Made by a program: the position numbers and the translations under genes. Below the pieces are notes generated by a model. That model saw nothing but the letters and a program-made list of their open reading frames with translations. It was not told the DNA's origin and searched no databases. A DNA stretch of 64,000 nt. It comes from Solwaraspora sp. WMMD406. GTDB taxonomy: Bacteria; Actinomycetota; Actinomycetes; Mycobacteriales; Micromonosporaceae. Positions 1-64,000 of this stretch are shown in pieces. Within the stretch, counting starts at the first letter, position 1. Every line of letters starts with the position of its first letter. The stretch spans positions 124,001 through 188,000 of the forward strand of contig NZ_JARUBF010000001.1 of the NCBI RefSeq assembly GCF_029626025.1. Reading direction: 5' to 3'.

Positions 1-26
1 GTCACGTCGATCTCGGCGCCGGTCAT
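1..26 (-). CDS. 5' end of a further gene of the glycosyltransferase operon (partial)
   Basis: An ATG at position 26 overlaps the stop of the upstream glycosyltransferase as ATGA, the junction type used repeatedly in this operon. Only eight codons (reading MTGAEIDV) are inside the window, so no product can be named. It probably continues the polysaccharide operon beyond the left edge. Confidence 0.4.
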
Positions 27-2356
27 CGCCGCCACCGCGCGCGGACGCGTCCCCACAGCAGCAGCCACGGACCGGCCAGGTAGCCGGCGAACTCCGCGCA
101 GCTCAACGCCAGCGGGAAATCGGGCGATCGGCCGGCGTACTTGGGTGACTGGGGATCGACGACCACCCGCAGCGCCTTGGGCGAGGAGCGCATGATCCGC
201 AGCGCCGCCGACCAGCCCGAGACGAGCTGCTTGAAGGCCACCGCGGTGAATCCGCTGCCGTAGCCGAACAGCTGGCGGCGCAGTGCCGGGCGGCTGTCCC
301 GGTGGAAGTGGCGCACCAGTGCGCTCGGCACGTACAGGATGGCGTGCCCGGCGGTGAGCACGGCCCGGAACATGTCGAGGTCCTCGCCGCCGCGCGTCGG
401 GCTGCCCGCGCCCAGAGCCGGATCGAAGCCGGCCAGTTCTCGCAGTACCTCGGCCCGGAACGCCATGTTGTTACCGGATCCGTAGTTGCCGGCCACGTAC
501 GGGAACAACGGGCCCCGGTCCCCGATCTGGGCCGCATGGGCCAGCCGTGGCGGGACGGGCCGTACCGACCACACCTTGGCCAGATAACCCTTGTCGAACG
601 CGCCGTACTCTTCAAACAGCCGCTCCCAGCGGGTGTCCAGGCGGGCCGGGGTCACCAGACCGGTCACGCAACCAACGGCGGGGTCCACGGCGAACCCGCG
701 GATCGCCTCGGCCAGCCAGTGCACGTCCGGCAGCGCGTCGTCGTCGGTGAAGGCCACGATGTCACCACTCGCCGCCGCGAGACCGGCGTTGCGGGCCCTG
801 GACAGCCCACGCCGGGGCTGCGCGACGATCCGCACCCGGGGATCGTCCACATCTGCCAGGCGGTGCCGGACCCGGTCGCTGACCGGATCGTTGTCGACGA
901 CGATGAGTTCCAGGTCGCGGTACGTCTGGGCGAGGATCGCGGCGACCGCCGCCGGCAGCCGCGCCTCGGTGCCCAACGTGCACAGCACGACAGATACCAG
1001 CGGCTGGCCGCTCGCCACGGCGTGCTCATCGGAGGCCGCCGGTGCGCTGGCACGCGCCAACCGCAGCAGCTCGTCCGGGGTCGCCGCGGACGGTACCGGC
1101 ACGCCCGCCCGGTCCAGATGCACCCGTAGCGCCGGCCCGAGCCCGCGCTCGACCGCGCGTTCCAGCACCGCCGGACCGTTGGCCGTGACCCGCGGCGGTA
1201 GAACGACCCGACCGACCGGAAGACCACGGAAGCGGATCAGGACGCTCGCGGCCGCCGCCGGTACGGCGAGGTCGCGCCCGGCGGTGCCAGCCAGTTCCAC
1301 CTCCACCACCGCCATCGGACGGTCCTCGGGGTGCGCGGCCGTCGCGGCCCGTTTCCGGTTGGCGCGCAGGCCCACCAGGTATCCGCCGGCCGTGGCGAAC
1401 AGACCGAGCACCGTCATCGTGGCGCGGGCCGGTCCGGCCAGGTCGCCCCGCACCACCGCCACGAAGTGCCGAGCCACCGCGGCCGGCAGTGTTCGCAGTG
1501 CGTAGCGCCGCTCCGCCGACAGCGACGAAGTCCGGCCGACCGCGGCCGACAGCACCGCCTTGGACCGGCCCTCGTGGTGGCATCGGGACAGGAAGTAGCC
1601 GACCGTGGCCCGGGTCGCCGGGACGCGGTGGTCCACCGTCGGCTCGTCGAACCGCACGACGGCGGCCGGGCCGTAGGCCCGGCCCACCCGGATTCCCAGC
1701 TCCGTCTCCTCGCACCCGCTGGGTACGGCGGCCACCCGGCCGAGTCGGACGGAGAAGTCCCCCACCTGGTTCAGGGCATCGCGGCGGATCGCCATGTTCG
1801 CGCCGATCGGATTGCGTACCGGGGTGCCGGCCGCGCCGATTCCCCGGTAGTCGCAGCCCACCACCCAGCCGTACTCGTCGGGGAACCAGCGGGGGGCGCG
1901 GCCGTCGGCCCAGTCGGGGCGTACCGCGCCGCCCGCCATCATCACGGTCGGGTCGGTGAAGATCCGGCGCCAGGCGGCGAGCCATCCAGGGCCTGGTACG
2001 GCGTCGTCGTCCAGGAAAATCACGACCGGTGCGGTCGTGGCCGCGATTCCGGTGTTGCGGGCTCCCGAGAGTCCCCGCTCGCCGACGTTGGCGACGACGG
2101 TCGCGGTCGGTACGGCGGAGCGCAGCAGCCGGAGCAGTTCGTCGTGGTGGTCCACGACCACCACTAGTTGATCATGATCTGGGTCCAGTTGCCGGGTGGC
2201 CGCGTCGAGGCACCGGCGAATGACGGCGAGCCGTTCCGGGGTGTGCACGCACACCACCACGGCTGCCGGTCCGGCCGCTGCCGGAACCGTCGTCGGGTGG
2301 GTCCGCCGTGGCGCTCTGTGGTCCGCCGTGCGGACTCCGGCCACGCTACTCGACAT
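23..2356 (-). CDS. Tandem two-domain family 2 glycosyltransferase
   Basis: A 777-residue protein with two GT-A fold family 2 glycosyltransferase domains in one chain. The first (about residues 33-260) has the acidic metal/nucleotide-sugar motif IFLDDDAVPG with DDD near 116-118. The second (from about residue 455) opens with PLVSVVLCT and carries AFTDDDALPD near 536-541. The ATG at 2356 was chosen because it overlaps the stop of the preceding gene (ATGTCGAGTAG); an in-frame extension upstream lies entirely inside that neighbour. It is likely a cytoplasmic enzyme adding two sugars to a polysaccharide or glycolipid made with the adjacent glycosyltransferases and flippase. Donor and acceptor cannot be read from the sequence. 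Confidence 0.85.
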   Translation of the reverse strand: MSSSVAGVRTADHRAPRRTHPTTVPAAAGPAAVVVCVHTPERLAVIRRCLDAATRQLDPDHDQLVVVVDHHDELLRLLRSAVPTATVVANVGERGLSGARNTGIAATTAPVVIFLDDDAVPGPGWLAAWRRIFTDPTVMMAGGAVRPDWADGRAPRWFPDEYGWVVGCDYRGIGAAGTPVRNPIGANMAIRRDALNQVGDFSVRLGRVAAVPSGCEETELGIRVGRAYGPAAVVRFDEPTVDHRVPATRATVGYFLSRCHHEGRSKAVLSAAVGRTSSLSAERRYALRTLPAAVARHFVAVVRGDLAGPARATMTVLGLFATAGGYLVGLRANRKRAATAAHPEDRPMAVVEVELAGTAGRDLAVPAAAASVLIRFRGLPVGRVVLPPRVTANGPAVLERAVERGLGPALRVHLDRAGVPVPSAATPDELLRLARASAPAASDEHAVASGQPLVSVVLCTLGTEARLPAAVAAILAQTYRDLELIVVDNDPVSDRVRHRLADVDDPRVRIVAQPRRGLSRARNAGLAAASGDIVAFTDDDALPDVHWLAEAIRGFAVDPAVGCVTGLVTPARLDTRWERLFEEYGAFDKGYLAKVWSVRPVPPRLAHAAQIGDRGPLFPYVAGNYGSGNNMAFRAEVLRELAGFDPALGAGSPTRGGEDLDMFRAVLTAGHAILYVPSALVRHFHRDSRPALRRQLFGYGSGFTAVAFKQLVSGWSAALRIMRSSPKALRVVVDPQSPKYAGRSPDFPLALSCAEFAGYLAGPWLLLWGRVRARWRR

Positions 2357-3272
2357 GGCTCGTCTCGTGTTCGCTCCGGGTGCCGGCCGGCTGGCGCAGC
2401 ACGGTGTTGAGCCGTTCCCGTACCAGCCGGGTCGCCGTAGCCGCACCGGCCAGCCCGCCGGCCCGTGCGCCGACCGCGATCAGCGTCGGCGCGTACCGGT
2501 ACGCGTAGCGCAACGCCGCCGTCGGCCCGCGTCCCGGCGGCCAGATCATGACGGCCGCGACCCGCTCCGGTATGCCGGTCACTCCGGCAGCGGCCAGGTT
2601 CTCTCGCGAGATCCGGATGGCGGCGGTCCGCTGCGCGGTCGACGCCGTCGCGCTGACCTGTTCGGCGTCGACCCGGTACCGCAGGCCGGTGAACGGCAGG
2701 TTGGCGAGGTCGCCGAGCCGGCTCAGCTCACTGAACAATTTGTAGTCCTCCGCGTACGTGTATTCGGCCTGGTACCTGGTACGGGTATCGCGTAGTACGG
2801 CGAGGCGCAGCAACGCGGAAGGATGCGCGATGCAGGTGCCGAAGAGCAGCCGGGCCCGGCACTGGGCCGGGGTCCTGGGCATCCGGACCCGGCCGGTCGC
2901 GGCCCCGAACAGCTCGTAGTCGGTGCCGCAGGCGACCACACCCGGATTCCGATCGAGGAACGCGACCTGCCGGGCGAGGCGCTCGGGGTCGGCCAGGTCG
3001 TCGGCGTCCATCCGGGCCAGCAGCTGTCCGCTCGCCGCGTCCAAGCCGGTGTTGAGCGCGGCGACGATTCCGGAACGCGACATGCGCAGCACCCGCAACC
3101 GCGGATCCGGCACCGACATCAGGATCTCGGCGGTCGGGTCGGTCGACCCGTCGTCGACCACGAGCAGTTCCAGGTCGGTGAAGGTCTGCTCCAGCACGCT
3201 GCGGATCGCCGATGCCAGGTGGGCCGCGCCGTTGTGGACCGGCATCAGCACCGTCACCCGTGGGCTTCTCAT
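2346..3272 (-). CDS. Family 2 glycosyltransferase
   Basis: A 308-residue GT2 enzyme. The N-terminus reads VTVLMPVHNGAAHLASAI, followed by LELLVVDDGSTD (nucleotide-binding Asp residues) and RMDADD near residues 87-92, the usual DXD metal site. The ATG at 3272 forms an ATGA overlap with the stop of the flippase upstream, and its own 3' end overlaps the next glycosyltransferase, so translation is probably coupled. It transfers a sugar from a nucleotide donor, presumably in exopolysaccharide synthesis. Substrates are unknown. Confidence 0.85.
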   Translation of the reverse strand: MRSPRVTVLMPVHNGAAHLASAIRSVLEQTFTDLELLVVDDGSTDPTAEILMSVPDPRLRVLRMSRSGIVAALNTGLDAASGQLLARMDADDLADPERLARQVAFLDRNPGVVACGTDYELFGAATGRVRMPRTPAQCRARLLFGTCIAHPSALLRLAVLRDTRTRYQAEYTYAEDYKLFSELSRLGDLANLPFTGLRYRVDAEQVSATASTAQRTAAIRISRENLAAAGVTGIPERVAAVMIWPPGRGPTAALRYAYRYAPTLIAVGARAGGLAGAATATRLVRERLNTVLRQPAGTRSEHETSHVE

Positions 3273-4588
3273 GGCTGCCCACCGACGCCCGTCGCAATGA
3301 GCGACCGGGCTTCCCGTACCAGGGGAACGGCGACCACCGCAGCCGCCGTCGCCTGCGCCGCGACCATCGCCAGTCCTACCCCGACCAGCCCGTAGGTGGG
3401 CACCAGAAGCATCGCCCCACCGATGGTGACCACCACCATGCCGGCCTGGACCGCGACCAGTAGTCGTAGCCGTCGCCGTACCTGGACGACGGCGGCGTAC
3501 GCCGCCGTCACCACGGCAACGAGCGTCTCCCCGGCGAGCAGGAGCACCAGCGGGGTCGCGGCCGCCAGGTAGTCGCCGCCGACCAGCCACAGCAGGATCG
3601 GACCGCCCACGGCCAGCCCGGCAGCGCACATCCCGGCGACCGCCGCCATCAGCCGGATCATCCGCCGGGTGAGGGCCGCCTGGGGGGCACCCGGCGCGGA
3701 CGCGTCCACCACGTACGAGGCGATCACGTTGGCCCGCAGCATCCCGGCCGCCGTGCCGAGCGCGGCGGCCAGGTTGTAGTAGGCCGAGGACTCCGGCCCC
3801 AACTGGGACAGCACGACCAGCGGCAGGCACAGCGGCGTGAGGGTGACCACGAGCGACATGGCAAACGACGCGCCCTGGAAGGCCCAGATCTGGCGGGCCG
3901 GTGGCAAGGTCGGGGCGACGTCGTCACTGGCGCTGAGCCCGTGGCGGAACAGCCAGCCGGCGATCACGACGGTGACGCAGCAGGCGAGCAGCAGCCAGGT
4001 CCCGGTCATCGCGAGATCCGATGCCGCGTACGCCAGCAGCGGCAACGGAAGTATCTTGAGCAGCGACAGGGAGACGTTCTTCAGGGCTACCACGCGGACC
4101 CGGCGCAGACCGGTCAGGATCGGGTCGAGCAGGGCGTAGCCGGCCAGCACCACCACCAGCGCCGGGAATAGCAGGCGTTCCGTCATGTGCTGGAACAACT
4201 CGTCGCGGCCGACTCCGAAGAAGACAAACCCGACACCGAGGATCGCCGCGACGACGCCGGCCAGCAGTAGTCCGCCGATGACGAGCCGGCGGGTCCGGTC
4301 TCCGGCGACCGGGAGGAACCGCTGGTAGCTCCCGCCCAGGGACAGGCATGCCAGTGAGCTGAGCATGGTCGCGGTGGAGATCGTCGCCGACGCCCGTCCG
4401 ACCTCGGCGGTCGGATAGAGCCGGCCTGCCACCACCCAGTACGCCACGCCGAGCACGCCGGTGACGATCGACGAGGTCATCAGCGTGACGGCTCGCGACT
4501 CCATACTCGACCGCCGCAGCCGCGCCAGCGGTGCCGTGGTCGGCGCGACCGTCAGCGTGGCGCTGTCGACGGGCCGGTCCGTCAACAC
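3269..4588 (-). CDS. Polysaccharide flippase-like multispanning membrane protein
   Basis: About 439 residues with roughly 12 hydrophobic segments spaced as in the MOP/Wzx-type polysaccharide exporters. The first segments follow the motif VTLMTSSIVTGVLGVAYWVVA. The GTG at 4588 lies two bases beyond the stop of the upstream gene; a downstream ATG at 4504 is an alternative. Placement between three glycosyltransferase genes suggests it moves a lipid-linked glycan across the membrane. Family assignment rests on hydrophobicity pattern and neighbours; no residue-level signature proves the substrate. Confidence 0.75.
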   Translation of the reverse strand: MLTDRPVDSATLTVAPTTAPLARLRRSSMESRAVTLMTSSIVTGVLGVAYWVVAGRLYPTAEVGRASATISTATMLSSLACLSLGGSYQRFLPVAGDRTRRLVIGGLLLAGVVAAILGVGFVFFGVGRDELFQHMTERLLFPALVVVLAGYALLDPILTGLRRVRVVALKNVSLSLLKILPLPLLAYAASDLAMTGTWLLLACCVTVVIAGWLFRHGLSASDDVAPTLPPARQIWAFQGASFAMSLVVTLTPLCLPLVVLSQLGPESSAYYNLAAALGTAAGMLRANVIASYVVDASAPGAPQAALTRRMIRLMAAVAGMCAAGLAVGGPILLWLVGGDYLAAATPLVLLLAGETLVAVVTAAYAAVVQVRRRLRLLVAVQAGMVVVTIGGAMLLVPTYGLVGVGLAMVAAQATAAAVVAVPLVREARSLIATGVGGQP

Positions 4589-4590
4589 AG

Positions 4591-5430
4591 TCAGCCCGTC
4601 ACGTCGGACAGCTCGTTGTCGGCGCGGACCCCGCCGGCCGGCCGGGGTACGACCGGGGACCACATGACGGCCCGGTGGTACGAGGAGATCGCCGCCTGGG
4701 TTCGGCGCCCGCGCCATTCGGTGAAGATGGTGCGTAGTACGCGTACCCCGTCGCGGAAGGCGTGCAGGTTGCTCACTCCGTGGACCCGGTTCTCCTCGAA
4801 GCTCGGCACCTCCCGTACGGTCAACCCGGCCGCCGCGACCCGGCAGTTGATGACCGTCTCGATCTCGAATCCGTCACCCCAGCAGGCGGTCGGCCCGGCC
4901 GGCAGCCGCGACGGCAGCCTCATCATCGGCAGTACGTCGACCCAGAACGCGTTGTAGCCGTAACACAGGTCGGTGAACCTGACGCGGAACAGTAGGTTGG
5001 TCAGCAAGGTCAGGACGCCGTTTCCCGCGCCGCGGAGCCGGGTGAGGTCGGCACTGCCGCCGCCGGCACAGGTCCGGCTGCCCTTGGCGAAGTCCGCCCC
5101 GGAGGCGAGCGCGTCGACGAATCGCGGGATCTCGGCGGCGTTCGCGCTGCCGTCCGCGTCGAACATGACGATCACGTCGCCGGTCGCCTCCGCGAATCCG
5201 CAGACGAGCGCGTTGCCCTTGCCCTGCCGGGTCTGACTGACCAGGCGTGCCGACGGCAGCAGTCGCCGGACCGTTTCGACCGTGTCGTCAACGGAGTTGC
5301 CGTCGACGACGATCACCTCGTGGACCGGGGGCAACGTCGGTAGTACGCGTTCCAGGTTGCGCGCTTCGTTCAACGCGGGGATGACGATCGTGACTCGCGG
5401 TCGGGTGGAACGGGGGTGGCGGGAGCTCAC
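4591..5430 (-). CDS. Family 2 glycosyltransferase, polyprenyl-phosphate sugar synthase-like
   Basis: A 279-residue GT2 protein of the dolichyl/polyprenyl-phosphate mannose synthase type: VTIVIPALNEARNL at the N-terminus, EVIVVDGNSVDDT, then VIVMFDADGSANAAEIPR (the DXD region) and a conserved FTDLCYGYNAFW segment. The GTG at 5430 is preferred because GGAG lies just upstream. A longer reading from an ATG at 5487 would overlap the iron box at 5480-5498. It is the first gene of the minus-strand polysaccharide operon. It probably charges a lipid carrier with a sugar, but this is inferred from family resemblance only. Confidence 0.8.
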   Translation of the reverse strand: MSSRHPRSTRPRVTIVIPALNEARNLERVLPTLPPVHEVIVVDGNSVDDTVETVRRLLPSARLVSQTRQGKGNALVCGFAEATGDVIVMFDADGSANAAEIPRFVDALASGADFAKGSRTCAGGGSADLTRLRGAGNGVLTLLTNLLFRVRFTDLCYGYNAFWVDVLPMMRLPSRLPAGPTACWGDGFEIETVINCRVAAAGLTVREVPSFEENRVHGVSNLHAFRDGVRVLRTIFTEWRGRRTQAAISSYHRAVMWSPVVPRPAGGVRADNELSDVTG

Positions 5431-5479
5431 GACATGCTCCGTTCGTTTCCTGACCCACACAGCGGGCCAAACGTCAGAC

Positions 5480-5498
5480 AAAGGCAAGGCTTACCTTA
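5480..5498. promoter_or_regulatory. Iron box (IdeR/DmdR type), moderate match
   Basis: AAAGGCAAGGCTTACCTTA matches 13 of 19 positions of the actinobacterial iron-box consensus TTAGGTTAGGCTAACCTAA, including the AGGCT core and ACCT. It lies about 50 bp upstream of the first glycosyltransferase start on the minus strand, so it could place the polysaccharide operon under iron control. Two stronger boxes occur 2-4 kb away. Confidence 0.6.
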
Positions 5499-5573
5499 AT
5501 ACCATCCGGGAGCAGGCAATAGCCCGATACTCCGGTTATCCAGGTCACGTGACCGGTCCCGGACCAGCCCCGC

Positions 5574-5603
5574 TGCCTGCCTGATGTTCGAGACAGGCAG
5601 GCA
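5574..5603 (-). terminator. Hairpin terminator after the 3-dehydroquinate synthase II gene
   Basis: Arms TGCCTGCCTG and CAGGCAGGCA pair perfectly (10 bp) around a 10-base loop, 11 bp beyond the stop of the minus-strand gene ending at 5614. There is no U-tract, which is common for actinomycete terminators. Confidence 0.6.
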
Positions 5604-5613
5604 CACCCGGACG

Positions 5614-6771
5614 TCAGCGTTCGACGCAAAATTCCTCGATGGGCAGACCCACGTGCCGGGACGCCGAGGGCAGGTACCCGAGCAGACGGTCCCCGGCACG
5701 CAACTCGGTCACGTTGTGCACCGCCCCGCCGGGCCCCAGCAGCCGGACGTGCCAGTCGTCCTGCGTCACCACATTCACCGTGTCGCCGTCGGGCGTGACC
5801 GCCGTGATGGACAGCAACGGCCGCCGCTCGATCTTGACCCGGCCGATCCGTACCTCCCGCGCCTGACCGTCCGACCGGACAGCCAGGATCGGACCACCCG
5901 CCACCAGCTCCGACACGTACTTCGTGCGGTTCCCGGGCGTCAGAACGTACGAGTGCACCGCGCCGGCGTTCCAGCGGAACGGCCGGGTCGGCATGTAGGG
6001 CAACGGATGCGTCTCCGAGCAGGACAGGAAGAACCCAGTCGCGAACGAGCCGATCAGGCAGCCCTCGTCGGTCTCCAGCAGCGAACACGTGTCGATGCAG
6101 GCGCGGTCGCCCAGGCCGATGTGCTCGATCCGGTCGACGACGAGGGTGACCAGGTCCACCGCCGGAACGGACGGCGTCACGACCTGTTGCACCTTCGCGA
6201 CATCGTCGACGCCACGCGGGCGCAACAGCAATCCGTCGGAGCCGTGTTCCAGCACCAGCCGGACCACCTCCGCGTCGCTGATGTCGTCCACCGTGGTGAC
6301 GATGCGTCCGGCCGACTGCCCGGCCGCGGCGATCACGATCTCCAGCGGGATCTTCGTCGGATCGGTGAAGGTCAACACGGTCCACGGCACCCGCCCGGCG
6401 AGTTCGCAGGCGCGGGTGAGGCTCGGTGCGTCGGAAACCACGACGTGCACGCCGTCGCCGTCCACCCCGGCCGGTCCGGGCTCGGCGAGTTCCCGTACCA
6501 CGAGGTCGACCGCGTCGACGGGTGCCTCCGGCGCGGCCTCGTTCGTGACGAGTATCCGCCGCACCGTCGGCGGCAGACCAGCGAGTTGCCCGACCGAGTC
6601 GGAGACGATGCCGTCGACCCGCTGGTGGATCGCGGCGTCGACGACCGCGTCGACGATGTCGGCCGGCACCGTACGCAGATCGATCCAGGCGAAGTGCCGA
6701 CCGCCCCGGTTGCCGACCGCATCGGCAGCCGGGGCCGCGACGACCAGGTCAGTGACGATCGTGGTATCCAT
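5614..6771 (-). CDS. 3-dehydroquinate synthase II family enzyme (GriH-like, 3-amino-4-hydroxybenzoate formation)
   Basis: A 385-residue protein resembling archaeal-type 3-dehydroquinate synthase (MJ1249) and its secondary-metabolism relative GriH. Visible marks are an N-terminal HFAWIDLRTVP segment, the DGLLLRP region and a conserved C-terminal half containing GSFATGFFLSCSETHPLPYM and RPFRWNAGAVHSYV. In grixazone biosynthesis GriH is known to cyclize and aromatize the C7 product of GriI to 3-amino-4-hydroxybenzoate. Here the gene sits 66 bp downstream of a GriI-like aldolase on the same strand, so the pair very likely performs that route. GAGGAG lies about ten bases before the ATG. Expression is presumably iron-controlled through the box at 7692. 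Confidence 0.85.
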   Translation of the reverse strand: MDTTIVTDLVVAAPAADAVGNRGGRHFAWIDLRTVPADIVDAVVDAAIHQRVDGIVSDSVGQLAGLPPTVRRILVTNEAAPEAPVDAVDLVVRELAEPGPAGVDGDGVHVVVSDAPSLTRACELAGRVPWTVLTFTDPTKIPLEIVIAAAGQSAGRIVTTVDDISDAEVVRLVLEHGSDGLLLRPRGVDDVAKVQQVVTPSVPAVDLVTLVVDRIEHIGLGDRACIDTCSLLETDEGCLIGSFATGFFLSCSETHPLPYMPTRPFRWNAGAVHSYVLTPGNRTKYVSELVAGGPILAVRSDGQAREVRIGRVKIERRPLLSITAVTPDGDTVNVVTQDDWHVRLLGPGGAVHNVTELRAGDRLLGYLPSASRHVGLPIEEFCVER

Positions 6772-6837
6772 CTTGGGAGAACTCCTCGTTGTCTCGAAAT
6801 CAGGCGGGCTGGCCCAGCAGACTGGCCGCAGGCAGGA

Positions 6838-7650
6838 TCACGCCAGCGCGTCCTGACTGACACCGGCCGCGACCGCCGCCACCGCCGACGTGACCGCCAT
6901 CGGATCGTGGGCGTCGAAGATGCAGCGGCCGAAGCTCAGCCCGGCCGCGCCGGCGCCGAGGATGTCGCGCGCCAGTTCGACGGTCCGCTCCAGACCGCCG
7001 AGCGGATCCCCGCCCGCGACGTACACCGGCAGCGGCGACATCTCGACGACCTCGCGCATCGCCGCCCGACTGCCCGGGTATGGCAGCTTGACCACATCGG
7101 CACCGAGGTCGGCGGCGATGCAGGCGAGGTGGGCCAGCGTCCGTGGCTGGGAGGCGGTGGCGGCGAGGCTTTCGCCCCGGGCGTACATCATCGCCATCAA
7201 CGGCATGCCGAGCCGGTCACACTCGCCGGCCACCAGGCCCAGATCGCGGAGTTGGGCGGGCTCAGTGGCCGATCCGACGTTGACGTGCACGCTGACCCCG
7301 TCAGCACCCCAGCGGGCCGCTTCCTCGACCGAGCCGACGAGAACCTTCGAGTTCGGGTCGGCGTAGTGCATCGTCCCGGCGGACAGGTGTACGACGAGGC
7401 CTGCTCCGACGAACGCCCCTGGCTCGATCGACCTGATCCGCCCCTTGTGGACAATGATGGCGTCGGCGCCGGCCACGATCAGGTCCTGCACCAAGCCCGC
7501 GTACGGCCGCCCGCCGGCGATCGACCCGGTGGTCAACGAATGGTCCAGCGGCACGAACAGATGCCGCCCCTTGTGCCGCGCGGTCAGCCTCGCCAGACGT
7601 AGTGCTTTGCCGTAAGGCCGCAGGAGGACGGCTCCACCAGAAGCGGTCAC
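6838..7650 (-). CDS. DhnA-type class I aldolase (GriI-like)
   Basis: A 270-residue TIM-barrel class I aldolase. It has the family start RHLFVPLDHSLT, the phosphate-binding C-terminal segment AGLSFGRCIF, and the Schiff-base lysine expected at K188 in GADVVKLPYPGS. In this family GriI condenses aspartate semialdehyde with dihydroxyacetone phosphate as the first step to 3-amino-4-hydroxybenzoate; the archaeal homologues feed aromatic amino-acid synthesis. The partner enzyme follows at once, supporting the secondary-metabolic role. The GTG start is preceded by GAGGAG. The promoter region contains a strong iron box at 7692-7710, shared with the divergent N-acetyltransferase gene. Confidence 0.87.
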   Translation of the reverse strand: MTASGGAVLLRPYGKALRLARLTARHKGRHLFVPLDHSLTTGSIAGGRPYAGLVQDLIVAGADAIIVHKGRIRSIEPGAFVGAGLVVHLSAGTMHYADPNSKVLVGSVEEAARWGADGVSVHVNVGSATEPAQLRDLGLVAGECDRLGMPLMAMMYARGESLAATASQPRTLAHLACIAADLGADVVKLPYPGSRAAMREVVEMSPLPVYVAGGDPLGGLERTVELARDILGAGAAGLSFGRCIFDAHDPMAVTSAVAAVAAGVSQDALA

Positions 7651-7691
7651 AACGTCTCCTCGAAAGCTCCGAACCTATTGTCAGATGTTGG

Positions 7692-7710
7692 TTAGGGCAG
7701 GCTAACCTAC
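7692..7710. promoter_or_regulatory. Strong iron box (IdeR/DmdR type) in a divergent promoter
   Basis: TTAGGGCAGGCTAACCTAC matches 16 of 19 bases of the iron-box consensus. It lies 41 bp before the aldolase start on the minus strand and ends 4 bp before the N-acetyltransferase start on the plus strand, so one repressor dimer pair could shut both directions when iron is plentiful. Confidence 0.88.
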
Positions 7711-7714
7711 TCGG

Positions 7715-8539
7715 GTGGCGTTTCATAGTCTGACTTTGCGCAACGATGTGGACACGGTCCACCCACTGGCGACCGCCCAACGCGATGAGTACCTCGCCCG
7801 GCTCGGCATGACCATCGACGACGTACGGCCGCTGGACGAGGAGTCGCTACGCCGGCTCGTCGCCGGGCACCTGGCCGCCGTGCCGTTCGACAACAGTCGA
7901 ATCCACCGCGGCGAGGTCGCGTCGGTCGATCCCGCCCGGATGTACGACGCGCTGATCACCCGCGCCGGAGGCGGCATCTGTTACGAACTCAACGGCTGCT
8001 TCGCGGCGCTGCTGGCCAGTCTCGGGGTCCGCACCTGGCTGGTCGCCGGGACGACCGTACCGCCACCCGGGTCGAAAAGCCTGCCGTTCGGGCACGCGGC
8101 CTGCGTCGCCATCGTCGACGCGACGCCGTGGATCGCCGATGTCGGGTTCGGCGGCGAGGGCCTGGTCGTGCCCCTACCGGAGGGCCCGACCCGGCTGGCC
8201 ACCGCCAGCGGCGCCGCCTACGACGTCGATCCCCGCCCGCGCGCGTTGTCCGAGTTCGAAGCAATGGCGTGGTGGCACAGCACCAACCCGGAATCCCGAC
8301 TCGTCTCGGCGCTTGTCGTGTCGAAGACCGTGGGCACGACGGTGACGACCCTTTCCGGCCGAGGCCGGCCGGTGGCGTTCAGCCTGCACACCACCGGCGG
8401 GCCCCGCACCCCGCTGTCGCCGGCGGAGGCCGCGCGGGTTGCCTTCGACGTCTTCCGACTACCGGAACCACTGCCCGGCGAACTCATCCGCTATGCACCG
8501 CTCGACGACGATCCGATCCGGCCGCAGGCAACGCGATGA
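7715..8539 (+). CDS. Arylamine N-acetyltransferase
   Basis: A 274-residue NAT family enzyme. The catalytic triad is visible: Cys89 in GGGICYELNG, His127 in FGHAACV and Asp142 in WIADVGFG. NATs transfer acetyl from acetyl-CoA to aromatic amines. A Streptomyces griseus NAT is known to acetylate 2-aminophenols such as 3-amino-4-hydroxybenzoate, which fits the neighbouring aldolase/GriH-like pair. The GTG at 7715 begins only five bases after the iron box and has no ribosome site, so the transcript may be leaderless or the true start may be the GTG near 7748. The gene overlaps the next by ATGA. Confidence 0.9.
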   Translation: MAFHSLTLRNDVDTVHPLATAQRDEYLARLGMTIDDVRPLDEESLRRLVAGHLAAVPFDNSRIHRGEVASVDPARMYDALITRAGGGICYELNGCFAALLASLGVRTWLVAGTTVPPPGSKSLPFGHAACVAIVDATPWIADVGFGGEGLVVPLPEGPTRLATASGAAYDVDPRPRALSEFEAMAWWHSTNPESRLVSALVVSKTVGTTVTTLSGRGRPVAFSLHTTGGPRTPLSPAEAARVAFDVFRLPEPLPGELIRYAPLDDDPIRPQATR

Positions 8540-9771
8540 AGAGCATCGACACGCAGGTCGCCGTGATCGGCGCCGGACCCGCCGGTCTGGCCCTCGCCCG
8601 GATGCTGGCGGTACAGGGCATCGAGTCGGTCGTCTTGGAGCGGCAGAGCCGGCACCAGCTGTGCACCGCGCAGCGCGCCGGGATCGTGGAACAGCCGACC
8701 CGTGACACCATGCGCGAGCTCGGCGTCGACGCCCGGATGAGCCGGGAAGGCCACGAGCATGCCGGATTCCACCTGCGCCATCGACGCCGTACTCACCACT
8801 TCGACTTCCGGTCCTTCGGTGGCGGTGCCGCCATGCTCTACCCGCAGCACCACCTCGTCACCGATCTCGTCGACGCCGCTGATGAGGCGGGACAGCCGAT
8901 TCTGTTCGACACCGCCGCGGTGGCGATCGACGGACACGACATGCCGCTGACCAAAGGAACCAGCAGCCGGGCGGCAACCGTCCAGGCCATCGGCCCCGCC
9001 GGGCCGGTGCGGATCCGGGCGGCCACCATCGCCGCCTGCGACGGCTTCCACGGCATCGGCCGTGCCCACGCCCTCGCCGTGAATGCCGCCGTACGAACCC
9101 ACTCCCGTAGCTATCCGTTTGGTTGGCTCGGCGTCCTCGCCCGCACCGCGCCGGATCCGACCGAGGGCGTGTACTGCGTGAGCAGTCGGGGGATGAGCCT
9201 GCACAGTTCGAGAGGTGCCCAGCTGACCCGGCAGTATCTGCAGGTGCCCGCTGGCACGGCGCTGCGGGACTGGCCCGACGAGCGCATCTGGGCCGAGCTA
9301 CGGCGGCGCAGCGCCAGCGACGATCATCCGCCGCTGGCGACCGGCGAAATCATCGACCGGACACTGATCGCCGTACGCAGTCTGGTGACCGAGCCCATGC
9401 AGGTGGGCAGGCTTTTCCTTGTCGGAGACGCGGCCCACATCATGCCTCCGACCGGCGCCAAAGGGCTCAACCTCGCCGTGTCGGATGCCACTGTGCTCTC
9501 CTACGCGCTCGGAGCGTTCTTCGCCGGGGCCGGCTCCGGTGAACTGGACGGCTACAGCGACCGGGCGCTGCGCCGGGTGTGGCAGGCCCAGATGTTCTCG
9601 ACCGCCATGACCGACCTGCTGCACACCCGCGACGACGATCCGCACGCCTGGCGGATCCGATGTGCGCAGCTGGACGAGCTAGTAACGAACCCTGATGCGC
9701 GGCGCGCCCTTGGACGCCTGTACGTCGGCACTCCCTTCCCCACGCCGTGGCGATGGCAGGGAAATGCCTAG
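8536..9771 (+). CDS. 4-hydroxybenzoate 3-monooxygenase-like FAD enzyme (PobA family)
   Basis: A 411-residue single-component flavin hydroxylase with the N-terminal dinucleotide motif VIGAGPAGLALA and the family segment GDAAHIMPPTGAKGLNLAVSDA. By comparison with the known enzyme, the residues that hold the substrate are kept: a Tyr in GVYCVSS (Y201 equivalent), Ser and Arg in LHSSRG (S212/R214) and Tyr in QYLQVP (Y222). This supports a para-hydroxybenzoate-type substrate. In this operon that could be 3-amino-4-hydroxybenzoate or its N-acetyl form, giving a catechol; the actual substrate is an inference. Its start overlaps the N-acetyltransferase stop. Confidence 0.87.
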   Translation: MKSIDTQVAVIGAGPAGLALARMLAVQGIESVVLERQSRHQLCTAQRAGIVEQPTRDTMRELGVDARMSREGHEHAGFHLRHRRRTHHFDFRSFGGGAAMLYPQHHLVTDLVDAADEAGQPILFDTAAVAIDGHDMPLTKGTSSRAATVQAIGPAGPVRIRAATIAACDGFHGIGRAHALAVNAAVRTHSRSYPFGWLGVLARTAPDPTEGVYCVSSRGMSLHSSRGAQLTRQYLQVPAGTALRDWPDERIWAELRRRSASDDHPPLATGEIIDRTLIAVRSLVTEPMQVGRLFLVGDAAHIMPPTGAKGLNLAVSDATVLSYALGAFFAGAGSGELDGYSDRALRRVWQAQMFSTAMTDLLHTRDDDPHAWRIRCAQLDELVTNPDARRALGRLYVGTPFPTPWRWQGNA

Positions 9772-9804
9772 TCGTTGGGAAGGTCACGACCACCTGTCTG
9801 CTTG

Positions 9805-9823
9805 TTAGGTTAGGCTTCCCTAA
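9805..9823 (+). promoter_or_regulatory. Strong iron box upstream of the DoxX gene
   Basis: TTAGGTTAGGCTTCCCTAA matches 17 of 19 bases of the consensus and ends 23 bp before the DoxX start codon. It is the best of the three iron boxes in the window. Confidence 0.88.
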
Positions 9824-9846
9824 CTCAATCACGAGATGGGGGACCG

Positions 9847-10284
9847 ATGTCTTCTGGTAAGTTCTCCGGTCCGGTGTGGTCACTCTTCCGGGCCGTGGTC
9901 GGATTCCTCTTCGCCTGTCATGGCGCGGCCACCGTGCTCGGCCTCTTCGGCGGGCACCGGGGCAGCGGCGAGGCCGTCGCGCTCGGCAGCTGGCCCAACT
10001 GGTGGGCTGGACTCATTCAGTTGGTCTGCGGCGTGCTGGTCCTGCTCGGACTGGCCACCCGCCCAGCCGCGATCCTGTGCTCCGGATCGATGGCGTACGC
10101 GTACTTCATCGCTCACCAACCGAACAATTTGCTGCCCATCAACAATGGCGGCGTGTCCGCAGCCCTTTACGCCTGGACCTTCCTGGCCATAGCCGCCCTC
10201 GGAGCCGGCCCGTGGTCGATCGACGCACGGCTGGGCCTGCGCCGGACCGCCGCAGCTGCGGCGGGGCCCGCGCAGGCCCAATGA
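9847..10284 (+). CDS. DoxX family membrane protein
   Basis: A 145-residue integral membrane protein with four predicted helices, typical of DoxX: an early FRAVVGFLFACHGAATV helix, then GLIQLVCGVLVLLGLATRPAAI and a C-terminal helix before the Ala-rich tail. DoxX proteins are associated with respiratory or redox membrane complexes, but their exact role is unsettled. The ATG is preceded by GGGGGA. An iron box lies just upstream, so it belongs to the iron-responsive set with the aminohydroxybenzoate genes. It converges on the flavin reductase gene. Confidence 0.8.
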   Translation: MSSGKFSGPVWSLFRAVVGFLFACHGAATVLGLFGGHRGSGEAVALGSWPNWWAGLIQLVCGVLVLLGLATRPAAILCSGSMAYAYFIAHQPNNLLPINNGGVSAALYAWTFLAIAALGAGPWSIDARLGLRRTAAAAAGPAQAQ

Positions 10285-10324
10285 CCACACGTCTTGTCCA
10301 GCTGGAGGCGAGCCCGGCTCGGTG

Positions 10325-10861
10325 TCACAGTGTTCGGCGGGTGGAAGCCTCACCGGTCAGTGCCGCAGGGTCGGAGACAGTGTGAAACGTGCGACTGAAG
10401 AAGACGAGCGGCGGGTGGTCCCGTAGACAGTCAGCCGACAGGACATCCGCGACGATGATCGTGTGGTCGCCGGCCGGGTGCTCGGCCACACGCTGGCATT
10501 CGAGCTGCGCGAGGACGCCGGAGAGCACCGGAACGCCCGTACCGGAAGGCCGCCATGACAGGCCCGCCAAGCGGTCGGGGCCGGGCGCGGCGAGCACTCT
10601 GCCGACGTCTTCCTGGTCAGCTGCGAGGATGCCGATCCCGAATCGGGCCGTCCGGCGGATGTCCGGCCACGTCGTGGACCGCTCCCCCACGCAGAACCCG
10701 ACCAGCGCCGGCCGCAGCGAGACGGAGAAGAACGAGCCGACCAGCAGCGCGCGTGGACCCCGGTCGGTGGCCGCGGTGACCCCGACCACGCCGGTCGGAT
10801 AGGCGCGCATCAACTCGCGGAACCGGCCCGCCGACACCGTGGATCCCGACCGTTCAGCCAT
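10325..10861 (-). CDS. Flavin reductase (HpaC/FMN-binding split-barrel type)
   Basis: A 178-residue protein of the NAD(P)H:flavin oxidoreductase family that supplies reduced flavin to two-component monooxygenases. Visible features are the N-terminal RELMRAYPTGVVGVTA segment, SFFSVSLRPALVGFCV and the C-terminal FFSRTFHTV. Its ATG overlaps the end of zur by 8 bp, so it is co-transcribed with the regulator. The nearest flavin-dependent partner needing a reductase is the luciferase-like monooxygenase at 27408-28580; the PobA-like enzyme is normally self-sufficient. That partnership is inference. Confidence 0.82.
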   Translation of the reverse strand: MAERSGSTVSAGRFRELMRAYPTGVVGVTAATDRGPRALLVGSFFSVSLRPALVGFCVGERSTTWPDIRRTARFGIGILAADQEDVGRVLAAPGPDRLAGLSWRPSGTGVPVLSGVLAQLECQRVAEHPAGDHTIIVADVLSADCLRDHPPLVFFSRTFHTVSDPAALTGEASTRRTL

Positions 10862-11267
10862 CGCCGTGCCGGGCGCAGTCGGTGCAGACTCCGAACAGCT
10901 CGAGCATGTAATTGACGTCGGTGAATCCGTGTTCGTCGGCGACCTGACCGATCCACTCCTGGGTGGGGGGTCCGGCCACCTCGACGGTACGGGCGCACAG
11001 CCGGCAGACCAGGTGATGGTGCTCGGTCTGGCTACACCGGCGGTACAGCTGTTCTCCGCCAGCGCCGTGCATCACGTCCACCTGGCCGGCGTTCGCGAAC
11101 ACCTGCAGGGTCCGGTAGACGGTCGTCAGGCCGACGGTCGAACCCTGTGCGCGCAGCTCGGCGTAGAGCTGCTGGGCGCTGCGGAACTCGGCGGTCGCGT
11201 CGAGCAGTTTGAGGATCTCGTTGCGCTGGCGGGTGGATCGGCCGGCCTCCGCAGGCGGCTGCTTCAT
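10854..11267 (-). CDS. zur: Zinc uptake regulator Zur (Fur family)
   Basis: A 137-residue Fur-family repressor. It has a winged-helix N-terminus with EFRSAQQLYAELR and GLTTVYRTLQ, followed by the metal-binding half with YRRC, HHHLVCRLC and FGVCTDC. The paired CxxC sites (C88/C91 and C128/C131) form the structural zinc site. The overall pattern follows Streptomyces Zur closely, more than FurA/CatR. The ATG at 11267 has a GGGGGTGG ribosome site. A Fur/Zur-like operator lies upstream, suggesting autoregulation. Because several Zur boxes occur within 40 kb, it probably controls the metallophore cluster and the zinc-sparing operon. Confidence 0.9.
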   Translation of the reverse strand: MKQPPAEAGRSTRQRNEILKLLDATAEFRSAQQLYAELRAQGSTVGLTTVYRTLQVFANAGQVDVMHGAGGEQLYRRCSQTEHHHLVCRLCARTVEVAGPPTQEWIGQVADEHGFTDVNYMLELFGVCTDCARHGDG

Positions 11268-11286
11268 GCCGCCACCCCCTTGTCCA

Positions 11287-11310
11287 TAACGATTCCCATT
11301 ATCATAATGG
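11287..11310. promoter_or_regulatory. Fur/Zur-like operator upstream of zur
   Basis: The A/T-rich stretch contains the near-palindrome CCATTATCATAATGG next to TAACGATTC, a Fur-family style operator, about 20 bp upstream of the zur start. It fits the TGAAAATGATTTTCA Zur core less well (9 of 15) than the other boxes, so binding by Zur itself is a suggestion. Confidence 0.5.
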
Positions 11311-11329
11311 CAGTGAGGAGGGTGAGTGT

Positions 11330-11378
11330 CGATGTGGGGGCCGGTCACCCGTGCCACCGGTGACCGACCCCCACATCG
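11330..11378 (-). terminator. Long hairpin terminator of the NRPS/MFS operon
   Basis: Two 20-base arms (11330-11349 and 11359-11378) pair with a single mismatch around a 9-base loop, 14 bp past the MFS stop. This closes the seven-gene minus-strand operon and separates it from zur. Confidence 0.8.
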
Positions 11379-11392
11379 CCCGGCTCTCGCGA

Positions 11393-12952
11393 TCAGTCGC
11401 CGCCGTCCGGTCGCCGCCCTTCGACCCTCGCCGGTGCCCGCCCGGCGGAGCTGTCACGCCTATCTCGACCGGCGGGAACCGTCGCCAACGCCACCGCGGC
11501 TCCGACGGCCGCCGCCCCGGCGGCCGCCCAGGCGACCGTGGTCAGGCCATCGACGAACGCGAACCGAGCCAACGTCTCCACCTCGGGCGGCAGGTCGGTG
11601 AACCGGCCGGCAGCCGTCAGATCCCGTACCTCCGAGGCCGTCGGCCCCGCCACCCCCGCCGCCCGTACCGCCTCGTCGGACAGCCCGGCGCCGACCCGAC
11701 CGGCGAGCACCGCACCGAAGACGGCGGCGCCGACCGCCGTGCCGAGTGGGAAGAACGCGTTCGCCGTACCGCTGGCCATCCCGGCCTGCTGCGGCGGCAC
11801 CACCGACACCGAGATGCCCATCAGCGGCGCGAACAGCAGTCCCATGCCGGCACCGATCAGCACCAGACCCGGCAACGCGACCAGCCAGGTCGAGTCGGCA
11901 CCGACCCGGGCGACGAGCAGGTAGCCCACGCAGATGCCGACGAAACCGGTGACGACGACCGCGCGGGTGCCGTACCGGTGCTGCAGCCGCGCCACCACGA
12001 GGCTGCCGGCCACGATCGCCGCCGACAACGCGGACAGTTGCAGCCCGGCCTGCAGTGGCGAGTAACCGAGCATGCCCTGCAACCACAGCACCAGGTACGG
12101 CATCGTGCCGAACCCGACCGCACGGGTCAGGAAGCTCAGCACGCTCACCCCGGTGAAGGCCCTGATCCGGAACAGCGGCAGCTGCAGCATCGGATCATCG
12201 ACCCGCCGCTCGACCACGACGAACAGGACCAGGGTGAGCACCGTGACACCGGCGGCGACCAGCGTGACCGGTCGTGTCCAGCCCTCGTCGGCCCCGGAGA
12301 TGACGGCGAGGTTGACCGCGCCGAGCAGCAGCACCCCGATGACGGCCCCGGCGAGATCGAGCCGACGGCCCGGCTGCCGGCCGGAAGCCGGCAGCCAGCG
12401 CAGCGCGCCGAACAGCACGAACGCGCCGGGCAGCAGGTTCACCAGGAAAATGGACCGCCAGCCGAGACTCGACACCAACACGCCGCCCACCAGTGGCGCG
12501 ATCGCCGCGGAAACGGCGGCGGTCGCGCTGAACACTCCCATCGCGGCGTTACGCCGGTCCCCCGGATAGGCGGCCGCCAGCAACGGCAAAGCGGGAGCGA
12601 AGATGAGCGCACCGCCGATGCCCTGCACCGCCCGGCCGGCGATCAACACCCCCGGGTCCGGGGCGACACCGCACAGCAGCGAACCGACGGTGAACAGCAC
12701 CACCCCGGTGACGAAGATCCGCCGCCGGCCGAGCCGGTCCGACACCGACCCGCCGACGAGCAGCAACGCGGCGAACAGCAACGGGTACGCGTTGACCGTC
12801 CACTGCAGTTGCGGCAGGGTGGCGGACAGATCGGCGGCGATCGCCGCGAGCGCCACGTTGACGATGGTGATGTCCATCGTGGTGATGGCGGCCGCGACGC
12901 TGACGGTGACCAGGGTACGGCGAGCGGCCGCATCCGACTCATGCCGTGGCAA
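11393..12952 (-). CDS. MFS drug/metallophore exporter, 14-TM EmrB/QacA type
   Basis: A 519-residue transporter with about 14 hydrophobic helices. Motif A is visible as GGSVSDRLGRRR, and helix 1 carries TTMDITIVNVALAAI, typical of the DHA2 group. It is last in the minus-strand operon, starting from a TTG (12952) with GGAGG nine bases upstream; the start overlaps the end of the methyltransferase gene. In siderophore clusters such pumps export the finished chelator, so export of the metallophore is the likely job. Multidrug efflux is the alternative. Confidence 0.87.
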   Translation of the reverse strand: MPRHESDAAARRTLVTVSVAAAITTMDITIVNVALAAIAADLSATLPQLQWTVNAYPLLFAALLLVGGSVSDRLGRRRIFVTGVVLFTVGSLLCGVAPDPGVLIAGRAVQGIGGALIFAPALPLLAAAYPGDRRNAAMGVFSATAAVSAAIAPLVGGVLVSSLGWRSIFLVNLLPGAFVLFGALRWLPASGRQPGRRLDLAGAVIGVLLLGAVNLAVISGADEGWTRPVTLVAAGVTVLTLVLFVVVERRVDDPMLQLPLFRIRAFTGVSVLSFLTRAVGFGTMPYLVLWLQGMLGYSPLQAGLQLSALSAAIVAGSLVVARLQHRYGTRAVVVTGFVGICVGYLLVARVGADSTWLVALPGLVLIGAGMGLLFAPLMGISVSVVPPQQAGMASGTANAFFPLGTAVGAAVFGAVLAGRVGAGLSDEAVRAAGVAGPTASEVRDLTAAGRFTDLPPEVETLARFAFVDGLTTVAWAAAGAAAVGAAVALATVPAGRDRRDSSAGRAPARVEGRRPDGGD

Positions 12953-13670
12953 GGACGACCACCTCCGGGGCTCCGGCGCCGGTGACGGCGGCGGCGGGCC
13001 GGCTGACCAATCCGGACTCCCGGGCGAGCTGGTCGCCGTCGAGGGTGTGCCAGTCGTAGCTGTCGCTCACCTCACGCACCAACCGTCCGGCGCGGTACAC
13101 CCGCCAGGTGGTGGTGAACCGCATCAGGTCGCCGCCGGCCGGACTACCGGCGACCCACCATTCGTAGTCGTGCCGGCCGATCGAGTCACGGATCGACAGC
13201 GCTGGCGGGATCTCGCGGGGCCGCCGTACTCCCATCAGTTCGACCACCACCACACCGCCGGGGGCGAGTCGGCTCCGCAGCCGCCGCCACAGCCGTACCC
13301 GGGCGGGTTCGTCGAGGTGGCCGGCGACGCCGAACACCACGGCGGCGCAGATGGTCGCCGGCAGCGGCAGGTCCGGTGCCGCGGCGTCGACCACGGTGAC
13401 CCGTTCGCGAAGGGTGTCGTCGGCCGCGACCCGGCTGGTCAGTACCGCCCGCATCGCGGTGGACGGCTCGATCGCCGTGATCCGCGCACTCGGCAGGGCC
13501 GTGGCGATGATCTCGGTGACCCGGCCGGTGCCGGCACCGATCTCGACGACCGGGCCGGCTGTCGGGTCGACACCGGCGAGTGCGGCGGCCAACGCCGGTC
13601 CGCTGCTGGCCGCCTGCCGGGCGGCGACCATCTCGTAGAACTCGGCCACCGGGGAGTAATAGTCACGCAC
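12939..13670 (-). CDS. SAM-dependent methyltransferase (metallophore tailoring)
   Basis: A 243-residue class I methyltransferase with SAM motif I VVEIGAGTGRVTE near residues 42-54. It shares long stretches (MRAVLTSR, GVAGHLD, RVRLWRRL, YEWW) with the methyltransferase half of the fused protein at 15736-17697, so the two are paralogues from a duplication. The GTG at 13670 has GGAGGAG seven bases upstream. It lies in the NRPS operon between the thioesterase and the MFS gene. It likely methylates a ring nitrogen, hydroxyl or carboxylate of the product; the position cannot be told. Confidence 0.82.
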   Translation of the reverse strand: MRDYYSPVAEFYEMVAARQAASSGPALAAALAGVDPTAGPVVEIGAGTGRVTEIIATALPSARITAIEPSTAMRAVLTSRVAADDTLRERVTVVDAAAPDLPLPATICAAVVFGVAGHLDEPARVRLWRRLRSRLAPGGVVVVELMGVRRPREIPPALSIRDSIGRHDYEWWVAGSPAGGDLMRFTTTWRVYRAGRLVREVSDSYDWHTLDGDQLARESGLVSRPAAAVTGAGAPEVVVLATA

Positions 13671-13724
13671 CGGATCTCCTCCGATCGGACGGTTGGGCGT
13701 GAACGGTCGAAACAGGCGTACCGG

Positions 13725-14510
13725 TCACGGCATGCTGGGCCAGGCAGCAGGAGTACGGGTCAGCACCGGATCGAGCTTGCCGAGGATGGCGGAGACGACG
13801 GCGCGTCGCTGCGGCACCAGATAGAAGTGGTCACCGGGGAACGTGCGCACGTCGAGCCGGCCACGGGTCAGCCGACCCCAGCCGGCCGCCTGCCGGTCGT
13901 CGAGCTCCGGGTCGTCCTCGCCTCGTAGCACCATGATCGGGCAGTCCAGCGGCACCGCCGGTGCCGGCCGGTACGTCTCGATGAGCCGGTAGTCGTTGCG
14001 GACGTAGTCCAGCACCGCCCGGCGCAGCTCCGGATCAGCCAGCACCTCGTCGTCGGTGCCGCCGAGCCGGTTCAGTTCCGCGCAGAGACCGTCGTCGTCG
14101 CGGCGGTGCACCTCGCCACCGACCACGTCGCCCGGCGCGGGGCGGCCGGAGACGAACAGCCACTGTGGCTGGCCGACGCCGAGGCCACGTAGCCGCTGGA
14201 CCGTCTCGTAGGCCACCGCCGTACCCATGCTGTGACCGAAGACCAGGTAGGGCCGGTCAGCGAGGCGCGCCACGGCGTCGGCGACCGGCGCGGTCAGCGC
14301 GCTCATGTCGTCGACGAGCGGATCGGCGAACCGGTCCTCCCGTCCCGGGTACTGCACGCAGACCAGCTCGACCGATGGTGGCAACAGCGCGTCCCAGGCA
14401 CGAAAGCTACCGGCACCGCCGCCCGCGTGCGCGAAACAGACCAGCCGTACGGCGGCCGCCGGACGCCGCTGGTAGCAGCGCAGCCACGGGCCGAGTGTCG
14501 CGGTGTTCAC
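13725..14510 (-). CDS. Type II thioesterase (editing)
   Basis: A 261-residue alpha/beta hydrolase. The nucleophile is Ser94 in FGHSMG; the downstream Asp (LRGEDDPE) and His (FPGDHFYL) complete the triad. The N-terminal VRLVCFAHAGGGAGSFRAW segment is characteristic of GrsT/YbtT-type external thioesterases, which clear misloaded carrier proteins. The start is the GTG at 14510, overlapping the P450 stop as GTGA. It is part of the NRPS operon and matches the thioesterase of coelibactin and yersiniabactin clusters. Confidence 0.9.
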   Translation of the reverse strand: MNTATLGPWLRCYQRRPAAAVRLVCFAHAGGGAGSFRAWDALLPPSVELVCVQYPGREDRFADPLVDDMSALTAPVADAVARLADRPYLVFGHSMGTAVAYETVQRLRGLGVGQPQWLFVSGRPAPGDVVGGEVHRRDDDGLCAELNRLGGTDDEVLADPELRRAVLDYVRNDYRLIETYRPAPAVPLDCPIMVLRGEDDPELDDRQAAGWGRLTRGRLDVRTFPGDHFYLVPQRRAVVSAILGKLDPVLTRTPAAWPSMP

Positions 14511-15739
14511 CAGGTCACCTGCATCGCCTCGATGCCGAACGTCGCCGCGTCGTTCTTGTACTCGAGATCGTCGAACGCACCGGCCAGCCGCAGATCCGGG
14601 ATCCGCCGGATCAGGGTGCCGATCGCGATCTCCAACTCCAGCCGGGCCAGGTTCTGGCCGATGCACTGGTGCACCCCGTAGCCGAAGGCGACGTGGTGCC
14701 GGTTGACCCGGTCGAGGTCCAGCCGCTGCGGGTCCGGGAACACCTCCGGGTCGTGGTCGGCGGCGGCGAGCAGGGCGATGATGCCGTCGCCTTCCCGGAT
14801 CCGCGTTCCGTCGAGGTCGATGTCGGCGGCGGCGACGCGCAGCGGGATCGAATCGGCCACGGACAGGATGCGCAGCAGTTCCTCGACGGCCGCCGGCATC
14901 AGCTCGGGCTCGGCGCGGAGCCGGGCCAACTTCTCCGGGTGGCGCAGCAACAGCAGTGTGCCGAGCGCGATCATGCTGGTGGTGGTCTCCCGGCCGGCGA
15001 CAATGGTGATGCCGATCGCGGAGAGCAGTTCGTGCCGGGTGACCACGCCGGCCCGCAGGTGGTTGACGACCAGCTTGGACAGCAGGTCGTCGCCGGGTGC
15101 CTGTTCCCGGGCGGTGATCAGCCCGTCCAGCATCCGGAACAGGCTGGCGAGGGCGGCACCGACCTCCTCGGCGCTGCTGGTGCGTCCACCGGAGATGCGG
15201 GTGACGTCGCGGAAGAACTCGATGTCGTCGGTGGGCGCGCCGAACAGGCCCAGAACGGTCGTCGTGGAGACCGCGTTGGCGAACGCGGTGACGAGATCCA
15301 CCGGCGGACCACTGTCCAGCATGGCGTCGATGAGGTCGTCGACGGTGCGCTGGATCGCCGGCCGCATGTCCCGGATCCGCTTGACGGTGAACTCGGCTTG
15401 GAGCATGCGCCGGAAGCGGGTGTGTTCCGGCGGGTCGGTGCGGATGAACGGCCGCGACTTGGCACCGGCCTCCTGCTCGCCGATTCCCATCGCCGGGAAG
15501 TTCGGATGCCGGATGTCGGCGCTGACCCGGGGATCGGCCAGCAGCGCCCGGACGTCGGCGTAGCGGGTGACGATCCAGGGCTGTTTGCCGGTGGGCAGCG
15601 TCACCCGTGACACGGGTTCGGCGGCGCGTAGTTCGGCGTAGCGCTCCGGTGGGGCGAAGGGGCACTCCCTCGGCACCGGGAACGCCGGCGGCGTCTGCGT
15701 TCCGGGCGTCTGCGTTCCGGTGGGAAGTGTCTCGGTCAT
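14507..15739 (-). CDS. Cytochrome P450 (CYP105-like) of the metallophore operon
   Basis: A 410-residue soluble bacterial P450. The I-helix oxygen-activation motif reads AGRETT, the ExxR pair lies in EELLR, and the heme ligand is Cys359 in FGYGVHQCIGQNLAR. The coelibactin cluster of S. coelicolor carries CYP105N1 at the equivalent place. Electrons probably come from the three-Cys ferredoxin at 48519-48725, which is Zur-controlled too. The ATG at 15739 overlaps the preceding stop. The reaction (hydroxylation, or oxidation of a thiazoline) is unknown. Confidence 0.9.
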   Translation of the reverse strand: MTETLPTGTQTPGTQTPPAFPVPRECPFAPPERYAELRAAEPVSRVTLPTGKQPWIVTRYADVRALLADPRVSADIRHPNFPAMGIGEQEAGAKSRPFIRTDPPEHTRFRRMLQAEFTVKRIRDMRPAIQRTVDDLIDAMLDSGPPVDLVTAFANAVSTTTVLGLFGAPTDDIEFFRDVTRISGGRTSSAEEVGAALASLFRMLDGLITAREQAPGDDLLSKLVVNHLRAGVVTRHELLSAIGITIVAGRETTTSMIALGTLLLLRHPEKLARLRAEPELMPAAVEELLRILSVADSIPLRVAAADIDLDGTRIREGDGIIALLAAADHDPEVFPDPQRLDLDRVNRHHVAFGYGVHQCIGQNLARLELEIAIGTLIRRIPDLRLAGAFDDLEYKNDAATFGIEAMQVTW

Positions 15740-17697
15740 CGGGGCGTTCCTTCCTGGTCGGTCGTGGTCCGGGGCGTCGGCACGAGTACGCCGATCGGCG
15801 GCCCACCGGTGCCGGCCTGCGCAATGTCGTGCAGCGGCATTCCGGACTCGGCGGCGATGCCGGCAAGAGTGAGGGTGTACCAGTGGTAGTGGTCGGCGAC
15901 CTCGCGTACCGGCGTACCGTCCTCGGCCGACACCCGCCACGTCGTGTGCAACCGCATCCGGTCCGGGCCGTCGGGTTCACCGGAGAACCACCATTCGTAG
16001 CGCTGCCCGCCGACGTCGACGCGGGACAGCCGGGTGGGGTCGAGTACGAGCGGCCGGTCGATGGCCATCAGTTCGACGACGATCCGGCCGCCGGGGGTCA
16101 ACCGTTCGGCGAGGCGCCGCCAGAGGCGTACCCGGTCGGGCTGGTCGAGATGCCCGGCCACCCCGCAGACGACGGCGCCGCTGATGGTGTCGGGCAGGTC
16201 GATGTCCGGGGCGGGTTCGGCGCAGACGGTGACCCGGCGACGCAGGTCGGGGTCCCGGTAGATCCGGCTGGTCAGCACGGCGCGCATGCCGATGGCCGGT
16301 TCGTGGGCGACGATCTCCAGGTCCGGAAAGGCCCGGGCGAGGGCGACGGTGACCAGGCCGGTCCCGGCACCGATCTCGACGACCGGGCCGGCGGCGGCGT
16401 CGATGCCGGTCAGCGCCGCGACGACGGCGGGAGCGCTGCCGGTCGCGACGTGCGCGGCGGCGGCGAGATCGAAGAACTCGGCGGTCGGCGAGTACGGCTC
16501 GACCGCGTCGACGACCACGTCGATCCCGGCGGCCCCGACGCCATCGCCACCGTCGGTGGGCTCGGCGAGCTTCCCGGTGGGCTCCGCGATCCCGTTGGTG
16601 GACTCCGCGATCCCGTTGGTGGGCTCCGCGATCCCGTTGGTGGGCTCGACGAGATCGGCGAGGGTGACGCGCGACGGTGACGCCGGTCGTACCACGTCCG
16701 GCGGGCCGAGCCGGGCCGCCAGTTGCGACCAGATCCGGCAGGCGGTGATGTCGTACTGGGCCGCCCGCAGCGGATCGCCATTACGACGCACGGCGTCCGC
16801 GAATCCCCGTAGCGCGCGCCGTACCGCCTGCGGCCAGAGCCGGTCGAAGATGTCACGCTGGGTGCCGGCGGCGGTGCCCGGCAGCGGCACGCTGCCCGGC
16901 TGGTCGAGCTGCCCGCCGGTGAAGACCAGCCGACCGTCGGCGTCCCGGTCGGCGTGCAGCGTCGGTGTCCACAGCACCGGTCCGTGGGTGTCGGCCAGGG
17001 TCAGCGCACCGGCCCGCGTGCCGAGGATGATCCGGTGCCAGAACAGGGCGTGGTTGTCCCGGTCGGCCGGGTCGAGCTCGTGGTGCACCCGCAAGGTCAG
17101 CGGCACACCGCCGACCTCACCGGTGACCGACCGCAAAGGTCCACTGGCGACCGCCTCGTCCACGCGCCAGGGACGCAGGCCGCCGAGTGCGGCACCCAGC
17201 ACGTCCACGAACGGATGCAGTACGTGCACCGGGCTCGCGGCGTCGACGAACACCAGCTTCTCGCGGGCGCGGAGCCGGGCCGCGGCCGCGAGGAACCGAC
17301 GGACCGGTTCGACGTGCCGGTAGTGGGCGTTGACCCGGTACTGCACGCCATGGCGGCGCGCGATCCGCAGGCAGTCGACGAGTTCGTCGTGGTGCACCGG
17401 GTGCTCCTGCAGCACGTGCACGCCCCGGGCCAGCAACGCCCGGGCGAGGTCGGTGCCCGCTCCGCCGGAGATGGTGGAGCCGACCACGACGCAGGCGATG
17501 TCGACCTTGTCGGCGTCTACCGTGTCCAGGCTGTCGTGGTGGGGCACCCCGTACTCGTCGGCCAGTGCCCGGGACGCGGTCCCGCCCCGGCTGAGCACAC
17601 CGGCGAGAACCAGGTCGGGTGCGAGGTCGGCGACCGCGCGCAGGTAGAACCGGCCGAAGTTGGTGCCGCAGACCAGCACCCGCAGCGGCGTGCTCAC
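15736..17697 (-). CDS. Thiazolinyl-imide reductase fused to a SAM methyltransferase
   Basis: A 653-residue fusion. Residues 1 to about 345 form a Gfo/Idh/MocA-type NADPH reductase like PchG/YbtU/Irp3, starting RVLVCGTNFGRFYLRAV and containing VHVLQEHPVHHDELV. Such enzymes reduce a carrier-bound thiazoline to a thiazolidine. After a linker of repeated PTNGIAE units, a complete methyltransferase follows (motif VVEIGAGTGLVT) that is paralogous to the stand-alone one at 12939-13670. The known reductases are single-domain proteins of about 350-370 residues, so the fusion is unusual. It would couple ring reduction to methylation, perhaps of the new ring nitrogen (inference). The GTG start overlaps the upstream stop. 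Confidence 0.87.
   Translation of the reverse strand: MSTPLRVLVCGTNFGRFYLRAVADLAPDLVLAGVLSRGGTASRALADEYGVPHHDSLDTVDADKVDIACVVVGSTISGGAGTDLARALLARGVHVLQEHPVHHDELVDCLRIARRHGVQYRVNAHYRHVEPVRRFLAAAARLRAREKLVFVDAASPVHVLHPFVDVLGAALGGLRPWRVDEAVASGPLRSVTGEVGGVPLTLRVHHELDPADRDNHALFWHRIILGTRAGALTLADTHGPVLWTPTLHADRDADGRLVFTGGQLDQPGSVPLPGTAAGTQRDIFDRLWPQAVRRALRGFADAVRRNGDPLRAAQYDITACRIWSQLAARLGPPDVVRPASPSRVTLADLVEPTNGIAEPTNGIAESTNGIAEPTGKLAEPTDGGDGVGAAGIDVVVDAVEPYSPTAEFFDLAAAAHVATGSAPAVVAALTGIDAAAGPVVEIGAGTGLVTVALARAFPDLEIVAHEPAIGMRAVLTSRIYRDPDLRRRVTVCAEPAPDIDLPDTISGAVVCGVAGHLDQPDRVRLWRRLAERLTPGGRIVVELMAIDRPLVLDPTRLSRVDVGGQRYEWWFSGEPDGPDRMRLHTTWRVSAEDGTPVREVADHYHWYTLTLAGIAAESGMPLHDIAQAGTGGPPIGVLVPTPRTTTDQEGTPR
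16561..16650 (-). repeat. In-frame 21-bp tandem repeat in the reductase-methyltransferase linker
   Basis: About four near-identical 21-bp units built on CCGTTGGTGGGCTCCGCGAT encode repeats of seven residues (PTNGIAE). The repeat keeps the reading frame and lies exactly between the two enzyme domains. Confidence 0.85.
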
Positions 17698-18830
17698 AGC
17701 GTGCCCTCCTCGGTGTCGTCGGCGGTGTCGCCGTCGACCAGCCGCACCGCGAGCGACTCCCCCGACGCGCGCAACGCGGTGACCGTGGCCGCCGGATCCA
17801 GCACGTCGGCGGCGAAGTGCACCCCGGGTGCGACGTCGCCGCCGAACACCGCCACGGCGGCCAACGCACCGACCAGCCCGGTGAGGCGGTAACTGCTGTC
17901 GACCCGCAGCACCGCGGTCCGTTCGACGGGGACGCCGCCGCGCGTACCACCCATCGTGAAGACCATCTGGTAGTAAGGGCTGCGACCGGCGAGGTCCAGA
18001 TCGGCGGCGCGGATCATCCGCCGGCCGAGCGCCGCCTCGTCGGCCCCGACGCTGGCGGCGGCCGGCAGGGCGGCCAGCAACGTCCGCACCTGCGGTCCCG
18101 GGTAGACGTTGAGCCAGTCGACGTCGCGCAGCCGCAGCGTACGGGCCAGTCGACGGGTCTCGGCGCTGAGGAACGGTTGCACCGCGACGGACCCGGCGAA
18201 CTGCGGCACGGTCGCGTCCTCGGCCGGACGCAGCGCCCGGGACCGTACCGCCCCGCCCCGCCAGGCGGCGTTGGCCTCGCCGTACGCCGCTCCGGCCGCG
18301 CCACCGGAGCGCAGCGACAGCATCATGTCGACGGCGACCACCGGGGAGCAGTGCTCGACGCCACCCACCCAGGCGGTCAGCGTGTGAACGTCATCGAACT
18401 CGGTGGCGGCGAGCCAGCGCGGCAGCAGGCTGGACAGGCCGGGCAGGGTGCCTGCGGACAGCACCACCGTACGGCCGCTGTCGGGGACACCGGCACCGGT
18501 CAGTGCCTCGTGGACCGGGTCGTCACCGGCCACGTCGACACAGTGCGCGCCGGCGGCCAGCGCCGCCGCCGCGACCGTCTCCTTCAGCTCGTACGTCGGC
18601 CCGGCACAGTTGACCACCAGCGAGGTGCCGGCGCAGAAACCGGCCAGGGCGGCCGGATCCCGCACGTCGACCTGGACCGTCTCGACGGCGGCGCCGGGCA
18701 GACCGGCGGCGACGCGCCGCAGTGGATCGCCGCTGCGGGCGCCGAGGCGCAGCGGCCCGACGCCGAGGCGGTGCAGGTGCGCGACGGCACCCTGACCGAC
18801 CGAACCGGAGGCGCCGAGTACGCCGATCAT
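17694..18830 (-). CDS. Saccharopine dehydrogenase-like NAD(P)-binding protein
   Basis: A 378-residue protein with an N-terminal Rossmann motif (MIGVLGASGSVGQGA), LVVNCAGPT and HCVDVAGD, the layout of the saccharopine dehydrogenase/trans-acting reductase superfamily. The second half is less conserved. The ATG at 18830 overlaps the NRPS stop and its own end overlaps the imide reductase. Related genes occur in coelibactin-type clusters, but their reaction is not established; a second reduction or an opine-like step is possible. Confidence is good for the fold and low for the substrate. Confidence 0.72.
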   Translation of the reverse strand: MIGVLGASGSVGQGAVAHLHRLGVGPLRLGARSGDPLRRVAAGLPGAAVETVQVDVRDPAALAGFCAGTSLVVNCAGPTYELKETVAAAALAAGAHCVDVAGDDPVHEALTGAGVPDSGRTVVLSAGTLPGLSSLLPRWLAATEFDDVHTLTAWVGGVEHCSPVVAVDMMLSLRSGGAAGAAYGEANAAWRGGAVRSRALRPAEDATVPQFAGSVAVQPFLSAETRRLARTLRLRDVDWLNVYPGPQVRTLLAALPAAASVGADEAALGRRMIRAADLDLAGRSPYYQMVFTMGGTRGGVPVERTAVLRVDSSYRLTGLVGALAAVAVFGGDVAPGVHFAADVLDPAATVTALRASGESLAVRLVDGDTADDTEEGTL

Positions 18831-21800
18831 CGGGTCACCGCCCCGTCGGTGATCTCGCTGAGCAGTTTGACGACGCCCGGGGCGTGCGCCACGTCGATGC
18901 AGCTGAAGTGGTCGCCGGGTACGTCGACGATGCGCAGGTCGCCCAGGCACAGCTCGGCCCAGTGCTGGGTGACCGCGTCCCGGCTGCCCGGGAACGGATA
19001 GGCACCGCTGTGCCGCAGGAAGGTGATGTCGCCGGCGTACGGCTCCGGTTCGTAGCGGGTGATGGCGAACACGCTCTGCCGGAAGGTGCGGAACAGCCGC
19101 ATCATGTGGTCCGGCTCGTACATGCCGGCCGAGGCGGGAACCGCCTCGCACATCCGGGCGACCCGCTGCTCGCGGGGCAGGGCGGCGAGCGCCCGGAAGG
19201 CGGCGGCGACGTCGGCGTGCTCGCCGGTCAGTTCGACGAAGCCGCCGTCACGCAGCACACCGGGGCTGCCGGCCAGGACCGCGTCGGCGGCGCGGGCCAC
19301 CGCGAGTTCGTCGGCGGGGAACCCGATGTCGGCCGGCGCGATACCCATCATCACCGCGAACGAGTACTCCGACAGCAGTTCGTCGTCGAGCCGGAACCGG
19401 GGGCTGTGGCTGCTGATCGCGGTCAGGGTCGCGACGTTGGCTCCGTTCTCGCTGAGGCCCCGGGCGATCTCGGTGGCGATCAGCCCACCGAGGCAGTAGC
19501 CGACGACGTGCAACTCGCGGGCGCCGAGTTCACCGATCGCGGTCGCGTAGTCGGCGGCGATCCGGTCGATCAGGCCGGCCGGGTCGGCGTCCAGGTAGGT
19601 CGGCAGGTGCGGCACCTCGATACCGACGACCGAGCTGGTGCCGGCGGAGCGGCGGCGGATCTCGGTGATGATCGCCCGGTACGGCATGATCGTGCCGGTG
19701 CCGGCGTGCACCAGTACGGTGAGCGGATCGGTGCCGGAGCCGTGCAGCCGGACCACCGGTGAGGTGCGGACCGGACCGTCGCCCGGTGCCGACGTCTGCG
19801 GTGTGGTGACCGTACGCAGGTAGGCCGCGAGTGCGGCGACGGTCGGTTGGCGCAGCATGTGCCGCAGCACCACCTCCCACTCGAGGGCGACGACGTCGGG
19901 GACGCGTTCCCGCAGCAGGCCGACGAGGCGGGCGACGAGCAGCGAGTCGCCGCCGAGGGCGAAGAAGTCGTCGTGGCGGCCGACGTACTCGCGGTCGAGC
20001 AGTTCCGCCCAGATGGCGGCGAGCTGGCGTTCCAGCGCGTCCACCGGATCGGCGGCCACCGCCGCGGTCTGCTGGCCCTGGTCGGTGCCGGGCAGCCAGG
20101 TCCGCAGCCGGTTGCGGTCGACCTTTCCGTTGCTGGTACGCGGCAGCACGTCGACCAGCTGCCACACTGTCGGCACCATGTAGTCGGGCAGCCGGGCGCT
20201 GGTGTGCCGGACAAGGTCGGCGGTGGTCACCGGCGTACGGTCGGTCTTGACCCGGGCCAGGAACAGCTGCTGGCCGGTGGGGTGCAGCGGCTCGCCGGCC
20301 GCCGGCAATTGGGTGACGAGCTCGGCTCCGGCCGTGCCGAGCAGCTCGCGCCACTGTGGCTCGGTGAGGAAGGACTGACCGGCGGCGGCGCGCACGTCGG
20401 TGAACGGGCCGGCGGTGGCCTCCAGGAACTCCATGGACACCAGCAGCGCCGGGTCGTCGTCGCGGGTCTGTTCCATGATCACCAGCCAGCCGCCGGGGGC
20501 GAGCAGGCCGGAGAGCCGCTCGACGGCGGCGGCCGCGTCCGGTGCGGTGTGCAGGTGGTTCGCGGCGACGACCACGTCGACGCTGTTCGGGGTCAGCCCT
20601 TGGGAGCGGGGGTCGTCGCGCAGGTCGAAGCGGGCGTAGCGGATCCACGGGTGGTGGGCGAACTGGTCCCGGGCTTCGTTGAGGAAGAACGTCGACGGGT
20701 CGGTGAACAGGTAGTCGGGGCGGTACTCGGCCAGGACGGGAGCGAGCAGACTGGTGGTGCCGGCGACACCGCCGCCGACCTCCAGCACCCGCAGCGCTCC
20801 GTCGCCGTCGTGCCGCTCGGCGATGTGCCGCAGCGCCGCGACGACCGCCTGGTGCAGGTGGGCGACGGCGAGGTTGTCGCGGTAGGCGGCGGCCATCGCG
20901 TCGGCGCGGGCACCGGGGAACAGCAACGCGCGGATGTCGGTGCTGCCGGCGATCAGCGCCGGCAGGTGGTCGGTGCAGGTGCGGACCGCGTCGATCAGGT
21001 CGGTGCTGTAGTCGAGCCGACGATCGGCCTCGGCGAGTCGCCGCCAAGCGCCGTCGAGGTCGTCGGGCGCCGGTACGGCGAGATCGCCGTACCGGGCGGC
21101 ATCGGTGACGCGGAGCCGCTCGGCGCGGGTCAACGCGGCGAGCCACCGGCGCACGATCGGTGCGGTCACCGTGGTGGCGTGCAACGCCTGGCAGATCTCG
21201 TCGGCGCTGTGCCAGGTGTCACCGATGGCGACGTCGGCACCGGCGAGGGTGGCGGCCATCGCCGTCAGCGCGACGTCGGCCAACGCGGCCTGGAAGTCGG
21301 CGAGGGCCTGCGGATCGACCCCGGTCTGCGCGGCCCGCGACGCCGCCGCGGCGGCGGCACCAGCCCCGGCGGCGGTGCCGGTGGCAGGGGTGCCGGTGGC
21401 GGGGGTGCCGGTGGCGGCGTCGGGCGTGGTGAGGGCGGGTTCGACGAACGCGGCGAGCCGCTTGCCGCCGGGGTGGGCGGCGTCGACCAGCACGGCGGCA
21501 CCGGCGACACCCGGGTGGGCTTGCACAGCGGTCTCGACCTCGGCGAGCTCGATCCGGTAGCCCCGGATCTTGACCTGGTCGTCCTCCCGGCCGAGGAACT
21601 CGATGGTCCCGTCGGGCCAGTAGCGGCCCAGGTCGCCGGTGCGGTAGAGCCGTTCACCGGTCCTCGGATGCCGCAGGAACCGTTCGGCGGTGCGCTGCGG
21701 GTCGTGGTAGTAGCCCAAGGCCACGCCGGCACCGCCGATGTAGAGCTCGCCGGCGATCCAGTCGGGACGATCCCGCAACCGGGCGTCGAGCACGTGGAAC

Positions 21801-24451
21801 GTCTGGTTGGTCAGCGGCACCCCGTACGGGATGCTGGGCCGGTCGTGGTCGACGACGTCGATGGGATGCCAGATCGACCAGATCGCACCCTCGGTGGCGC
21901 CGCCGAGGCTGACCACCCGCAGCTGCGGCAGCAACTCCCGGACCGCGTCCGGCAGGCCGACCGGGATCCAGTCGCCGGAGAGCATGGCCAGCCGCAGCGC
22001 CGCCGGCCGCAGGTCCGGCACCGCTCGCAGGTAGTCGTGCAGCATCTGCAACTGGCCGGGTACCGAGTTCCAGATCGTGACGGCGTGGCGGTCGGCGAGG
22101 TCTGCCCAGTGTGACGGGTCGCCACGACGGTCCGCTCCGGGCAGCACCAACCGGCCGCCGACGGCGAGCGGGCCGAAGACGTCGTAGACCGACAGGTCGA
22201 AGCCGAGACTGGCCAGGCCGAGTACGGAGTCGTCCGGACCGACGGCGAACCTGCGGTTGATGTCGTCGATCGTGTTGCGCGCCGACCGGTGGCTGATCAT
22301 GACGCCCTTGGGTGTTCCGGTGGACCCGGAGGTGTAGATGACGTACGCCAGGTCGTCGGGTCCGGGACGGGCGAGGGCCGGGGGCCGGTCTCCGGCTGTC
22401 GGTTCGGTCTGCGCCGACGGCCCGCCGCGGGCCACCGTGTCGACGGCCACCGCGTCGACGGCCACCGCGTCGGCGGCCACCGCGTCGGCGGCCACCGCGT
22501 CGGCGGCCACCGCGTCGGCGGCCATGGTGTCCACCGCGACGGCGGTCACCGTCTCGGGCAGGGCCGCAGCGTCGATCAGCCAGGACTGGGTCAGTACGGT
22601 ACGCACCTGCGCGTCGGTGAGGATGGCATTGCGCCGGGCGGCCGGTTGGGTGACGTCGACCGGCAGGTACGCCCCGCCGGCGAGCAGGGTGCCGAGGACC
22701 CCGACGATCTGCTCCCAGCCCTTGTCCATCAGCACCGCGACCGGTTCGGTGGGACGCAGCCCGGCGACGGCGAGCAGATCGGCGACGGCGGTCGCGCGGT
22801 CGAGCAGGTCGCGGTAGGTCAGCTCGTGTCCGTCGGCGACGACCGCCACCCGGTCGGGGGTGCGGTGTGCCTGGGCGACGACGTCGTCGTGCAGCAGGCC
22901 GTCGGGGAGCGGGCCGTCGGTGGCGTTGACCTGCCGGCGGCGCTCGCGCTGCGCGGCGGGCAGCGCGACCGGGGACGGATCCCGCCACGGGTCGTCATCG
23001 GCGGCGAGGCGCTCGACGAGATCGGCCCACGCCCCGAAGGCGTCGTCGGCCAGGTCGGCCGGCAGTACGTTGTCGCGCACGTCCCAGGACAGAGCCAGTC
23101 CGTCGCCGCGCGGCATGACCTGGCAGTCGATCCAGACCTGCGGGGTCTGGCTGATCGCGTAGCCGACCTGGCCCTGGGCCGGCGACGGCGCGGGTGTGTC
23201 GAGGGTGCTGGTGAACACGACAGGGAGCAGCTGCCGGGTGCCGGTGCGTCGGCTCAGTTCGGCGAGGACCTCGCTGCCGGTGAACAGGCCGTGCGACAGG
23301 TCCTCCAGGAGTTGGCCGGCGACCGCCGTGGCGCGCTCAGCGAACGGAAGTGGCGCGGTGAGGTCGACGGCGAGTGGTTCGACGACGGTGAAGTCGCCGA
23401 CCAACGACTCGACGGCGGGATGCAGCGGCAGTCGCTGGAAGGTCGGGATGTTGAGCGTGAACCTCGGGTTGCGACTCCACCTGCCGATGACCTCGGCGTA
23501 GGCGGTGAGCAGCACGGTCGAGACGCTCACCTGGTGGCGGGCCGCGCGCTCACGCAGTGCGGTCCACGCCGCGCCCCGCAGCTGGTGTTCCCGCCGACGG
23601 AACCGGACCGGCCCGGTGCCGCTGGCGTCGCCGGCGGGTAGTTCGGGGGCTCCGGGCAGGTCGTCAAGGCGGCGCAGCCAGTATTCCCGGTCGCGGCGGT
23701 ACGCCGGGGTGTCGGTGATCCGACGGCGGCCGATCAGATAGTCACGGTAGGTGACGTCGATGGGGTCGAGAGTGGCCTGCGGGTCGGTGTAGAGCTGGTC
23801 GAACTCGGTGACGAGTCGCTGCACGCTGGCGTAGTCCACGATGAGCAGGTCGAGGGAGAGGTGCAGGACCGCCCGGTCGTCGGTGCGGGTCACGTGCAGG
23901 GCGAACAGCGGCCAGCGGTCGGTCGGGGCGACCCGGTGCGACAGCCTGTCGCGCAGCTGCCGCAGGTGGTCGTCGATCTCGGTTGCCGGGTGTCCACGCA
24001 GGTCGGTGACGCCGATCGGACAGGCCGGTGGCTGGGCGAGGACGACCTGGTAACCGTCGCTGTGCACCACGGCGCGCAGCATGTCGTGCCGGGCGACGAG
24101 CCGGTCCCAGGTGTGCTGCACCCGGTGCGGGTCCAGGTCGGGGTAGTCGTACTCGACGTAGGCGTGGCAGGCGACGCCGCCGTACTCGTAGTGGGTGCCC
24201 CGGCCGACCAGGTAGGCGGCCTGCAGATCGGACAGCGGGAAGGGTTCGTGTCGGCCGGCCGGGTCGGCGGTGACCCGGGCGGGTGCGGTCTGCCGCAGGT
24301 GTGCGCGGATGGCCTCGCGGTGCCGGCGTACGGCGGCCCGCCGCTCCTCGGTGAAGGCGCCCTTGCGCGCGCGGAACCGTAGCTCGTCGCCTTCGAGCCA
24401 CAGGGTCACGCCGTCGGCGTCCAGCTCGGTGATCAGTTCGTCGACATCCAT
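18827..24451 (-). CDS. NRPS module: docking-Cy-A(MT)-PCP-TE, terminal cysteine module
   Basis: About 1874 residues. Order: an N-terminal TubC-type docking domain (1-55); a heterocyclization domain with the DxxxxDxxS motif at D201-D206-S209; an adenylation domain with A3 near 706-716; an embedded methyltransferase (VLEVGGGVAGTTS near 1222-1234); the A10 end SNGKVDR; a carrier protein with Ser1503; and a thioesterase. Specificity residues read DLYNMSLIWK, one change from the cysteine code DLYNLSLIWK. The architecture equals PchF. The TE nucleophile is Cys1653 (GYCLG) instead of Ser. The ATG at 24451 with GGAG upstream is preferred to a GTG at 24472. The promoter carries the Zur box at 24504. 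Confidence 0.92.
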   Translation of the reverse strand: MDVDELITELDADGVTLWLEGDELRFRARKGAFTEERRAAVRRHREAIRAHLRQTAPARVTADPAGRHEPFPLSDLQAAYLVGRGTHYEYGGVACHAYVEYDYPDLDPHRVQHTWDRLVARHDMLRAVVHSDGYQVVLAQPPACPIGVTDLRGHPATEIDDHLRQLRDRLSHRVAPTDRWPLFALHVTRTDDRAVLHLSLDLLIVDYASVQRLVTEFDQLYTDPQATLDPIDVTYRDYLIGRRRITDTPAYRRDREYWLRRLDDLPGAPELPAGDASGTGPVRFRRREHQLRGAAWTALRERAARHQVSVSTVLLTAYAEVIGRWSRNPRFTLNIPTFQRLPLHPAVESLVGDFTVVEPLAVDLTAPLPFAERATAVAGQLLEDLSHGLFTGSEVLAELSRRTGTRQLLPVVFTSTLDTPAPSPAQGQVGYAISQTPQVWIDCQVMPRGDGLALSWDVRDNVLPADLADDAFGAWADLVERLAADDDPWRDPSPVALPAAQRERRRQVNATDGPLPDGLLHDDVVAQAHRTPDRVAVVADGHELTYRDLLDRATAVADLLAVAGLRPTEPVAVLMDKGWEQIVGVLGTLLAGGAYLPVDVTQPAARRNAILTDAQVRTVLTQSWLIDAAALPETVTAVAVDTMAADAVAADAVAADAVAADAVAVDAVAVDTVARGGPSAQTEPTAGDRPPALARPGPDDLAYVIYTSGSTGTPKGVMISHRSARNTIDDINRRFAVGPDDSVLGLASLGFDLSVYDVFGPLAVGGRLVLPGADRRGDPSHWADLADRHAVTIWNSVPGQLQMLHDYLRAVPDLRPAALRLAMLSGDWIPVGLPDAVRELLPQLRVVSLGGATEGAIWSIWHPIDVVDHDRPSIPYGVPLTNQTFHVLDARLRDRPDWIAGELYIGGAGVALGYYHDPQRTAERFLRHPRTGERLYRTGDLGRYWPDGTIEFLGREDDQVKIRGYRIELAEVETAVQAHPGVAGAAVLVDAAHPGGKRLAAFVEPALTTPDAATGTPATGTPATGTAAGAGAAAAAASRAAQTGVDPQALADFQAALADVALTAMAATLAGADVAIGDTWHSADEICQALHATTVTAPIVRRWLAALTRAERLRVTDAARYGDLAVPAPDDLDGAWRRLAEADRRLDYSTDLIDAVRTCTDHLPALIAGSTDIRALLFPGARADAMAAAYRDNLAVAHLHQAVVAALRHIAERHDGDGALRVLEVGGGVAGTTSLLAPVLAEYRPDYLFTDPSTFFLNEARDQFAHHPWIRYARFDLRDDPRSQGLTPNSVDVVVAANHLHTAPDAAAAVERLSGLLAPGGWLVIMEQTRDDDPALLVSMEFLEATAGPFTDVRAAAGQSFLTEPQWRELLGTAGAELVTQLPAAGEPLHPTGQQLFLARVKTDRTPVTTADLVRHTSARLPDYMVPTVWQLVDVLPRTSNGKVDRNRLRTWLPGTDQGQQTAAVAADPVDALERQLAAIWAELLDREYVGRHDDFFALGGDSLLVARLVGLLRERVPDVVALEWEVVLRHMLRQPTVAALAAYLRTVTTPQTSAPGDGPVRTSPVVRLHGSGTDPLTVLVHAGTGTIMPYRAIITEIRRRSAGTSSVVGIEVPHLPTYLDADPAGLIDRIAADYATAIGELGARELHVVGYCLGGLIATEIARGLSENGANVATLTAISSHSPRFRLDDELLSEYSFAVMMGIAPADIGFPADELAVARAADAVLAGSPGVLRDGGFVELTGEHADVAAAFRALAALPREQRVARMCEAVPASAGMYEPDHMMRLFRTFRQSVFAITRYEPEPYAGDITFLRHSGAYPFPGSRDAVTQHWAELCLGDLRIVDVPGDHFSCIDVAHAPGVVKLLSEITDGAVTR
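22446..22520 (-). repeat. In-frame 15-bp tandem repeat inside the NRPS adenylation domain
   Basis: Five 15-bp copies of GGCCACCGCGTCGGC (one base varied in the first) encode repeated ADAVA residues in a loop just before core motif A3. Degenerate flanking copies extend the tract. Confidence 0.9.
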
Positions 24452-24503
24452 CGGGCTCCGCCTCGTTGTCACAGTCTGTTCGGGTCACTCCACCCAGCGA
24501 CTT

Positions 24504-24522
24504 GTTGAAAATGACATTCAAC
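24504..24522. promoter_or_regulatory. Zur box in the divergent promoter of the NRPS operon and aryl-AMP ligase
   Basis: GTTGAAAATGACATTCAAC is a palindrome with perfect 6-bp arms. Its core TGAAAATGACATTCA differs at two positions from the actinobacterial Zur consensus TGAAAATGATTTTCA. It lies 52 bp from the NRPS start and 54 bp from the AMP-ligase start, so one site can control both directions. In S. coelicolor the coelibactin cluster is known to be Zur-regulated. Confidence 0.9.
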
Positions 24523-24576
24523 TGCGATAGACGTATCTAAGCACAGTCTTGATCGACGAACCAGAAGGGACCCGGC

Positions 24577-26304
24577 ATGAACCCCGACCGCGAGGACAGA
24601 CCCGTAGGTCCCGGCATGACCGTCGACCCGGGCTGGGTGGCTTGGCCGGAGTCCGACGCACGGCGGTACCGGGCCGCCGGCTTCTGGACCGGTGAGACCT
24701 TCGGCGACCTGCTCCGGCGCTGGGCACAACAGCACGGTGGACGGACCGCCCTGGTCGACGGGACTCGACGATGGACGTACCGGCAGCTGGACGAGGCGGC
24801 GGACCGGATCAGCGCCGGGCTGCACCGGATCGGGCTGCGCCGTGGCGACCGGGTCGTCCTGCAGCTGCCGAACCGGGCCGAGTTCGTCGAGATCTGGTTC
24901 GGTCTGCAGCGGCTCGGCGCGGTCCCCGTACACGCCATGCCCGGACACCGTCGCGCGGAGATCGCCCACCTGGCGGCGCTGTCGGGCGCGGCCGGCTACG
25001 TCGTCGCAGACCGGCACGCCCGGTTCGACTACCGCACCCTGGCCGCCGAGGTGTACGCCGAACGCCGCACCGCCGACGAGCCGTTGCGCCACGTCGTGGT
25101 GCTCGGCGACCCGGCGGAGTCCGGCTTCACCAGCTACGCCGACCTGCTCGACGGCCCGGCCGAGCAGACCGCGACCGCCGACGACCCTCGGCCGACCGCC
25201 GACGGCCCTGCGCCGACCGCCGCCGACCTGGCGCTGCTGCTGCTCTCCGGCGGCACCACCGGGCTGCCCAAACTCATCCCCCGCAGCCACGACGACTACG
25301 CCTACAACGCCCGCAACGGCGCCGAGATCTGCCGGCTCGGACCGGACGACGTCTACCTGGCCGTGCTGCCGATCGGCTTCAACTTCACCTTCGCCTGCCC
25401 CGGCGTGCTGGGCACCCTGATGGCCGGCGGCACCGTCGTCGTCGCCCCCAACCCGAGCCCGGCCACCGCCTTCCGACTGATCGAACAGGAACGGGTCACC
25501 TGCACCGCGCTCAACCCACCGCTGGTGCCGTACTGGTTCGCCGAGTACGCCGACAGCCGACCCGACCTGTCCAGCCTGCGGTTCGTACAGGTCGGCAGCG
25601 CCCGGCTGGCCGACGAGCTGGCGCGACGGTTCACCCCCACCCTCGGGGTGCCGCTGCAGCAGGTGTACGGCATGGCCGAAGGCCTGATCAACTACACCCG
25701 ACTCGACGACCCCGACGACCTGGTCTGCACCACGCAGGGCCGCCCCGGCTCCCCCGCCGACGAGATCCGCGTGGTCGACCCCGCCGACGGGCGACCGGTA
25801 CCGGCCGGCGAGCCCGGTGAGCTGCACACCCGTGGGCCGTACACGCTGCGCGGCTACTACCGCGCCGACGCCACGGCAGCCGCCTCCTTCACACCAGACG
25901 GCTTCTACCGCACCGGTGACCTGGTCCGGGAATTCCCGACCGGGCACCTCACCGTGGTTGGCCGGGTCAAGGACCAAATCAACCGGGGCGGCGAGAAGAT
26001 CGCCGCGACCGAAGTGGAGGGTCATCTGCTCGCCCACCCGGCCGTCCGGCAGGCCGCGCTCGTCGGCGTACCGGACGAGCAGTGGGGTGAGGCACCGGCG
26101 GCCGTCCTGGTCTGCGCCGGGCCGCCGCCGACGGCCGCCGAGGTGGTGGCGTTCCTGCGCGGACGCGGGCTGGCCGCGTACAAGCTGCCGGACCGCGTCG
26201 AGTACGTCGACGCGATGCCACTGACCGCCGTCGGCAAGATCGACAAGAAGGTGCTCGCGCGGCGCCTGGCGGCGACCACGGTCACCACCGGTCCGGATGC
26301 ATGA
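24577..26304 (+). CDS. Stand-alone aryl-AMP ligase loading the starter acid
   Basis: A 575-residue member of the DhbE/EntE/YbtE/MbtA family. It activates an ortho-hydroxy aryl acid as an adenylate and loads it on the aryl carrier domain of the NRPS at 30466. A3 reads LLSGGTTGLPKL, A5 YGMAEGLINYTRL, A8 GRVKDQINRGGEKI, and the catalytic lysine lies in TAVGKIDKK. The acid-binding motif, HNYPLS in DhbE, is here FNFTFAC (268-274). The key Asn269 is kept, Cys274 occupies the place used by salicylate enzymes such as MbtA, and His is replaced by Phe. Salicylate or 3-hydroxypicolinate are both compatible. AGAAGGGA precedes the ATG; the Zur box is upstream. Confidence 0.92.
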   Translation: MNPDREDRPVGPGMTVDPGWVAWPESDARRYRAAGFWTGETFGDLLRRWAQQHGGRTALVDGTRRWTYRQLDEAADRISAGLHRIGLRRGDRVVLQLPNRAEFVEIWFGLQRLGAVPVHAMPGHRRAEIAHLAALSGAAGYVVADRHARFDYRTLAAEVYAERRTADEPLRHVVVLGDPAESGFTSYADLLDGPAEQTATADDPRPTADGPAPTAADLALLLLSGGTTGLPKLIPRSHDDYAYNARNGAEICRLGPDDVYLAVLPIGFNFTFACPGVLGTLMAGGTVVVAPNPSPATAFRLIEQERVTCTALNPPLVPYWFAEYADSRPDLSSLRFVQVGSARLADELARRFTPTLGVPLQQVYGMAEGLINYTRLDDPDDLVCTTQGRPGSPADEIRVVDPADGRPVPAGEPGELHTRGPYTLRGYYRADATAAASFTPDGFYRTGDLVREFPTGHLTVVGRVKDQINRGGEKIAATEVEGHLLAHPAVRQAALVGVPDEQWGEAPAAVLVCAGPPPTAAEVVAFLRGRGLAAYKLPDRVEYVDAMPLTAVGKIDKKVLARRLAATTVTTGPDA

Positions 26305-27427
26305 ACGCCACCGGCACCTGCGGCGGCGTCCCGCGGACCAGATCGGCCACCACCTCACCGACACCGGTGGCGTGTTTGAACCCGTGCCCGCTGTCGCCCC
26401 CGGCGACGATCAGCCGGGTGTCGCCGCCCGGGCTGCCGAGCACGAACTGCCGGTCCGGAGTCATCGGATACATGCAGACCGCGGCACGCGACGGCACCGG
26501 ATCCAGACCGGGCAGCGCGACGTCGAGCCGGCGCACCAGCGGCGCCCAGTCGTCGGCGGCGACGCGGCGGTCGTCGCCGTCCGGACGCATCTCGCGCAGT
26601 AGCCCGCCGTGGTCCTCCAAGCCGAGTTTCAGCTCGCCGCCGGAGTGCGCCCCGTGCCCCCACACGCAGGTGCCGTCATCCAGTTCGCGGATGAACACCG
26701 GCACGTCGGCCAGCCCGTACCGGTCGACGTCGGCCAGGGTGGCCGGCCGGAACCAGGTGATCGGCACCCGCAACACCCGCAGTGGGATCCCGGGCAGCAG
26801 GGTCGGCAGCCACGCCCCGGCGGCGACCACGACCTGCCGGGACCGGACGGCACCGCCGGCGGTGTGCACCAGCACACCGCCGGCGACCAGCTCGATCCGG
26901 GTCACCCGGAGGTTGGTCAGCACCCGCGCGCCCCGCCCGACCGCGACCCGGACCGCCGCCCGGACCGCCGCCTCCGCGGCGATCAGCCCGGCGGCCGGCT
27001 CCCACACCGCCGCGTGGTGGTCGCCGATCCCGGCGTGCCGGGGCAGTCGCTCACGCAGCTCAGCGGCGTTCCAGACCTCGACATCGAGTTCGTGGCGCCG
27101 GGCGGCGGCGATGGTGCCGGCGACCACCTGCCCGGTACGGGGCCCGATCAGCGCGCCGCCGGTCGGCTCGAACAGGGCCTCCCCGGCCGCCGACGCCAGC
27201 TCCTGCCAGAGCTGGCCGGACCGGCGGGCCAGGGGCACCAGGTCCGGGTGTTCCAGGCAGGCGGTACGGAACATCCTGGTCCCGCCGTGCGACGAACCGA
27301 AGCCGTGGCCCGGGGTGAACTGGTCGACGCCGATCGCGTCAACGCCGGTCGCAGCCAGTCGCCACAGCGCGGCGGCGCCGAACACCCCGAGCCCGACGAC
27401 GACGACCTCAGCGTCCGGCGAGCGCAC
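26282..27427 (-). CDS. FAD-dependent amine oxidase of the sarcosine oxidase/NikD family
   Basis: A 381-residue flavoprotein. It has an N-terminal FAD motif VVVVGLGVFGAAALWRLA, the RMFR segment after GSSHGGT, and Cys318 in AAVCMYPMTPDRQF, aligning with the cysteine that holds FAD covalently in monomeric sarcosine oxidase, N-methyltryptophan oxidase and NikD. A C-terminal SGHGFKHATGVGE completes the signature. NikD is known to oxidize piperideine-2-carboxylate to picolinate. Beside an aminotransferase, a luciferase-like monooxygenase and an aryl-AMP ligase, that role is the best guess here. The GTG start overlaps the monooxygenase gene; the 3' end overlaps the ligase gene convergently by 23 bp. 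Confidence 0.85.
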   Translation of the reverse strand: MRSPDAEVVVVGLGVFGAAALWRLAATGVDAIGVDQFTPGHGFGSSHGGTRMFRTACLEHPDLVPLARRSGQLWQELASAAGEALFEPTGGALIGPRTGQVVAGTIAAARRHELDVEVWNAAELRERLPRHAGIGDHHAAVWEPAAGLIAAEAAVRAAVRVAVGRGARVLTNLRVTRIELVAGGVLVHTAGGAVRSRQVVVAAGAWLPTLLPGIPLRVLRVPITWFRPATLADVDRYGLADVPVFIRELDDGTCVWGHGAHSGGELKLGLEDHGGLLREMRPDGDDRRVAADDWAPLVRRLDVALPGLDPVPSRAAVCMYPMTPDRQFVLGSPGGDTRLIVAGGDSGHGFKHATGVGEVVADLVRGTPPQVPVAFMHPDRW

Positions 27428-28580
27428 GGCTGGCCTCGCCGGAACCGTCCGGGGCCGGTTCGGCGCGGGAACCGTCCAGCGCCACCTGTTCGGCGCGGGA
27501 ACCGTCCGGCGCCACCTGTTCGGTGTCGGCGAAGTGCGGCGCCACCTGTTCGGCGAACAACCGCAGCGCCCGCTGCGCGTCCGCCTTCGCGGTCGCTCCC
27601 GGGTTGACCTGCAGACACACGGTCACGTCGGTGCCGAACCATTCGGCGATCGTGGCCAGCTGGTCGCGCACCTGGGCGGGGGTGCCGGCGAGGACCTTGT
27701 TGTCGGCGTACGAACGGTCGAAGTCGTACTGCCGCACCTTGTCGATGAGCTGCTCGTACCCGGGATAGTCGGCGCTGCGCACCGTCGACCAGGAGGCGAT
27801 CGCGGTGGTCATCTTGTCGATGTAGTTGAGCTCGAAGCGGCGGGCGGCGGCCAGCGCGGCAGCGCCGTCCTCCGCGAGGTAGCAGGTGTACTTGACCTGC
27901 ACCCGTCCCGGGCCGGGGTGGCCGGCGGTGGCCCGCGCCTGGCGGTAGGCGGCGAGCATCTCCTGCAAACCGCCAAGGCTGGTCACCGTCGGTACGACCT
28001 GCAGGTGGTATCCGGCGCGGCCGGCCTCGGCGCAGGACGCGGGACTGGTGGTGGAGGCCACGAAGATCGGCGGGTGCGGCCGCTGGTACGGCCGGGGCAG
28101 CATCGTCACCGGGCCGAAGGTGACCCAGTCACCGGACCAGGACACGTCGGTTTCCGTCCACAGTCGGCGGCAAATCTCGATCCCTTCGGCGAACCGGGCG
28201 CGGCTGGCGCTCATCGGCACCTCGAAGGCGGCGAACTCCTCCGGCAGGAACGCCCGGCCGAAGCCGACATCGAGCCGACCGTGGGACAGGTTGTCCAGCA
28301 TGGCCAGTTTGCCGGCGAGCTTGATCGGATGGGTGAAGGCGGGCACCACGGCACCGGTGGTCACCCTGATCCGCCGGGTCCGGGCGGCGACCGCCGCCAG
28401 GAACGTCACCGGGTCCGGGCTGTAGCCGCCGTAGGCGGAGAAGTAGTGCTCCACCACCTGGACGTGCTCGTACCCGAGTTCGTCGGCGAGTTCCGCCAGC
28501 GCCAGGCTCTCGTCGTACCAGTCGACCGCGCTTTTCTCATCCGGCGACAGGACCGGGAAAAAACCCACACCGAATTGCAT
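27408..28580 (-). CDS. Luciferase-like (LLM) flavin-dependent monooxygenase
   Basis: A 390-residue bacterial-luciferase-fold protein. Family marks are MQFGVGFFPVLSPDEKSA, EHVQVVEHYFSAYGGYSPDP, LDNLSHGRLDVGFGRAF and PHPPIFVASTTSP. These enzymes use reduced FMN (or F420) delivered by a reductase; the flavin reductase beside zur is a candidate partner. The C-terminal tail repeats ten-residue units of the type EQVAPDGSRA. GGAGGGCAC precedes the ATG. Operon context with a NikD-like oxidase suggests 3-hydroxylation of picolinate (inference). Other ring or N-hydroxylations cannot be excluded. Confidence 0.85.
   Translation of the reverse strand: MQFGVGFFPVLSPDEKSAVDWYDESLALAELADELGYEHVQVVEHYFSAYGGYSPDPVTFLAAVAARTRRIRVTTGAVVPAFTHPIKLAGKLAMLDNLSHGRLDVGFGRAFLPEEFAAFEVPMSASRARFAEGIEICRRLWTETDVSWSGDWVTFGPVTMLPRPYQRPHPPIFVASTTSPASCAEAGRAGYHLQVVPTVTSLGGLQEMLAAYRQARATAGHPGPGRVQVKYTCYLAEDGAAALAAARRFELNYIDKMTTAIASWSTVRSADYPGYEQLIDKVRQYDFDRSYADNKVLAGTPAQVRDQLATIAEWFGTDVTVCLQVNPGATAKADAQRALRLFAEQVAPHFADTEQVAPDGSRAEQVALDGSRAEPAPDGSGEASRALAGR
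27440..27556 (-). repeat. In-frame 30-bp repeats at the C-terminus of the LLM monooxygenase
   Basis: Units containing GGCGCCACCTGTTCGG recur about every 30 bp and encode EQVAP/EQVAL-DGSRA repeats after the end of the catalytic barrel. Confidence 0.8.
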
Positions 28581-28825
28581 ATGTGCCCTCCGTGGCGAAT
28601 AGCCGGTAGCGCGTACAAGTGAAGGCCATCAGCACATCGGATGTCAACAAGGAGGGGCAGAAAGAGTTTTCCTGATCACACCTTGGAGCATTTAGCGGAG
28701 CAACCGTTGATGCTCTTTCAAGCCTGCCCATAAGCGAATTCACCAAGCTATCAACACTTTTGCACATCCGACTCGACATGCTATTTTCCGGTCCAACCAT
28801 CGCCATCGCAGGAGCTGCGGAACCA
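28581..28825. other. Divergent intergenic region, A/T-richer, no clear Zur or iron box
   Basis: A 245-bp spacer between the LLM monooxygenase (minus) and the aminotransferase (plus). It is less GC-rich than its surroundings and must hold both promoters. Comparison with the Zur and iron-box consensus on both strands found nothing above about half identity; the nearest is GGAAAATAGCATGTC on the minus strand near 28779. Confidence 0.5.
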
Positions 28826-30112
28826 ATGGACGATCAGGATTACCAGGTTGCCTTTCCGGCGCGCGGCAGCGTGCTCGACGCCGCAGAACTCGCCGCACTC
28901 ACCGAACTGGTCGACTCAGGACATACACTGTCGGCCGGCAGCCGCCGGACGGCTTTCGAACGACGGTTCGCCGAGTACGTCGGTACCCGGCACGCGTTGT
29001 CGGTGACCAGCGGAACCGTGGCGCTCGAGCTGGCGATCCACCTCGCCGACCTCCGCCCGGGAGACGAGGTGGTCACCACACCACAGACTTTCTCCGCGAC
29101 GATCCACCCACTGCTGGCACACGATGTGCGAGTGCGTTTCTGTGACGTCGACCCGGTGTCGCTCAACATCGATCCGACGGCGGTGGAGGCGGCGGTGAAC
29201 GGCCGCACCGCCGCAGTGATCCTGGTCCACTACGGCGGGTATCCGGCCGACATGGGCCGCATCGTCGCCGCCGCCCGTCGGCACGGCGCCGTGGTCATCG
29301 AGGACTGCGCCCACGCACTCGGCGCGACCTGGCACGGACGGCGCCCCGGCGCGTTGGGTGACATCGGATGCTTCAGCTTCCACAACTCCAAGAACATCAC
29401 CACCCTGGGTGAGGGTGGAATGCTCACCTTCGACCGCGACGATTGGGTCGAGCGAATCGATCGAATCCGGTCGAACCAGCCCGATGTCGAACTCGGTCCG
29501 ACCCGCTTTCCGGAGCCGCCGCCCACTCCCCTGCTGCCGTGGATGCGGTTCTCCGAGGAGGTCTACGGGCGCGACTACGCCCGCGTCAGGAGACCCGGTA
29601 CGAACGCCACCATGTCCGAAGCCGCCGCTGCCGTGGGCATCGTCCAACTCGACCGCATGGCGCGCCTCACCGCCCGCCGCCGGCACATCGCCGAGCGACT
29701 CGACGAGTGCATCGGCCGCTACCCGCAGGTCCGTCTGCACCGCCCGCCGCCGGGGCTCGGTCACGCGTACCACCTGTACACCTTCTTCGTGGAGGCCGGC
29801 CGGGCGACGCGTGAACACCTGGTCCGCGAGCTGGACCGCCACGGGGTGGAGGTCCAGCTGCGCTACTTCCCACTTCATCTGACCCCCGAGTGGCGGGCCC
29901 GTGGCCACCGTCGGGGTGAATGTCCGGTCGCCGAGCGGCTCTGGTTCGACGAGCAGATCAACCTGCCGTGCCATCCGGGAATCACCGACAGGCAGCTCGA
30001 CTACCTGGTCGAGGCGGTCACCGCGGCCCTCGACACGACGCTGTCGCCCGCCGGAGCGCCGCCCACGGCCATTTCCGTACCGCTGCCCGACCACACCGTG
30101 ACGTCGGCCTGA
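28826..30112 (+). CDS. DegT/DnrJ/EryC1/StrS-family PLP aminotransferase (candidate lysine 2-aminotransferase)
   Basis: A 428-residue fold-type I PLP enzyme of the StrS group. It shows TSGTVALELAIH (cofactor phosphate), VVIEDCAHALGA (Asp on the pyridine nitrogen) and the Schiff-base Lys189 in HNSKNITTLGEGG. The ATG at 28826 is preferred because GGAG lies 12 bases upstream; an upstream ATG at 28760 lacks one. Most relatives act on sugars. To my knowledge L-lysine 2-aminotransferases of picolinate pathways (NikC, VisA, HpaA) are enzymes of this kind, which suits the NikD-like neighbour. There are no sugar genes nearby, so the amino-acid role is favoured. Confidence 0.85.
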   Translation: MDDQDYQVAFPARGSVLDAAELAALTELVDSGHTLSAGSRRTAFERRFAEYVGTRHALSVTSGTVALELAIHLADLRPGDEVVTTPQTFSATIHPLLAHDVRVRFCDVDPVSLNIDPTAVEAAVNGRTAAVILVHYGGYPADMGRIVAAARRHGAVVIEDCAHALGATWHGRRPGALGDIGCFSFHNSKNITTLGEGGMLTFDRDDWVERIDRIRSNQPDVELGPTRFPEPPPTPLLPWMRFSEEVYGRDYARVRRPGTNATMSEAAAAVGIVQLDRMARLTARRRHIAERLDECIGRYPQVRLHRPPPGLGHAYHLYTFFVEAGRATREHLVRELDRHGVEVQLRYFPLHLTPEWRARGHRRGECPVAERLWFDEQINLPCHPGITDRQLDYLVEAVTAALDTTLSPAGAPPTAISVPLPDHTVTSA

Positions 30113-30145
30113 ATCCGGTCACCCCGCCACCGAAACGGAGATCTC

Positions 30146-30469
30146 ATGCCCTTCATCGACGTCCGCATCTTCGAGGAACGGCTCACCCCGGCCGTGCAGG
30201 AGGCGCTCGTCACCCGGTTGTCCGACGCCGTCGGCGAGGTGCTCGGCGAGGACGCGCGGGCGCAGACCTGGGTGGTCCTGACAGCCGCGCCGGCTGACCG
30301 CTGGGGCATCGGCGGCGTACCGGCCAAGCCGCCGGCGGCGGCGACGACGTCAGCAGCGCCGGCGGCGGCGACGACGTCAGCAGCGTCGGCGGCGGCAACG
30401 TCGGCGGCAACGTCGGCAGGCCAGGACAACGGCCGGCAGCCGACGGACAGCGAAGGCCAGGCGCGATGA
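30146..30469 (+). CDS. 4-oxalocrotonate tautomerase-family protein
   Basis: A 107-residue protein. After Met removal it begins with Pro (PFIDVRIFEERLT), the catalytic base of the tautomerase superfamily, and contains WVVLTAAPADRWGIGG, typical of the 4-OT fold. The last 50 residues are low-complexity Ala/Thr/Ser repeats, unusual for the family. GGAG lies upstream of the ATG and its 3' end overlaps the NRPS start as ATGA. A role in imine/enamine tautomerization during starter synthesis is possible but speculative. Confidence 0.7.
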   Translation: MPFIDVRIFEERLTPAVQEALVTRLSDAVGEVLGEDARAQTWVVLTAAPADRWGIGGVPAKPPAAATTSAAPAAATTSAASAAATSAATSAGQDNGRQPTDSEGQAR

Positions 30470-33400
30470 CCATCTCGTCCCGATACGCCGCCGACCAGGC
30501 CGCCCCCGACCAGACAGTCACCGACGGAAGCGCCGCTGGTGCGGGCGTGCCGCCACCGTCGCCGGCCACCGATCCGGTACGCGCGGCGGTCGCCTCGGCC
30601 CTCAACGTGGAGTACGCCGAACTGACCCCCGAGGCTGACCTGTTCGCGCTCGGGCTGGACTCGCTCACCCTGATCCGGCTGGTCTCCGGGTGGCGCCGGG
30701 CCGGACACCTGGTCACCTTCGAGCAACTGGCCGAGGCACCGACGCTGGCCGACTGGGCGGCCGCGCTGGCCGCCACCCCGACCGGCAGCCGCACCGGTGC
30801 CCCGGCCGGCAGTTCCGCAGAGGACACCGACAGCGGCGACGCCGCCCAGCACACCGTCGGCGGCGACGCCGAGCCGGGCACGACACCGACCGACGACGCC
30901 ACCGGCCCGGTCGACCCGGCGGCACCCTTCGAACTGGCGACCATGCAGTACGCGTACTGGATCGGCCGGCAGGACAACCAGCCGTACGGCGGCGTCGCCG
31001 CTCACTTCTACGTGGAGTTCGACGGCCACGGCGTCGACCCGCAGGCCCTGGACCGGGCACTGGCCGCGCTGTCGGCCCGGCATGGCATGCTGCGGGCCCG
31101 ATTCGACGACACCGGGCGGCAGCGGATCGCCGCCCGGGGTGGACTGGCGTTGACCGTGCACGACCTGCGGACGCAGGCACCGCAGGAGGTGGAGCGGCGG
31201 TTGGCCGGACTACGGCAGCGGTACACCCACCAGCGGATGGACGTCGAACACGGCGAGGTCCTCGCCGTCGCGGTGAGTCTGCTGCCCGACGGTGCCACCC
31301 GGCTGCACGTCGACCTCGACATGCTGGTCGCGGACGCGTTGAGCATGCGGATCCTGCTGGACGACCTGCGCCGCCTTTATGAACGGCCGGACGAGCCACT
31401 GCCGCCGGTCACCTCGGGTTTTCCCCAGTACCTGGCCGCGCACCGGCGGGCGGCGGCGACCGACCGGGACCGGGCCCGCGCCTGGTGGCGCGACCGCCTC
31501 AGCGACCTACCCGGCGGCCCGCAGCTCCCACTGCGTCCGGACGCCGGTAGGCCGGGTGCCGCCGCACGCAGCGAACGGCTGCACCACTGGCTCGACCCGC
31601 GACGCAAACAGGCGCTGCTGGAGCGGGCGGCCCGACATCAGGTGACGCCGGCGGCCGCGCTGGCGACCGCCTTCGCCGAGGTGCTCGGGGCGTTCAGCGA
31701 CGACCGCCGGTTCCTGCTCAACCTTCCGCTGTTCGCCCGGGAGCCGTTGGTGTCCGACGTGAACCGGCTGGTCGGTGACTTTTCCAGCTCGGTGCTGCTC
31801 GGCGTGGACACCGGCGGGGTGCTGCCGTTCACCGATCGGGCCCGCCGGGTGCAGTCGGACCTGCACGCCGCCGTCGACCATGGTGCGTACGCCGGGGTGG
31901 AGGTGCTGCGTGACCTGTCCCGTCAAGCGGGGCAGCCGGTGCTTGCCCCGGTCGTCTACACCAGCGCGCTGGGCCTCGGCGAGATCTACGACACGGCGTT
32001 GCAGGACACCTTCGGTACGCCCTCGTGGATCATTTCGCAGGGCCCGCAGGTGTGGCTCGACGCCCAGGTCACCGAGCTCGACGGCGGGCTGCTGCTGAAC
32101 TGGGACGTCCGGCTCGACGTCCTGGCCGACGGGGTCGCGACGGCGGCCTTCACCGCGTACCGGGAGTTGGTGGAGGCGCTGGTCGGCACCGACGACGCCT
32201 GGCGGCGTCCGGTGGGATCGGTGCTGCCGGCCGGGCAGGCGGCGGTCCGGGCGAAGGTCAACGCCACAGCGGTCGACCGGCCGGCGCGCTGCCTGCACGA
32301 CGGCTTCCTGCGGCAGGTCGCGGACCGGCCGCACCAGCCCGCCGTCATCGACGGTGACCGTACAGTCAGCTACGCCGAGTTGGCCGACGCCGCAGCGCGG
32401 GTACACACGCTGCTGGCCGCGCACGGGGTGGGTCCCGGCGACCCGGTCGGCGTCACCCTGCCCAAGGGGACCGATCAGATCGTGGCGGTGCTCGGTGTGC
32501 TCGCCGCCGGGGGCTGTTACGTGCCGGTCGGCATCGACCAGCCGGCACACCGTCGGGCCCGGGTGCACACCCTCGGCGGGGTACGGGTGGTGCTCACCGA
32601 CCCGGACCACCGCGAGCGGGTGTCGGCCGCCGGGGCCCGACCGGTGCTGGTCGGCGACGCGGCGACGCTGGCACCGTCTACGCCAGCGCCGGTCGACCCG
32701 CAGGCGCTCGGGTACGTGCTGTTCACCTCCGGTTCCACAGGGGATCCGAAGGGGGTGGAGATGACCCACGCGGCGGCGGTGAACACCATCGACGCGCTGA
32801 ACGCCCGGCTGGACCTCGGCCCCGACGACCGGGTGCTCACCCTGTCGGGGCTGGAGTTCGACCTGTCGGTGTACGACGTCTTCGGCCTGCTCACCGCTGG
32901 CGGCGCGCTGGTGGTCGTCGGTGAGGACCAGCGACGCGACGCGGCAAACTGGTGGCGACTGGTGACCCGGCACCGGGTCTCCGTGTGGAACACCGTACCG
33001 GCGCTGCTCGACATGCTGCTGGTGGCCGCGACCGACCGGACCGCGACGCCCGACGCCACGACGCCCGAGGCCACGACGCCCCACGCCGCGACGGAGCACC
33101 AGCCGACGACGGAGGACCCGCCGACGACGGCGCTGCGGGCCGTCCTGCTCGGTGGCGACGTGATCGGCCCGGACCTGCCGGGCCGGCTGCGGGCCGTCGC
33201 CCCGGCCTGCCGGTTCCTCGCTCTCGGCGGCATGACGGAGGCGGCGATCCATTCCACCGTGTACGAGGTACCGCCCGCCGGCCCGCAGGAGACGTCGATG
33301 CCCTGGGGGGTGCCGCTGGACAACGTGGTCTGCCGGGTGGCCGACGCCGACGACCGGGACCGGCCCGACTGGGTGACCGGTGAGTTGTGGGTCGGCGGCG

Positions 33401-36400
33401 CCAGCCTTGCCCGTGGCTACCGGGGCGACCCGCAGCGCACCGCCGACAAGTTCGTCACGTACGCCGGGCGGCGCTGGTATCGCAGCGGCGACCTGGCCCG
33501 CTACCGGCCGGACGGCACCCTGGAGTTCCTCGGCCGGGCCGACCACCAGGTCAAGATCCGGGGACACCGGATCGAACTCGGCGAGGTCGAGGCGGCGCTC
33601 GTCGCCCACCCGGCGATCGAGCAGGCGGTCGCCGTGGTGACCGGCGAGGGTCCGGCCCGCCGGCTGGCCGCAGCCGTCACGATGTCGTCCACCGGCGCCG
33701 ACGCCGACGCCGACGCGAGCCCACCGGACGATCTGGACGGTTGGCTCGCCGACCGGCTGCCGGAGCACATGCGGTGTGACACCGTCACGGTGTGGCCGCG
33801 ACTGCCGTTGACCGGCAACGGCAAAGTGGACCGGTCCGCCGTACGGGCGGCGTTGACCGCCGACGCCGAGCTGCGACGCGGCGGTGAGCGGCCGGCGCAG
33901 CCACCGCAGGGCGCGCTGGAGACGCTGGTCGCCGAGGTCTGGTCCGAACTGCTCGGCGTGGCCGGGGTGAGCCGAGACGACTCGTTCTTCGCGCTCGGTG
34001 GCGACTCGCTGCTCGCCACCGGCCTGCTGGTCCGGCTGCGCGGCAGCGGCGTGCGGGGGGCCCGGCTGGCCGCCCTGTTCGCCAGCCCCCGGCTGGCGGA
34101 CTTCGCCGCCGGTCTGACACTGGACGACGCCGCGCCCCGGCCCGGTACGCCGGCCGCCGACCCGGGCCAGGTCGCCGAACCGGTGGTGGTCGCCGACCTG
34201 GCGCACCGGCACGAACCGTTTCCGCCGACGGACGTGCAGCGCGCCTACTTCGTGGGCCGGGATCCCCGGCTGCCGCTCGGTGGCGTCGGCACCTGGCAGT
34301 ACATCGAGTTCGACGGGGTCGACGTCGACCTCGACCGGCTGCGACACGCCTGGCAACGGCTGGTCGACCGGCACGAGATGCTGCGGGCCGTGTTCGACGC
34401 CGACGGCAACCAGCGAATCCTGCCCGAGGTGCCGCCGGTCCGGATTGACCTGGTCGACGTGGGCGACGCGGTCGACCTGATCGACCTGATCGACGTGGTC
34501 GACCCGGTCGACGCGGTCGACGCGGTCGACGCGGTCGACGCGGTCGACGCCGATACGGCCACGGCGCTGGAGCAGCTCCGGACGAGCCGGTCGCACCTGC
34601 TGACCGACCTGACCCGCTGGCCGCTGTTCGACGTGGCGGCGGTGCGCTATCGCGAGGCCGGACAGGTCCGTACCAGGGTCGCGGTCGGACTCGACTACAT
34701 CGTCTTCGACGCCCTGTCGATCATGACCCTCTACACCGAGCTCGACCTGCTCTATCGGCAGCCGAACGCCGACCTGCCGCCGATCGAGGTGTCGTTCCGC
34801 GACTACCTGCTGCAGGTTCGCCCGGATCCCGAGGTCGTCGAGCAGGATCAGCGGTACTGGACGCGACGCCTCGCCGGCCTTCCGCCCGCGCCGCAGTTGC
34901 CGACCACCCGCCACCCGGCCGAGGTGACCCGACCCCGGTTCACCCGCCGGCAGCACCACCTGGCGCCGCAGGCGTGGGCGGCGATCCGGGGCCGGGCCCG
35001 CCGGCACGGGCTCACCCCGTCGACGGTGCTGCTCGCCGCGTACGCCGAGGTGCTCGGTGCCTGGAGCGGCCGGCGTGACCTGACGGTCACCCTGACGTTG
35101 TTCAACCGGCGCGACGCGCATCCGCACGTCTATCGGGTACTCGGCGACTTCACCACCTTGTCGCTGGCCGACTACCGGCCGACCGTCGGCGGCACCTTCC
35201 TGGCCGACGCCACCGCGCTGCACCGGCGGATGGGCGAAGACCTGGACCACCGCGAGGTCAGCCCGTCCTGGCTGCTGCGGGAACTGGCCCGGGTCACCGG
35301 CAGCATGGAGGCGATGCCGGTCGTGTTCACCAGCGCGATCGGCGTCGGCGACGGCGTGTCCATGGACCGCTCGGAGCCGTTCCCGCAACCGGTCTGGGGC
35401 ATCTCCCAGTCACCCCAGGTGTGTCTGGACAACCAGGTGCTGGAGTCGCACGACGGGTTGCTGGTGACCTGGGACAGCGTCGACGAGCTGTTCCTGCCCG
35501 GCGTACTGGACGCGATGTTCGAGGCCTACCTGGGCCTGCTCGACCATCTCGCTGGTGCCGACTGGGACACGCCGGTGCCGGCGTTGCTGCCGGCCGGGCA
35601 GCGGACGGTCCGGGAACGGATCAACGCCACCGACGCGCCGATCCCCCGGCAGACGCTGCACGGCCGTGCCTTCGCCGCCGCCCGCCACGCGCCGGAGCAC
35701 CCGGCGCTCATCTGGCACGACAGCGGCGGCGGTCCGGCCACGATGACCTACGCCGAGCTGGCCGAGCGGGCGCTGCGGATCGCGGGCGCGCTGGTCACCG
35801 CCGGGGTACGCCGTGGCGATCCGGTGGCGATCACCCTGCCGAAAGGCCCGGACCAGGTGGTGGCGGCCCTCGGCGTCCTGGCCGCCGGCGCGGCGTACGT
35901 TCCGGTCGGGGTGGAGCAGCCCGCGCTGCGCCGCGAGCGGATCTACCGGGACGCGGGCGTCACGGCGGTGATCGCCGCCGACGACGCGGACACCGGCCCG
36001 GCTCCGGCGCTGTCGGTGGCGGCCGCGCTTGCGGCGACGCCGCTGGCCGAGCCGGTCCCGGTCGACCCCGACGATCCGGCGTACGTCATCTTCACCTCCG
36101 GTTCCACCGGCACCCCGAAGGGCGTCGAGGTCAGCCACGACGCGGCCGCGAACACCTGCACCGACATCAACACCAGGTTCGACGTCGGGCCGGACGACCG
36201 GGTGCTCGCCCTGTCCGCGCTCGACTTCGATCTGTCGGTGTACGACATCTTCGGCGTCCTCGGTGCCGGCGGCACGCTGGTGCTGCCGGCCGAGGACGAG
36301 CGACGCGACGCCCCCCGCTGGCTCGCGCTGGTCGCCGCGCACGGCGTGACGCTGTGGAACACCGTACCGACGTTGTTGGACATGCTGCTGGTGGCGGCCG

Positions 36401-37443
36401 AACCCGGCGGGATACCGGCGAGCCTGCGGCTGGCGCTGGTGTCCGGCGACTGGGTGGGCCTGGACCTGCCCGGCCGGCTGGCCGCCGCGACCGCCGGACG
36501 CGCCGACGGGGCGTGCCGGCTCGTCGCGCTCGGCGGCGCCACGGAGGCGTCGATCTGGTCCAACGCGTTCGAGGTGGCCGAGGTGCCCGACCACTGGCGG
36601 TCGGTGCCGTACGGGTTCCCGCTGGCCAACCAGGCGTACCGGGTGGTCGACGACGCCGGGCGGGACCGGCCGGACTGGGTGGCCGGCGAGCTGTGGATCG
36701 GCGGCCGTGGGGTGGCCCGTGGCTACCGGGGTGACCCCGCGCGGACCGGGGAGAAGTTCGTCACCGGCCGGTCGGGCCGCTGGTACCGCACCGGTGACCT
36801 GGGCCGCTACTGGCCGGACGGCACCCTGGAGTTCCTGGGTCGGGTCGACCACCAGGTGAAGGTCGGCGGCCACCGGTTGGAGCTCGGCGAGATCGAGGCC
36901 GCCATGGAGGCGCACCCGGGCACCGGCCGGGCCGTCGTGGTGGTCACCGGCGGGCGTGCCGCCCGTCGGCTGCACGGGTTCGTCGAAGCCGGCGGCGGAT
37001 CGTCGGACGTGCCGGCCGCGCTGCGCCGGTTCCTCGGCGAGCGGCTACCCGGGTACGCGGTCCCGGCCCGGATCACCGTCGTCGACGCGTTGCCACTGAC
37101 CAGCAACGGCAAGGTGGACCGGTCCGCGCTCAGTGAGCTGGCGGCGGCGACCGAGGACGATCCCCGGGCACGACCACCGTCCGGCGACATCGAGACGGCG
37201 GTCGCGCAGCTCTGGCAGGAGCTGCTGGGTGTGCCGGTGGCCGACCGGGAGGCGAACTTCTTCACCCTGGGTGGGGACAGTGTCAGCGCGCTGCGGATGC
37301 TCACGTCGATCCGTCAGCGGTACGGGGTCGACGTACCGGTCCGACGGTTCCTGGCGGCGGCGACGGTGGCCGAAGTGGCCGCGGCCGTCGCGGCGGAAAC
37401 CCCGGACGCTAATGAAAACGAGTACGATTTCGGACTACTATGA
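30466..37443 (+). CDS. NRPS: ArCP-Cy-A-PCP-Cy-A-PCP (HMWP2-like loading and two extension modules)
   Basis: 2325 residues. Domains in order: aryl carrier protein with Ser66 (GLDSL); Cy1 with DxxxxDxxS at D285-S293; A1 (A3 motif FTSGSTGDPKG near 753-763); PCP1 with Ser1181; Cy2 with D1410-D1415-S1418; A2 (FTSGSTGTPKG near 1876-1886); PCP2 with Ser2272. There is no embedded methyltransferase, epimerase or thioesterase, so it hands on to the NRPS at 18827-24451, which has a docking domain. The A2 pocket reads DLYNLSLIWK, the cysteine code. A1 reads DLYNLGLIHK, whose second half resembles Thr codes (NIGMVHK). Its start overlaps the tautomerase gene; its end overlaps the ABC gene. Confidence 0.93.
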   Translation: MTISSRYAADQAAPDQTVTDGSAAGAGVPPPSPATDPVRAAVASALNVEYAELTPEADLFALGLDSLTLIRLVSGWRRAGHLVTFEQLAEAPTLADWAAALAATPTGSRTGAPAGSSAEDTDSGDAAQHTVGGDAEPGTTPTDDATGPVDPAAPFELATMQYAYWIGRQDNQPYGGVAAHFYVEFDGHGVDPQALDRALAALSARHGMLRARFDDTGRQRIAARGGLALTVHDLRTQAPQEVERRLAGLRQRYTHQRMDVEHGEVLAVAVSLLPDGATRLHVDLDMLVADALSMRILLDDLRRLYERPDEPLPPVTSGFPQYLAAHRRAAATDRDRARAWWRDRLSDLPGGPQLPLRPDAGRPGAAARSERLHHWLDPRRKQALLERAARHQVTPAAALATAFAEVLGAFSDDRRFLLNLPLFAREPLVSDVNRLVGDFSSSVLLGVDTGGVLPFTDRARRVQSDLHAAVDHGAYAGVEVLRDLSRQAGQPVLAPVVYTSALGLGEIYDTALQDTFGTPSWIISQGPQVWLDAQVTELDGGLLLNWDVRLDVLADGVATAAFTAYRELVEALVGTDDAWRRPVGSVLPAGQAAVRAKVNATAVDRPARCLHDGFLRQVADRPHQPAVIDGDRTVSYAELADAAARVHTLLAAHGVGPGDPVGVTLPKGTDQIVAVLGVLAAGGCYVPVGIDQPAHRRARVHTLGGVRVVLTDPDHRERVSAAGARPVLVGDAATLAPSTPAPVDPQALGYVLFTSGSTGDPKGVEMTHAAAVNTIDALNARLDLGPDDRVLTLSGLEFDLSVYDVFGLLTAGGALVVVGEDQRRDAANWWRLVTRHRVSVWNTVPALLDMLLVAATDRTATPDATTPEATTPHAATEHQPTTEDPPTTALRAVLLGGDVIGPDLPGRLRAVAPACRFLALGGMTEAAIHSTVYEVPPAGPQETSMPWGVPLDNVVCRVADADDRDRPDWVTGELWVGGASLARGYRGDPQRTADKFVTYAGRRWYRSGDLARYRPDGTLEFLGRADHQVKIRGHRIELGEVEAALVAHPAIEQAVAVVTGEGPARRLAAAVTMSSTGADADADASPPDDLDGWLADRLPEHMRCDTVTVWPRLPLTGNGKVDRSAVRAALTADAELRRGGERPAQPPQGALETLVAEVWSELLGVAGVSRDDSFFALGGDSLLATGLLVRLRGSGVRGARLAALFASPRLADFAAGLTLDDAAPRPGTPAADPGQVAEPVVVADLAHRHEPFPPTDVQRAYFVGRDPRLPLGGVGTWQYIEFDGVDVDLDRLRHAWQRLVDRHEMLRAVFDADGNQRILPEVPPVRIDLVDVGDAVDLIDLIDVVDPVDAVDAVDAVDAVDADTATALEQLRTSRSHLLTDLTRWPLFDVAAVRYREAGQVRTRVAVGLDYIVFDALSIMTLYTELDLLYRQPNADLPPIEVSFRDYLLQVRPDPEVVEQDQRYWTRRLAGLPPAPQLPTTRHPAEVTRPRFTRRQHHLAPQAWAAIRGRARRHGLTPSTVLLAAYAEVLGAWSGRRDLTVTLTLFNRRDAHPHVYRVLGDFTTLSLADYRPTVGGTFLADATALHRRMGEDLDHREVSPSWLLRELARVTGSMEAMPVVFTSAIGVGDGVSMDRSEPFPQPVWGISQSPQVCLDNQVLESHDGLLVTWDSVDELFLPGVLDAMFEAYLGLLDHLAGADWDTPVPALLPAGQRTVRERINATDAPIPRQTLHGRAFAAARHAPEHPALIWHDSGGGPATMTYAELAERALRIAGALVTAGVRRGDPVAITLPKGPDQVVAALGVLAAGAAYVPVGVEQPALRRERIYRDAGVTAVIAADDADTGPAPALSVAAALAATPLAEPVPVDPDDPAYVIFTSGSTGTPKGVEVSHDAAANTCTDINTRFDVGPDDRVLALSALDFDLSVYDIFGVLGAGGTLVLPAEDERRDAPRWLALVAAHGVTLWNTVPTLLDMLLVAAEPGGIPASLRLALVSGDWVGLDLPGRLAAATAGRADGACRLVALGGATEASIWSNAFEVAEVPDHWRSVPYGFPLANQAYRVVDDAGRDRPDWVAGELWIGGRGVARGYRGDPARTGEKFVTGRSGRWYRTGDLGRYWPDGTLEFLGRVDHQVKVGGHRLELGEIEAAMEAHPGTGRAVVVVTGGRAARRLHGFVEAGGGSSDVPAALRRFLGERLPGYAVPARITVVDALPLTSNGKVDRSALSELAAATEDDPRARPPSGDIETAVAQLWQELLGVPVADREANFFTLGGDSVSALRMLTSIRQRYGVDVPVRRFLAAATVAEVAAAVAAETPDANENEYDFGLL
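33041..33130 (+). repeat. Low-complexity Thr/Ala/Pro-coding insertion in adenylation domain A1
   Basis: Repeats of GCGACGCCCGACGCCACGACGC-like triplet blocks encode ATPDATTPEATTPHAAT-type residues in a surface loop between the Asn278-equivalent and the next core segment of A1. The insertion is in frame and has no counterpart in A2. Confidence 0.7.
34510..34548 (+). repeat. In-frame 9-bp tandem repeat in heterocyclization domain Cy2
   Basis: GACGCGGTC is repeated about four times exactly, encoding DAV units. Degenerate copies (GACCTGATC, GACGTGGTC) extend upstream to about 34457, giving a long Asp/Val-rich loop. Confidence 0.85.
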
Positions 37444-39200
37444 CCGACACTGACAGACCCCGACCGCTGGCCACGGTTCTCGGCCCGGTCCGTGCCCCGC
37501 TGGCCCTCGCGATGGTCCTGCAGGCGCTGGCCAGCACCGCCGGCGTCGGCGTGCTCATCGCGATGGTGCGGGTCGGCGACCGGTTGCTGGACCCCGCCGC
37601 GCCCGGCACGGTGTGGCCGGTGGCCCTGTCCGGCGCGGGCGCGGCGGTGGCCGCCGTACTGCTCGCCACGGCCGCCACCGTCGTCACCCACCTCGCCGAC
37701 AGCCGGCTGCAGTTGCGGCTGCGGCGTGCGTTGGCCGACCGGCTCAGCCGGATGCCGCTGACCTGGTTCACCCAGCAGGGCTCCGGCCGGGTGAAGAAGG
37801 TCGTACACGACGACGTGCAGACCATGCACTACCTGGTGGCGCACACCGTGCTCGACGTGACCGCCGTGGTCGTGACACCACTGGTCGCGGTGGCCTACCT
37901 GGCCAGCGTCGCCTGGTGGCTCGCCCTGATCAGCCTGCTGCCGCTGGCCGCCGGGCTCGGACTGTTCCGCCGGGCGATGGCCGGAGCGGGACCGAAGATG
38001 GCGGCGTACGGTCAGGCGGCCCGGGAGATCAACAGCGCGGCGGTGGAGTTCGTCGACGGCATCGCCGTGCTGAAGACCTTCGGCCAGACCGGCGTCGCGC
38101 ACCGACGGTTCCGGCAGGCCGCCGAGGCGTTCAGCGACTTCTTCGCCCGCTGGGCCGCCGGCACCACCGGGATCACCACCGCCTCACAGCTGGTGGTCAC
38201 CGCACCGGTCGTCCTGCTGATCGTGCTCGGCGTCGGCGTGCCCGCCGCCGTCGCCGGACAGCTCGCACCGTCGGCGCTGGTGGCGTTCGTGCTGCTGGCA
38301 CCGGCGGTGGCCGCGCCGGCCGCCGGCATCGGCGGCCGGGTCCAGGCCCTACGGACCGGCCTCGGCGCGGCGGCCGAGGTCGCCGCCCTCATCCATCATC
38401 CGGACGATCAGGTCGGCGGCGGTACGGGCCACCCGGACGGGACCTCGGTCCGATTGACCGGGGTCAGCTTCTCCTACGACGGCACCCGCCAGGTGCTCGA
38501 CAGCGTCGATCTGGAACTCGCCCCGGGCACCGTCACCGCACTGGTCGGGCCCTCCGGGGCCGGCAAGTCGACGGTGGCCCGGCTGATCGCCGGCTTTCAC
38601 CCGCCCACCGCCGGCCAGGTCAGTGTCGGCGGGATCGCCGTCGAGGAACTGGACCCGGCGGTGCTGCACCGCACCATCGGGTTCGTCCTGCAGGACGTCA
38701 TCCTGCTGCGGGCCAGCGTCGCGGAGAACATCGCGCTGGCCCGCCCGGACGCCGGCCACGACGAGATCGAAGCCGCCGCGCGGGCCGCGTACATCCACGA
38801 CCGGATCGTCGCCGAGCCGGCCGGCTACGACGCCGTCGTCGGCGTCGACGTCTCCTTCTCCGGCGGTGAGGCGCAGCGGATCTCCATCGCCCGGGCGCTG
38901 CTCGCCGACCCGCCGGTACTGGTGCTCGACGAGGCCACCGCCTACGCCGACCCGCACGCCGAGTCCGCGATCCAGCGGGCGTTGTCCGCCCTGGCCGCCG
39001 GCCGCACCCTGCTGGTCATCGCGCACCGGCTGGCCAGCATCCGCGCCGCCGACCAGATCGTCGTCCTCGACCAGGGACGGATCGTCGAACAGGGCACCCA
39101 TCCCGAACTGCTCACCCGTGACGGCCGGTACGCCCGGATGTGGCAGGCCCAGGAATCCCACCGGCCGACACCGGCCAGTCTCGCCCAGGAGTCGGCATGA
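37440..39200 (+). CDS. ABC transporter, fused membrane and ATPase domains (YbtP-like)
   Basis: A 586-residue half-transporter. Six N-terminal membrane helices (to about residue 300) are followed by an ATPase with Walker A GPSGAGKST, signature SFSGGEAQR and Walker B VLDEATAYAD. Metallophore clusters carry paired proteins of this fold (YbtP/YbtQ, IrtA/IrtB) that import metal-loaded chelator despite an exporter-type architecture. The ATG overlaps the NRPS stop and the gene overlaps its partner, so both are coupled to chelator synthesis. Export is the alternative. Confidence 0.87.
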   Translation: MTDTDRPRPLATVLGPVRAPLALAMVLQALASTAGVGVLIAMVRVGDRLLDPAAPGTVWPVALSGAGAAVAAVLLATAATVVTHLADSRLQLRLRRALADRLSRMPLTWFTQQGSGRVKKVVHDDVQTMHYLVAHTVLDVTAVVVTPLVAVAYLASVAWWLALISLLPLAAGLGLFRRAMAGAGPKMAAYGQAAREINSAAVEFVDGIAVLKTFGQTGVAHRRFRQAAEAFSDFFARWAAGTTGITTASQLVVTAPVVLLIVLGVGVPAAVAGQLAPSALVAFVLLAPAVAAPAAGIGGRVQALRTGLGAAAEVAALIHHPDDQVGGGTGHPDGTSVRLTGVSFSYDGTRQVLDSVDLELAPGTVTALVGPSGAGKSTVARLIAGFHPPTAGQVSVGGIAVEELDPAVLHRTIGFVLQDVILLRASVAENIALARPDAGHDEIEAAARAAYIHDRIVAEPAGYDAVVGVDVSFSGGEAQRISIARALLADPPVLVLDEATAYADPHAESAIQRALSALAAGRTLLVIAHRLASIRAADQIVVLDQGRIVEQGTHPELLTRDGRYARMWQAQESHRPTPASLAQESA

Positions 39201-40924
39201 TCCGCGCCCTGTCCGCCGCCCTCGGCCCCGCCCAGGCCGGACCGCTGCGGCGGTTGCTCGTCCTGCTGGTCGCGGCGGCCACCGCCCAGGGCGTCGCGTA
39301 CGCCCTGCTGGTGCCGCTGGTCCGAGGCGTGCTGGGCGAGCGGCCAGCGGCGGCGCTGCCCTGGCTGGCGGCCTTCGGCGTCGCGGTCGCCTGCTACGCC
39401 GCGCTGACCTGGTCCGGGCAGTACCTCGGCTTCGCCACCGGACAGTCGGTGGCCCGGGTGCTGCACCAGCGGCTCGGCGAGAAAATCGCCCAACTGCCAC
39501 TGGGCTGGTTCAGCCCGGCCCGCACCGGCGAGGTCAGTCGGCTGGCGAGCCAGAGCGTACTGCAGCTGATGAACATGCCCGCGCATCTGATGCGGCCGAT
39601 CGTCACCGCCGCGGTGACACCGCTGGTGGTGGTGCTGGCGCTGCTGGTCGTCGAGCCGCGGCTCGGGATCGCCGTCGCCGTGGCCGCCCCCCTGCTGCTG
39701 CTCATCCTGCGCTGGAGCAACCGGGCGGTGGCCCGTGCCGACGCCGACCGGCACCGGGTGATGGACGACGCGGCGGCCCGGATCGTCGAGTTCGCTCAGG
39801 CGCAGCCGCTGCTGCGGGCGTACGGACGGACCGCCCGCGAGCACCGACTGCTCGACGACGCCCTGCTGGCGCAGAGCCGCGCGGACCACGCTCTGCTGGG
39901 CCGTGCCGTCGTCGGGCTGGTCTCCTTCGGGTTCGCCGTCCGGGTCCTGCTCGGCACCGTACTGCTGCTCGGGGTTCACCTGGCGATCGGCGGCGCGCTC
40001 GACGCGGCGACGCTGGTCGCCGTACTGGTGTTGACGGTCCGCTTCACCGAGCCGCTGGCCACGGCCGCCGAACTCGGCGCGTCGCTGCGGATGGCGTCGG
40101 GGCACCTCGCCGGGGTGAACGGGGTGCTGCGGGCCGCGACGCTGCCCGAGCCGCGCCAGCCCCGGCGACCGGACGGTGGCGAGGTCGTCTTCGACGACGT
40201 GCGGTTCGGCTACGACGGGCGCCCAGTGCTGCGCGGGGTCAGCTTCACGTTGCCGCAGCGGAGCTTGACCGCGCTGGTCGGGCCGTCCGGCGCCGGCAAG
40301 ACGACGGTGGCCCGGCTGCTGGCCCGGTTCTGGGACGCCGACGCCGGGGCGGTACGCGTCGGCGGAGTCGACGTACGAGACATCACCCCGGCGGACCTGG
40401 CGACGCGAGTGTCGTTCATCTTCCAGGACGTGTACCTGTTCGACGGCACCCTCGCCGACAACGTCCGGCTCGGCCGGCCGGACGCCGACGACGACGAGGT
40501 ACGCGAGGCCATCGACCGGGCCGGTCTCACCGACGTCGTCGCCGACCTGCCGGCTGGGTGGGACACCCCGGTCGGCGAGGGTGGTACGGCGTTGTCCGGT
40601 GGGCAGCGCCAGCGGGTGTCGATCGCCCGGGCCCTGCTCAAGAACGCGCCGATCGTCGTGCTCGACGAGGCGACCGCCTCCCTGGACGCCGAAGCCGACG
40701 CGGCGGTGCAGACCGCGGTGGCCGCGCTGGCCCGCCGGGCGACCCTGCTGGTCATCGCCCACCGGCTGCAGACCGTGCAGGCCGCCGACCAGATCCTGGT
40801 GCTGTCCGACGGACGGATCAGCGACCGGGGCACCCACGACGAACTTGTCGACCGGGACGGCCTGTACGCCTCGTTCTGGCGGGAACGGGTCGAGTCCCAG
40901 GGATGGCGCCTCGTCGACCGATAG
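39197..40924 (+). CDS. ABC transporter, fused membrane and ATPase domains (YbtQ-like partner)
   Basis: A 575-residue half-transporter with six membrane helices and an ATPase domain (Walker A GPSGAGKTT, signature LSGGQRQR, Walker B VLDEATASLD). It begins with an ATGA overlap and should form a heterodimer with the preceding protein. Both catalytic sites look intact. It is the last gene of the plus-strand operon and ends at the tandem GGTCGGCC repeat and the terminator. Confidence 0.87.
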   Translation: MIRALSAALGPAQAGPLRRLLVLLVAAATAQGVAYALLVPLVRGVLGERPAAALPWLAAFGVAVACYAALTWSGQYLGFATGQSVARVLHQRLGEKIAQLPLGWFSPARTGEVSRLASQSVLQLMNMPAHLMRPIVTAAVTPLVVVLALLVVEPRLGIAVAVAAPLLLLILRWSNRAVARADADRHRVMDDAAARIVEFAQAQPLLRAYGRTAREHRLLDDALLAQSRADHALLGRAVVGLVSFGFAVRVLLGTVLLLGVHLAIGGALDAATLVAVLVLTVRFTEPLATAAELGASLRMASGHLAGVNGVLRAATLPEPRQPRRPDGGEVVFDDVRFGYDGRPVLRGVSFTLPQRSLTALVGPSGAGKTTVARLLARFWDADAGAVRVGGVDVRDITPADLATRVSFIFQDVYLFDGTLADNVRLGRPDADDDEVREAIDRAGLTDVVADLPAGWDTPVGEGGTALSGGQRQRVSIARALLKNAPIVVLDEATASLDAEADAAVQTAVAALARRATLLVIAHRLQTVQAADQILVLSDGRISDRGTHDELVDRDGLYASFWRERVESQGWRLVDR

Positions 40925-40955
40925 GTCGGCCGGTCGGCCGGTCGGCCGGTCGGCC
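40924..40955. repeat. Four tandem copies of GGTCGGCC
   Basis: An exact 8-bp unit is repeated four times directly over the stop of the second ABC gene. A slippage-prone tract without visible function. Confidence 0.9.
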
Positions 40956-41004
40956 GGGTGCGCCACCGGCAGCGCGACAACCAACAGCTCGACAACCGAC
41001 AGGC

Positions 41005-41037
41005 AACCGGCGGCCACCACGGGGGTGGCCGCCGGTT
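41005..41037. terminator. Bidirectional hairpin terminator between the ABC and His-rich genes
   Basis: AACCGGCGGCCACC pairs perfectly over 14 bp with GGTGGCCGCCGGTT around the loop ACGGG. It lies between convergent genes, one base before the stop of the His-rich gene, and can stop transcription from both sides. Confidence 0.88.
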
Positions 41038-41340
41038 TCAGTGGTCGTCCCAGTGTTCCTCGTGCCGGGCGTGCCGGTGCCCGTCGTGCACGTAGTCCAC
41101 GTGTCCGTCGTGCGGCACCGCCACGTGCCCGCATCCTTCGCGATGCTCGTGGTCGTGCCGGTCGTGGACCTGGTGGGCGGCCGGCTCGCATTCGTCGAAG
41201 TGGCCCTGGTGCTCACGGTGCAGGTGCCCGTCGTGGACGTAGTCGACATGTTCCTGGTGCGGAACGGCGACATGCCCACAGTCCGACCCATGCCGGTGCT
41301 GGTGCGCCTCGTGTTGCCGATGCAGCTGTTCTGTTGTCAC
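41038..41340 (-). CDS. Small histidine-rich, probably zinc-binding protein with a duplicated motif
   Basis: A 100-residue protein with 27 His and 3 Cys. The unit CGHVAVPH..HVDYVHDGH.H followed by HxxHxD occurs twice (about residues 21-51 and 70-100), an internal duplication. The GTG at 41340 is chosen because GGAGGAGGGG precedes it by a few bases. It lies downstream of the zinc-independent ribosomal protein genes, so it is probably Zur-controlled and may store or buffer zinc (or nickel) in the cytoplasm; there is no signal peptide or membrane segment. Related His-rich proteins occur in actinomycetes but I know of no proven function. Confidence 0.75.
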   Translation of the reverse strand: MTTEQLHRQHEAHQHRHGSDCGHVAVPHQEHVDYVHDGHLHREHQGHFDECEPAAHQVHDRHDHEHREGCGHVAVPHDGHVDYVHDGHRHARHEEHWDDH

Positions 41341-41465
41341 TACCCCTCCTCCAACGCGATCCGGTACGCCAGGGAACGGTAGTGAAGACGGCCGTGGTTT
41401 CTCCGGGATTCGGCGACAACCGGTCCGATCGGCCACCACCGGCGCGGTCACTCGGCCGACAGGTC

Positions 41466-41771
41466 CTACCAGGACGCCTTGCGGATCCCGGGCAGTTCAC
41501 CGCGGAGCGCCATCTCGCGGAAACGCACCCGCGACAGGCCGAACCGGCGCAGCACGCCACGGGGCCGACCGTCGATCGCGTCGCGGCTCCGGCGCCGGAC
41601 CCGGCTGGAGTCGCGGGGCAGGGCGGCGAGTTCGCGAACCGCCTCGGCCCGCTGGTCGGGCTCCGTGTCGGGCGCCGAGATCAGCTTCTTGAGGGCGGCC
41701 CGCTGGTCGGCGTGGCGGGCGACCAGGATCGCCCGGCGATTCTCCCGCTCGACCAGGCTGCGGCGGGCCAT
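41466..41771 (-). CDS. rpsN: Ribosomal protein S14, zinc-independent (C-minus) paralogue
   Basis: A 101-residue S14. The end [33 protein letters not shown]-type region is recognisable (split here: [16 protein letters not shown], then [10 protein letters not shown]). It contains no cysteine, so it lacks the zinc ribbon of the C-plus form. Such copies replace the zinc form when zinc is scarce and free the metal. Its start overlaps the L33 gene end, placing it third in a Zur-controlled rpmB-rpmG-rpsN operon. Confidence 0.95.
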
Positions 41772-41938
41772 CAGCGCTCCTCTCGGAACTCGACGTGCCG
41801 GCGGATGATGGGGTCGTACTTGCGCAGCACCAGCCGGTCGGGATCGTTGCGGCGGTTCTTGCGGGTGACGTAGGTGTAGCCGGTGCCGGCGGTGCTGCGC
41901 AGCTTGATCACGGGCCGGATCTCTGTGCTACGGGCCAT
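41771..41938 (-). CDS. rpmG: Ribosomal protein L33, zinc-independent paralogue
   Basis: A 55-residue L33 ([21 protein letters not shown], then [15 protein letters not shown]) without the two CxxC pairs of the zinc form. It overlaps the L28 gene by one base (TGATG) and the S14 gene at its end. It belongs to the zinc-sparing ribosome set. Confidence 0.95.
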
Positions 41939-42171
41939 CAGATCTTCACCCCCCGGGCGCGCATCCGGGCGACGACGGCCTCGATGCCGTCGCGGTCGAT
42001 GATCCGCAGACCGGTGGTGCTCACGTTGAGGCGGATGGATCGCCCGTCGGCGAGCCGGAACCGGCGGCGCTGAATGTTGGGGTTCCACCGGCGGCGGGTG
42101 CGGCGGTGGGAGTGGGACACCGCGTTGCCGAAGCTGGGCCTGGCACCGGTGACATCACAGATGTTCGACAT
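41938..42171 (-). CDS. rpmB: Ribosomal protein L28, C-minus paralogue
   Basis: A 77-residue L28 starting [25 protein letters not shown] with [13 protein letters not shown]. Only a single Cys remains, so it cannot form the zinc knuckle. The ATG at 42171 is 17 bp from the Zur box at 42188-42202, making it the first gene of the zinc-sparing operon. An in-frame extension upstream would run through the operator and is rejected. Confidence 0.95.
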
Positions 42172-42187
42172 GACCACCACTTTACAA

Positions 42188-42202
42188 CGACAATCATTTC
42201 CA
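42188..42202. promoter_or_regulatory. Zur box between rpmB and the COG0523 gene
   Basis: On the minus strand the site reads TGGAAATGATTGTCG, 12 of 15 identities to TGAAAATGATTTTCA with the whole AAATGATT core intact. It sits between divergent starts at 42171 and 42216 and probably represses both under zinc sufficiency. Confidence 0.9.
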
Positions 42203-42215
42203 ACAAGATGGCGGG

Positions 42216-43520
42216 GTGAGTACCAACCCCACCGCCACCGCTTCCGCACCGGACCTCGACCAGCGTCCCGCCGTCACCGTCCTCACCAGCTTCTCCGCAG
42301 CGGCCGCCGCCGCCGTCGCGCGGCAGTTGCTGAACGCCGACGAACGGCTGCTCGTCGTCAGCCACGACATCAGCGCGATCCGCTCCGGGCGGGTGCGCCG
42401 CACCGTACGCGGTGCCGACGGGCTGATCGAGGACACCGCCGTGGAACTCGTACACGGCTGTGTGTCGTGCACGCTGCGCGAGGACGTCCTGCCGACCCTG
42501 GCCCGCCTGGCCGGCCAGCATCCGGCACTCGGGATCGTGCTGGTGCTGCCCACCGTGGTGGAGCCCGAGGCGGTCGCGGCCGCGTGCGCGCACTGCCTGG
42601 TCGACGGAGCGCCGGTGACCGACGTGGTGCGGTTCGACTCGTACGTCACCGTGGTCGACGCCGACTCCCTGCTCGACGATCTGGCCAGCACCGACGACCT
42701 GCGCGACCGGCGGTTGCACGCCGCCGCCGACGACCACCGGGCCGTCGCCGAGGTGGTGGTCCGCCAGATCGAGTACGCCGACACGGTGGTGTTGTGGGGA
42801 CACTCCGACGAGCCCTTCGAACGGGCGCGGCTGTCCGCTCTGCTGCACCGGCTCGCGCCGTGGGCCCGGCACCTGAAGATCAGCACGAAGAACGACCCGG
42901 GACAGCACGACACCAGACAGCACGGCGATTCGGCGACCGCGTTGCTGCGCACCGGCCGCCACGACCCGGACGCGCCGGGCCTGCTCGGTCGCGCCCTGGA
43001 AGGCTTCCCGATCGCCGTCCACGCTCCGGACAGCGACTGCGGCGTGGTGTCGGTGCTGTTCGAGACCCGCCGCCCGTTCCACCCCCAACGGCTGTACGAC
43101 GCGTTGGAGGACCTCACCGAGGACCTGCTCCGGGGGCGGGGGCAGTTGTGGATCGCCAGCCAGCCCGACGCGGTGGTGGGGTTCGAGTTCGCCGGCGGCG
43201 GCGTCTCGATGGGCAGCCTCGGCTACTGGCTGGCGGCGCTGCCGGTGGACCGGTGGGGCGAGGCCAGCGACTACCGTCGCATCGCCGCAGACCTGAACTG
43301 GGATCCCTACTACGGTGACCGCCGTACGGCGCTGGCATTCGTCGGCCTGCGAGTCGACGCGACGGCGCTCACCGACCTGTTGACCGCGTGTCTGCTCACC
43401 GACGACGAGATCGCCCACGGATTCGACGGCTGGCGGGACCTGCCGGACCCGTTCGCCGGCTGCTTCCCGCTCGACGACGACACCGCACCGGCGCACTCCG
43501 CGACGGCCGAACCGGCGTGA
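42216..43520 (+). CDS. COG0523/CobW-like GTPase relative (zinc metallochaperone family) with degenerate P-loop
   Basis: A 434-residue protein of the CobW/YciC/ZagA family. The family metal motif GCxCC appears as [10 protein letters not shown] (Cys82 and Cys85 kept, the middle Cys now Ser). The C-terminal CobW domain includes QLWIASQPD and [16 protein letters not shown]. The N-terminal Walker A, normally GxxGxGKT, reads [11 protein letters not shown], so GTP binding is doubtful. Zur-regulated members are thought to deliver zinc to clients during starvation. Here a non-catalytic or altered version is likely. The GTG start is 14 bp from the Zur box with only a weak GGCGGG ribosome site. Confidence 0.85.
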
Positions 43521-43546
43521 ATCCCACTCCAGCCGACTCCCCCTCG

Positions 43547-45058
43547 TCACCGGCCGCCCGCCGCGTCGAGCAGGGCCCGGGTGACCTCGTGTCGCGGTGA
43601 GCCGAGCACCGCCGGGGTCGGGCCGGACTCCACCACGGCGCCGGCGTCGAGCACCACGACATCGTCGGTCCACCCGGCCACCGCGGCCAGGTCGTGGGTG
43701 ATCAGCACCACCGCGAGCCCGAGATCACGACGCAACTCGGCGAGCAGCGCCAGCACCGTACCGGCCGTCGCGACGTCGAGCGCGGACGTCACCTCGTCAC
43801 AGATCAACACCCGGGGCCGGCAGGCCAGCGCCCGTGCGAGGTTGACCCGCTGACGCTCCCCACCCGACAGTGCACCCGGTCGTCGATGGGCCGCGCCGGC
43901 CGGCAGATGCACCCGGTCCAGCAGCTCGGCCGCCGCCGCCCGGGCCGCGTGCGGGTCGAGGCCCCGCAACTGCCGCAGCGGACGCAGCAGGGCGTGGCCG
44001 ACGGTTTCCCGGGGGTTCAGTGCGCCCGCGCTGTCCTGGGCCACCAGCTGCAGGTCGCGGCGTTGGGCAGGACCGCGTCGCCGGGTGGTCGGCGGCAGCA
44101 GCACACCGTCGAGCCGGACGGCACCGTCGTAGGGGTGCAACCCGACCAGGCATCGCGCGAGCGTCGACTTGCCGGCACCCGAGGGTCCGACGACGGCGAG
44201 GCAACCCCCACCCGCGACGTCGAGATCCACCTGGGCGAGCGCCGTACGCCGGCCGTGCCGGGTGCCCAACCCCCGTACCGCGAGCACCGGGTCGGCCGGC
44301 CCAGTCGCGCGGCCGGACCCGGTCGGCGCGGGCGCGGCGAGCACCCGGTCGGGCAGTCCGGTGACCGCCGGGCGACCGGCGTCCAGGACGATCACCTCGT
44401 CGCTGACCGCCCGCACCAGGTCCGGGTCGTGGCTGATCAGCAAAGTGGCGCGGTGCCCGGTCAACGAGCTGATCAGGTCCCGTACGCCACGGGCCAGGAC
44501 CGGGTCGAGGCCGGCGGTCGGCTCGTCGAGGACGAGCAGGTCCGGGTCGGCCGCCAGAGCGATGGCGAACGCGACACGCTGCGCCTGACCGCCCGAGATC
44601 TGATGCGGGTACCGGCGCAGGAACTCCCGGTCGGCGGGCAGCCGTACGGTCGCCAGCAAGTCGGCCACGGTCGTGCCGCCCCGGACCCCGTCGCGCCGTG
44701 CGGCACCCGCGACGGCCTCGCCGAGCTGGCTGACGAGCCGTCGGGACGGGTTCAACGTGGCGGCGGCGTCCTGCGGCAGGTAGGCGACGTGGCGATGGCG
44801 TACCGCCGCCGCACCGGCCGAGGTGAACGGATCGCAGCGGGCGACCCGGACGGTACCGGCCCGCAGCGCCAGTCCGGGCCGGACGTGTCCCAGCAGTGTC
44901 AATGCCGTCGTACTCTTGCCCGATCCGGACCGCCCCATCATTGCCACCACCTGACCGGCCGCGATCCGTAGCCGTACACCGTCTACTGTGGGCGGCCCAC
45001 CGTCGACCGGGCCGACGACGAGGCCGTCGATCTCCGCGAGCCGGCGATCGCCGCTCAC
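43547..45058 (-). CDS. Opp/Dpp-type ABC importer ATPase, two ATPase domains in one chain
   Basis: About 503 residues with two complete nucleotide-binding domains, equivalent to fused DppD and DppF. Domain 1 has Walker A GRSGSGKST, signature ISGGQAQR and LVLDEPTAGLD; domain 2 has GPSGAGKST, LSGGERQR and LICDEVTSALD. The GTG at 45058 overlaps the permease stop (GTGA); an ATG at 45070 is the alternative. It energizes the two permeases and lipoprotein of the same operon. In S. coelicolor a similar importer flanks the coelibactin genes; in staphylococci an Opp-type importer (Cnt) takes up the metallophore staphylopine. Confidence 0.9.
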   Translation of the reverse strand: MSGDRRLAEIDGLVVGPVDGGPPTVDGVRLRIAAGQVVAMMGRSGSGKSTTALTLLGHVRPGLALRAGTVRVARCDPFTSAGAAAVRHRHVAYLPQDAAATLNPSRRLVSQLGEAVAGAARRDGVRGGTTVADLLATVRLPADREFLRRYPHQISGGQAQRVAFAIALAADPDLLVLDEPTAGLDPVLARGVRDLISSLTGHRATLLISHDPDLVRAVSDEVIVLDAGRPAVTGLPDRVLAAPAPTGSGRATGPADPVLAVRGLGTRHGRRTALAQVDLDVAGGGCLAVVGPSGAGKSTLARCLVGLHPYDGAVRLDGVLLPPTTRRRGPAQRRDLQLVAQDSAGALNPRETVGHALLRPLRQLRGLDPHAARAAAAELLDRVHLPAGAAHRRPGALSGGERQRVNLARALACRPRVLICDEVTSALDVATAGTVLALLAELRRDLGLAVVLITHDLAAVAGWTDDVVVLDAGAVVESGPTPAVLGSPRHEVTRALLDAAGGR

Positions 45059-45891
45059 CGGTCGGCCCACCGGGCGGCGAGGTCGTCGGCGAGCAGGTTC
45101 ACCGACACGGTGAAAAGCACCAGCAGCAGCGCCGGCAGCAGCACCGGCCAGATCGTCAGGCCGATCCCGGACGCGTTCTCACTGACCATCCGGCCCCAGT
45201 TCGGGGTGGGCGGACCCGCGCCGAGACCCAGAAAACCGGCGGTGGCGGTCAGATGCACGGCGGCCGAGAACCGGATGCCGGCCTCGGCAAGCATGGTGCC
45301 GGCGATGTTCGGCACGAGATCGTGCCGGATGATCCGCCACCGGCTGTCCCCCCGTGCCCGCGCGGTGTCGACGAACCCGCGCACCGCGACCTGCCGGGTC
45401 GCCGCGCGCACGACCCGTACCGAGAACGGCAGGCTGACCAGGGCCACCCCGACGAGCACCGCGCTGTCGCTGCCCGGAAAGCCCGCCGCCAGGACCAGCA
45501 GCACCAGCAGGCCGGGCACGACCGCGACGACGTCCACCACCCGGACGACCAGTTCACCGATCCGTCGGTCGATCAGTCCGGCGAACACGCCGAGCAGCGC
45601 CCCGCACAGGCTGGCGAGGGCGGTCGCGCCGACGGCGAGAAGCACCACGGCGCGGCCGCCGTGCAGCAGCCGGCTCAGGACGTCGCGACCGACCGCGTCG
45701 GTGCCGGCCGGATGTGCGCCGCTCGGGGCGTCGAAAGGCAGTCCCACCGGAGCCGTCGGCGACCCGGTGGCCAACAGCGGGCCGGCCAACGCGACCAGCA
45801 CCACGCCGGCGGCGGTGGCCCCGGCGAGCAGCAGGGTCACCCGAGAGTGGGCCACCCGCCCGACCGCCATCGCCGGCACGACACCGCTCAT
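45055..45891 (-). CDS. Opp/Dpp-type ABC permease (DppC-like)
   Basis: A 278-residue permease with about six helices and the family loop segment (AGTDAVGRDVLSRLLHGGR near the N-terminal third; ARARGDSRWRIIRHDLVPN as the EAA coupling loop). The ATG at 45891 overlaps the upstream permease gene end. It forms the membrane channel with the DppB-like protein. Confidence 0.9.
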   Translation of the reverse strand: MSGVVPAMAVGRVAHSRVTLLLAGATAAGVVLVALAGPLLATGSPTAPVGLPFDAPSGAHPAGTDAVGRDVLSRLLHGGRAVVLLAVGATALASLCGALLGVFAGLIDRRIGELVVRVVDVVAVVPGLLVLLVLAAGFPGSDSAVLVGVALVSLPFSVRVVRAATRQVAVRGFVDTARARGDSRWRIIRHDLVPNIAGTMLAEAGIRFSAAVHLTATAGFLGLGAGPPTPNWGRMVSENASGIGLTIWPVLLPALLLVLFTVSVNLLADDLAARWADR

Positions 45892-46850
45892 GACCGCCCC
45901 CGTACCGCCGGAGTCAGCGCGAGCTGGGCGAGGTCGCCGATCAGCAGCAGGGCCAGCGCGGTGGCGCAGGTCGCCAGGGCGAGCCCCTGCACCATCGGCA
46001 CATCCCGGTTGGCCACCGCTTGCTGGAGTTCGTAGCCGATCCCGGGATAGTTGAACAGGGTCTCGACGACCACCGCGCCACCGATCAGACCGGCGAACAT
46101 GACCGCGGTCACCTGCACGGCGGGCGCCACCGCGTTCGGCAGCACGTGTCGCACGGCGAGCCGCAGCCCGGTCACCCCCCGCAGCCGGGCCGCTTCGACG
46201 TACGGCGCGGCCGCGATCTCCGCGACCGAGGCCCGCAGCAGTCGGGCGGCGGCCGCCAGGGCCGCGACCGACAGCGCGGCGACCGGCAGCACCAGGATCC
46301 CGGGCTGGTCCCAGGGCCGGCCGCCGAGCGGCACCAACGACACCTCGGGCAGCAGACCGAGGCCGGCGGCGAAGACCGCCACCAGCAGCGCCGCGACGAG
46401 GAACTCGGGGACACCGACCGCGACCAGGGTCGCGGTGCTGACCAGCCGGTCCGTCCGTCGGCCGGCCCGCATGCCCGCGACCAGGCCGATCGCGACGGCC
46501 AGCGGGACCGCCAGCGCCATCGCCAGAGTGGTCAGCAACAGGCTGTTCGGCAGCCGGTCCACCAGCACCTCGGTCACCTCGCGGCGGCCGACGTACCCGG
46601 TGCCCAGGTCGCCGCGCAGCGCGGCAGCCGCCCAGTCGGCGTACCGGCGTACCGGATGCGCGTCGAGGCCGAGTTCCCGGCGGAGTTGTTCCCGCTCGGA
46701 CACGGTGGCGTCGGCACCGGCGACGACACTGACCGCGTCGCCCGGCAGTACCTCGGTCACGGTGAAGATCAACACCGACAGTACGGCGAGGACCAGCACC
46801 GCGGCGGCGGTACGCCGGGCGACGAGCGCGGCGACCCGGAGCAGATTCAC
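45888..46850 (-). CDS. Opp/Dpp-type ABC permease (DppB-like)
   Basis: A 320-residue permease. The N-terminal helix is followed by ELGLDAHPVRRYADWAAAALRGDLG, typical of DppB, and the coupling loop AARLRGVTGLRLAVRHVLPNA. About six membrane helices. The GTG at 46850 overlaps the lipoprotein stop (GTGA). Confidence 0.9.
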   Translation of the reverse strand: MNLLRVAALVARRTAAAVLVLAVLSVLIFTVTEVLPGDAVSVVAGADATVSEREQLRRELGLDAHPVRRYADWAAAALRGDLGTGYVGRREVTEVLVDRLPNSLLLTTLAMALAVPLAVAIGLVAGMRAGRRTDRLVSTATLVAVGVPEFLVAALLVAVFAAGLGLLPEVSLVPLGGRPWDQPGILVLPVAALSVAALAAAARLLRASVAEIAAAPYVEAARLRGVTGLRLAVRHVLPNAVAPAVQVTAVMFAGLIGGAVVVETLFNYPGIGYELQQAVANRDVPMVQGLALATCATALALLLIGDLAQLALTPAVRGRS

Positions 46851-48430
46851 GCCAGGTATGCCTGCTCGAAGCTGCTGAACGGTTCGTCCCGCACGCCGTA
46901 CACGGCGGTGGTGTGACCGTTGATCGACGGCGCGAAGACCGGGATGACCTGGTTGCCTTCCTCCCAGATCAGCCGCTGGGCCTGCACCGCCGCCTCCCGA
47001 CGCTGGTCGGGGTCGACGGCCCCCCGGGCCTGGCTGACGAGCTCGTCGATGTCCGGACGGTCGAAGCCGAAGGTGGCCGGCGAGCCGGCCGTGCGGGTCG
47101 CGGCGTAGCTGGACAGCGGCGGCACCGGCGGGGTGTAGCTGGCGGCGAACGGCAGCTGGACGTAGGCCGCGAAGTCGGAGAACAGCTGCCCGGTGGGCCG
47201 CTGGTCGAGGGTGGCGTCGATGCCGACCGCCTTGAGATTCTCGACGACGACCGTCGCGGTCTCGGCCATGCCCGCCACCTCCGGCGCGGTGGTGACCGCG
47301 ACCGCGATGGTGCCAGCACCGGCCTCGGCGAGCAGTGTCCTGGCCCGGTCCGGGTCGTACGGCCGCTGTTCGATCTCGTCGGCGTAGTCGCCGAACCCGA
47401 GGGACGGCAGGTCGTTGCCGACGAAGGCCCGGCCGAAGAAGACGTTGCGGACGATGGCCTCGCGGTCGATCGCGTACTTGACCGCCTGCCGGACCCGCAC
47501 GTCGGCGAACGGTGCGAACGCCAGGTTGAGCCCGAAGGACAGCGACGTGGCGTACGGCAGGTCGGACACGGCCACCGCGAACCGTTCGTCTCCCTCCACG
47601 GTGCGGGCGGCCACCGGCCCGATGTCGCTGACGAAGTCGACCTGGCCGCCGGTGAGGGCGTTGACCCGGGCGGTCGCGTCCGGGATGGTCCGCAGCTCGA
47701 GCCCGTCCAGGTACGGCCCGCCGCCGAGGGCCAGTCCGTAGTAGGCGTCGTGTCGGGTGAAGGCGGCGCCCTGACCGGGTTCGAACTCGGTCAGGGTGAA
47801 CGGTCCGCAGGTGGGCATGTCCGGGGTGAACTCGGTGGTGCCGTCCTTGAAGACCAGGGTGCTCTGGCAGAGCACGAGCCGGCCGTCGGCGATCGGACGC
47901 AGCGTCGGCAGGACGAGGGTCAGGTCGTCGTCGACCCGCGCGGCGGCCAGATCGAAGTTCTGCGACGGCGGCTTGAGGAACGGCAGCGATCCGAGGGTGA
48001 CCGGGGCGTTGAGCGAGTAGAGCACGTCGCGGGCGGTCAGGGTGGAGCCGTCGGTGAAGGTGACACCGGGCCGGACCTTAACGGTGTACGTACCCAGATC
48101 GTCGCTGACGTCGATGCGCTCCAGGACGCCGTACCGGACGCCGTGCTCGGCGGTAGGGTCGAGCACGCCGAGCGCGCCGTGCATGCAGCGTGCCCGGACG
48201 TAGTCCAGACCTGTCGGTCCGAAGAGGTAGTTGAGCGTTTCTGCCGCGCCGCCGCCGACGAAAGCGGCCCGCAGGGTCCCGCCGGATGTGGGCGCGGGGG
48301 TGCCGGGCCCCGATCCGGAGGGGGCGGGGTCATCGTTCGAACAGGCCGCGAGGATGGGCGCGCTGGCGACAGCGGCCAAGGACATCGCGCCGGCCCGCAG
48401 CAGCGTGCGCCGGTCGAAAGTGTGCGCCAA
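46847..48430 (-). CDS. Family 5 solute-binding lipoprotein of the Zur-controlled importer
   Basis: A 527-residue extracytoplasmic binding protein. The signal peptide begins with a twin-arginine-like FDRRTLLRAG and ends at a lipobox with Cys30 (ILAAC). Family 5 segments include VKVRPGVTFTDGSTLTARDVLYS and VRQAVKYAIDREAIV. A TTG start at 48430 is chosen because GAGGAG lies six bases upstream; longer readings lack a site. The Zur box at 48503-48517 lies 73 bp upstream. Its ligand is probably the metal-loaded metallophore or another zinc complex; by family it could also bind peptides or nickel chelates. Confidence 0.9.
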   Translation of the reverse strand: MAHTFDRRTLLRAGAMSLAAVASAPILAACSNDDPAPSGSGPGTPAPTSGGTLRAAFVGGGAAETLNYLFGPTGLDYVRARCMHGALGVLDPTAEHGVRYGVLERIDVSDDLGTYTVKVRPGVTFTDGSTLTARDVLYSLNAPVTLGSLPFLKPPSQNFDLAAARVDDDLTLVLPTLRPIADGRLVLCQSTLVFKDGTTEFTPDMPTCGPFTLTEFEPGQGAAFTRHDAYYGLALGGGPYLDGLELRTIPDATARVNALTGGQVDFVSDIGPVAARTVEGDERFAVAVSDLPYATSLSFGLNLAFAPFADVRVRQAVKYAIDREAIVRNVFFGRAFVGNDLPSLGFGDYADEIEQRPYDPDRARTLLAEAGAGTIAVAVTTAPEVAGMAETATVVVENLKAVGIDATLDQRPTGQLFSDFAAYVQLPFAASYTPPVPPLSSYAATRTAGSPATFGFDRPDIDELVSQARGAVDPDQRREAAVQAQRLIWEEGNQVIPVFAPSINGHTTAVYGVRDEPFSSFEQAYLA

Positions 48431-48502
48431 GGGAGGCTCCTCGGTGTGGAGTCGAGCACAGTGTGCGAGGAAGATCCCCCGCAACCGCCAGCATCACCGA
48501 GA

Positions 48503-48517
48503 TGAAAACCATTGTCA
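48503..48517 (-). promoter_or_regulatory. Zur box upstream of the importer operon
   Basis: The minus-strand reading TGACAATGGTTTTCA has 13 of 15 identities to the Zur consensus TGAAAATGATTTTCA. It lies between the ferredoxin stop and the lipoprotein start, giving the importer its own zinc-controlled promoter. Confidence 0.9.
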
Positions 48518-48518
48518 A

Positions 48519-48725
48519 CTAATCGCCTTCGGTCGACCACCGCAACGCACCCGACGGACAGAGCGCGACCACCTCACGAAGCTCGTCGTCACTGGACCGG
48601 TCAACCTCACCACCCCGCCACACCACGACCCCGGTCTGCGAATCCTGATCGAACAGTCCCGGTGCGAGCCGGGCGCAGTGACCCGCCCCGACACACCGTT
48701 GCGCGTCCACGAGAAGGTCCTTCAC
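48519..48725 (-). CDS. Ferredoxin with three-cysteine [3Fe-4S]-type motif (P450 partner)
   Basis: A 68-residue ferredoxin with C11, C17 and C56 (CVGAGHC ... CP), the pattern of small actinomycete ferredoxins that feed electrons to P450s. The residue between C11 and C17 that would complete a [4Fe-4S] cluster is Ala14. The GTG at 48725 has GGAGGGG upstream. A ferredoxin gene occupies the same place beside the importer in the coelibactin locus (SCO7676, from memory). It likely serves the P450 at 14507-15739. A Zur-like box lies 140 bp upstream. Confidence 0.88.
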   Translation of the reverse strand: MKDLLVDAQRCVGAGHCARLAPGLFDQDSQTGVVVWRGGEVDRSSDDELREVVALCPSGALRWSTEGD

Positions 48726-48864
48726 GCCCGCATCACCCCTCCACCATCTACGTTCTCCTGGCCGCCCCGCCCCCACCCGGAGCCCACGCACGACTCACGT
48801 GCCGTCTTGAGCGAGACGGCCGCGCCGCAGACCGGGTTCGGCGGCGAGACCGAGGACGCGCTGT

Positions 48865-48879
48865 CGAAAATGGTTCTCA
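48865..48879 (-). promoter_or_regulatory. Zur box upstream of the ferredoxin gene
   Basis: CGAAAATGGTTCTCA on the plus strand matches 12 of 15 bases of the Zur consensus. It is the only recognisable operator upstream of the ferredoxin start. Confidence 0.78.
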
Positions 48880-49118
48880 TGTTAGCAACGCCTGACCGAC
48901 GCGACCACCGGCAGCGCGAACCTCACTTCGCCAACTCCCGGACTCCGCCGGGCGACGAACGGCGCGAGTCACGCCAACCAGGCCGGCGGCAAGACCGACC
49001 GGGAGACGGCAGCCATCTCGTCGGCGAAGAACCGCCCTGGTGTTGGACCCCACGGCGGAGTCACCCGCCATCGGTCGAGCGGACGCAGCGGTCGGGCGTT
49101 GGCGATGCCGCAATGCCG

Positions 49119-49158
49119 CGATGCGGCGATGCGGCGATGCGGCGATGCGGCGATGCGG
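49119..49158. repeat. Five tandem copies of CGATGCGG
   Basis: Exact 8-bp tandem repeat in the non-coding stretch 30 bp past the smpB stop. Preceding imperfect copies (CGATGCCG, CAATGCCG) suggest slippage growth. Confidence 0.92.
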
Positions 49159-49187
49159 CCGATGCTGGTTGCGGTCGGCGTGGTTGG

Positions 49188-49682
49188 TCAGCCCTGGTGG
49201 CGGGGCCTGCCCTTGAGTCGACGGCTGAACTCCCGGGCGATCTCCCGGTTCGCCTCCCGCTCGGCGATGGCCTGCCGCTTGTCGAATCCGCGCCGGCCCT
49301 TCGCCAGGCCGAGTTCGACCTTCGCCCAACCGTTCTCGAAGTACAGCGACAGCGGTACGAGCGTCAGACCGCCCTCCCGGAGACGTTCCAGGATCCGATC
49401 GATCTCCACCCGACGCAGGAGCAGCTTCCGGGTACGCCGGGGCTGGTGGTTCGTCCAACTCCCGAAGCCATACTCGGCGATGTGCAGCCCGTGCAGCATG
49501 ATCTCGCGGTCCCCTTGCTGCGCGAAGGCGTCCACCAGCGACACCCGACCGGCCCGCAGCGACTTCACCTCGGTGCCGACCAGGACTATCCCCGCCTCGT
49601 AGGTGCGCAGGATCTGGTAGTCGTGCCGCGCCCTCTTGTTGGTGGCCACCAGCAGGTGACCGCTTTCGCCGGATCTCCCCAT
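49188..49682 (-). CDS. smpB: SsrA-binding protein SmpB
   Basis: A 164-residue Smp[39 protein letters not shown], the [14 protein letters not shown] segment and the basic C-terminus [15 protein letters not shown]. It escorts tmRNA to stalled ribosomes in trans-translation. The ATG at 49682 gives the usual length; longer readings add an unrelated Arg/Pro-rich extension. Confidence 0.97.
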
Positions 49683-49956
49683 GGAACCATCACCTCGCCA
49701 CGGCGCCTCCCCACAAGGGTATCGGGGCGCGGCGGGAAGCGGGCTCGACGCAAGAGTCCGGACCCGGGTACGCATCGAAGTCCGGCTCACTCACAGCACC
49801 CGCCTCCACCACTCGTCCAGGTCCGCGCCACCCAAGGCGCGCTCCGGCGCCCACACACACAGGCCGTACCCGCACCGCGGCCCAAAGTCAACGTCCCGCG
49901 CGGAGCATCAGGCTCAGTCCGAATCCCTTCCTTCCTCTCCCTGTTCGGGTGGGTTC

Positions 49957-50265
49957 CTATTCGGGCGGGTCGAGGTCGTAGGCGGCGAGGATGGCCTCGG
50001 CCAGGGCGGGTTCCTGGTGGGGCAGCAGGTAACCGAGGTGCCGGCCCAGGGCGCTCTTGGGGATGGTGACGACGTTGTCGCAGCTGACCACGCTGTTGCG
50101 GTCGAGCCCGTTGGCCGGGCCGACGGGGACTTCGGTGGACAGGCCGCGAATGATGCTGGTGATGGGCGCGACGGTGAGCCGGGCAAGGTAGGGGCGTACC
50201 GCTTCGCGCGTCAGGACGAGTACGGGCCGGGTCTTGTCGAGGTGGGCGAGGTGGACCGGTCGCAT
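49957..50265 (-). CDS. MazF/PemK-like toxin (endoribonuclease)
   Basis: A 102-residue protein with the MazF barrel pattern: an early TRPVLVLTRE strand, VAPITSIIRGLSTEV, and CDNVVTIPKSALGRHLGYL at the C-terminal side. MazF toxins cut mRNA at short sequences. It overlaps the antitoxin gene by one base (TGATG), so the pair is co-translated. The usual basic start RGDVWWV is shortened to MRPVHLAHLD, as in other actinobacterial members. Confidence 0.88.
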   Translation of the reverse strand: MRPVHLAHLDKTRPVLVLTREAVRPYLARLTVAPITSIIRGLSTEVPVGPANGLDRNSVVSCDNVVTIPKSALGRHLGYLLPHQEPALAEAILAAYDLDPPE

Positions 50266-50501
50266 CAGTCCAGGTCTTCGATCGGGACTGCGGCGGCGTG
50301 CTCGGCGAGGCGGTCCAGATCCGCATCGGGTTCGACGCGGGCGAGGATCGCGGCGTCGCGGGCGGCGGCGGTCTGCCGTCGCTCTCGACGCAGCGCTCGG
50401 GCCACGACGGCGGCCCTGCTGGGTGCGTCGCCATGGCGGACCAGCTCGTCAACGAACTCGACGAGATCGTCCGGCAGGCGTACGGCGATCTGGGTACTCA
50501 T
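50265..50501 (-). CDS. Ribbon-helix-helix antitoxin (MazE/CopG-like)
   Basis: A 78-residue protein with an N-terminal ribbon-helix-helix DNA-binding domain (QIAVRLPDDLVEFVDELV, then SRAAVVARALRRE) and an acidic C-terminal tail that would wrap the toxin. It precedes the toxin gene, the normal order for such modules. Confidence 0.85.
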   Translation of the reverse strand: MSTQIAVRLPDDLVEFVDELVRHGDAPSRAAVVARALRRERRQTAAARDAAILARVEPDADLDRLAEHAAAVPIEDLD

Positions 50502-50935
50502 GCCGTCGATGGTACCGGATCGATACCTGTTCGAATACCGGATTGGGACCTCTCCCTACTTCGCGGGTGTCTGTCGGGCCTGCCTATCCGGGCACCCTCG
50601 ACGGTCGGTCCAGCCGACTTGAGTTGCTGCGGCCGGGGGTGGTGTTCGCGTACGTGTTCGAACTGGGCGAGGACTGGACCCACGCCTGCACGACTCTCAC
50701 CGCCGTGGACACCGTCCCGGCCCACCGCGAGCGCCGCAGGTGGTACGGGACATGAACCGTGACGCCCGGGATCGCCCGGTCGAGGGCGGCGTGAAGGGGG
50801 CGTTAAAAAGCGCCGGTCCGCCGTGATGGTCGCGTGATGGCCCCTGTCATTGCGGGCCTGGCTGGCGTTGTGATTGCTCGGCGCGGCCGGAAGGCGGCCC
50901 GTGGCAAGCCGGTACGGCGATTCGAGGAGTCAGGC
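50502..50935. other. Non-coding region upstream of the kdp operon
   Basis: 434 bp that should contain the antitoxin promoter and the kdp promoter. A small hairpin-like stretch GGCGTTAAAAAGCGCC lies near 50800-50815. I could not recognise a c-di-AMP riboswitch or a KdpE site by eye. Confidence 0.45.
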
Positions 50936-51019
50936 GTGTCTGACGTGGTGTTCGTGGTGTTGACGCTGGCGCTGTTCGCAGTGCTCGCGCTCGTGGTGAG
51001 GGGTGTGGAGAAGCTGTGA
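50936..51019 (+). CDS. 27-residue single-helix membrane protein leading the kdp operon
   Basis: Reads [21 protein letters not shown] followed by RGVEKL: one hydrophobic helix with a basic end. The GTG has a perfect GAGGAG seven bases upstream, and its TGA overlaps the kdpF start (GTGA). Similar tiny ORFs precede kdpF in other actinomycetes. The function is unknown; a stabilising role like KdpF is plausible. Confidence 0.65.
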
Positions 51020-51105
51020 ACGTGGTCAACGCCGTCGGTCTGGTGCTGGCGACCGGGCTGGCCGTGTTTCTGGTGGTCGCCCTGCTGTTCCCGGAGCGTT
51101 TCTGA
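51016..51105 (+). CDS. kdpF: KdpF, small subunit of the K+-transporting ATPase
   Basis: 29 residues forming one membrane helix ([23 protein letters not shown]). The LLFPERF end is characteristic of KdpF. It starts with GTG overlapping the preceding stop and ends overlapping kdpA (TGATG). It stabilises the KdpABC complex. Confidence 0.88.
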
Positions 51106-52760
51106 TGACCGTGACAACAGCGGGTGCGCTGTTCATCCTCTCGCTGGCGGTGGCGCTGGTCGCCGTGCACCGGCCGTTCGGCGACTACCTGTACCGGGTG
51201 GTCTCCGGCACCCGGCACTCCCGTGTCGAGCGGGGCGTCTATCGTCTGGTCGGCGTCGATCCGGTGGCCGAACAGTCCTGGGCCGTGTACGGCCGCAGTC
51301 TGCTGGCGTTCTCGGCCGTCTCGATCCTGTTCCTGTACGGGTTCATGCGGCTGCAGAACCACCTGTGGCTGTCGCTCGGCTTCGACCCGGTGATGACCCA
51401 CGGCGCGTGGAACACGGCGGTGTCGTTCGTGACCAACACGAACTGGCAGTGGTACTCGGGTGAGTCGACCATGGGTCACCTGGTGCAGATGGCCGGCCTG
51501 GCGGTGCAGAACTTCGCCTCGGCCGCCGTCGGCATCGCGGTCGCGGTCGCGCTGGTCCGCGGGTTCGCCCGCAGCCGTACGGGCGGGTTGGGCAATTTCT
51601 GGGTGGACCTGACCCGGATCTTGCTGCGGGTCCTGCTGCCGATCTCGGTCCTCGCCGCGATCGTGCTGATGATCGGCGGCGCGGTGCAGAACCTGTCCGC
51701 CGGCACCGAGGTCACCACGCTGACCGGTGGCGGCCAGACCATCACCGGCGGGCCGGTGGCCAGTCAGGAGGCGATCAAGGACCTCGGCACCAACGGTGGT
51801 GGCTTCTACAACGTCAACAGCGCCCACCCGTTCGAGAACCCGACCGCCTGGACGAACTGGTTCGAGATATTCCTGCTGCTGGTGATCCCGTTCACCCTGT
51901 CCCGGGTCTTCGGTCGGATGGTCGGGCAGAACCGGCAGGGCTACGCGATCGCGGCGGTGATGGCGATCCTGGCGATCTCGAGCATCGCCCTGACCAACGT
52001 GTTCGAGCTAGCCGGCGACGGCACGGTGCCGCAATCGGTGGGCGCCGCGTTGGAGGGCAAGGAGGTCCGGTTCGACGTGTCGAACTCGGCCATGTTCGCG
52101 TCATCGACGACGCTGACCTCGACCGGCTCGGTGGACTCGTTCCACGACTCGTACACGGCGCTCGGTGGCGGGATGTTGCTGGTCAACATGATGCTCGGTG
52201 AGGTGGCGCCTGGTGGGGTCGGTGCCGGTCTCTACGGCATGCTGATCCTGGCCGTGATCACCGTGTTCGTCGCCGGCCTGATGGTCGGCCGCACCCCGGA
52301 GTACGTGGGCAAGAAGATCGGTTCGCGGGAGATCAAGCTCGCGTCGCTGTACTTCCTGGTGACCCCGGCTCTGGTGCTGATCGGCACGGCGGCGGCGTTC
52401 GCCACTGGCAACGACTCCACCGCGCTGAACACCGGCCCGCACGCCCTGTCCGAGGTTCTGTACGCGTTCACCTCGGCGAGCAACAACAACGGGTCGGCGT
52501 TCGCCGGCCTGACCGTGAGCACGCCGTGGTGGAACACCGCGCTGGGCCTGTGCATGCTGCTCGGCCGGTTCCTGCCGATCATCCTCGTGCTCGCCCTGGC
52601 CGGCTCGCTCGCTCGACAACAACCGACGCCCGTCTCCGCAGGCACCCTGCCGACCGACCGGCCGCTGTTCGTCGGGATGGTCGTGGGCGTGACGGTGATC
52701 CTGGTCGCGCTGACCTTCCTGCCGGCTCTCGCGCTCGGCCCGCTGGCGGAAGGGCTGTGA
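51105..52760 (+). CDS. kdpA: Potassium-translocating subunit KdpA
   Basis: 551 residues, about ten membrane helices, with filter-type segments such as [18 protein letters not shown] and [21 protein letters not shown] and the later [14 protein letters not shown]. It is the K+ channel-like subunit of the high-affinity ATPase. The start overlaps kdpF and the end overlaps kdpB (GTGA). Confidence 0.97.
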
Positions 52761-54901
52761 CCGTCATGAGGGAGAAGGACATGCTCGATCCGCGACAGCT
52801 GATCCGGTCCCTGCCGGACGCGCTGCGCAAGCTCGACCCCCGTACGTTGTGGCGCAACCCGGTGATGCTGATCGTCGAGATCGGCGCGGCCTTCACCACC
52901 GTTCTCGCCGTCGCGGCCCCGTCGGTGTTCGCGTGGGCCATCACCGTCTGGCTCTGGCTTACCGTGCTCTTCGCCAACCTCGCCGAGGCCGTCGCCGAGG
53001 GCCGGGGCAAGGCGCAGGCCGCAGCCCTGCGCAAGGCAAAGACGGACACCGTCGCCACCCGGCTGCTCGGCTGGACGCCCGGCGCGCGGGCCGACGCCTA
53101 CCAGGAGGAGGCCGTCCCGGCACCCGGACTGAGGCAGGGCGACATCGTTCTGGTGGAGGCCGGCGGCGTCATCCCCGGTGACGGGGACGTGGTCGAGGGC
53201 ATCGCCAGCGTCGACGAGTCGGCCATCACCGGCGAGTCCGCGCCGGTGATCCGGGAGTCCGGCGGTGACCGCAGCGCGGTCACCGGCGGCACGAAGGTGC
53301 TCTCCGACCGGATCGTCGTGAAGATCACCCAGAAGCCGGGGGAAAGCTTCATCGACCGGATGATCGGTCTGGTCGAAGGCGCGAACCGGCAGAAGACACC
53401 GAACGAGATCGCGCTCAACATTCTGCTCGCCGCGCTCACGATCATCTTCCTGCTGGCCGTGGTCACCCTCCAGCCGCTGGCGATCTTCTCCAAGGCGTAC
53501 CAGGCAGCCGCGCCGGACACCGGCGCGATCACCGACAGCGGAGTCACCGGTGTGGTGCTCGTGTCGCTGCTGGTCTGCCTGATCCCCACCACCATCGGTG
53601 CGCTGTTGTCGGCGATCGGCATCGCCGGGATGGACCGTCTGGTGCAGCGCAACGTGCTCGCCATGAGCGGGCGGGCGGTGGAGGCCGCCGGCGACGTCAA
53701 CACGCTGTTGTTGGACAAGACCGGAACGATCACGCTGGGCAACCGGCAGGCTGCCGAATTTCTCCCGGTCGAGGACGTCACCGCAGACCGGGTGGCCGAC
53801 GCCGCCCAGTTGTCCAGCCTCGCCGACGAGACCCCCGAGGGCCGGTCGGTCGTGGTGCTCGCCAAGAACGGATTCGGCCTGCGGGAGCGCGAGCCGGGCC
53901 TGATGCCGCACGCCGTCTTCGTGCCGTTCACCGCGCAGACCCGGATGAGCGGCGTCGACCTGACCCCGGACGCGGCTGTCGACGGCGGCACGGCCGGGCA
54001 GGTGCGACGGATCCGCAAGGGCGCCGCCGCCGCCGTGATGAAGTGGGTACGCGAGAACGGCGGCCACCCGACCGAGCAGGTCGGCCAGATCGTCGACGAG
54101 ATCAGCGGCATCGGCGGCACCCCGCTCGTCGTCGCCGAGCACCTCGATGGTCGACCGGCCCGCGCCCTCGGTGTCATTCATCTCAAGGACGTGGTCAAGG
54201 CCGGCATGCGGGAACGCTTCGACGAGATGCGCCGGATGGGCATCCGCACCGTGATGATCACCGGTGACAATCCGCGTACCGCCCGGGCGATCGCGGACGA
54301 GGCGGGGGTGGACGACTTCCTCGCCGAGGCCACCCCGGAGGACAAGCTCGCGCTGATCCGCAAGGAGCAGGAAGGCGGCCGGCTGGTCGCGATGACCGGC
54401 GACGGCACCAACGACGCTCCCGCGTTGGCGCAGGCCGACGTCGGTGTCGCCATGAACACCGGTACGTCGGCCGCGAAGGAGGCCGGCAACATGGTCGACC
54501 TCGACTCCGACCCGACGAAGCTGATCGAGATCGTGCAGATCGGCAAGCAGTTGCTGATCACGCGCGGCGCGTTGACGACCTTTTCGATCGCCAACGACAT
54601 CGCGAAGTATTTCGCGATCATCCCGGCCATGTTCGCCGGCATCTACCCGAGCCTGGACGCGCTGAACGTCATGCGGCTGTCCAGCCCGGAGTCGGCGATC
54701 CTGGCCGCGGTGATCTTCAACGCGGTCGTCATCGTCGCGCTGATCCCGTTGGCGCTACGCGGCGTGCGCTACCGGCCGGCCGCCGCGTCACGGCTGCTGC
54801 GCCGCAATCTGCTGATCTACGGCCTCGGCGGCGTCGTCGTGCCGTTCATCGGCATCAAGCTCATCGACCTGCTCATCCAGCTCATTCCAGGGATCTCGTG
54901 A
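52757..54901 (+). CDS. kdpB: P-type ATPase catalytic subunit KdpB
   Basis: About 714 residues. The phosphorylated Asp320 lies in [14 protein letters not shown] (SAITGES), the [20 protein letters not shown] hinge and eight or so membrane helices are present. It drives K+ uptake through KdpA. The GTG at 52757 overlaps kdpA; an ATG nine bases later is an alternative. Confidence 0.97.
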
Positions 54902-55782
54902 TGCGCCTACCTACCTGGCTCGCCCTGCACCTGGCCGCGCTGCGCGCCCTGCTCGTCTTCACCGTGCTGCTCGGTCTGGCCTACCCGCTAGCCATGGTCG
55001 TCGTCGGCCGGTTTCCCGGCCTGGCGAGCCGGACCGACGGTTCGATCATCGAGGTCGACGAACGGCCCGTGGGCAGCGCCCTGATCGGGCAGACGTTCAC
55101 CGACGCGGACGGCGACCCCGTCCCACGCTACTTCCAGTCCCGCCCCTCCTCGGCCGGCGACGGATACGACCTCACCTCCACCAGTGCCAGCAACCTGGGC
55201 CCGGAGGACATCGTCGACACCATCGCCGTCGACTCCGACGACACGACCCTGAGCCTGCTCACCCAGGTCTGCGCCCGCAGCGCAGCGGTCGGCGAGCTCG
55301 AGGGCGTCGACGGACGACGCCCGTACTGCACACTGGACGGAGTCGGGGCCGTACTGGCGGTGTTCCGCCGTGACGGCCTGTCCGGGCCGGTCGTTCGGGT
55401 AGTCAGCGTCAACCAGACCGCACCCGCCACCGCGTTCATCGCACGTTACGACGGCGTACCGGTGGAGCTGGCCGACCCGGGTGTGGACTACCGGGCGGCC
55501 GGGGCGACCATCGTGCCCATCCGGGGCGACGCTCCGGCCGAGCCGGCGGTGCCGGCCGACGCGGTCACCGCCAGCGCGAGCGGTCTCGACCCGCACATCA
55601 GCCCGGCGTACGCCGAGATCCAGGTCGACCGGGTGGCGCGCGAGCGGGGCGCGGACCCGAGCGAGGTCCGGCGCCTGGTCGAGGAGCACACCACCGGCCG
55701 GTCGCTCGGCTTCATGGGCTCGCCGGGGGTGAACGTGTTGCAGCTCAACCTCGCGTTGGACGAACAGCTTCCGGCACGCTGA
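54898..55782 (+). CDS. kdpC: KdpC subunit of the K+-transporting ATPase
   Basis: 294 residues with one N-terminal membrane helix ([18 protein letters not shown]) and the family segments [23 protein letters not shown] and the end [18 protein letters not shown]. It is longer than the usual 190-220 residues because of an insertion (about 100-205). The start overlaps kdpB. Confidence 0.95.
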
Positions 55783-55822
55783 CCACGACGGCACGCTGAA
55801 ACGACGGCGCACCGACCACGAC

Positions 55823-55863
55823 GGCGCCGGGCCGGGACGCTGGCACCGTCCCGGCCCGGCGCC
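55823..55863 (+). terminator. Perfect 17-bp hairpin between kdpC and kdpD
   Basis: GGCGCCGGGCCGGGACG pairs with its exact complement around a 7-base loop, 31 bp before the kdpD start. It could partly terminate the kdpFABC message and keep sensor levels lower than pump levels. Confidence 0.8.
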
Positions 55864-55893
55864 CGCCGGCAACGCTAGGAAAGGACACTCGCC

Positions 55894-58449
55894 GTGCCAC
55901 GGGGAGAACTGCGCATCTACCTCGGTGCCGCACCCGGCGTCGGCAAGACCTATGCCATGCTCGAGGAGGCCCACCGCCGCGCCGAACGCGGCACCGACGT
56001 GGTCATCGGGTTCGTCGAGACGCACGGCCGAAAGCACACCGCCGCCATGATCGGCGACCTGGAGACGGTCCCCCGCCGCACGATCACCTACCGGAACACC
56101 CAGTTCACCGAGATGGACCTCGACGCGGTCCTGGCCCGCCGTCCCGAGGTCGCCGTCGTCGACGAACTCGCCCACACCAACGTGCCCGGCTGCCGCCACG
56201 AAAAACGCTGGCAGGACATCCAGGAACTGTGCGACGCCGGGATCACCGTACTGACCACCGTCAACGTCCAGCACCTGGAGTCGATCAACGACGTCGTCGC
56301 CCAGATCACCGGCACCACCCAGCGGGAAACCGTCCCGGACGCCGTCGTCCGCGCCGCCGAGCAGGTCGAACTGGTCGACATGACCCCGGAGGCGCTCCGC
56401 CGACGAATGGCACACGGCAACATCTACCGCCCCGACAAGATCGACGCCGCACTCGGCAACTACTTCCGCGTCGGCAACCTCACCGCCCTGCGCGAACTGG
56501 CCCTACTCTGGCTGGCCGACAAGGTCGACGAGCAACTCGACGCCTACCGAGCCCAGCAGGGCATCTCCGCGACCTGGGAGGCCCGCGAACGGGTCGTCGT
56601 CGCGCTCACCGGAGGGCCGGAAGGGGAGGCGCTGATCCGGCGCGCCGCCCGGATCGCCGCCCGCAGCAAAGGCGCCGACCTGCTCGCCGTACACATCGCT
56701 CGTAGCGACGGCCTCGCCGGCGCCGACCCGGCCCGACTCGCCCGGCACCGGGTCCTGGTGGAGAGCCTCGGCGGCACCTACCACCAGGTCCTCGGTGCCG
56801 ACATCCCCGCCGCGCTGCTCGACTTCGCCCGGGGCGTCAACGCCACCCAACTCGTCCTCGGTGCCAGCCGACGCGGCCGCGTCGCACAGCTGTTCTCCCG
56901 TGGAGTCGGCGTCACCACCACCGCGCTGTCCGGGCCCATCGACGTGCACCTGGTCACCCACCCCGAGGCTGGTCGCGGCCGGACCGGACCGACGGTCCCG
57001 GCCGCGCTGTCCCGACGTCGCCAGCTGTACGGCTTCGTCCTCACCGTCGCGGGCCTGCCCGCCCTGACCGCGCTACTCAAGGCGCTCCCCGATCTCAGCC
57101 TCACCAACGACATCCTGATATTCCTCGCCTGCGTCGTCGGCGTGGCACTGGTCGGTGGGCTCTGGCCGGCGCTGCTCGCCGCGCTCGGCGGGTCTCTGCT
57201 GCTGAACTGGTTCTTCACCCCGCCCTTCTACACACTGACCATCGCCGAGCGTGACAACTGGCTCGCCCTCGGTGTCTTCGTCGGCGTCGCCGTCGCGGTC
57301 AGCTGGATCGTCGACGTGGCCGCCCGACGTACCCGCGAAGCAGCCCGCGCCTCCGCCGACGCGCAGACTCTGGCCACCGTCGCCGGCAACGTACTCCGTG
57401 GCCAGCGGCCCTTGCCCGCACTGTTGGAACGGCTCCGGGAGACCTTCGCGCTCCGCGCGGTCAGCGTGCTCGAGTTGGTCGAATCCGCTGGCGGGCGACC
57501 GGATCGGGCCCGTGAGGAGGGCGCCTGGCGGATCGTCGCGAGCGTCGGTGAGGCACCGGCGACGAACCCCGACGCGGGCGAGACCGCCGTACCGGTCGAC
57601 GAACGGCTCACCGTCGTGCTCCGCGGCCGTCGGCTGGAGGCCGCGGATCGGCGCATCGTCGAGGCGTTCGCCGCCCAGGCCGCCGTCGCGCTCCGGCAGG
57701 AGCGCCTCGCCGCCCAGGCTGCCGCCGCCCGGCCGTTGGCCGAAGCCGACCGGATGCGCACCGCGCTGCTGGCCGCCGTCAGCCACGACCTGCGCACCCC
57801 CCTCGCCTCGGCCAAGGCCGCCGTGTCCAGCCTGCGCAGCCGCGACGTCGATTTCGACGCCGACGACCGCGACGAGCTGCTGGCCACCGCCGACGAGTCG
57901 CTCGACCGACTCAGCCGCCTCGTGGCGAACCTGTTGGACATGAGTCGGCTGCAGGCCGGGGCACTCGGCATCACCGCCGCCACGATCGGCCTGGAAGACG
58001 TCGTACCCCGGGCTCTGGACGAGCTCGGCCCACCCGCCACCGACGTCGCCACCGACATTCCCGCCGATCTGCCCGCCGCCACCGCCGACCCGGGCCTGCT
58101 CGAACGGGTTCTGGTCAACCTCGTCGCCAACGCCCTGCGCCACAGCCCACCCGGGCGACCACCCACCATCACCGCCAGCGCCCACGCCGGCCAGGTCGAA
58201 CTCCGCGTCATCGACACCGGCCCCGGCATACCCGAAGACCAGTGGGACCACGTCTTCCTGCCGTTTCAGCGACTCGGCGACCGCGACAACACCACCGGCG
58301 TCGGACTCGGGCTCGCCCTGTCCCGTGGCCTTGCCGAAGCGATGGGCGGCAGCATCACTCCGGAGACCACGCCCGGCGGTGGACTCACCATGGTGCTGCG
58401 GCTGCCCGCCGCCACAGCCGCCGAACCCACGGAGGGCCCACCGCCATGA
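55894..58449 (+). CDS. kdpD: Osmosensitive K+ channel histidine kinase KdpD
   Basis: 851 residues. N-terminal KdpD domain with Walker-A-like GAAPGVGKTYAML; a universal-stress-like domain; four membrane helices around 370-470; a GAF region; then HisKA with phospho-acceptor His631 (SHDLRTPLA) and an ATPase domain (GTGVGLGL-type GVGLGLALSRG). It senses K+ limitation and phosphorylates KdpE. The GTG is preceded by AGGAAAGGA. Its end overlaps kdpE. Confidence 0.96.
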   Translation: MPRGELRIYLGAAPGVGKTYAMLEEAHRRAERGTDVVIGFVETHGRKHTAAMIGDLETVPRRTITYRNTQFTEMDLDAVLARRPEVAVVDELAHTNVPGCRHEKRWQDIQELCDAGITVLTTVNVQHLESINDVVAQITGTTQRETVPDAVVRAAEQVELVDMTPEALRRRMAHGNIYRPDKIDAALGNYFRVGNLTALRELALLWLADKVDEQLDAYRAQQGISATWEARERVVVALTGGPEGEALIRRAARIAARSKGADLLAVHIARSDGLAGADPARLARHRVLVESLGGTYHQVLGADIPAALLDFARGVNATQLVLGASRRGRVAQLFSRGVGVTTTALSGPIDVHLVTHPEAGRGRTGPTVPAALSRRRQLYGFVLTVAGLPALTALLKALPDLSLTNDILIFLACVVGVALVGGLWPALLAALGGSLLLNWFFTPPFYTLTIAERDNWLALGVFVGVAVAVSWIVDVAARRTREAARASADAQTLATVAGNVLRGQRPLPALLERLRETFALRAVSVLELVESAGGRPDRAREEGAWRIVASVGEAPATNPDAGETAVPVDERLTVVLRGRRLEAADRRIVEAFAAQAAVALRQERLAAQAAAARPLAEADRMRTALLAAVSHDLRTPLASAKAAVSSLRSRDVDFDADDRDELLATADESLDRLSRLVANLLDMSRLQAGALGITAATIGLEDVVPRALDELGPPATDVATDIPADLPAATADPGLLERVLVNLVANALRHSPPGRPPTITASAHAGQVELRVIDTGPGIPEDQWDHVFLPFQRLGDRDNTTGVGLGLALSRGLAEAMGGSITPETTPGGGLTMVLRLPAATAAEPTEGPPP

Positions 58450-59129
58450 ACCGGATCCTCGTCGTCGACGACGAACCACAGATTCTCCGCGCGCTGCGCA
58501 TCAACCTGCGTGCCCGTGGATACCACGTCGACGTCGCCGCCACCGGCACCGCCGCGCTCAAAGCCGCCGCCAGCCACCCACCCGACCTCGTCGTGCTCGA
58601 CCTCGGTCTGCCCGACCTCGACGGGGTCGACGTCATCCGAGGGCTCCGTGGCTGGACCACGGTCCCGATCATCGTGCTCTCCGGCCGCGCCGGCAGCGAC
58701 GACAAGGTCACCGCCCTCGACGCCGGCGCGGACGACTACGTCACCAAACCCTTCGGCGTCGACGAACTCCTCGCCCGCATCCGCGCCGTCACCCGCCGAC
58801 ACGCGTCGGGCACCGACCCGACCGGCCCCACCGCGCGACTCGGCCACCACACCGTCGACCTCGCCGCCCACACCGTCACCGCCGACGACGGCACCGAGGT
58901 CAAACTGACCCCCACCCAGTGGCGGGTCCTCGAGACACTGCTGCGCAACCCCGGGAAGCTGATCAGCCAGCGCCAACTCCTGCACGACGTCTGGGGCCCG
59001 GGTTACGAGACCGAGACCAGCTACCTACGCCAGTACCTGGCCCAGCTACGCCGCAAACTCGAACCCAACCCCGCCCGGCCACGCCATCTGCTCACCGAAC
59101 CCGGCATGGGCTACCGCTACCAGCCATGA
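58446..59129 (+). CDS. kdpE: Response regulator KdpE (OmpR type)
   Basis: 227 residues: a receiver domain with the acidic pair in ILVVDDEPQ, phospho-acceptor Asp52 and Lys in YVTKPF, and a winged-helix DNA-binding domain ending in EPGMGYRYQP. It should activate the kdpFABC promoter. The ATG overlaps the kdpD stop. Confidence 0.96.
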   Translation: MNRILVVDDEPQILRALRINLRARGYHVDVAATGTAALKAAASHPPDLVVLDLGLPDLDGVDVIRGLRGWTTVPIIVLSGRAGSDDKVTALDAGADDYVTKPFGVDELLARIRAVTRRHASGTDPTGPTARLGHHTVDLAAHTVTADDGTEVKLTPTQWRVLETLLRNPGKLISQRQLLHDVWGPGYETETSYLRQYLAQLRRKLEPNPARPRHLLTEPGMGYRYQP

Positions 59130-59144
59130 AACGGAGCAACCACT

Positions 59145-59297
59145 GTGGAGATACTCGGCCACCTGGCGCTGATCGTCCTCGCCGTCGGAGCGATCTTCCT
59201 CGCCGTCGCCGTCGGCGCGGGCCTTGTGAATCGGACGCCGATGCACCGTCCTCCCCCCGCCGACCCACCACACCGGCGGGACGACGACCGTCAGTGA
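59145..59297 (+). CDS. 50-residue membrane protein after kdpE
   Basis: Starts at a GTG with GGAG upstream, 15 bp past kdpE. One hydrophobic helix (LALIVLAVGAIFLAVAVGAG) is followed by a Pro/Arg/Asp-rich tail. The proximity suggests co-transcription with kdp. I do not recognise a family. Confidence 0.5.
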   Translation: MEILGHLALIVLAVGAIFLAVAVGAGLVNRTPMHRPPPADPPHRRDDDRQ

Positions 59298-59330
59298 AAC
59301 CCCGGCCCACCCCGGCTGCAGCGGCGGGAC

Positions 59331-59357
59331 GTGGTGCTCCATGGGTGCTCGATCGTC
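59331..59357. repeat. Left copy of a 27-bp direct repeat (other copy 60992-61018)
   Basis: The stretch built on CTCCATGGGTGCTCGA occurs here and 1661 bp downstream in the same orientation with two mismatches over 27 bp. The copies bracket the chimeric regulator gene. This copy runs into a tRNA-like 3' segment (59341-59400). Confidence 0.75.
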
Positions 59358-59406
59358 TACTACGGATGACAGGTTGGGCGTTCGAGTCCCTTCGGGCGAG
59401 CGAGAT

Positions 59407-59453
59407 CAACAGGAGTCCGAGCTGCGGGAACGCGGCTCGGGACTCTCTTGTTG
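59407..59453 (+). terminator. Strong hairpin terminator after kdpE and a tRNA-like segment
   Basis: CAACAGGAGTCCGAGC pairs with GCTCGGGACTCTCTTGTTG (minor bulges) around a GC-rich loop. It resembles the terminators found after actinomycete tRNA genes. Confidence 0.7.
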
Positions 59454-59457
59454 TGTG

Positions 59458-59892
59458 ACTGGTGTGGACGGTGGGTGTCACGTGGGTGCGACGTGGGTGC
59501 CACGCCCGTCGGCGGTTTCCCCTGGAGGTGTAGCCGCGATTCGTGCGACGACCCACATCCACCGATTACTCATCGTGATCAACAGACGTGCCTCGCCGGG
59601 GCGACCCGCACCGCAAGGTCTCCCAGCGCCACTCGCCCAGGCCTGTGCACATTTGGCGTACCTGGCTCTGCGCAGGAGACCCGTACGCCGACACCGCCGG
59701 CCGCGAGGTCGGGCAACACTCCTCGGGTCACGACTCCGGCTGCGAACGCTGCGGTCGGCCCGTACATGACGCCGCCCGTGGCGTACCTCATCCGTGATCA
59801 GATTCAGGGTGCTCAGCTCTTCGTCGTCGCCCCACGGCCCTGGATGCTCGGCAGTTCCTCGGTCTCACTTATGGTGGGGCAGAGCCAAGGAC
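59458..59892. other. Non-coding region, nothing firm recognised
   Basis: 435 bp. Short possible reading frames exist, including one on the plus strand at 59588-59797 with a CxxC pair, but none has a clear ribosome site, family motif or neighbour coupling. Confidence 0.4.
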
Positions 59893-60750
59893 TCAGCCTT
59901 CCAGGTAGGCGAGGACCGCCAGGATGCGGCGGTTGTCGTCCTCGGAGGGCTTGAGACCGAGCTTGGTGAAGATGCTGTTGCTGTGTTTGCTGACGGTCTT
60001 CTCGGTGACGAACATCCGGGCGGCTATCGCAGCGTTCGAGCGGCCCTGCGCCATCAGGGTGAGGACCTCATGCTCGCGTGGGCTCAGCTCCAGGAGCTTA
60101 GGGTCGGTGGAGCGGTGGGTGAGGAGCGCACTCACCACGTCGGGGTCCATAACGGTGCTGCCGGTAGCGACCTGCCGGACACTGGCGACGAATTGGCCGA
60201 CGTCCGTAACCCGGTCCTTCAACAGGTAGCCCACCGCGCCCGCGCGATCCGACATCAGCTCCCTGGCGTAGATCTGCTCGACATACTGCGAGAGCACCAT
60301 GATGGGCAGCCCTGGAATCTGGCGGCGGGCCTCGATCGCGGAACGCAGCCCCTCGTCGGTGAAGGTCGGCGGCAACCGAACGTCGACGATGGCGACGTCG
60401 GGGCGGTGCGTCGTCAGCGACCGGATCAGCGCGGGTCCGTTGTCAACGGCTTCCACGACCTCGAATGAATTGGCCCGCAGGATCCTGATCAGGCCGGGTG
60501 TGACGTGGAAGGCAAGTTGACGCCCGTTGTTGGTGATCATATGCAAGCCCGCTGCGGGGGCCGCGTTTGTCGAGGTCGAGGGAACCGCGGCTTCCGGACT
60601 GGCCGCGGGTGCGGCCTTCGGCGCCGCCGAGTCGTCACACGCGGCGAGTGCCGCTATCACGGCGACGGGAAGGACGAGGGCCAGGGTGGCCCGATGGAAC
60701 CGGGAGATCTTCTGCGTGGTCCTGGAAATGAGCTTCCACGGTTTCTGCAT
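59893..60750 (-). pseudogene. Chimera: lipoprotein N-terminus joined in frame to a truncated LuxR/NarL response regulator
   Basis: The 285-residue reading frame begins with a lipoprotein signal peptide (lipobox Cys38 in AALAAC) and an Ala/Pro-rich linker ending in ITNNGRQLAFHVTPG, a pattern of secreted COG4315-like lipoproteins. At about residue 87 it switches to LIRILRANSFEVVEAVDNG, which is the middle of a receiver domain, and continues to a complete LuxR helix-turn-helix (SPREHEVLTLMAQGRS, then FVTEKTVSKHSNSIF). The phospho-acceptor Asp123 remains, but the N-terminal strand with the acidic pair is lost. A regulator that is exported as a lipoprotein makes no sense, so it is probably a recombination product without function. 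Confidence 0.75.
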
Positions 60751-61183
60751 TTCGCTCGATCCTGCTACCACCCAGTCGGGATAGGAGTTACCCCTACCCT
60801 CGCCAGGGGCAAACCAGAACCCGTCAGGCAGGTGCCCGATCCGGGCCGGGCGCACCAACGCCTGCCAGTGGGCCGGTCAGCAGGTGGGTGCCGGTGGACC
60901 AGATTCCCGGCCGACCACCGCCAGCCGGCCGCGAACGTCCCGGTCCGTGCAGTTCGAGGTTCAGGTCGCGCTTTGAAGGGCTGGGCAGCGCGTGGTACTC
61001 CATGGGTGCTCGAACGTCGAGGAACCAGCACGGACCCGCCAGGACCCAGCCGGAGTTCCCTCCCGGCGATTTCGCCACACCGGCGCGACCACGACCAGCC
61101 GTGAGGCTTTGGATTCGTCCCTGACCAGACGCGGCCGCCGGACGAGACGTCACCGATCGGGCCGGTGGCGTCCGCACATCGAT
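60751..61183. other. Non-coding region with the second copy of the 27-bp repeat
   Basis: 433 bp between the chimeric gene and the ABC-2 permease. It contains the repeat copy at 60992-61018. No gene could be supported; open frames here are Arg/Pro-rich shadows. Confidence 0.45.
60992..61018. repeat. Right copy of the 27-bp direct repeat
   Basis: GTGGTACTCCATGGGTGCTC and following bases match 59331-59357 with two substitutions. Confidence 0.75.
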
Positions 61184-61945
61184 TCAGGAGATTCGGCGAC
61201 GGTAGGTGACAATCGCGAGGGTGTACGCGATGACGAGGATGCCGACGCACCAGGCGAGGGCGATCCAGATGTCGGCGCCGACCGGCTGCTGCGCGAACAG
61301 ATTGCGGATCGCGTCGACGATGGCCGTCACCGGCTGGTGCTCGGCGAAGGCACGTACCGGTCCGGGCATGGTGTCGGTGGGCACGAAGGCCGAGCTGACG
61401 AACGGCAGGAAGATCAACGGGTACGAGAATCCGCTCGCGCCGTCCACGCTCTTCGCGGTGAGCCCGGGGATGACGGCGAGCCAGGTCAGTGCGAGGGTGA
61501 ACAGGATCAGGATGCCGGCGACCGCGAGCCAGGCAAGCACCCCCGCGCTCGTACGGAAGCCCATCAGCAGTGCGACGCCGACGACGACCACGAGCGAGAC
61601 GAGATTGGCGACCAACGACGTCAAGACGTGCGCCCACAGTACCGACGATCGAGCGATCGGCATGGACTGGAATCGCTCGAAGATGCCGCTGCGCACGTCG
61701 AGAAAGAGCCGGAACGCGGTGTAGGCGATCCCGGAGGCGATCGTGATCAGCAGGATTCCGGGCAGCAGGTAGTTGACGTATGTTCCTGACCCGGTGTCGA
61801 TGGCACCGCCGAACACGTAGACGAACAGCAGCATCATGGCGATCGGCGTGATCGCGGTCGTGACGATGGTGTCCGCGCTACGGGCGACGTGCGTCAGTGA
61901 CCGGCCCAGCAGGACGGCGATGTCGCCGAAGGAGTGCCTTGTCAT
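61184..61945 (-). CDS. ABC-2 type permease, daunorubicin-resistance DrrB-like
   Basis: 253 residues with six membrane helices. Family marks are AITPIAMMLLFVYVFGGAI, YVNYLLPGILLITIASG, RSGIFERFQSMPIARSSVL and FPLIFLPFVSSAFVPTDTMP-like (here YPLIFLPFVSSAFVPT). It exports a hydrophobic compound with the ATPase encoded just upstream, whose gene it overlaps (ATGA). The substrate is unknown. Confidence 0.9.
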   Translation of the reverse strand: MTRHSFGDIAVLLGRSLTHVARSADTIVTTAITPIAMMLLFVYVFGGAIDTGSGTYVNYLLPGILLITIASGIAYTAFRLFLDVRSGIFERFQSMPIARSSVLWAHVLTSLVANLVSLVVVVGVALLMGFRTSAGVLAWLAVAGILILFTLALTWLAVIPGLTAKSVDGASGFSYPLIFLPFVSSAFVPTDTMPGPVRAFAEHQPVTAIVDAIRNLFAQQPVGADIWIALAWCVGILVIAYTLAIVTYRRRIS

Positions 61946-62760
61946 AGCTGTTCCTCACCTGTCCGCGCCAGTGGTGGAATTGCTGGCGGACCGTCCTTGT
62001 CGCCTGCGCCGACGATGGCGAAGAAGACGTCCTCGAGGGTTGGCTGCTTCTCGACGTACTCGACCTTGGCGGGCGGGAGCAGCTGCTTGAGTTCGCCGAG
62101 GGTGCCGTTGACGATGATGTGGCCCTCGTGGAGGATCGCGACGCGGTCGGCGAGACTCTCGGCCTCGTCCAGATACTGGGTGGTGAGCAGTACGGTCGTG
62201 CCCTGGTCAGCGAGTTCCTTGACGGCCTGCCATACCTCGACGCGGGCCTGGGGGTCGAGCCCGGTCGTCGGCTCGTCGAGGAAGATGACCGGCGGGTTTC
62301 CGACCAGACTCATGGCGAGGTCGAGACGGCGACGCATGCCGCCGGAGTACGTCGACACCCTCCGGGCTGCGGCGTCGGTCAACGAGAAACGACCGAGGAG
62401 TTCGTCGGCGATCCTGCCCGGGTTGCGCAGGTGCCGCAGCCGGGCCACCAGAATGAGGTTTTCCCGGCCACTGAGGATCTCGTCGACCGCCGCGAACTGC
62501 CCGGTGAGGCTGATGGACTCCCGTACCTGTGCCGCCTGGGTGGCGACGTCGAAGCCGTTGACGGTGGCGGTCCCCGCGTCCGCCTTGAGCAGTGTGGCGA
62601 GCGCCCGTACGACGGTCGTCTTGCCGGCGCCGTTCGAGCCGAGCAGAGCGAAGATGCTGCCCCGCGCCACCTCGAAGTCCACCCCCCGCAGCACCTTCAG
62701 CTGCTGGTAGGACTTCTCCAGCCCGCGTACGCGGATCGCCGGGGCCTGCCGCGTCGTCAT
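61942..62760 (-). CDS. ABC transporter ATPase, DrrA-like
   Basis: 272 residues, Walker A GSNGAGKTT, signature TYSGGMRRRLD, Walker B VIFLDEPTTGLD, and the DrrA-type C-terminal LEDVFFAIVG. It powers the ABC-2 permease. The start overlaps the preceding gene by ATGA, so the four-gene operon is translationally coupled. Confidence 0.92.
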   Translation of the reverse strand: MTTRQAPAIRVRGLEKSYQQLKVLRGVDFEVARGSIFALLGSNGAGKTTVVRALATLLKADAGTATVNGFDVATQAAQVRESISLTGQFAAVDEILSGRENLILVARLRHLRNPGRIADELLGRFSLTDAAARRVSTYSGGMRRRLDLAMSLVGNPPVIFLDEPTTGLDPQARVEVWQAVKELADQGTTVLLTTQYLDEAESLADRVAILHEGHIIVNGTLGELKQLLPPAKVEYVEKQPTLEDVFFAIVGAGDKDGPPAIPPLARTGEEQL

Positions 62761-63143
62761 CGCGGTTCCTCCGCGCTCGCGGGGTCCTCACCGGCGGCGA
62801 GCGCGATGGCGCGTGACAGCCGGTTCCGTTCCCGGCTCACGTACCCGCCCTTGTCGTAGTTGGCGATCAGCGTCTCCACGAACTCCACCGGGTCGTCTCC
62901 GACGATGTCCCGGATCTGGGTGCCGTCCGCCGCCGCCCGCTCGAACAGGTCGGCGACGTCCTCGAACAGCGACGCCGCACTGTCGCCGTCCATCGCCCCG
63001 AAGTGCATCAGGTACCGCTCGATGGCGTCGACCGCCGCCCGGTACGGCGGTGGGAGCTTGCGCACGCGTGCCTTGTACGCCCGCCAGCGCCGCTTGGGGC
63101 CGACCACCTTGCCGAGGAATCCGTTCTCCGTGTCGAACATCAT
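62757..63143 (-). CDS. DUF1048-type small protein of a PadR/ABC operon
   Basis: 128 residues, mostly alpha-helical: KRRWRAYKARVRKLPPPYRAAVDAIERYL, written here in parts (RRWRAYKARVRKLPPPY; AVDAIERYLMHFG) followed by FEDVADLFERAAADGT and NYDKGGYVSRERNRL. This resembles the DUF1048 proteins that sit beside PadR regulators. The ATG at 63143 has AAAGGAGA upstream and overlaps the PadR stop. Its role is unknown. Confidence 0.78.
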   Translation of the reverse strand: MMFDTENGFLGKVVGPKRRWRAYKARVRKLPPPYRAAVDAIERYLMHFGAMDGDSAASLFEDVADLFERAAADGTQIRDIVGDDPVEFVETLIANYDKGGYVSRERNRLSRAIALAAGEDPASAEEPR

Positions 63144-63472
63144 TGCTTGTCTCCTTTGTGGAGTGTTTCCAGTCGTTCGGAGAGAAAAATCCAGGTCTTC
63201 CAGAACTCGTCGAGGTGCTCCCGCCCCTGGGCATTGAGCGAGTAGACCTTGCGCGGCGGCCCTTTCTCGGACGGGACCTTCTCCACGTCGACGAGGCGTT
63301 TCTGCTCGACCCTGACCAGCAGGGCGTAGACAGTGCCCTCCGCGATGTCGGCGAAGCCCTGCTCCCGGAGCCACGCGGTGATCTCGTACCCGTACGCGGG
63401 TCGCATCGACAGGACCGCCAGGACGATGCCCTCCAGCGTGCCCTTGAGCATCTCCGTCATCTGCCTGCTCAC
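63140..63472 (-). CDS. PadR-family transcriptional regulator
   Basis: 110 residues with the PadR winged helix: LKGTLEGIVLAVLSMRPAYGYEI, EGTVYALLVRVEQKRLV and RKVYSLNAQGREHLDEF, then a short C-terminal helix. PadR proteins usually repress adjacent efflux genes and release on binding a drug. The GTG at 63472 is used; an ATG four codons later is possible. A duplicated 22-bp element lies 20-65 bp upstream and is the probable operator. Confidence 0.9.
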   Translation of the reverse strand: MSRQMTEMLKGTLEGIVLAVLSMRPAYGYEITAWLREQGFADIAEGTVYALLVRVEQKRLVDVEKVPSEKGPPRKVYSLNAQGREHLDEFWKTWIFLSERLETLHKGDKQ

Positions 63473-63491
63473 AGATCACCACCCCGCATGT

Positions 63492-63536
63492 CGGTACTAA
63501 GCAACACTGACTACCGGTACATAGTAACACTGACTA
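63492..63536. promoter_or_regulatory. Duplicated 22-bp element upstream of padR (probable operator)
   Basis: CGGTAC-5 bases-AACACTGACTA occurs twice in direct orientation (63492-63513 and 63515-63536) with a 23-bp period, about two helical turns. It lies 20 bp from the padR start, where autoregulation would be expected. Confidence 0.7.
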
Positions 63537-63591
63537 GCCGCATCGCAAGTACCTCGCGACGGCGCCGACACAGGACCGGAAGCTGAGGGCA

Positions 63592-63717
63592 GTTCCGCCG
63601 CCGGCGGTGCCGGGTTGACCAGTACGGCACATCATCAGCTGTGGTACGCCCGATGAGGACGAGGTGGGCGAACAGGCGGCGGACCTCGTTGCTACTCGGC
63701 GGGATCAGGCTGTGCTC
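63592..63717 (-). pseudogene. Relic of a transposase C-terminus
   Basis: The minus-strand frame reads SLIPPSSNEVRRLFAHLVL, then WSTRHRRRRN, which resembles the C-terminal end (…EIRRLF… WS.WRRRHQ.) common in actinobacterial transposases of the IS701 type. Nothing upstream of it is preserved, so only about 42 codons remain. Confidence 0.5.
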
Positions 63718-63770
63718 GCTTGGGGTGGTGCCCCCTTGGTGGCCTCGGCGGCGCGGGTGACGACGAGGAC

Positions 63771-63953
63771 TTTGCAGTACCAACCGATGCCCGGTTCGTT
63801 ACAAACCCGTTCGAACCAGGCCGCCTGTGCCAGACCGGCGACTGGGTACACTGGACGCCGAACGATGAATTGGAATTCATCGTTCGCATTGACCAGCAGG
63901 TGAAGCTACGTGGTTTAGTATCGAGCGCTGAAAGTCGAGGTACTTCGAAATAA
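63771..63953 (+). pseudogene. Relic of an NRPS adenylation domain
   Basis: The plus-strand frame contains RFVTNPFEPGRLCQTGDWVH, then ELEFIVRIDQQVKLRG, clearly core motifs A7-A8 (normally YRTGDLVRW and GRIDDQVKLRG) of an NRPS. Cys-Gln replaces Tyr-Arg in the motif, the frame ends at a TAA soon after A8, and no start or other domain is present. It is a decayed fragment of another NRPS gene, adjacent to the transposase relic. Confidence 0.7.
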
Positions 63954-64000
63954 TATCATCTGATCCCAGCCGAATTCGTTGCGCCCGGCGCCCCACCACT

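Follow-up and report, generated by a model that had tools for sequence, protein, structure and literature searches.

Which acid starts the product of the metallophore assembly line of Solwaraspora sp. WMMD406 is the question raised by the stretch of 64,000 nucleotides analysed here (the window), in which an aryl-AMP ligase gene lies between two nonribosomal peptide synthetase (NRPS) genes without a salicylate synthase. The locus is most probably a metallophore cluster of the coelibactin/sorangibactin family in which lysine-derived 3-hydroxypicolinate (3-HPA) has replaced salicylate as the starter; its substrates, product and metal are inferred. This starter had been proposed in a preliminary description from the ligase, a StrS-type aminotransferase, a flavoenzyme with Cys318 and a luciferase-like enzyme. 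These gene observations have held, and the proposed starter, while still an inferred substrate, is strongly supported by co-occurrence, by trees and by mutual exclusion with salicylate synthase. The small tautomerase gene (30146-30469) had been overlooked. The features are listed in Table 1.

Table 1. Features of the metallophore cluster and its surroundings (positions in the window).
Feature	Position	Strand	Basis or remark
Flavin_Reduct protein	10325-10861		
MFS transporter	11393..12952	-	conserved in relatives
SAM methyltransferase	12939..13670	-	conserved in relatives
Cytochrome P450	14507..15940	-	PF00067; conserved in G346, G397, G398
Thiazolinyl imine reductase (Irp3-like) fused to methyltransferase	15736..17697	-	PF01408, PF21390, PF13649
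Saccharopine-dehydrogenase-like protein, SrbE-like	17694..18836	-	PF03435
NRPS, TubC_N-Cy-A(MT)-PCP-TE	18827..24472	-	Cy motif DxxxxDxxS, A-domain DLSVYDxFG
Zur-box-like site, divergent NRPS/ligase promoter	24506..24520	.	TGAAAATGACATTCA, 1 mismatch to published S. coelicolor motif
Aryl-AMP ligase, starter-acid loading; predicted 3-hydroxypicolinate:AMP ligase	24577..26304	+	AMP-binding
solA/MSOX-type FAD oxidase (Cys318), predicted aromatising step to 3-HPA	26282..27427	-	DAO family
Luciferase-like FMN-dependent monooxygenase (LLM), predicted C3 hydroxylase	27408..28580	-	Bac_luciferase
DegT-fold aminotransferase, predicted L-lysine 2-aminotransferase (VisA/HpaA/NikC kind)	28760..30112	+	PF01041
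4-oxalocrotonate-type tautomerase, N-terminal Pro (MPFIDV), Ala-rich tail	30146..30469	+	PF01361, 28.4 bits (cut-off 22)
NRPS read as ArCP-Cy-A-PCP-Cy-A-PCP, accepts starter and two Cys-type units	30466..37443	+	domains, A and Cy motifs
ABC exporter-fold transporter 1	37440..39200	+	conserved in relatives
ABC exporter-fold transporter 2	39140..40924	+	conserved in relatives
Zur-box-like site between CobW-type gene (42216-43520) and small ribosomal protein genes	42188..42202	.	
Peptide/nickel-type ABC importer (ATPase, two permeases, solute-binding protein)	43547..48484	-	
Zur-box-like site upstream of solute-binding protein gene	48503..48517	.	1 mismatch to published motif

The gene content is that of the coelibactin (S. 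coelicolor SCO7676-92) and sorangibactin family. The seven- and five-domain NRPS pair is present (ArCP-Cy-A-PCP-Cy-A-PCP and Cy-A-MT-PCP-TE), the larger enzyme, of 2325 aa, having two C-type, two A and three carrier domains, and so are a thiazolinyl imine reductase, a P450 and the SrbE-like protein, which is a conserved feature of the family (PMC10127202). Unlike coelibactin and sorangibactin, the window carries a 3-HPA cassette and no salicylate synthase, the latter an expected family feature that is not met; since none was found over the cut-off, the cluster has been filed as a variant of the family. The entire cluster with the cassette genes is conserved in three further genomes (G346, G397 and G398), and the ATPase and binding protein of the importer, which might serve for uptake of the metal complex, are kept beside the cluster in relatives. 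In the core tree, which included no named coelibactin or sorangibactin sequence, the cassette clusters lie among salicylate-type clusters; the four form a single group in 24% of bootstrap trees, and one swap versus two remains unresolved.

The absence of a salicylate synthase, noted previously for the window, has been extended to the whole genome, so that a synthase elsewhere, which would have refuted the proposal, was not found: none of the four chorismate-binding proteins reaches the 325.15 bits required by TIGR03494, the best scoring 189.5. The nearest of them is encoded 27 kb upstream of the window; it is an isochorismate synthase, passing the TIGR00543 cut-off and falling just short of that of the DhbC model. 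The other three cassette genomes likewise have no salicylate synthase over the cut-off. Such a synthase is present in G181, G363, G322, G162 and G293, and in these no cassette-type aminotransferase was found in the 397-genome set or in the stretches examined; the first four carry sister clusters. Aminotransferase and salicylate synthase thus exclude each other across the compared genomes. Three genomes (G205, G294 and G362) have neither the aminotransferase nor a synthase over the cut-off, and therefore a missing synthase alone proves nothing.

These data bear on the rival reading that the starter is still salicylate, imported or made by an unrecognised route, and that the lysine cassette has another purpose. 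In its favor, the ligase lies among the salicylate-type ligases of the family and retains the FNFT..CPG pocket. Against it are the lack of a salicylate synthase over the cut-off, the presence of the cassette in all four clusters while the salicylate-type sisters have no aminotransferase, and a Ser that cassette ligases carry for Gly/Ala at one column. A PchB-type lyase was also not matched in the genome, but this has little weight because the model exceeded its cut-off in 0/14 control genomes. We regard a salicylate starter as very improbable.

Kinship of the cassette enzymes points to lysine. The aminotransferase belongs to the DegT/DnrJ/EryC1/StrS family (328.6 bits), and Lys211, the presumed PLP holder, is unchanged in all five aligned rows. 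It falls in a 20-row clade (support 98/97) that includes enzymes of streptogramin-B-type clusters and excludes sugar-type rows; grouping with sugar enzymes, a second result that would have spoken against the proposal, was thus not observed. The aminotransferase shares 62-64% identity with those encoded by three plasmid clusters of the streptogramin-B type. Besides a giant NRPS, these clusters contain a P450, gamma-butyrolactone-type genes and an ornithine/lysine-cyclodeaminase-family gene. At 1e-60, only six of 72,556 plasmid records contain a match, and searches with the oxidase and with the LLM put these six at the top as well (59-66% identity for the latter). At least ten loci with 49-64% identity were found in the genome scan, which is no census. 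By this kinship the enzyme qualifies as a lysine 2-aminotransferase of the VisA/HpaA kind, an assignment inferred from sequence alone, without any named VisA/HpaA sequence in the comparison; its activity is likewise inferred.

The oxidase, in which Cys318 was confirmed, exceeds the cut-off of the NCBIfam N-methyltryptophan oxidase model and groups, in a clade of 18 rows (100/99), with the enzymes of streptogramin-B-type clusters and of other clusters that carry the cassette. The preliminary description had placed it in a sarcosine-oxidase/NikD family, which is true at the superfamily level only: orthology to NikD was rejected, since no NikD appeared among the phmmer matches at 1e-15 and the tree separates both types, the window enzyme being solA/MSOX-type. 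Against a strict link to the cassette, for three rows of the solA clade (L108, L109 and L171) the source genome or plasmid has no such aminotransferase. Oxidase and monooxygenase genes lie less than 1 kb apart in three annotated records, and both enzymes meet, by sequence kinship, what is expected of the FAD oxidase and FMN-dependent LLM of streptogramin-B-type clusters. An ORF of locus L017 initially labelled as LLM had no Pfam match, and no claim is made for it.

A second rival holds that the starter is unhydroxylated picolinate, made NikD-fashion by the oxidase, while the luciferase-like enzyme acts elsewhere. The picolinate route of caerulomycin, a lysine aminotransferase followed by an oxidase, does share the first two enzyme classes, and the aminotransferases of two caerulomycin-like loci (L015/L016) are in the same clade as that of the window. 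However, the NikD-type oxidases stand in a clade of their own (NikD is matched by the L015 oxidase with 571 bits) and accompany the KS-AT-ACP-Cy-A-PCP synthases of these loci, and therefore the solA-type oxidase with LLM favors 3-HPA over picolinate. The window-type oxidase occurs with the luciferase-like enzyme in 6/6 plasmid records and 5/6 genomes examined. It also goes with the tautomerase, whose gene follows that of the aminotransferase in 15/15 LLM/solA-type loci, as against 0/6 in the examined stretches of six other loci, and which was not found in L015/L016. A picolinate starter is accordingly judged very improbable, and the tautomerase is newly recognized as the fifth cassette gene, the ligase being counted. 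L015 and L016 had also been considered as desferrithiocin-like clusters, an idea dropped because of their caerulomycin-like synthases.

The solved structures nearest to the ligase are DHB- and salicylate-AMP ligases (pocket PIGFNFTFACPG in the window versus PMAHNYPLSSPG in 1md9, which we take to be DhbE), and in the ligase tree it lies inside the coelibactin-family clade (support 100/100), with the salicylate-type ligases of sister clusters and apart from the clade of streptogramin 3-HPA:AMP ligases (SnbA position). It is thus not SnbA-type by kinship, although it may still work like SnbA. The pocket FNFTFAC had been offered previously as a sign of 3-HPA; the H-to-F change was dropped as a marker because FNF also occurs in the salicylate-type sister ligases, and the stretch FNFTMSCPG is identical in the L022/L027 ligases and two salicylate-type ligases. 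A better follower of the cassette is the column of 1md9 Gly307, which is Gly/Ala in salicylate-type ligases and Ser in 14/14 aligned ligases accompanying the LLM/solA cassette. The G346 ligase was excluded from the alignment and tree; some 100 residues are missing around its pocket although the sequence has no Ns, possibly through decay or an assembly error.

Sites resembling the Zur box are shown at the sequence level only, with no binding data. The site in the divergent ligase/NRPS promoter corresponds in place to the coelibactin Zur site between SCO7681/7682, which we take to be the ligase and NRPS genes. Weaker sites are present in the same gap of three orthologous clusters, that of G398 having 4 mismatches, a level where off-target matches are common, and L014 has a site orthologous in place to that upstream of the solute-binding protein gene. 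The ribosomal protein genes beside the third site were assigned by Pfam (S14) and by eye (L28/L33). With up to 3 mismatches allowed, the regions ahead of the aminotransferase and monooxygenase genes gave no Zur-like site. The zincophore role claimed in the preliminary description rests only on these sites and on the CobW-type and ribosomal-protein neighbors; it is not proven, and zinc binding and delivery are inferred.

Seventeen kb from the ligase lie DHQ-synthase-II and aldolase genes (5614-7650), from which a 3-amino-4-hydroxybenzoate starter could be imagined. This third rival can be practically ruled out: 0/5 tested genes of this side cluster have a match (1e-6) in 11 loci of three orthologous clusters. 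Iron-box-like sites accompany the side genes, and a search for TGAAAATGATTTTCA with up to 3 mismatches gave no Zur-like site there. With a looser Zur motif, two 2-mismatch matches were observed near the side genes, at 5160 and 8537.

Returning to the 3-HPA reading, the published pathway requires a lysine 2-aminotransferase, an FAD dehydrogenase and an FMN monooxygenase with a reductase (PMC11481915). The aminotransferase would take off the alpha-amino group of L-lysine, and the keto acid would close to piperideine-2-carboxylate; the tautomerase is inferred to shift the imine to the enamine, the LLM would hydroxylate C3 with reduced FMN, and the oxidase would aromatize the ring to 3-HPA. As for the reductase, no relative of those of other 3-HPA clusters was found in the examined G346/Pseudonocardia loci, and the Flavin_Reduct protein of the window, a possible cassette member, is merely 26-37% identical to the reductases of three other cassette records. 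The ligase would then adenylate 3-HPA and load it on the ArCP domain of the larger NRPS, and three Cys-type Cy-A modules would add and cyclize residues, with tailoring by methyltransferases, thiazolinyl imine reductase and P450 and release by the TE domain. Because a sorangibactin A domain predicted for Cys accepts Ser (PMC10127202), three thiazolines are not assured here; a serine-derived oxazole like that of sorangibactin can be neither predicted nor excluded. The product would be exported by the transporters and the metal complex re-imported, and, when zinc is plentiful, repression by Zur would probably cover the importer and the ligase/NRPS promoter at least.

A pyridine-capped thiazoline product is not without precedent, and the earlier statement that no example had been described failed. 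Desferrithiocin of S. antibioticus is a 3-hydroxypyridyl-thiazoline siderophore with one thiazoline ring, and it chelates iron. It is described in the literature as a tridentate siderophore of this organism, and no paper titled for its gene cluster was found in the literature searched. Siderochelin is a 3-HPA metallophore for which a similar enzyme set has been proposed (PMC11481915), but it is built with a PKS and O-acetylserine and without Cy-type NRPS modules. Streptogramin-B-type clusters (VisA/HpaA; ligase SnbA) encode an aminotransferase, a solA-type oxidase, an LLM and a tautomerase closely related to those of the window; there, 3-HPA starts an antibiotic depsipeptide, and the ligase belongs to a different clade. 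Caerulomycin/collismycin and nikkomycin differ in their NikD-type oxidase and picolinate. What has been known is thus 3-HPA from antibiotics and a metallophore family capped by salicylate, whose best-known member, coelibactin, had still not been isolated by 2023 (PMC10127202); what is predicted here is a family member with a pyridine cap.

A bolder reading joins several steps: in a starter swap within a Zur-linked zincophore family, the salicylate synthase was lost, a four-gene lysine-to-3-HPA route familiar from antibiotic clusters was gained, and the ancestral salicylate ligase stayed and adapted through a Gly/Ala-to-Ser exchange at a position that faces the pyridine nitrogen. The tautomerase, in this reading, is an unrecognized 3-HPA enzyme whose product, the piperideine enamine, is the form open to C3 hydroxylation by the flavin monooxygenase. 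We lean slightly against all of these parts holding together. The two kindred ligase sets, one linked to salicylate and the other to 3-HPA, have few differences in the pocket region and are useful for learning aryl-acid specificity. The step that the tautomerase may add to the making of 3-HPA, a route also used for streptogramin antibiotics, becomes directly testable, and the exchange of a ring carbon for the pyridine nitrogen could alter the metal preference of the product and its grip on zinc.

The window (bases 124001-188000 of contig 1 in a 7.16-Mb genome of 3 contigs) carries a probable metallophore-type gene cluster, whose gene set fits the coelibactin/sorangibactin family as described in PMC10127202; this assignment is inferred from sequence alone. 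The four genes named in the preliminary description (ligase, oxidase, monooxygenase and aminotransferase) were confirmed, and a tautomerase gene that it had overlooked was found beside them. Other cluster genes encode a saccharopine-dehydrogenase-like protein, a thiazolinyl imine reductase-methyltransferase fusion, a P450 and a methyltransferase and, for transport, an MFS protein, two exporter-fold ABC transporters and a peptide/nickel-type ABC importer. All three A domains of the two nonribosomal peptide synthetases (NRPSs) have the string DLSVYDxFG, which we take to be a cysteine code, and all three Cy domains have DxxxxDxxS. Because one A domain of sorangibactin uses serine despite a cysteine prediction (PMC10127202), the ring types of the product cannot be fixed from the A-domain code alone.

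Positions of the genes, gene groups and sites discussed (window positions unless another stretch is named)
Feature	Position	Strand	Remark
DHQ-synthase-II, DeoC-type aldolase, arylamine N-acetyltransferase, FAD monooxygenase and flavin reductase genes	5614-10861		side genes
Iron-box-like sites	7692-7710; 9805-9823		among the side genes
NRPS	18827-24472		TubC_N-Cy-A(MT)-PCP-TE
Aryl-AMP ligase	within 24577-30112	+	
DAO-family FAD oxidase	within 24577-30112	-	
Luciferase-like monooxygenase	within 24577-30112	-	
DegT-fold aminotransferase	within 24577-30112	+	
4-Oxalocrotonate-type tautomerase	30146-30469		starts MPFIDV; directly 3' of aminotransferase; PF01361, 28.4 bits (cut-off 22)
NRPS	30466-37443		read as ArCP-Cy-A-PCP-Cy-A-PCP
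Ribosomal-type genes	41466-42170		S14 (Pfam); L33 and L28 paralogues by eye
Isochorismate synthase locus (L116)	G000:C1 ~94600-102400		~22-29 kb upstream of window
Ligase of G346	L012:13527-14855		~100 residues missing in frame

The sorangibactin starter is provided by an Irp9-like salicylate synthase (PMC10127202). None of the four chorismate-binding proteins of the source genome passed the salicylate synthase cut-off (best score 189.5 vs 325.15 bits), and this outcome of a search proposed in the preliminary description favours its idea of another starter. By NCBIfam, the four are TrpE, a PabB-type protein, an isochorismate synthase (TIGR00543 above cut-off) and a protein with weak anthranilate-synthase matches only. 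The PchB-type lyase model had no match in the source genome, which is weak evidence because the model passed its cut-off in none of 14 control genomes. Genes for an AMP-binding protein, a short-chain dehydrogenase and a C-A-PCP-TE NRPS accompany the isochorismate synthase gene 27 kb upstream of the window, and this gene content makes a separate DHB siderophore cluster probable.

Three other genomes share the whole cluster, with its ligase, oxidase, monooxygenase, aminotransferase and tautomerase genes: G346, Pseudonocardia kunmingensis (G397) and Pseudonocardia sp. CNS-139 (G398), the last with several genes split by frameshifts. In both Pseudonocardia genomes the monooxygenase/oxidase pair is ~20-30 kb away from the ligase, and no salicylate synthase over cut-off was found in any of these four genomes, source genome included. 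A search with the saccharopine-dehydrogenase-like protein found the wider family in 31 of 397 genomes, and loci were fetched from eight of them. A salicylate synthase over cut-off was present in, or within ~3 kb of, the fetched stretch in five (G181, G363, G322, G162 and G293) and was not found in G205, G294 and G362. The aminotransferase was found in none of the eight, with no match in the 397-genome search (same draw by handle) and none in the fetched stretches. Concatenation of four core proteins gave a tree in which a single clade (100/99) holds the four clusters with the aminotransferase and the five salicylate clusters; when the tree is rooted on the remaining three rows, G293+G162 branch off first within this clade. 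From gene content and this tree we infer that salicylate was probably exchanged for 3-hydroxypicolinate (3-HPA) within the family; the core tree does not distinguish a single swap from two.

Window-type aminotransferases (at least 56% identity) occur in 5 of 397 genomes of the order, source genome included, and the next matches are at 38%. A maximum-likelihood tree with 33 rows places the window enzyme, with that of G346 as sister (97/89), in a 20-row clade (98/97) together with enzymes of streptogramin-B-type and NikD-type clusters. Twelve unannotated rows treated as sugar-type fall outside, ten of them drawn from the 70 loci at 38% identity or less and two from the 397-genome search; the grouping with sugar enzymes that would have counted against the earlier proposal was thus not seen, and tree and kinship make a lysine-type enzyme likely.

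Among 72,556 plasmid records, the aminotransferase (1e-60) was found in six, all from Streptomyces, and the same six were the top six for the window oxidase (51-54%; 9 records in total at 1e-40) and monooxygenase (59-66%; 25 records in total). Two of the six bear no annotation. Judged by their genes, three of the other four are streptogramin-B-type: each has an AMP ligase, the aminotransferase, a P450, a 15-kb NRPS gene, a gene of the ornithine/lysine-cyclodeaminase family and genes of gamma-butyrolactone type, and two of the three also have pabB, chorismate mutase and prephenate dehydrogenase genes. The fourth, L098, has the cassette with a different NRPS. Pristinamycin I and virginiamycin S contain a 3-HPA unit (PMC9854754, PMC11481915). 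Oxidase and monooxygenase genes are less than 1 kb apart in three plasmid records examined, and five of six searched genomes of named loci have a window-type oxidase (54-57%) with adjoining monooxygenase (59-64%). The exception is the L024 genome, in which no window-type monooxygenase was found; the oxidase at its locus is NikD-type, and another, at 38% identity, is encoded elsewhere. This co-occurrence with streptogramin-B-type clusters suggests, as a likely inference, that the window genes are a 3-HPA cassette.

L098 (Streptomyces sp. 769 pSGZL) is itself a compact cluster, presumably for an as yet unassigned 3-HPA product; besides the cassette it encodes a single NRPS of ~1,560 residues, a flavin reductase and an asparagine synthase. 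In three streptogramin-B-type plasmids (L104, L105 and L175) a stand-alone carrier protein adjoins monooxygenase and oxidase, and some oxidation step could possibly occur on a carrier-bound substrate.

The tautomerase gene is next after the aminotransferase in all 15 examined loci with this monooxygenase and the MSOX-like (solA-type) oxidase (the window, L012 of G346, L018-L023, L027 and L098-L103), and gave no match in the fetched stretches of six other loci (L015, L016, L017, L024, L025 and L028; E up to 0.01). The published four-enzyme 3-HPA pathway has no tautomerase (PMC11481915), and none tied to 3-HPA or streptogramin was found in the part of the open-access literature covered. We propose that the enzyme would turn piperideine-2-carboxylate into its enamine form, with C3 open to attack by the flavin hydroperoxide.

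Assignment of the window oxidase to the NikD family, as initially claimed, failed in the oxidase tree. Its identity to the NikD-like proteins of the caerulomycin-like loci L015 and L016 is 25%; the five NikD-type rows group together (100/100), and the window enzyme lies within a separate 18-row solA-type clade (100/99). Of these 18 rows, 15 come from cassette clusters; the genomes or plasmid behind the other three gave no match to the aminotransferase. The L015 oxidase matches NikD with 571 bits, and the synthases of L015 and L016 are KS-AT-ACP-Cy-A-PCP, the layout described for CaeA2 in caerulomycin biosynthesis, which starts from picolinate (PMC8149447). From the oxidase tree and this pairing, a hydroxylated acid is inferred to be the more likely window starter than plain picolinate. 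The proposal of lysine-derived 3-HPA in place of salicylate is thus supported by the trees, the co-occurrence and the missing salicylate synthase, while its chemistry remains inferred.

In the ligase tree, the window ligase belongs to the coelibactin-family clade (100/100) with four salicylate-type ligases, outside the streptogramin clade; a 3-HPA starter would therefore imply that the old ligase was retained and changed its substrate. The pocket difference reported earlier (FNFTFAC vs HNYPLS) is real but not specific, FNFTM[SAN]C being found in salicylate-type ligases of sister clusters. At the column of 1md9 Gly307, all 14 aligned cassette ligases, from two clades and without that of G346, have Ser; the four salicylate-type ligases have Ala, Ala, Ala and Gly, and Gly is found in 1md9, 6e8o, 5wm2, G362 and three NikD-type rows. 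This Ser is predicted to face the pyridine nitrogen. The gap in the G346 ligase is around the substrate pocket in a stretch without Ns, and may reflect decay or an assembly error.

The consensus TGAAAATGATTTTCA with up to 3 mismatches has six matches at four places in the window vs 0.03 expected. Zur ChIP in S. coelicolor gave a motif (PMC5472717) that is matched with one mismatch at 24506 and at 48503, and 13 times at up to 2 mismatches vs 2.2 expected. The former site sits between NRPS and ligase genes, and S. coelicolor has a Zur site at SCO7681/7682 (PMC5472717), which we take to be ligase and NRPS genes. Sites in the gap between ligase and divergent NRPS gene have 3, 3 and 4 mismatches in G346, G397 and G398, respectively, the NRPS gene in the latter two being the other one; the G398 site is weak because 4-mismatch matches also occur elsewhere. 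The site at 48503 is upstream of the importer, as is a 3-mismatch site in locus L014, and the aminotransferase/monooxygenase promoter of the window is preceded by no Zur-like site at up to 3 mismatches. Neighbours of Zur-like sites include a CobW-type gene and the ribosomal S14 gene. We consider the cluster, from sequence alone, likely to be Zur-linked.

The ribosomal-type genes are divergent from the CobW gene, with a Zur-like site in between. Among the side genes, DHQ-synthase-II and DeoC-type aldolase are taken to be the GriH/GriI route to 3-amino-4-hydroxybenzoate, and an iron-regulated aminohydroxybenzoate pathway adjoining the Zur-linked cluster is possible, judged only from the sequence. 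With L116 and the window cluster, three metallophore or aryl-acid clusters lie within ~80 kb.

The earlier statement that no described example of a pyridine-capped thiazoline zincophore was known was too strong, since desferrithiocin and siderochelin precede. Desferrithiocin is a 3-hydroxypyridyl-thiazoline siderophore. Siderochelin contains 3-HPA (PMC11481915), as predicted for the window product. No coelibactin-type or Zur-linked metallophore with a 3-HPA starter was found in the open-access literature searched, which was partly covered, and a 2026 paper on mining NRP metallophores has neither "picolin" nor "pyridin" in its main text (PMC12971057). What is new here is probably a 3-HPA-started variant of the known coelibactin-type metallophore family, its product being inferred.
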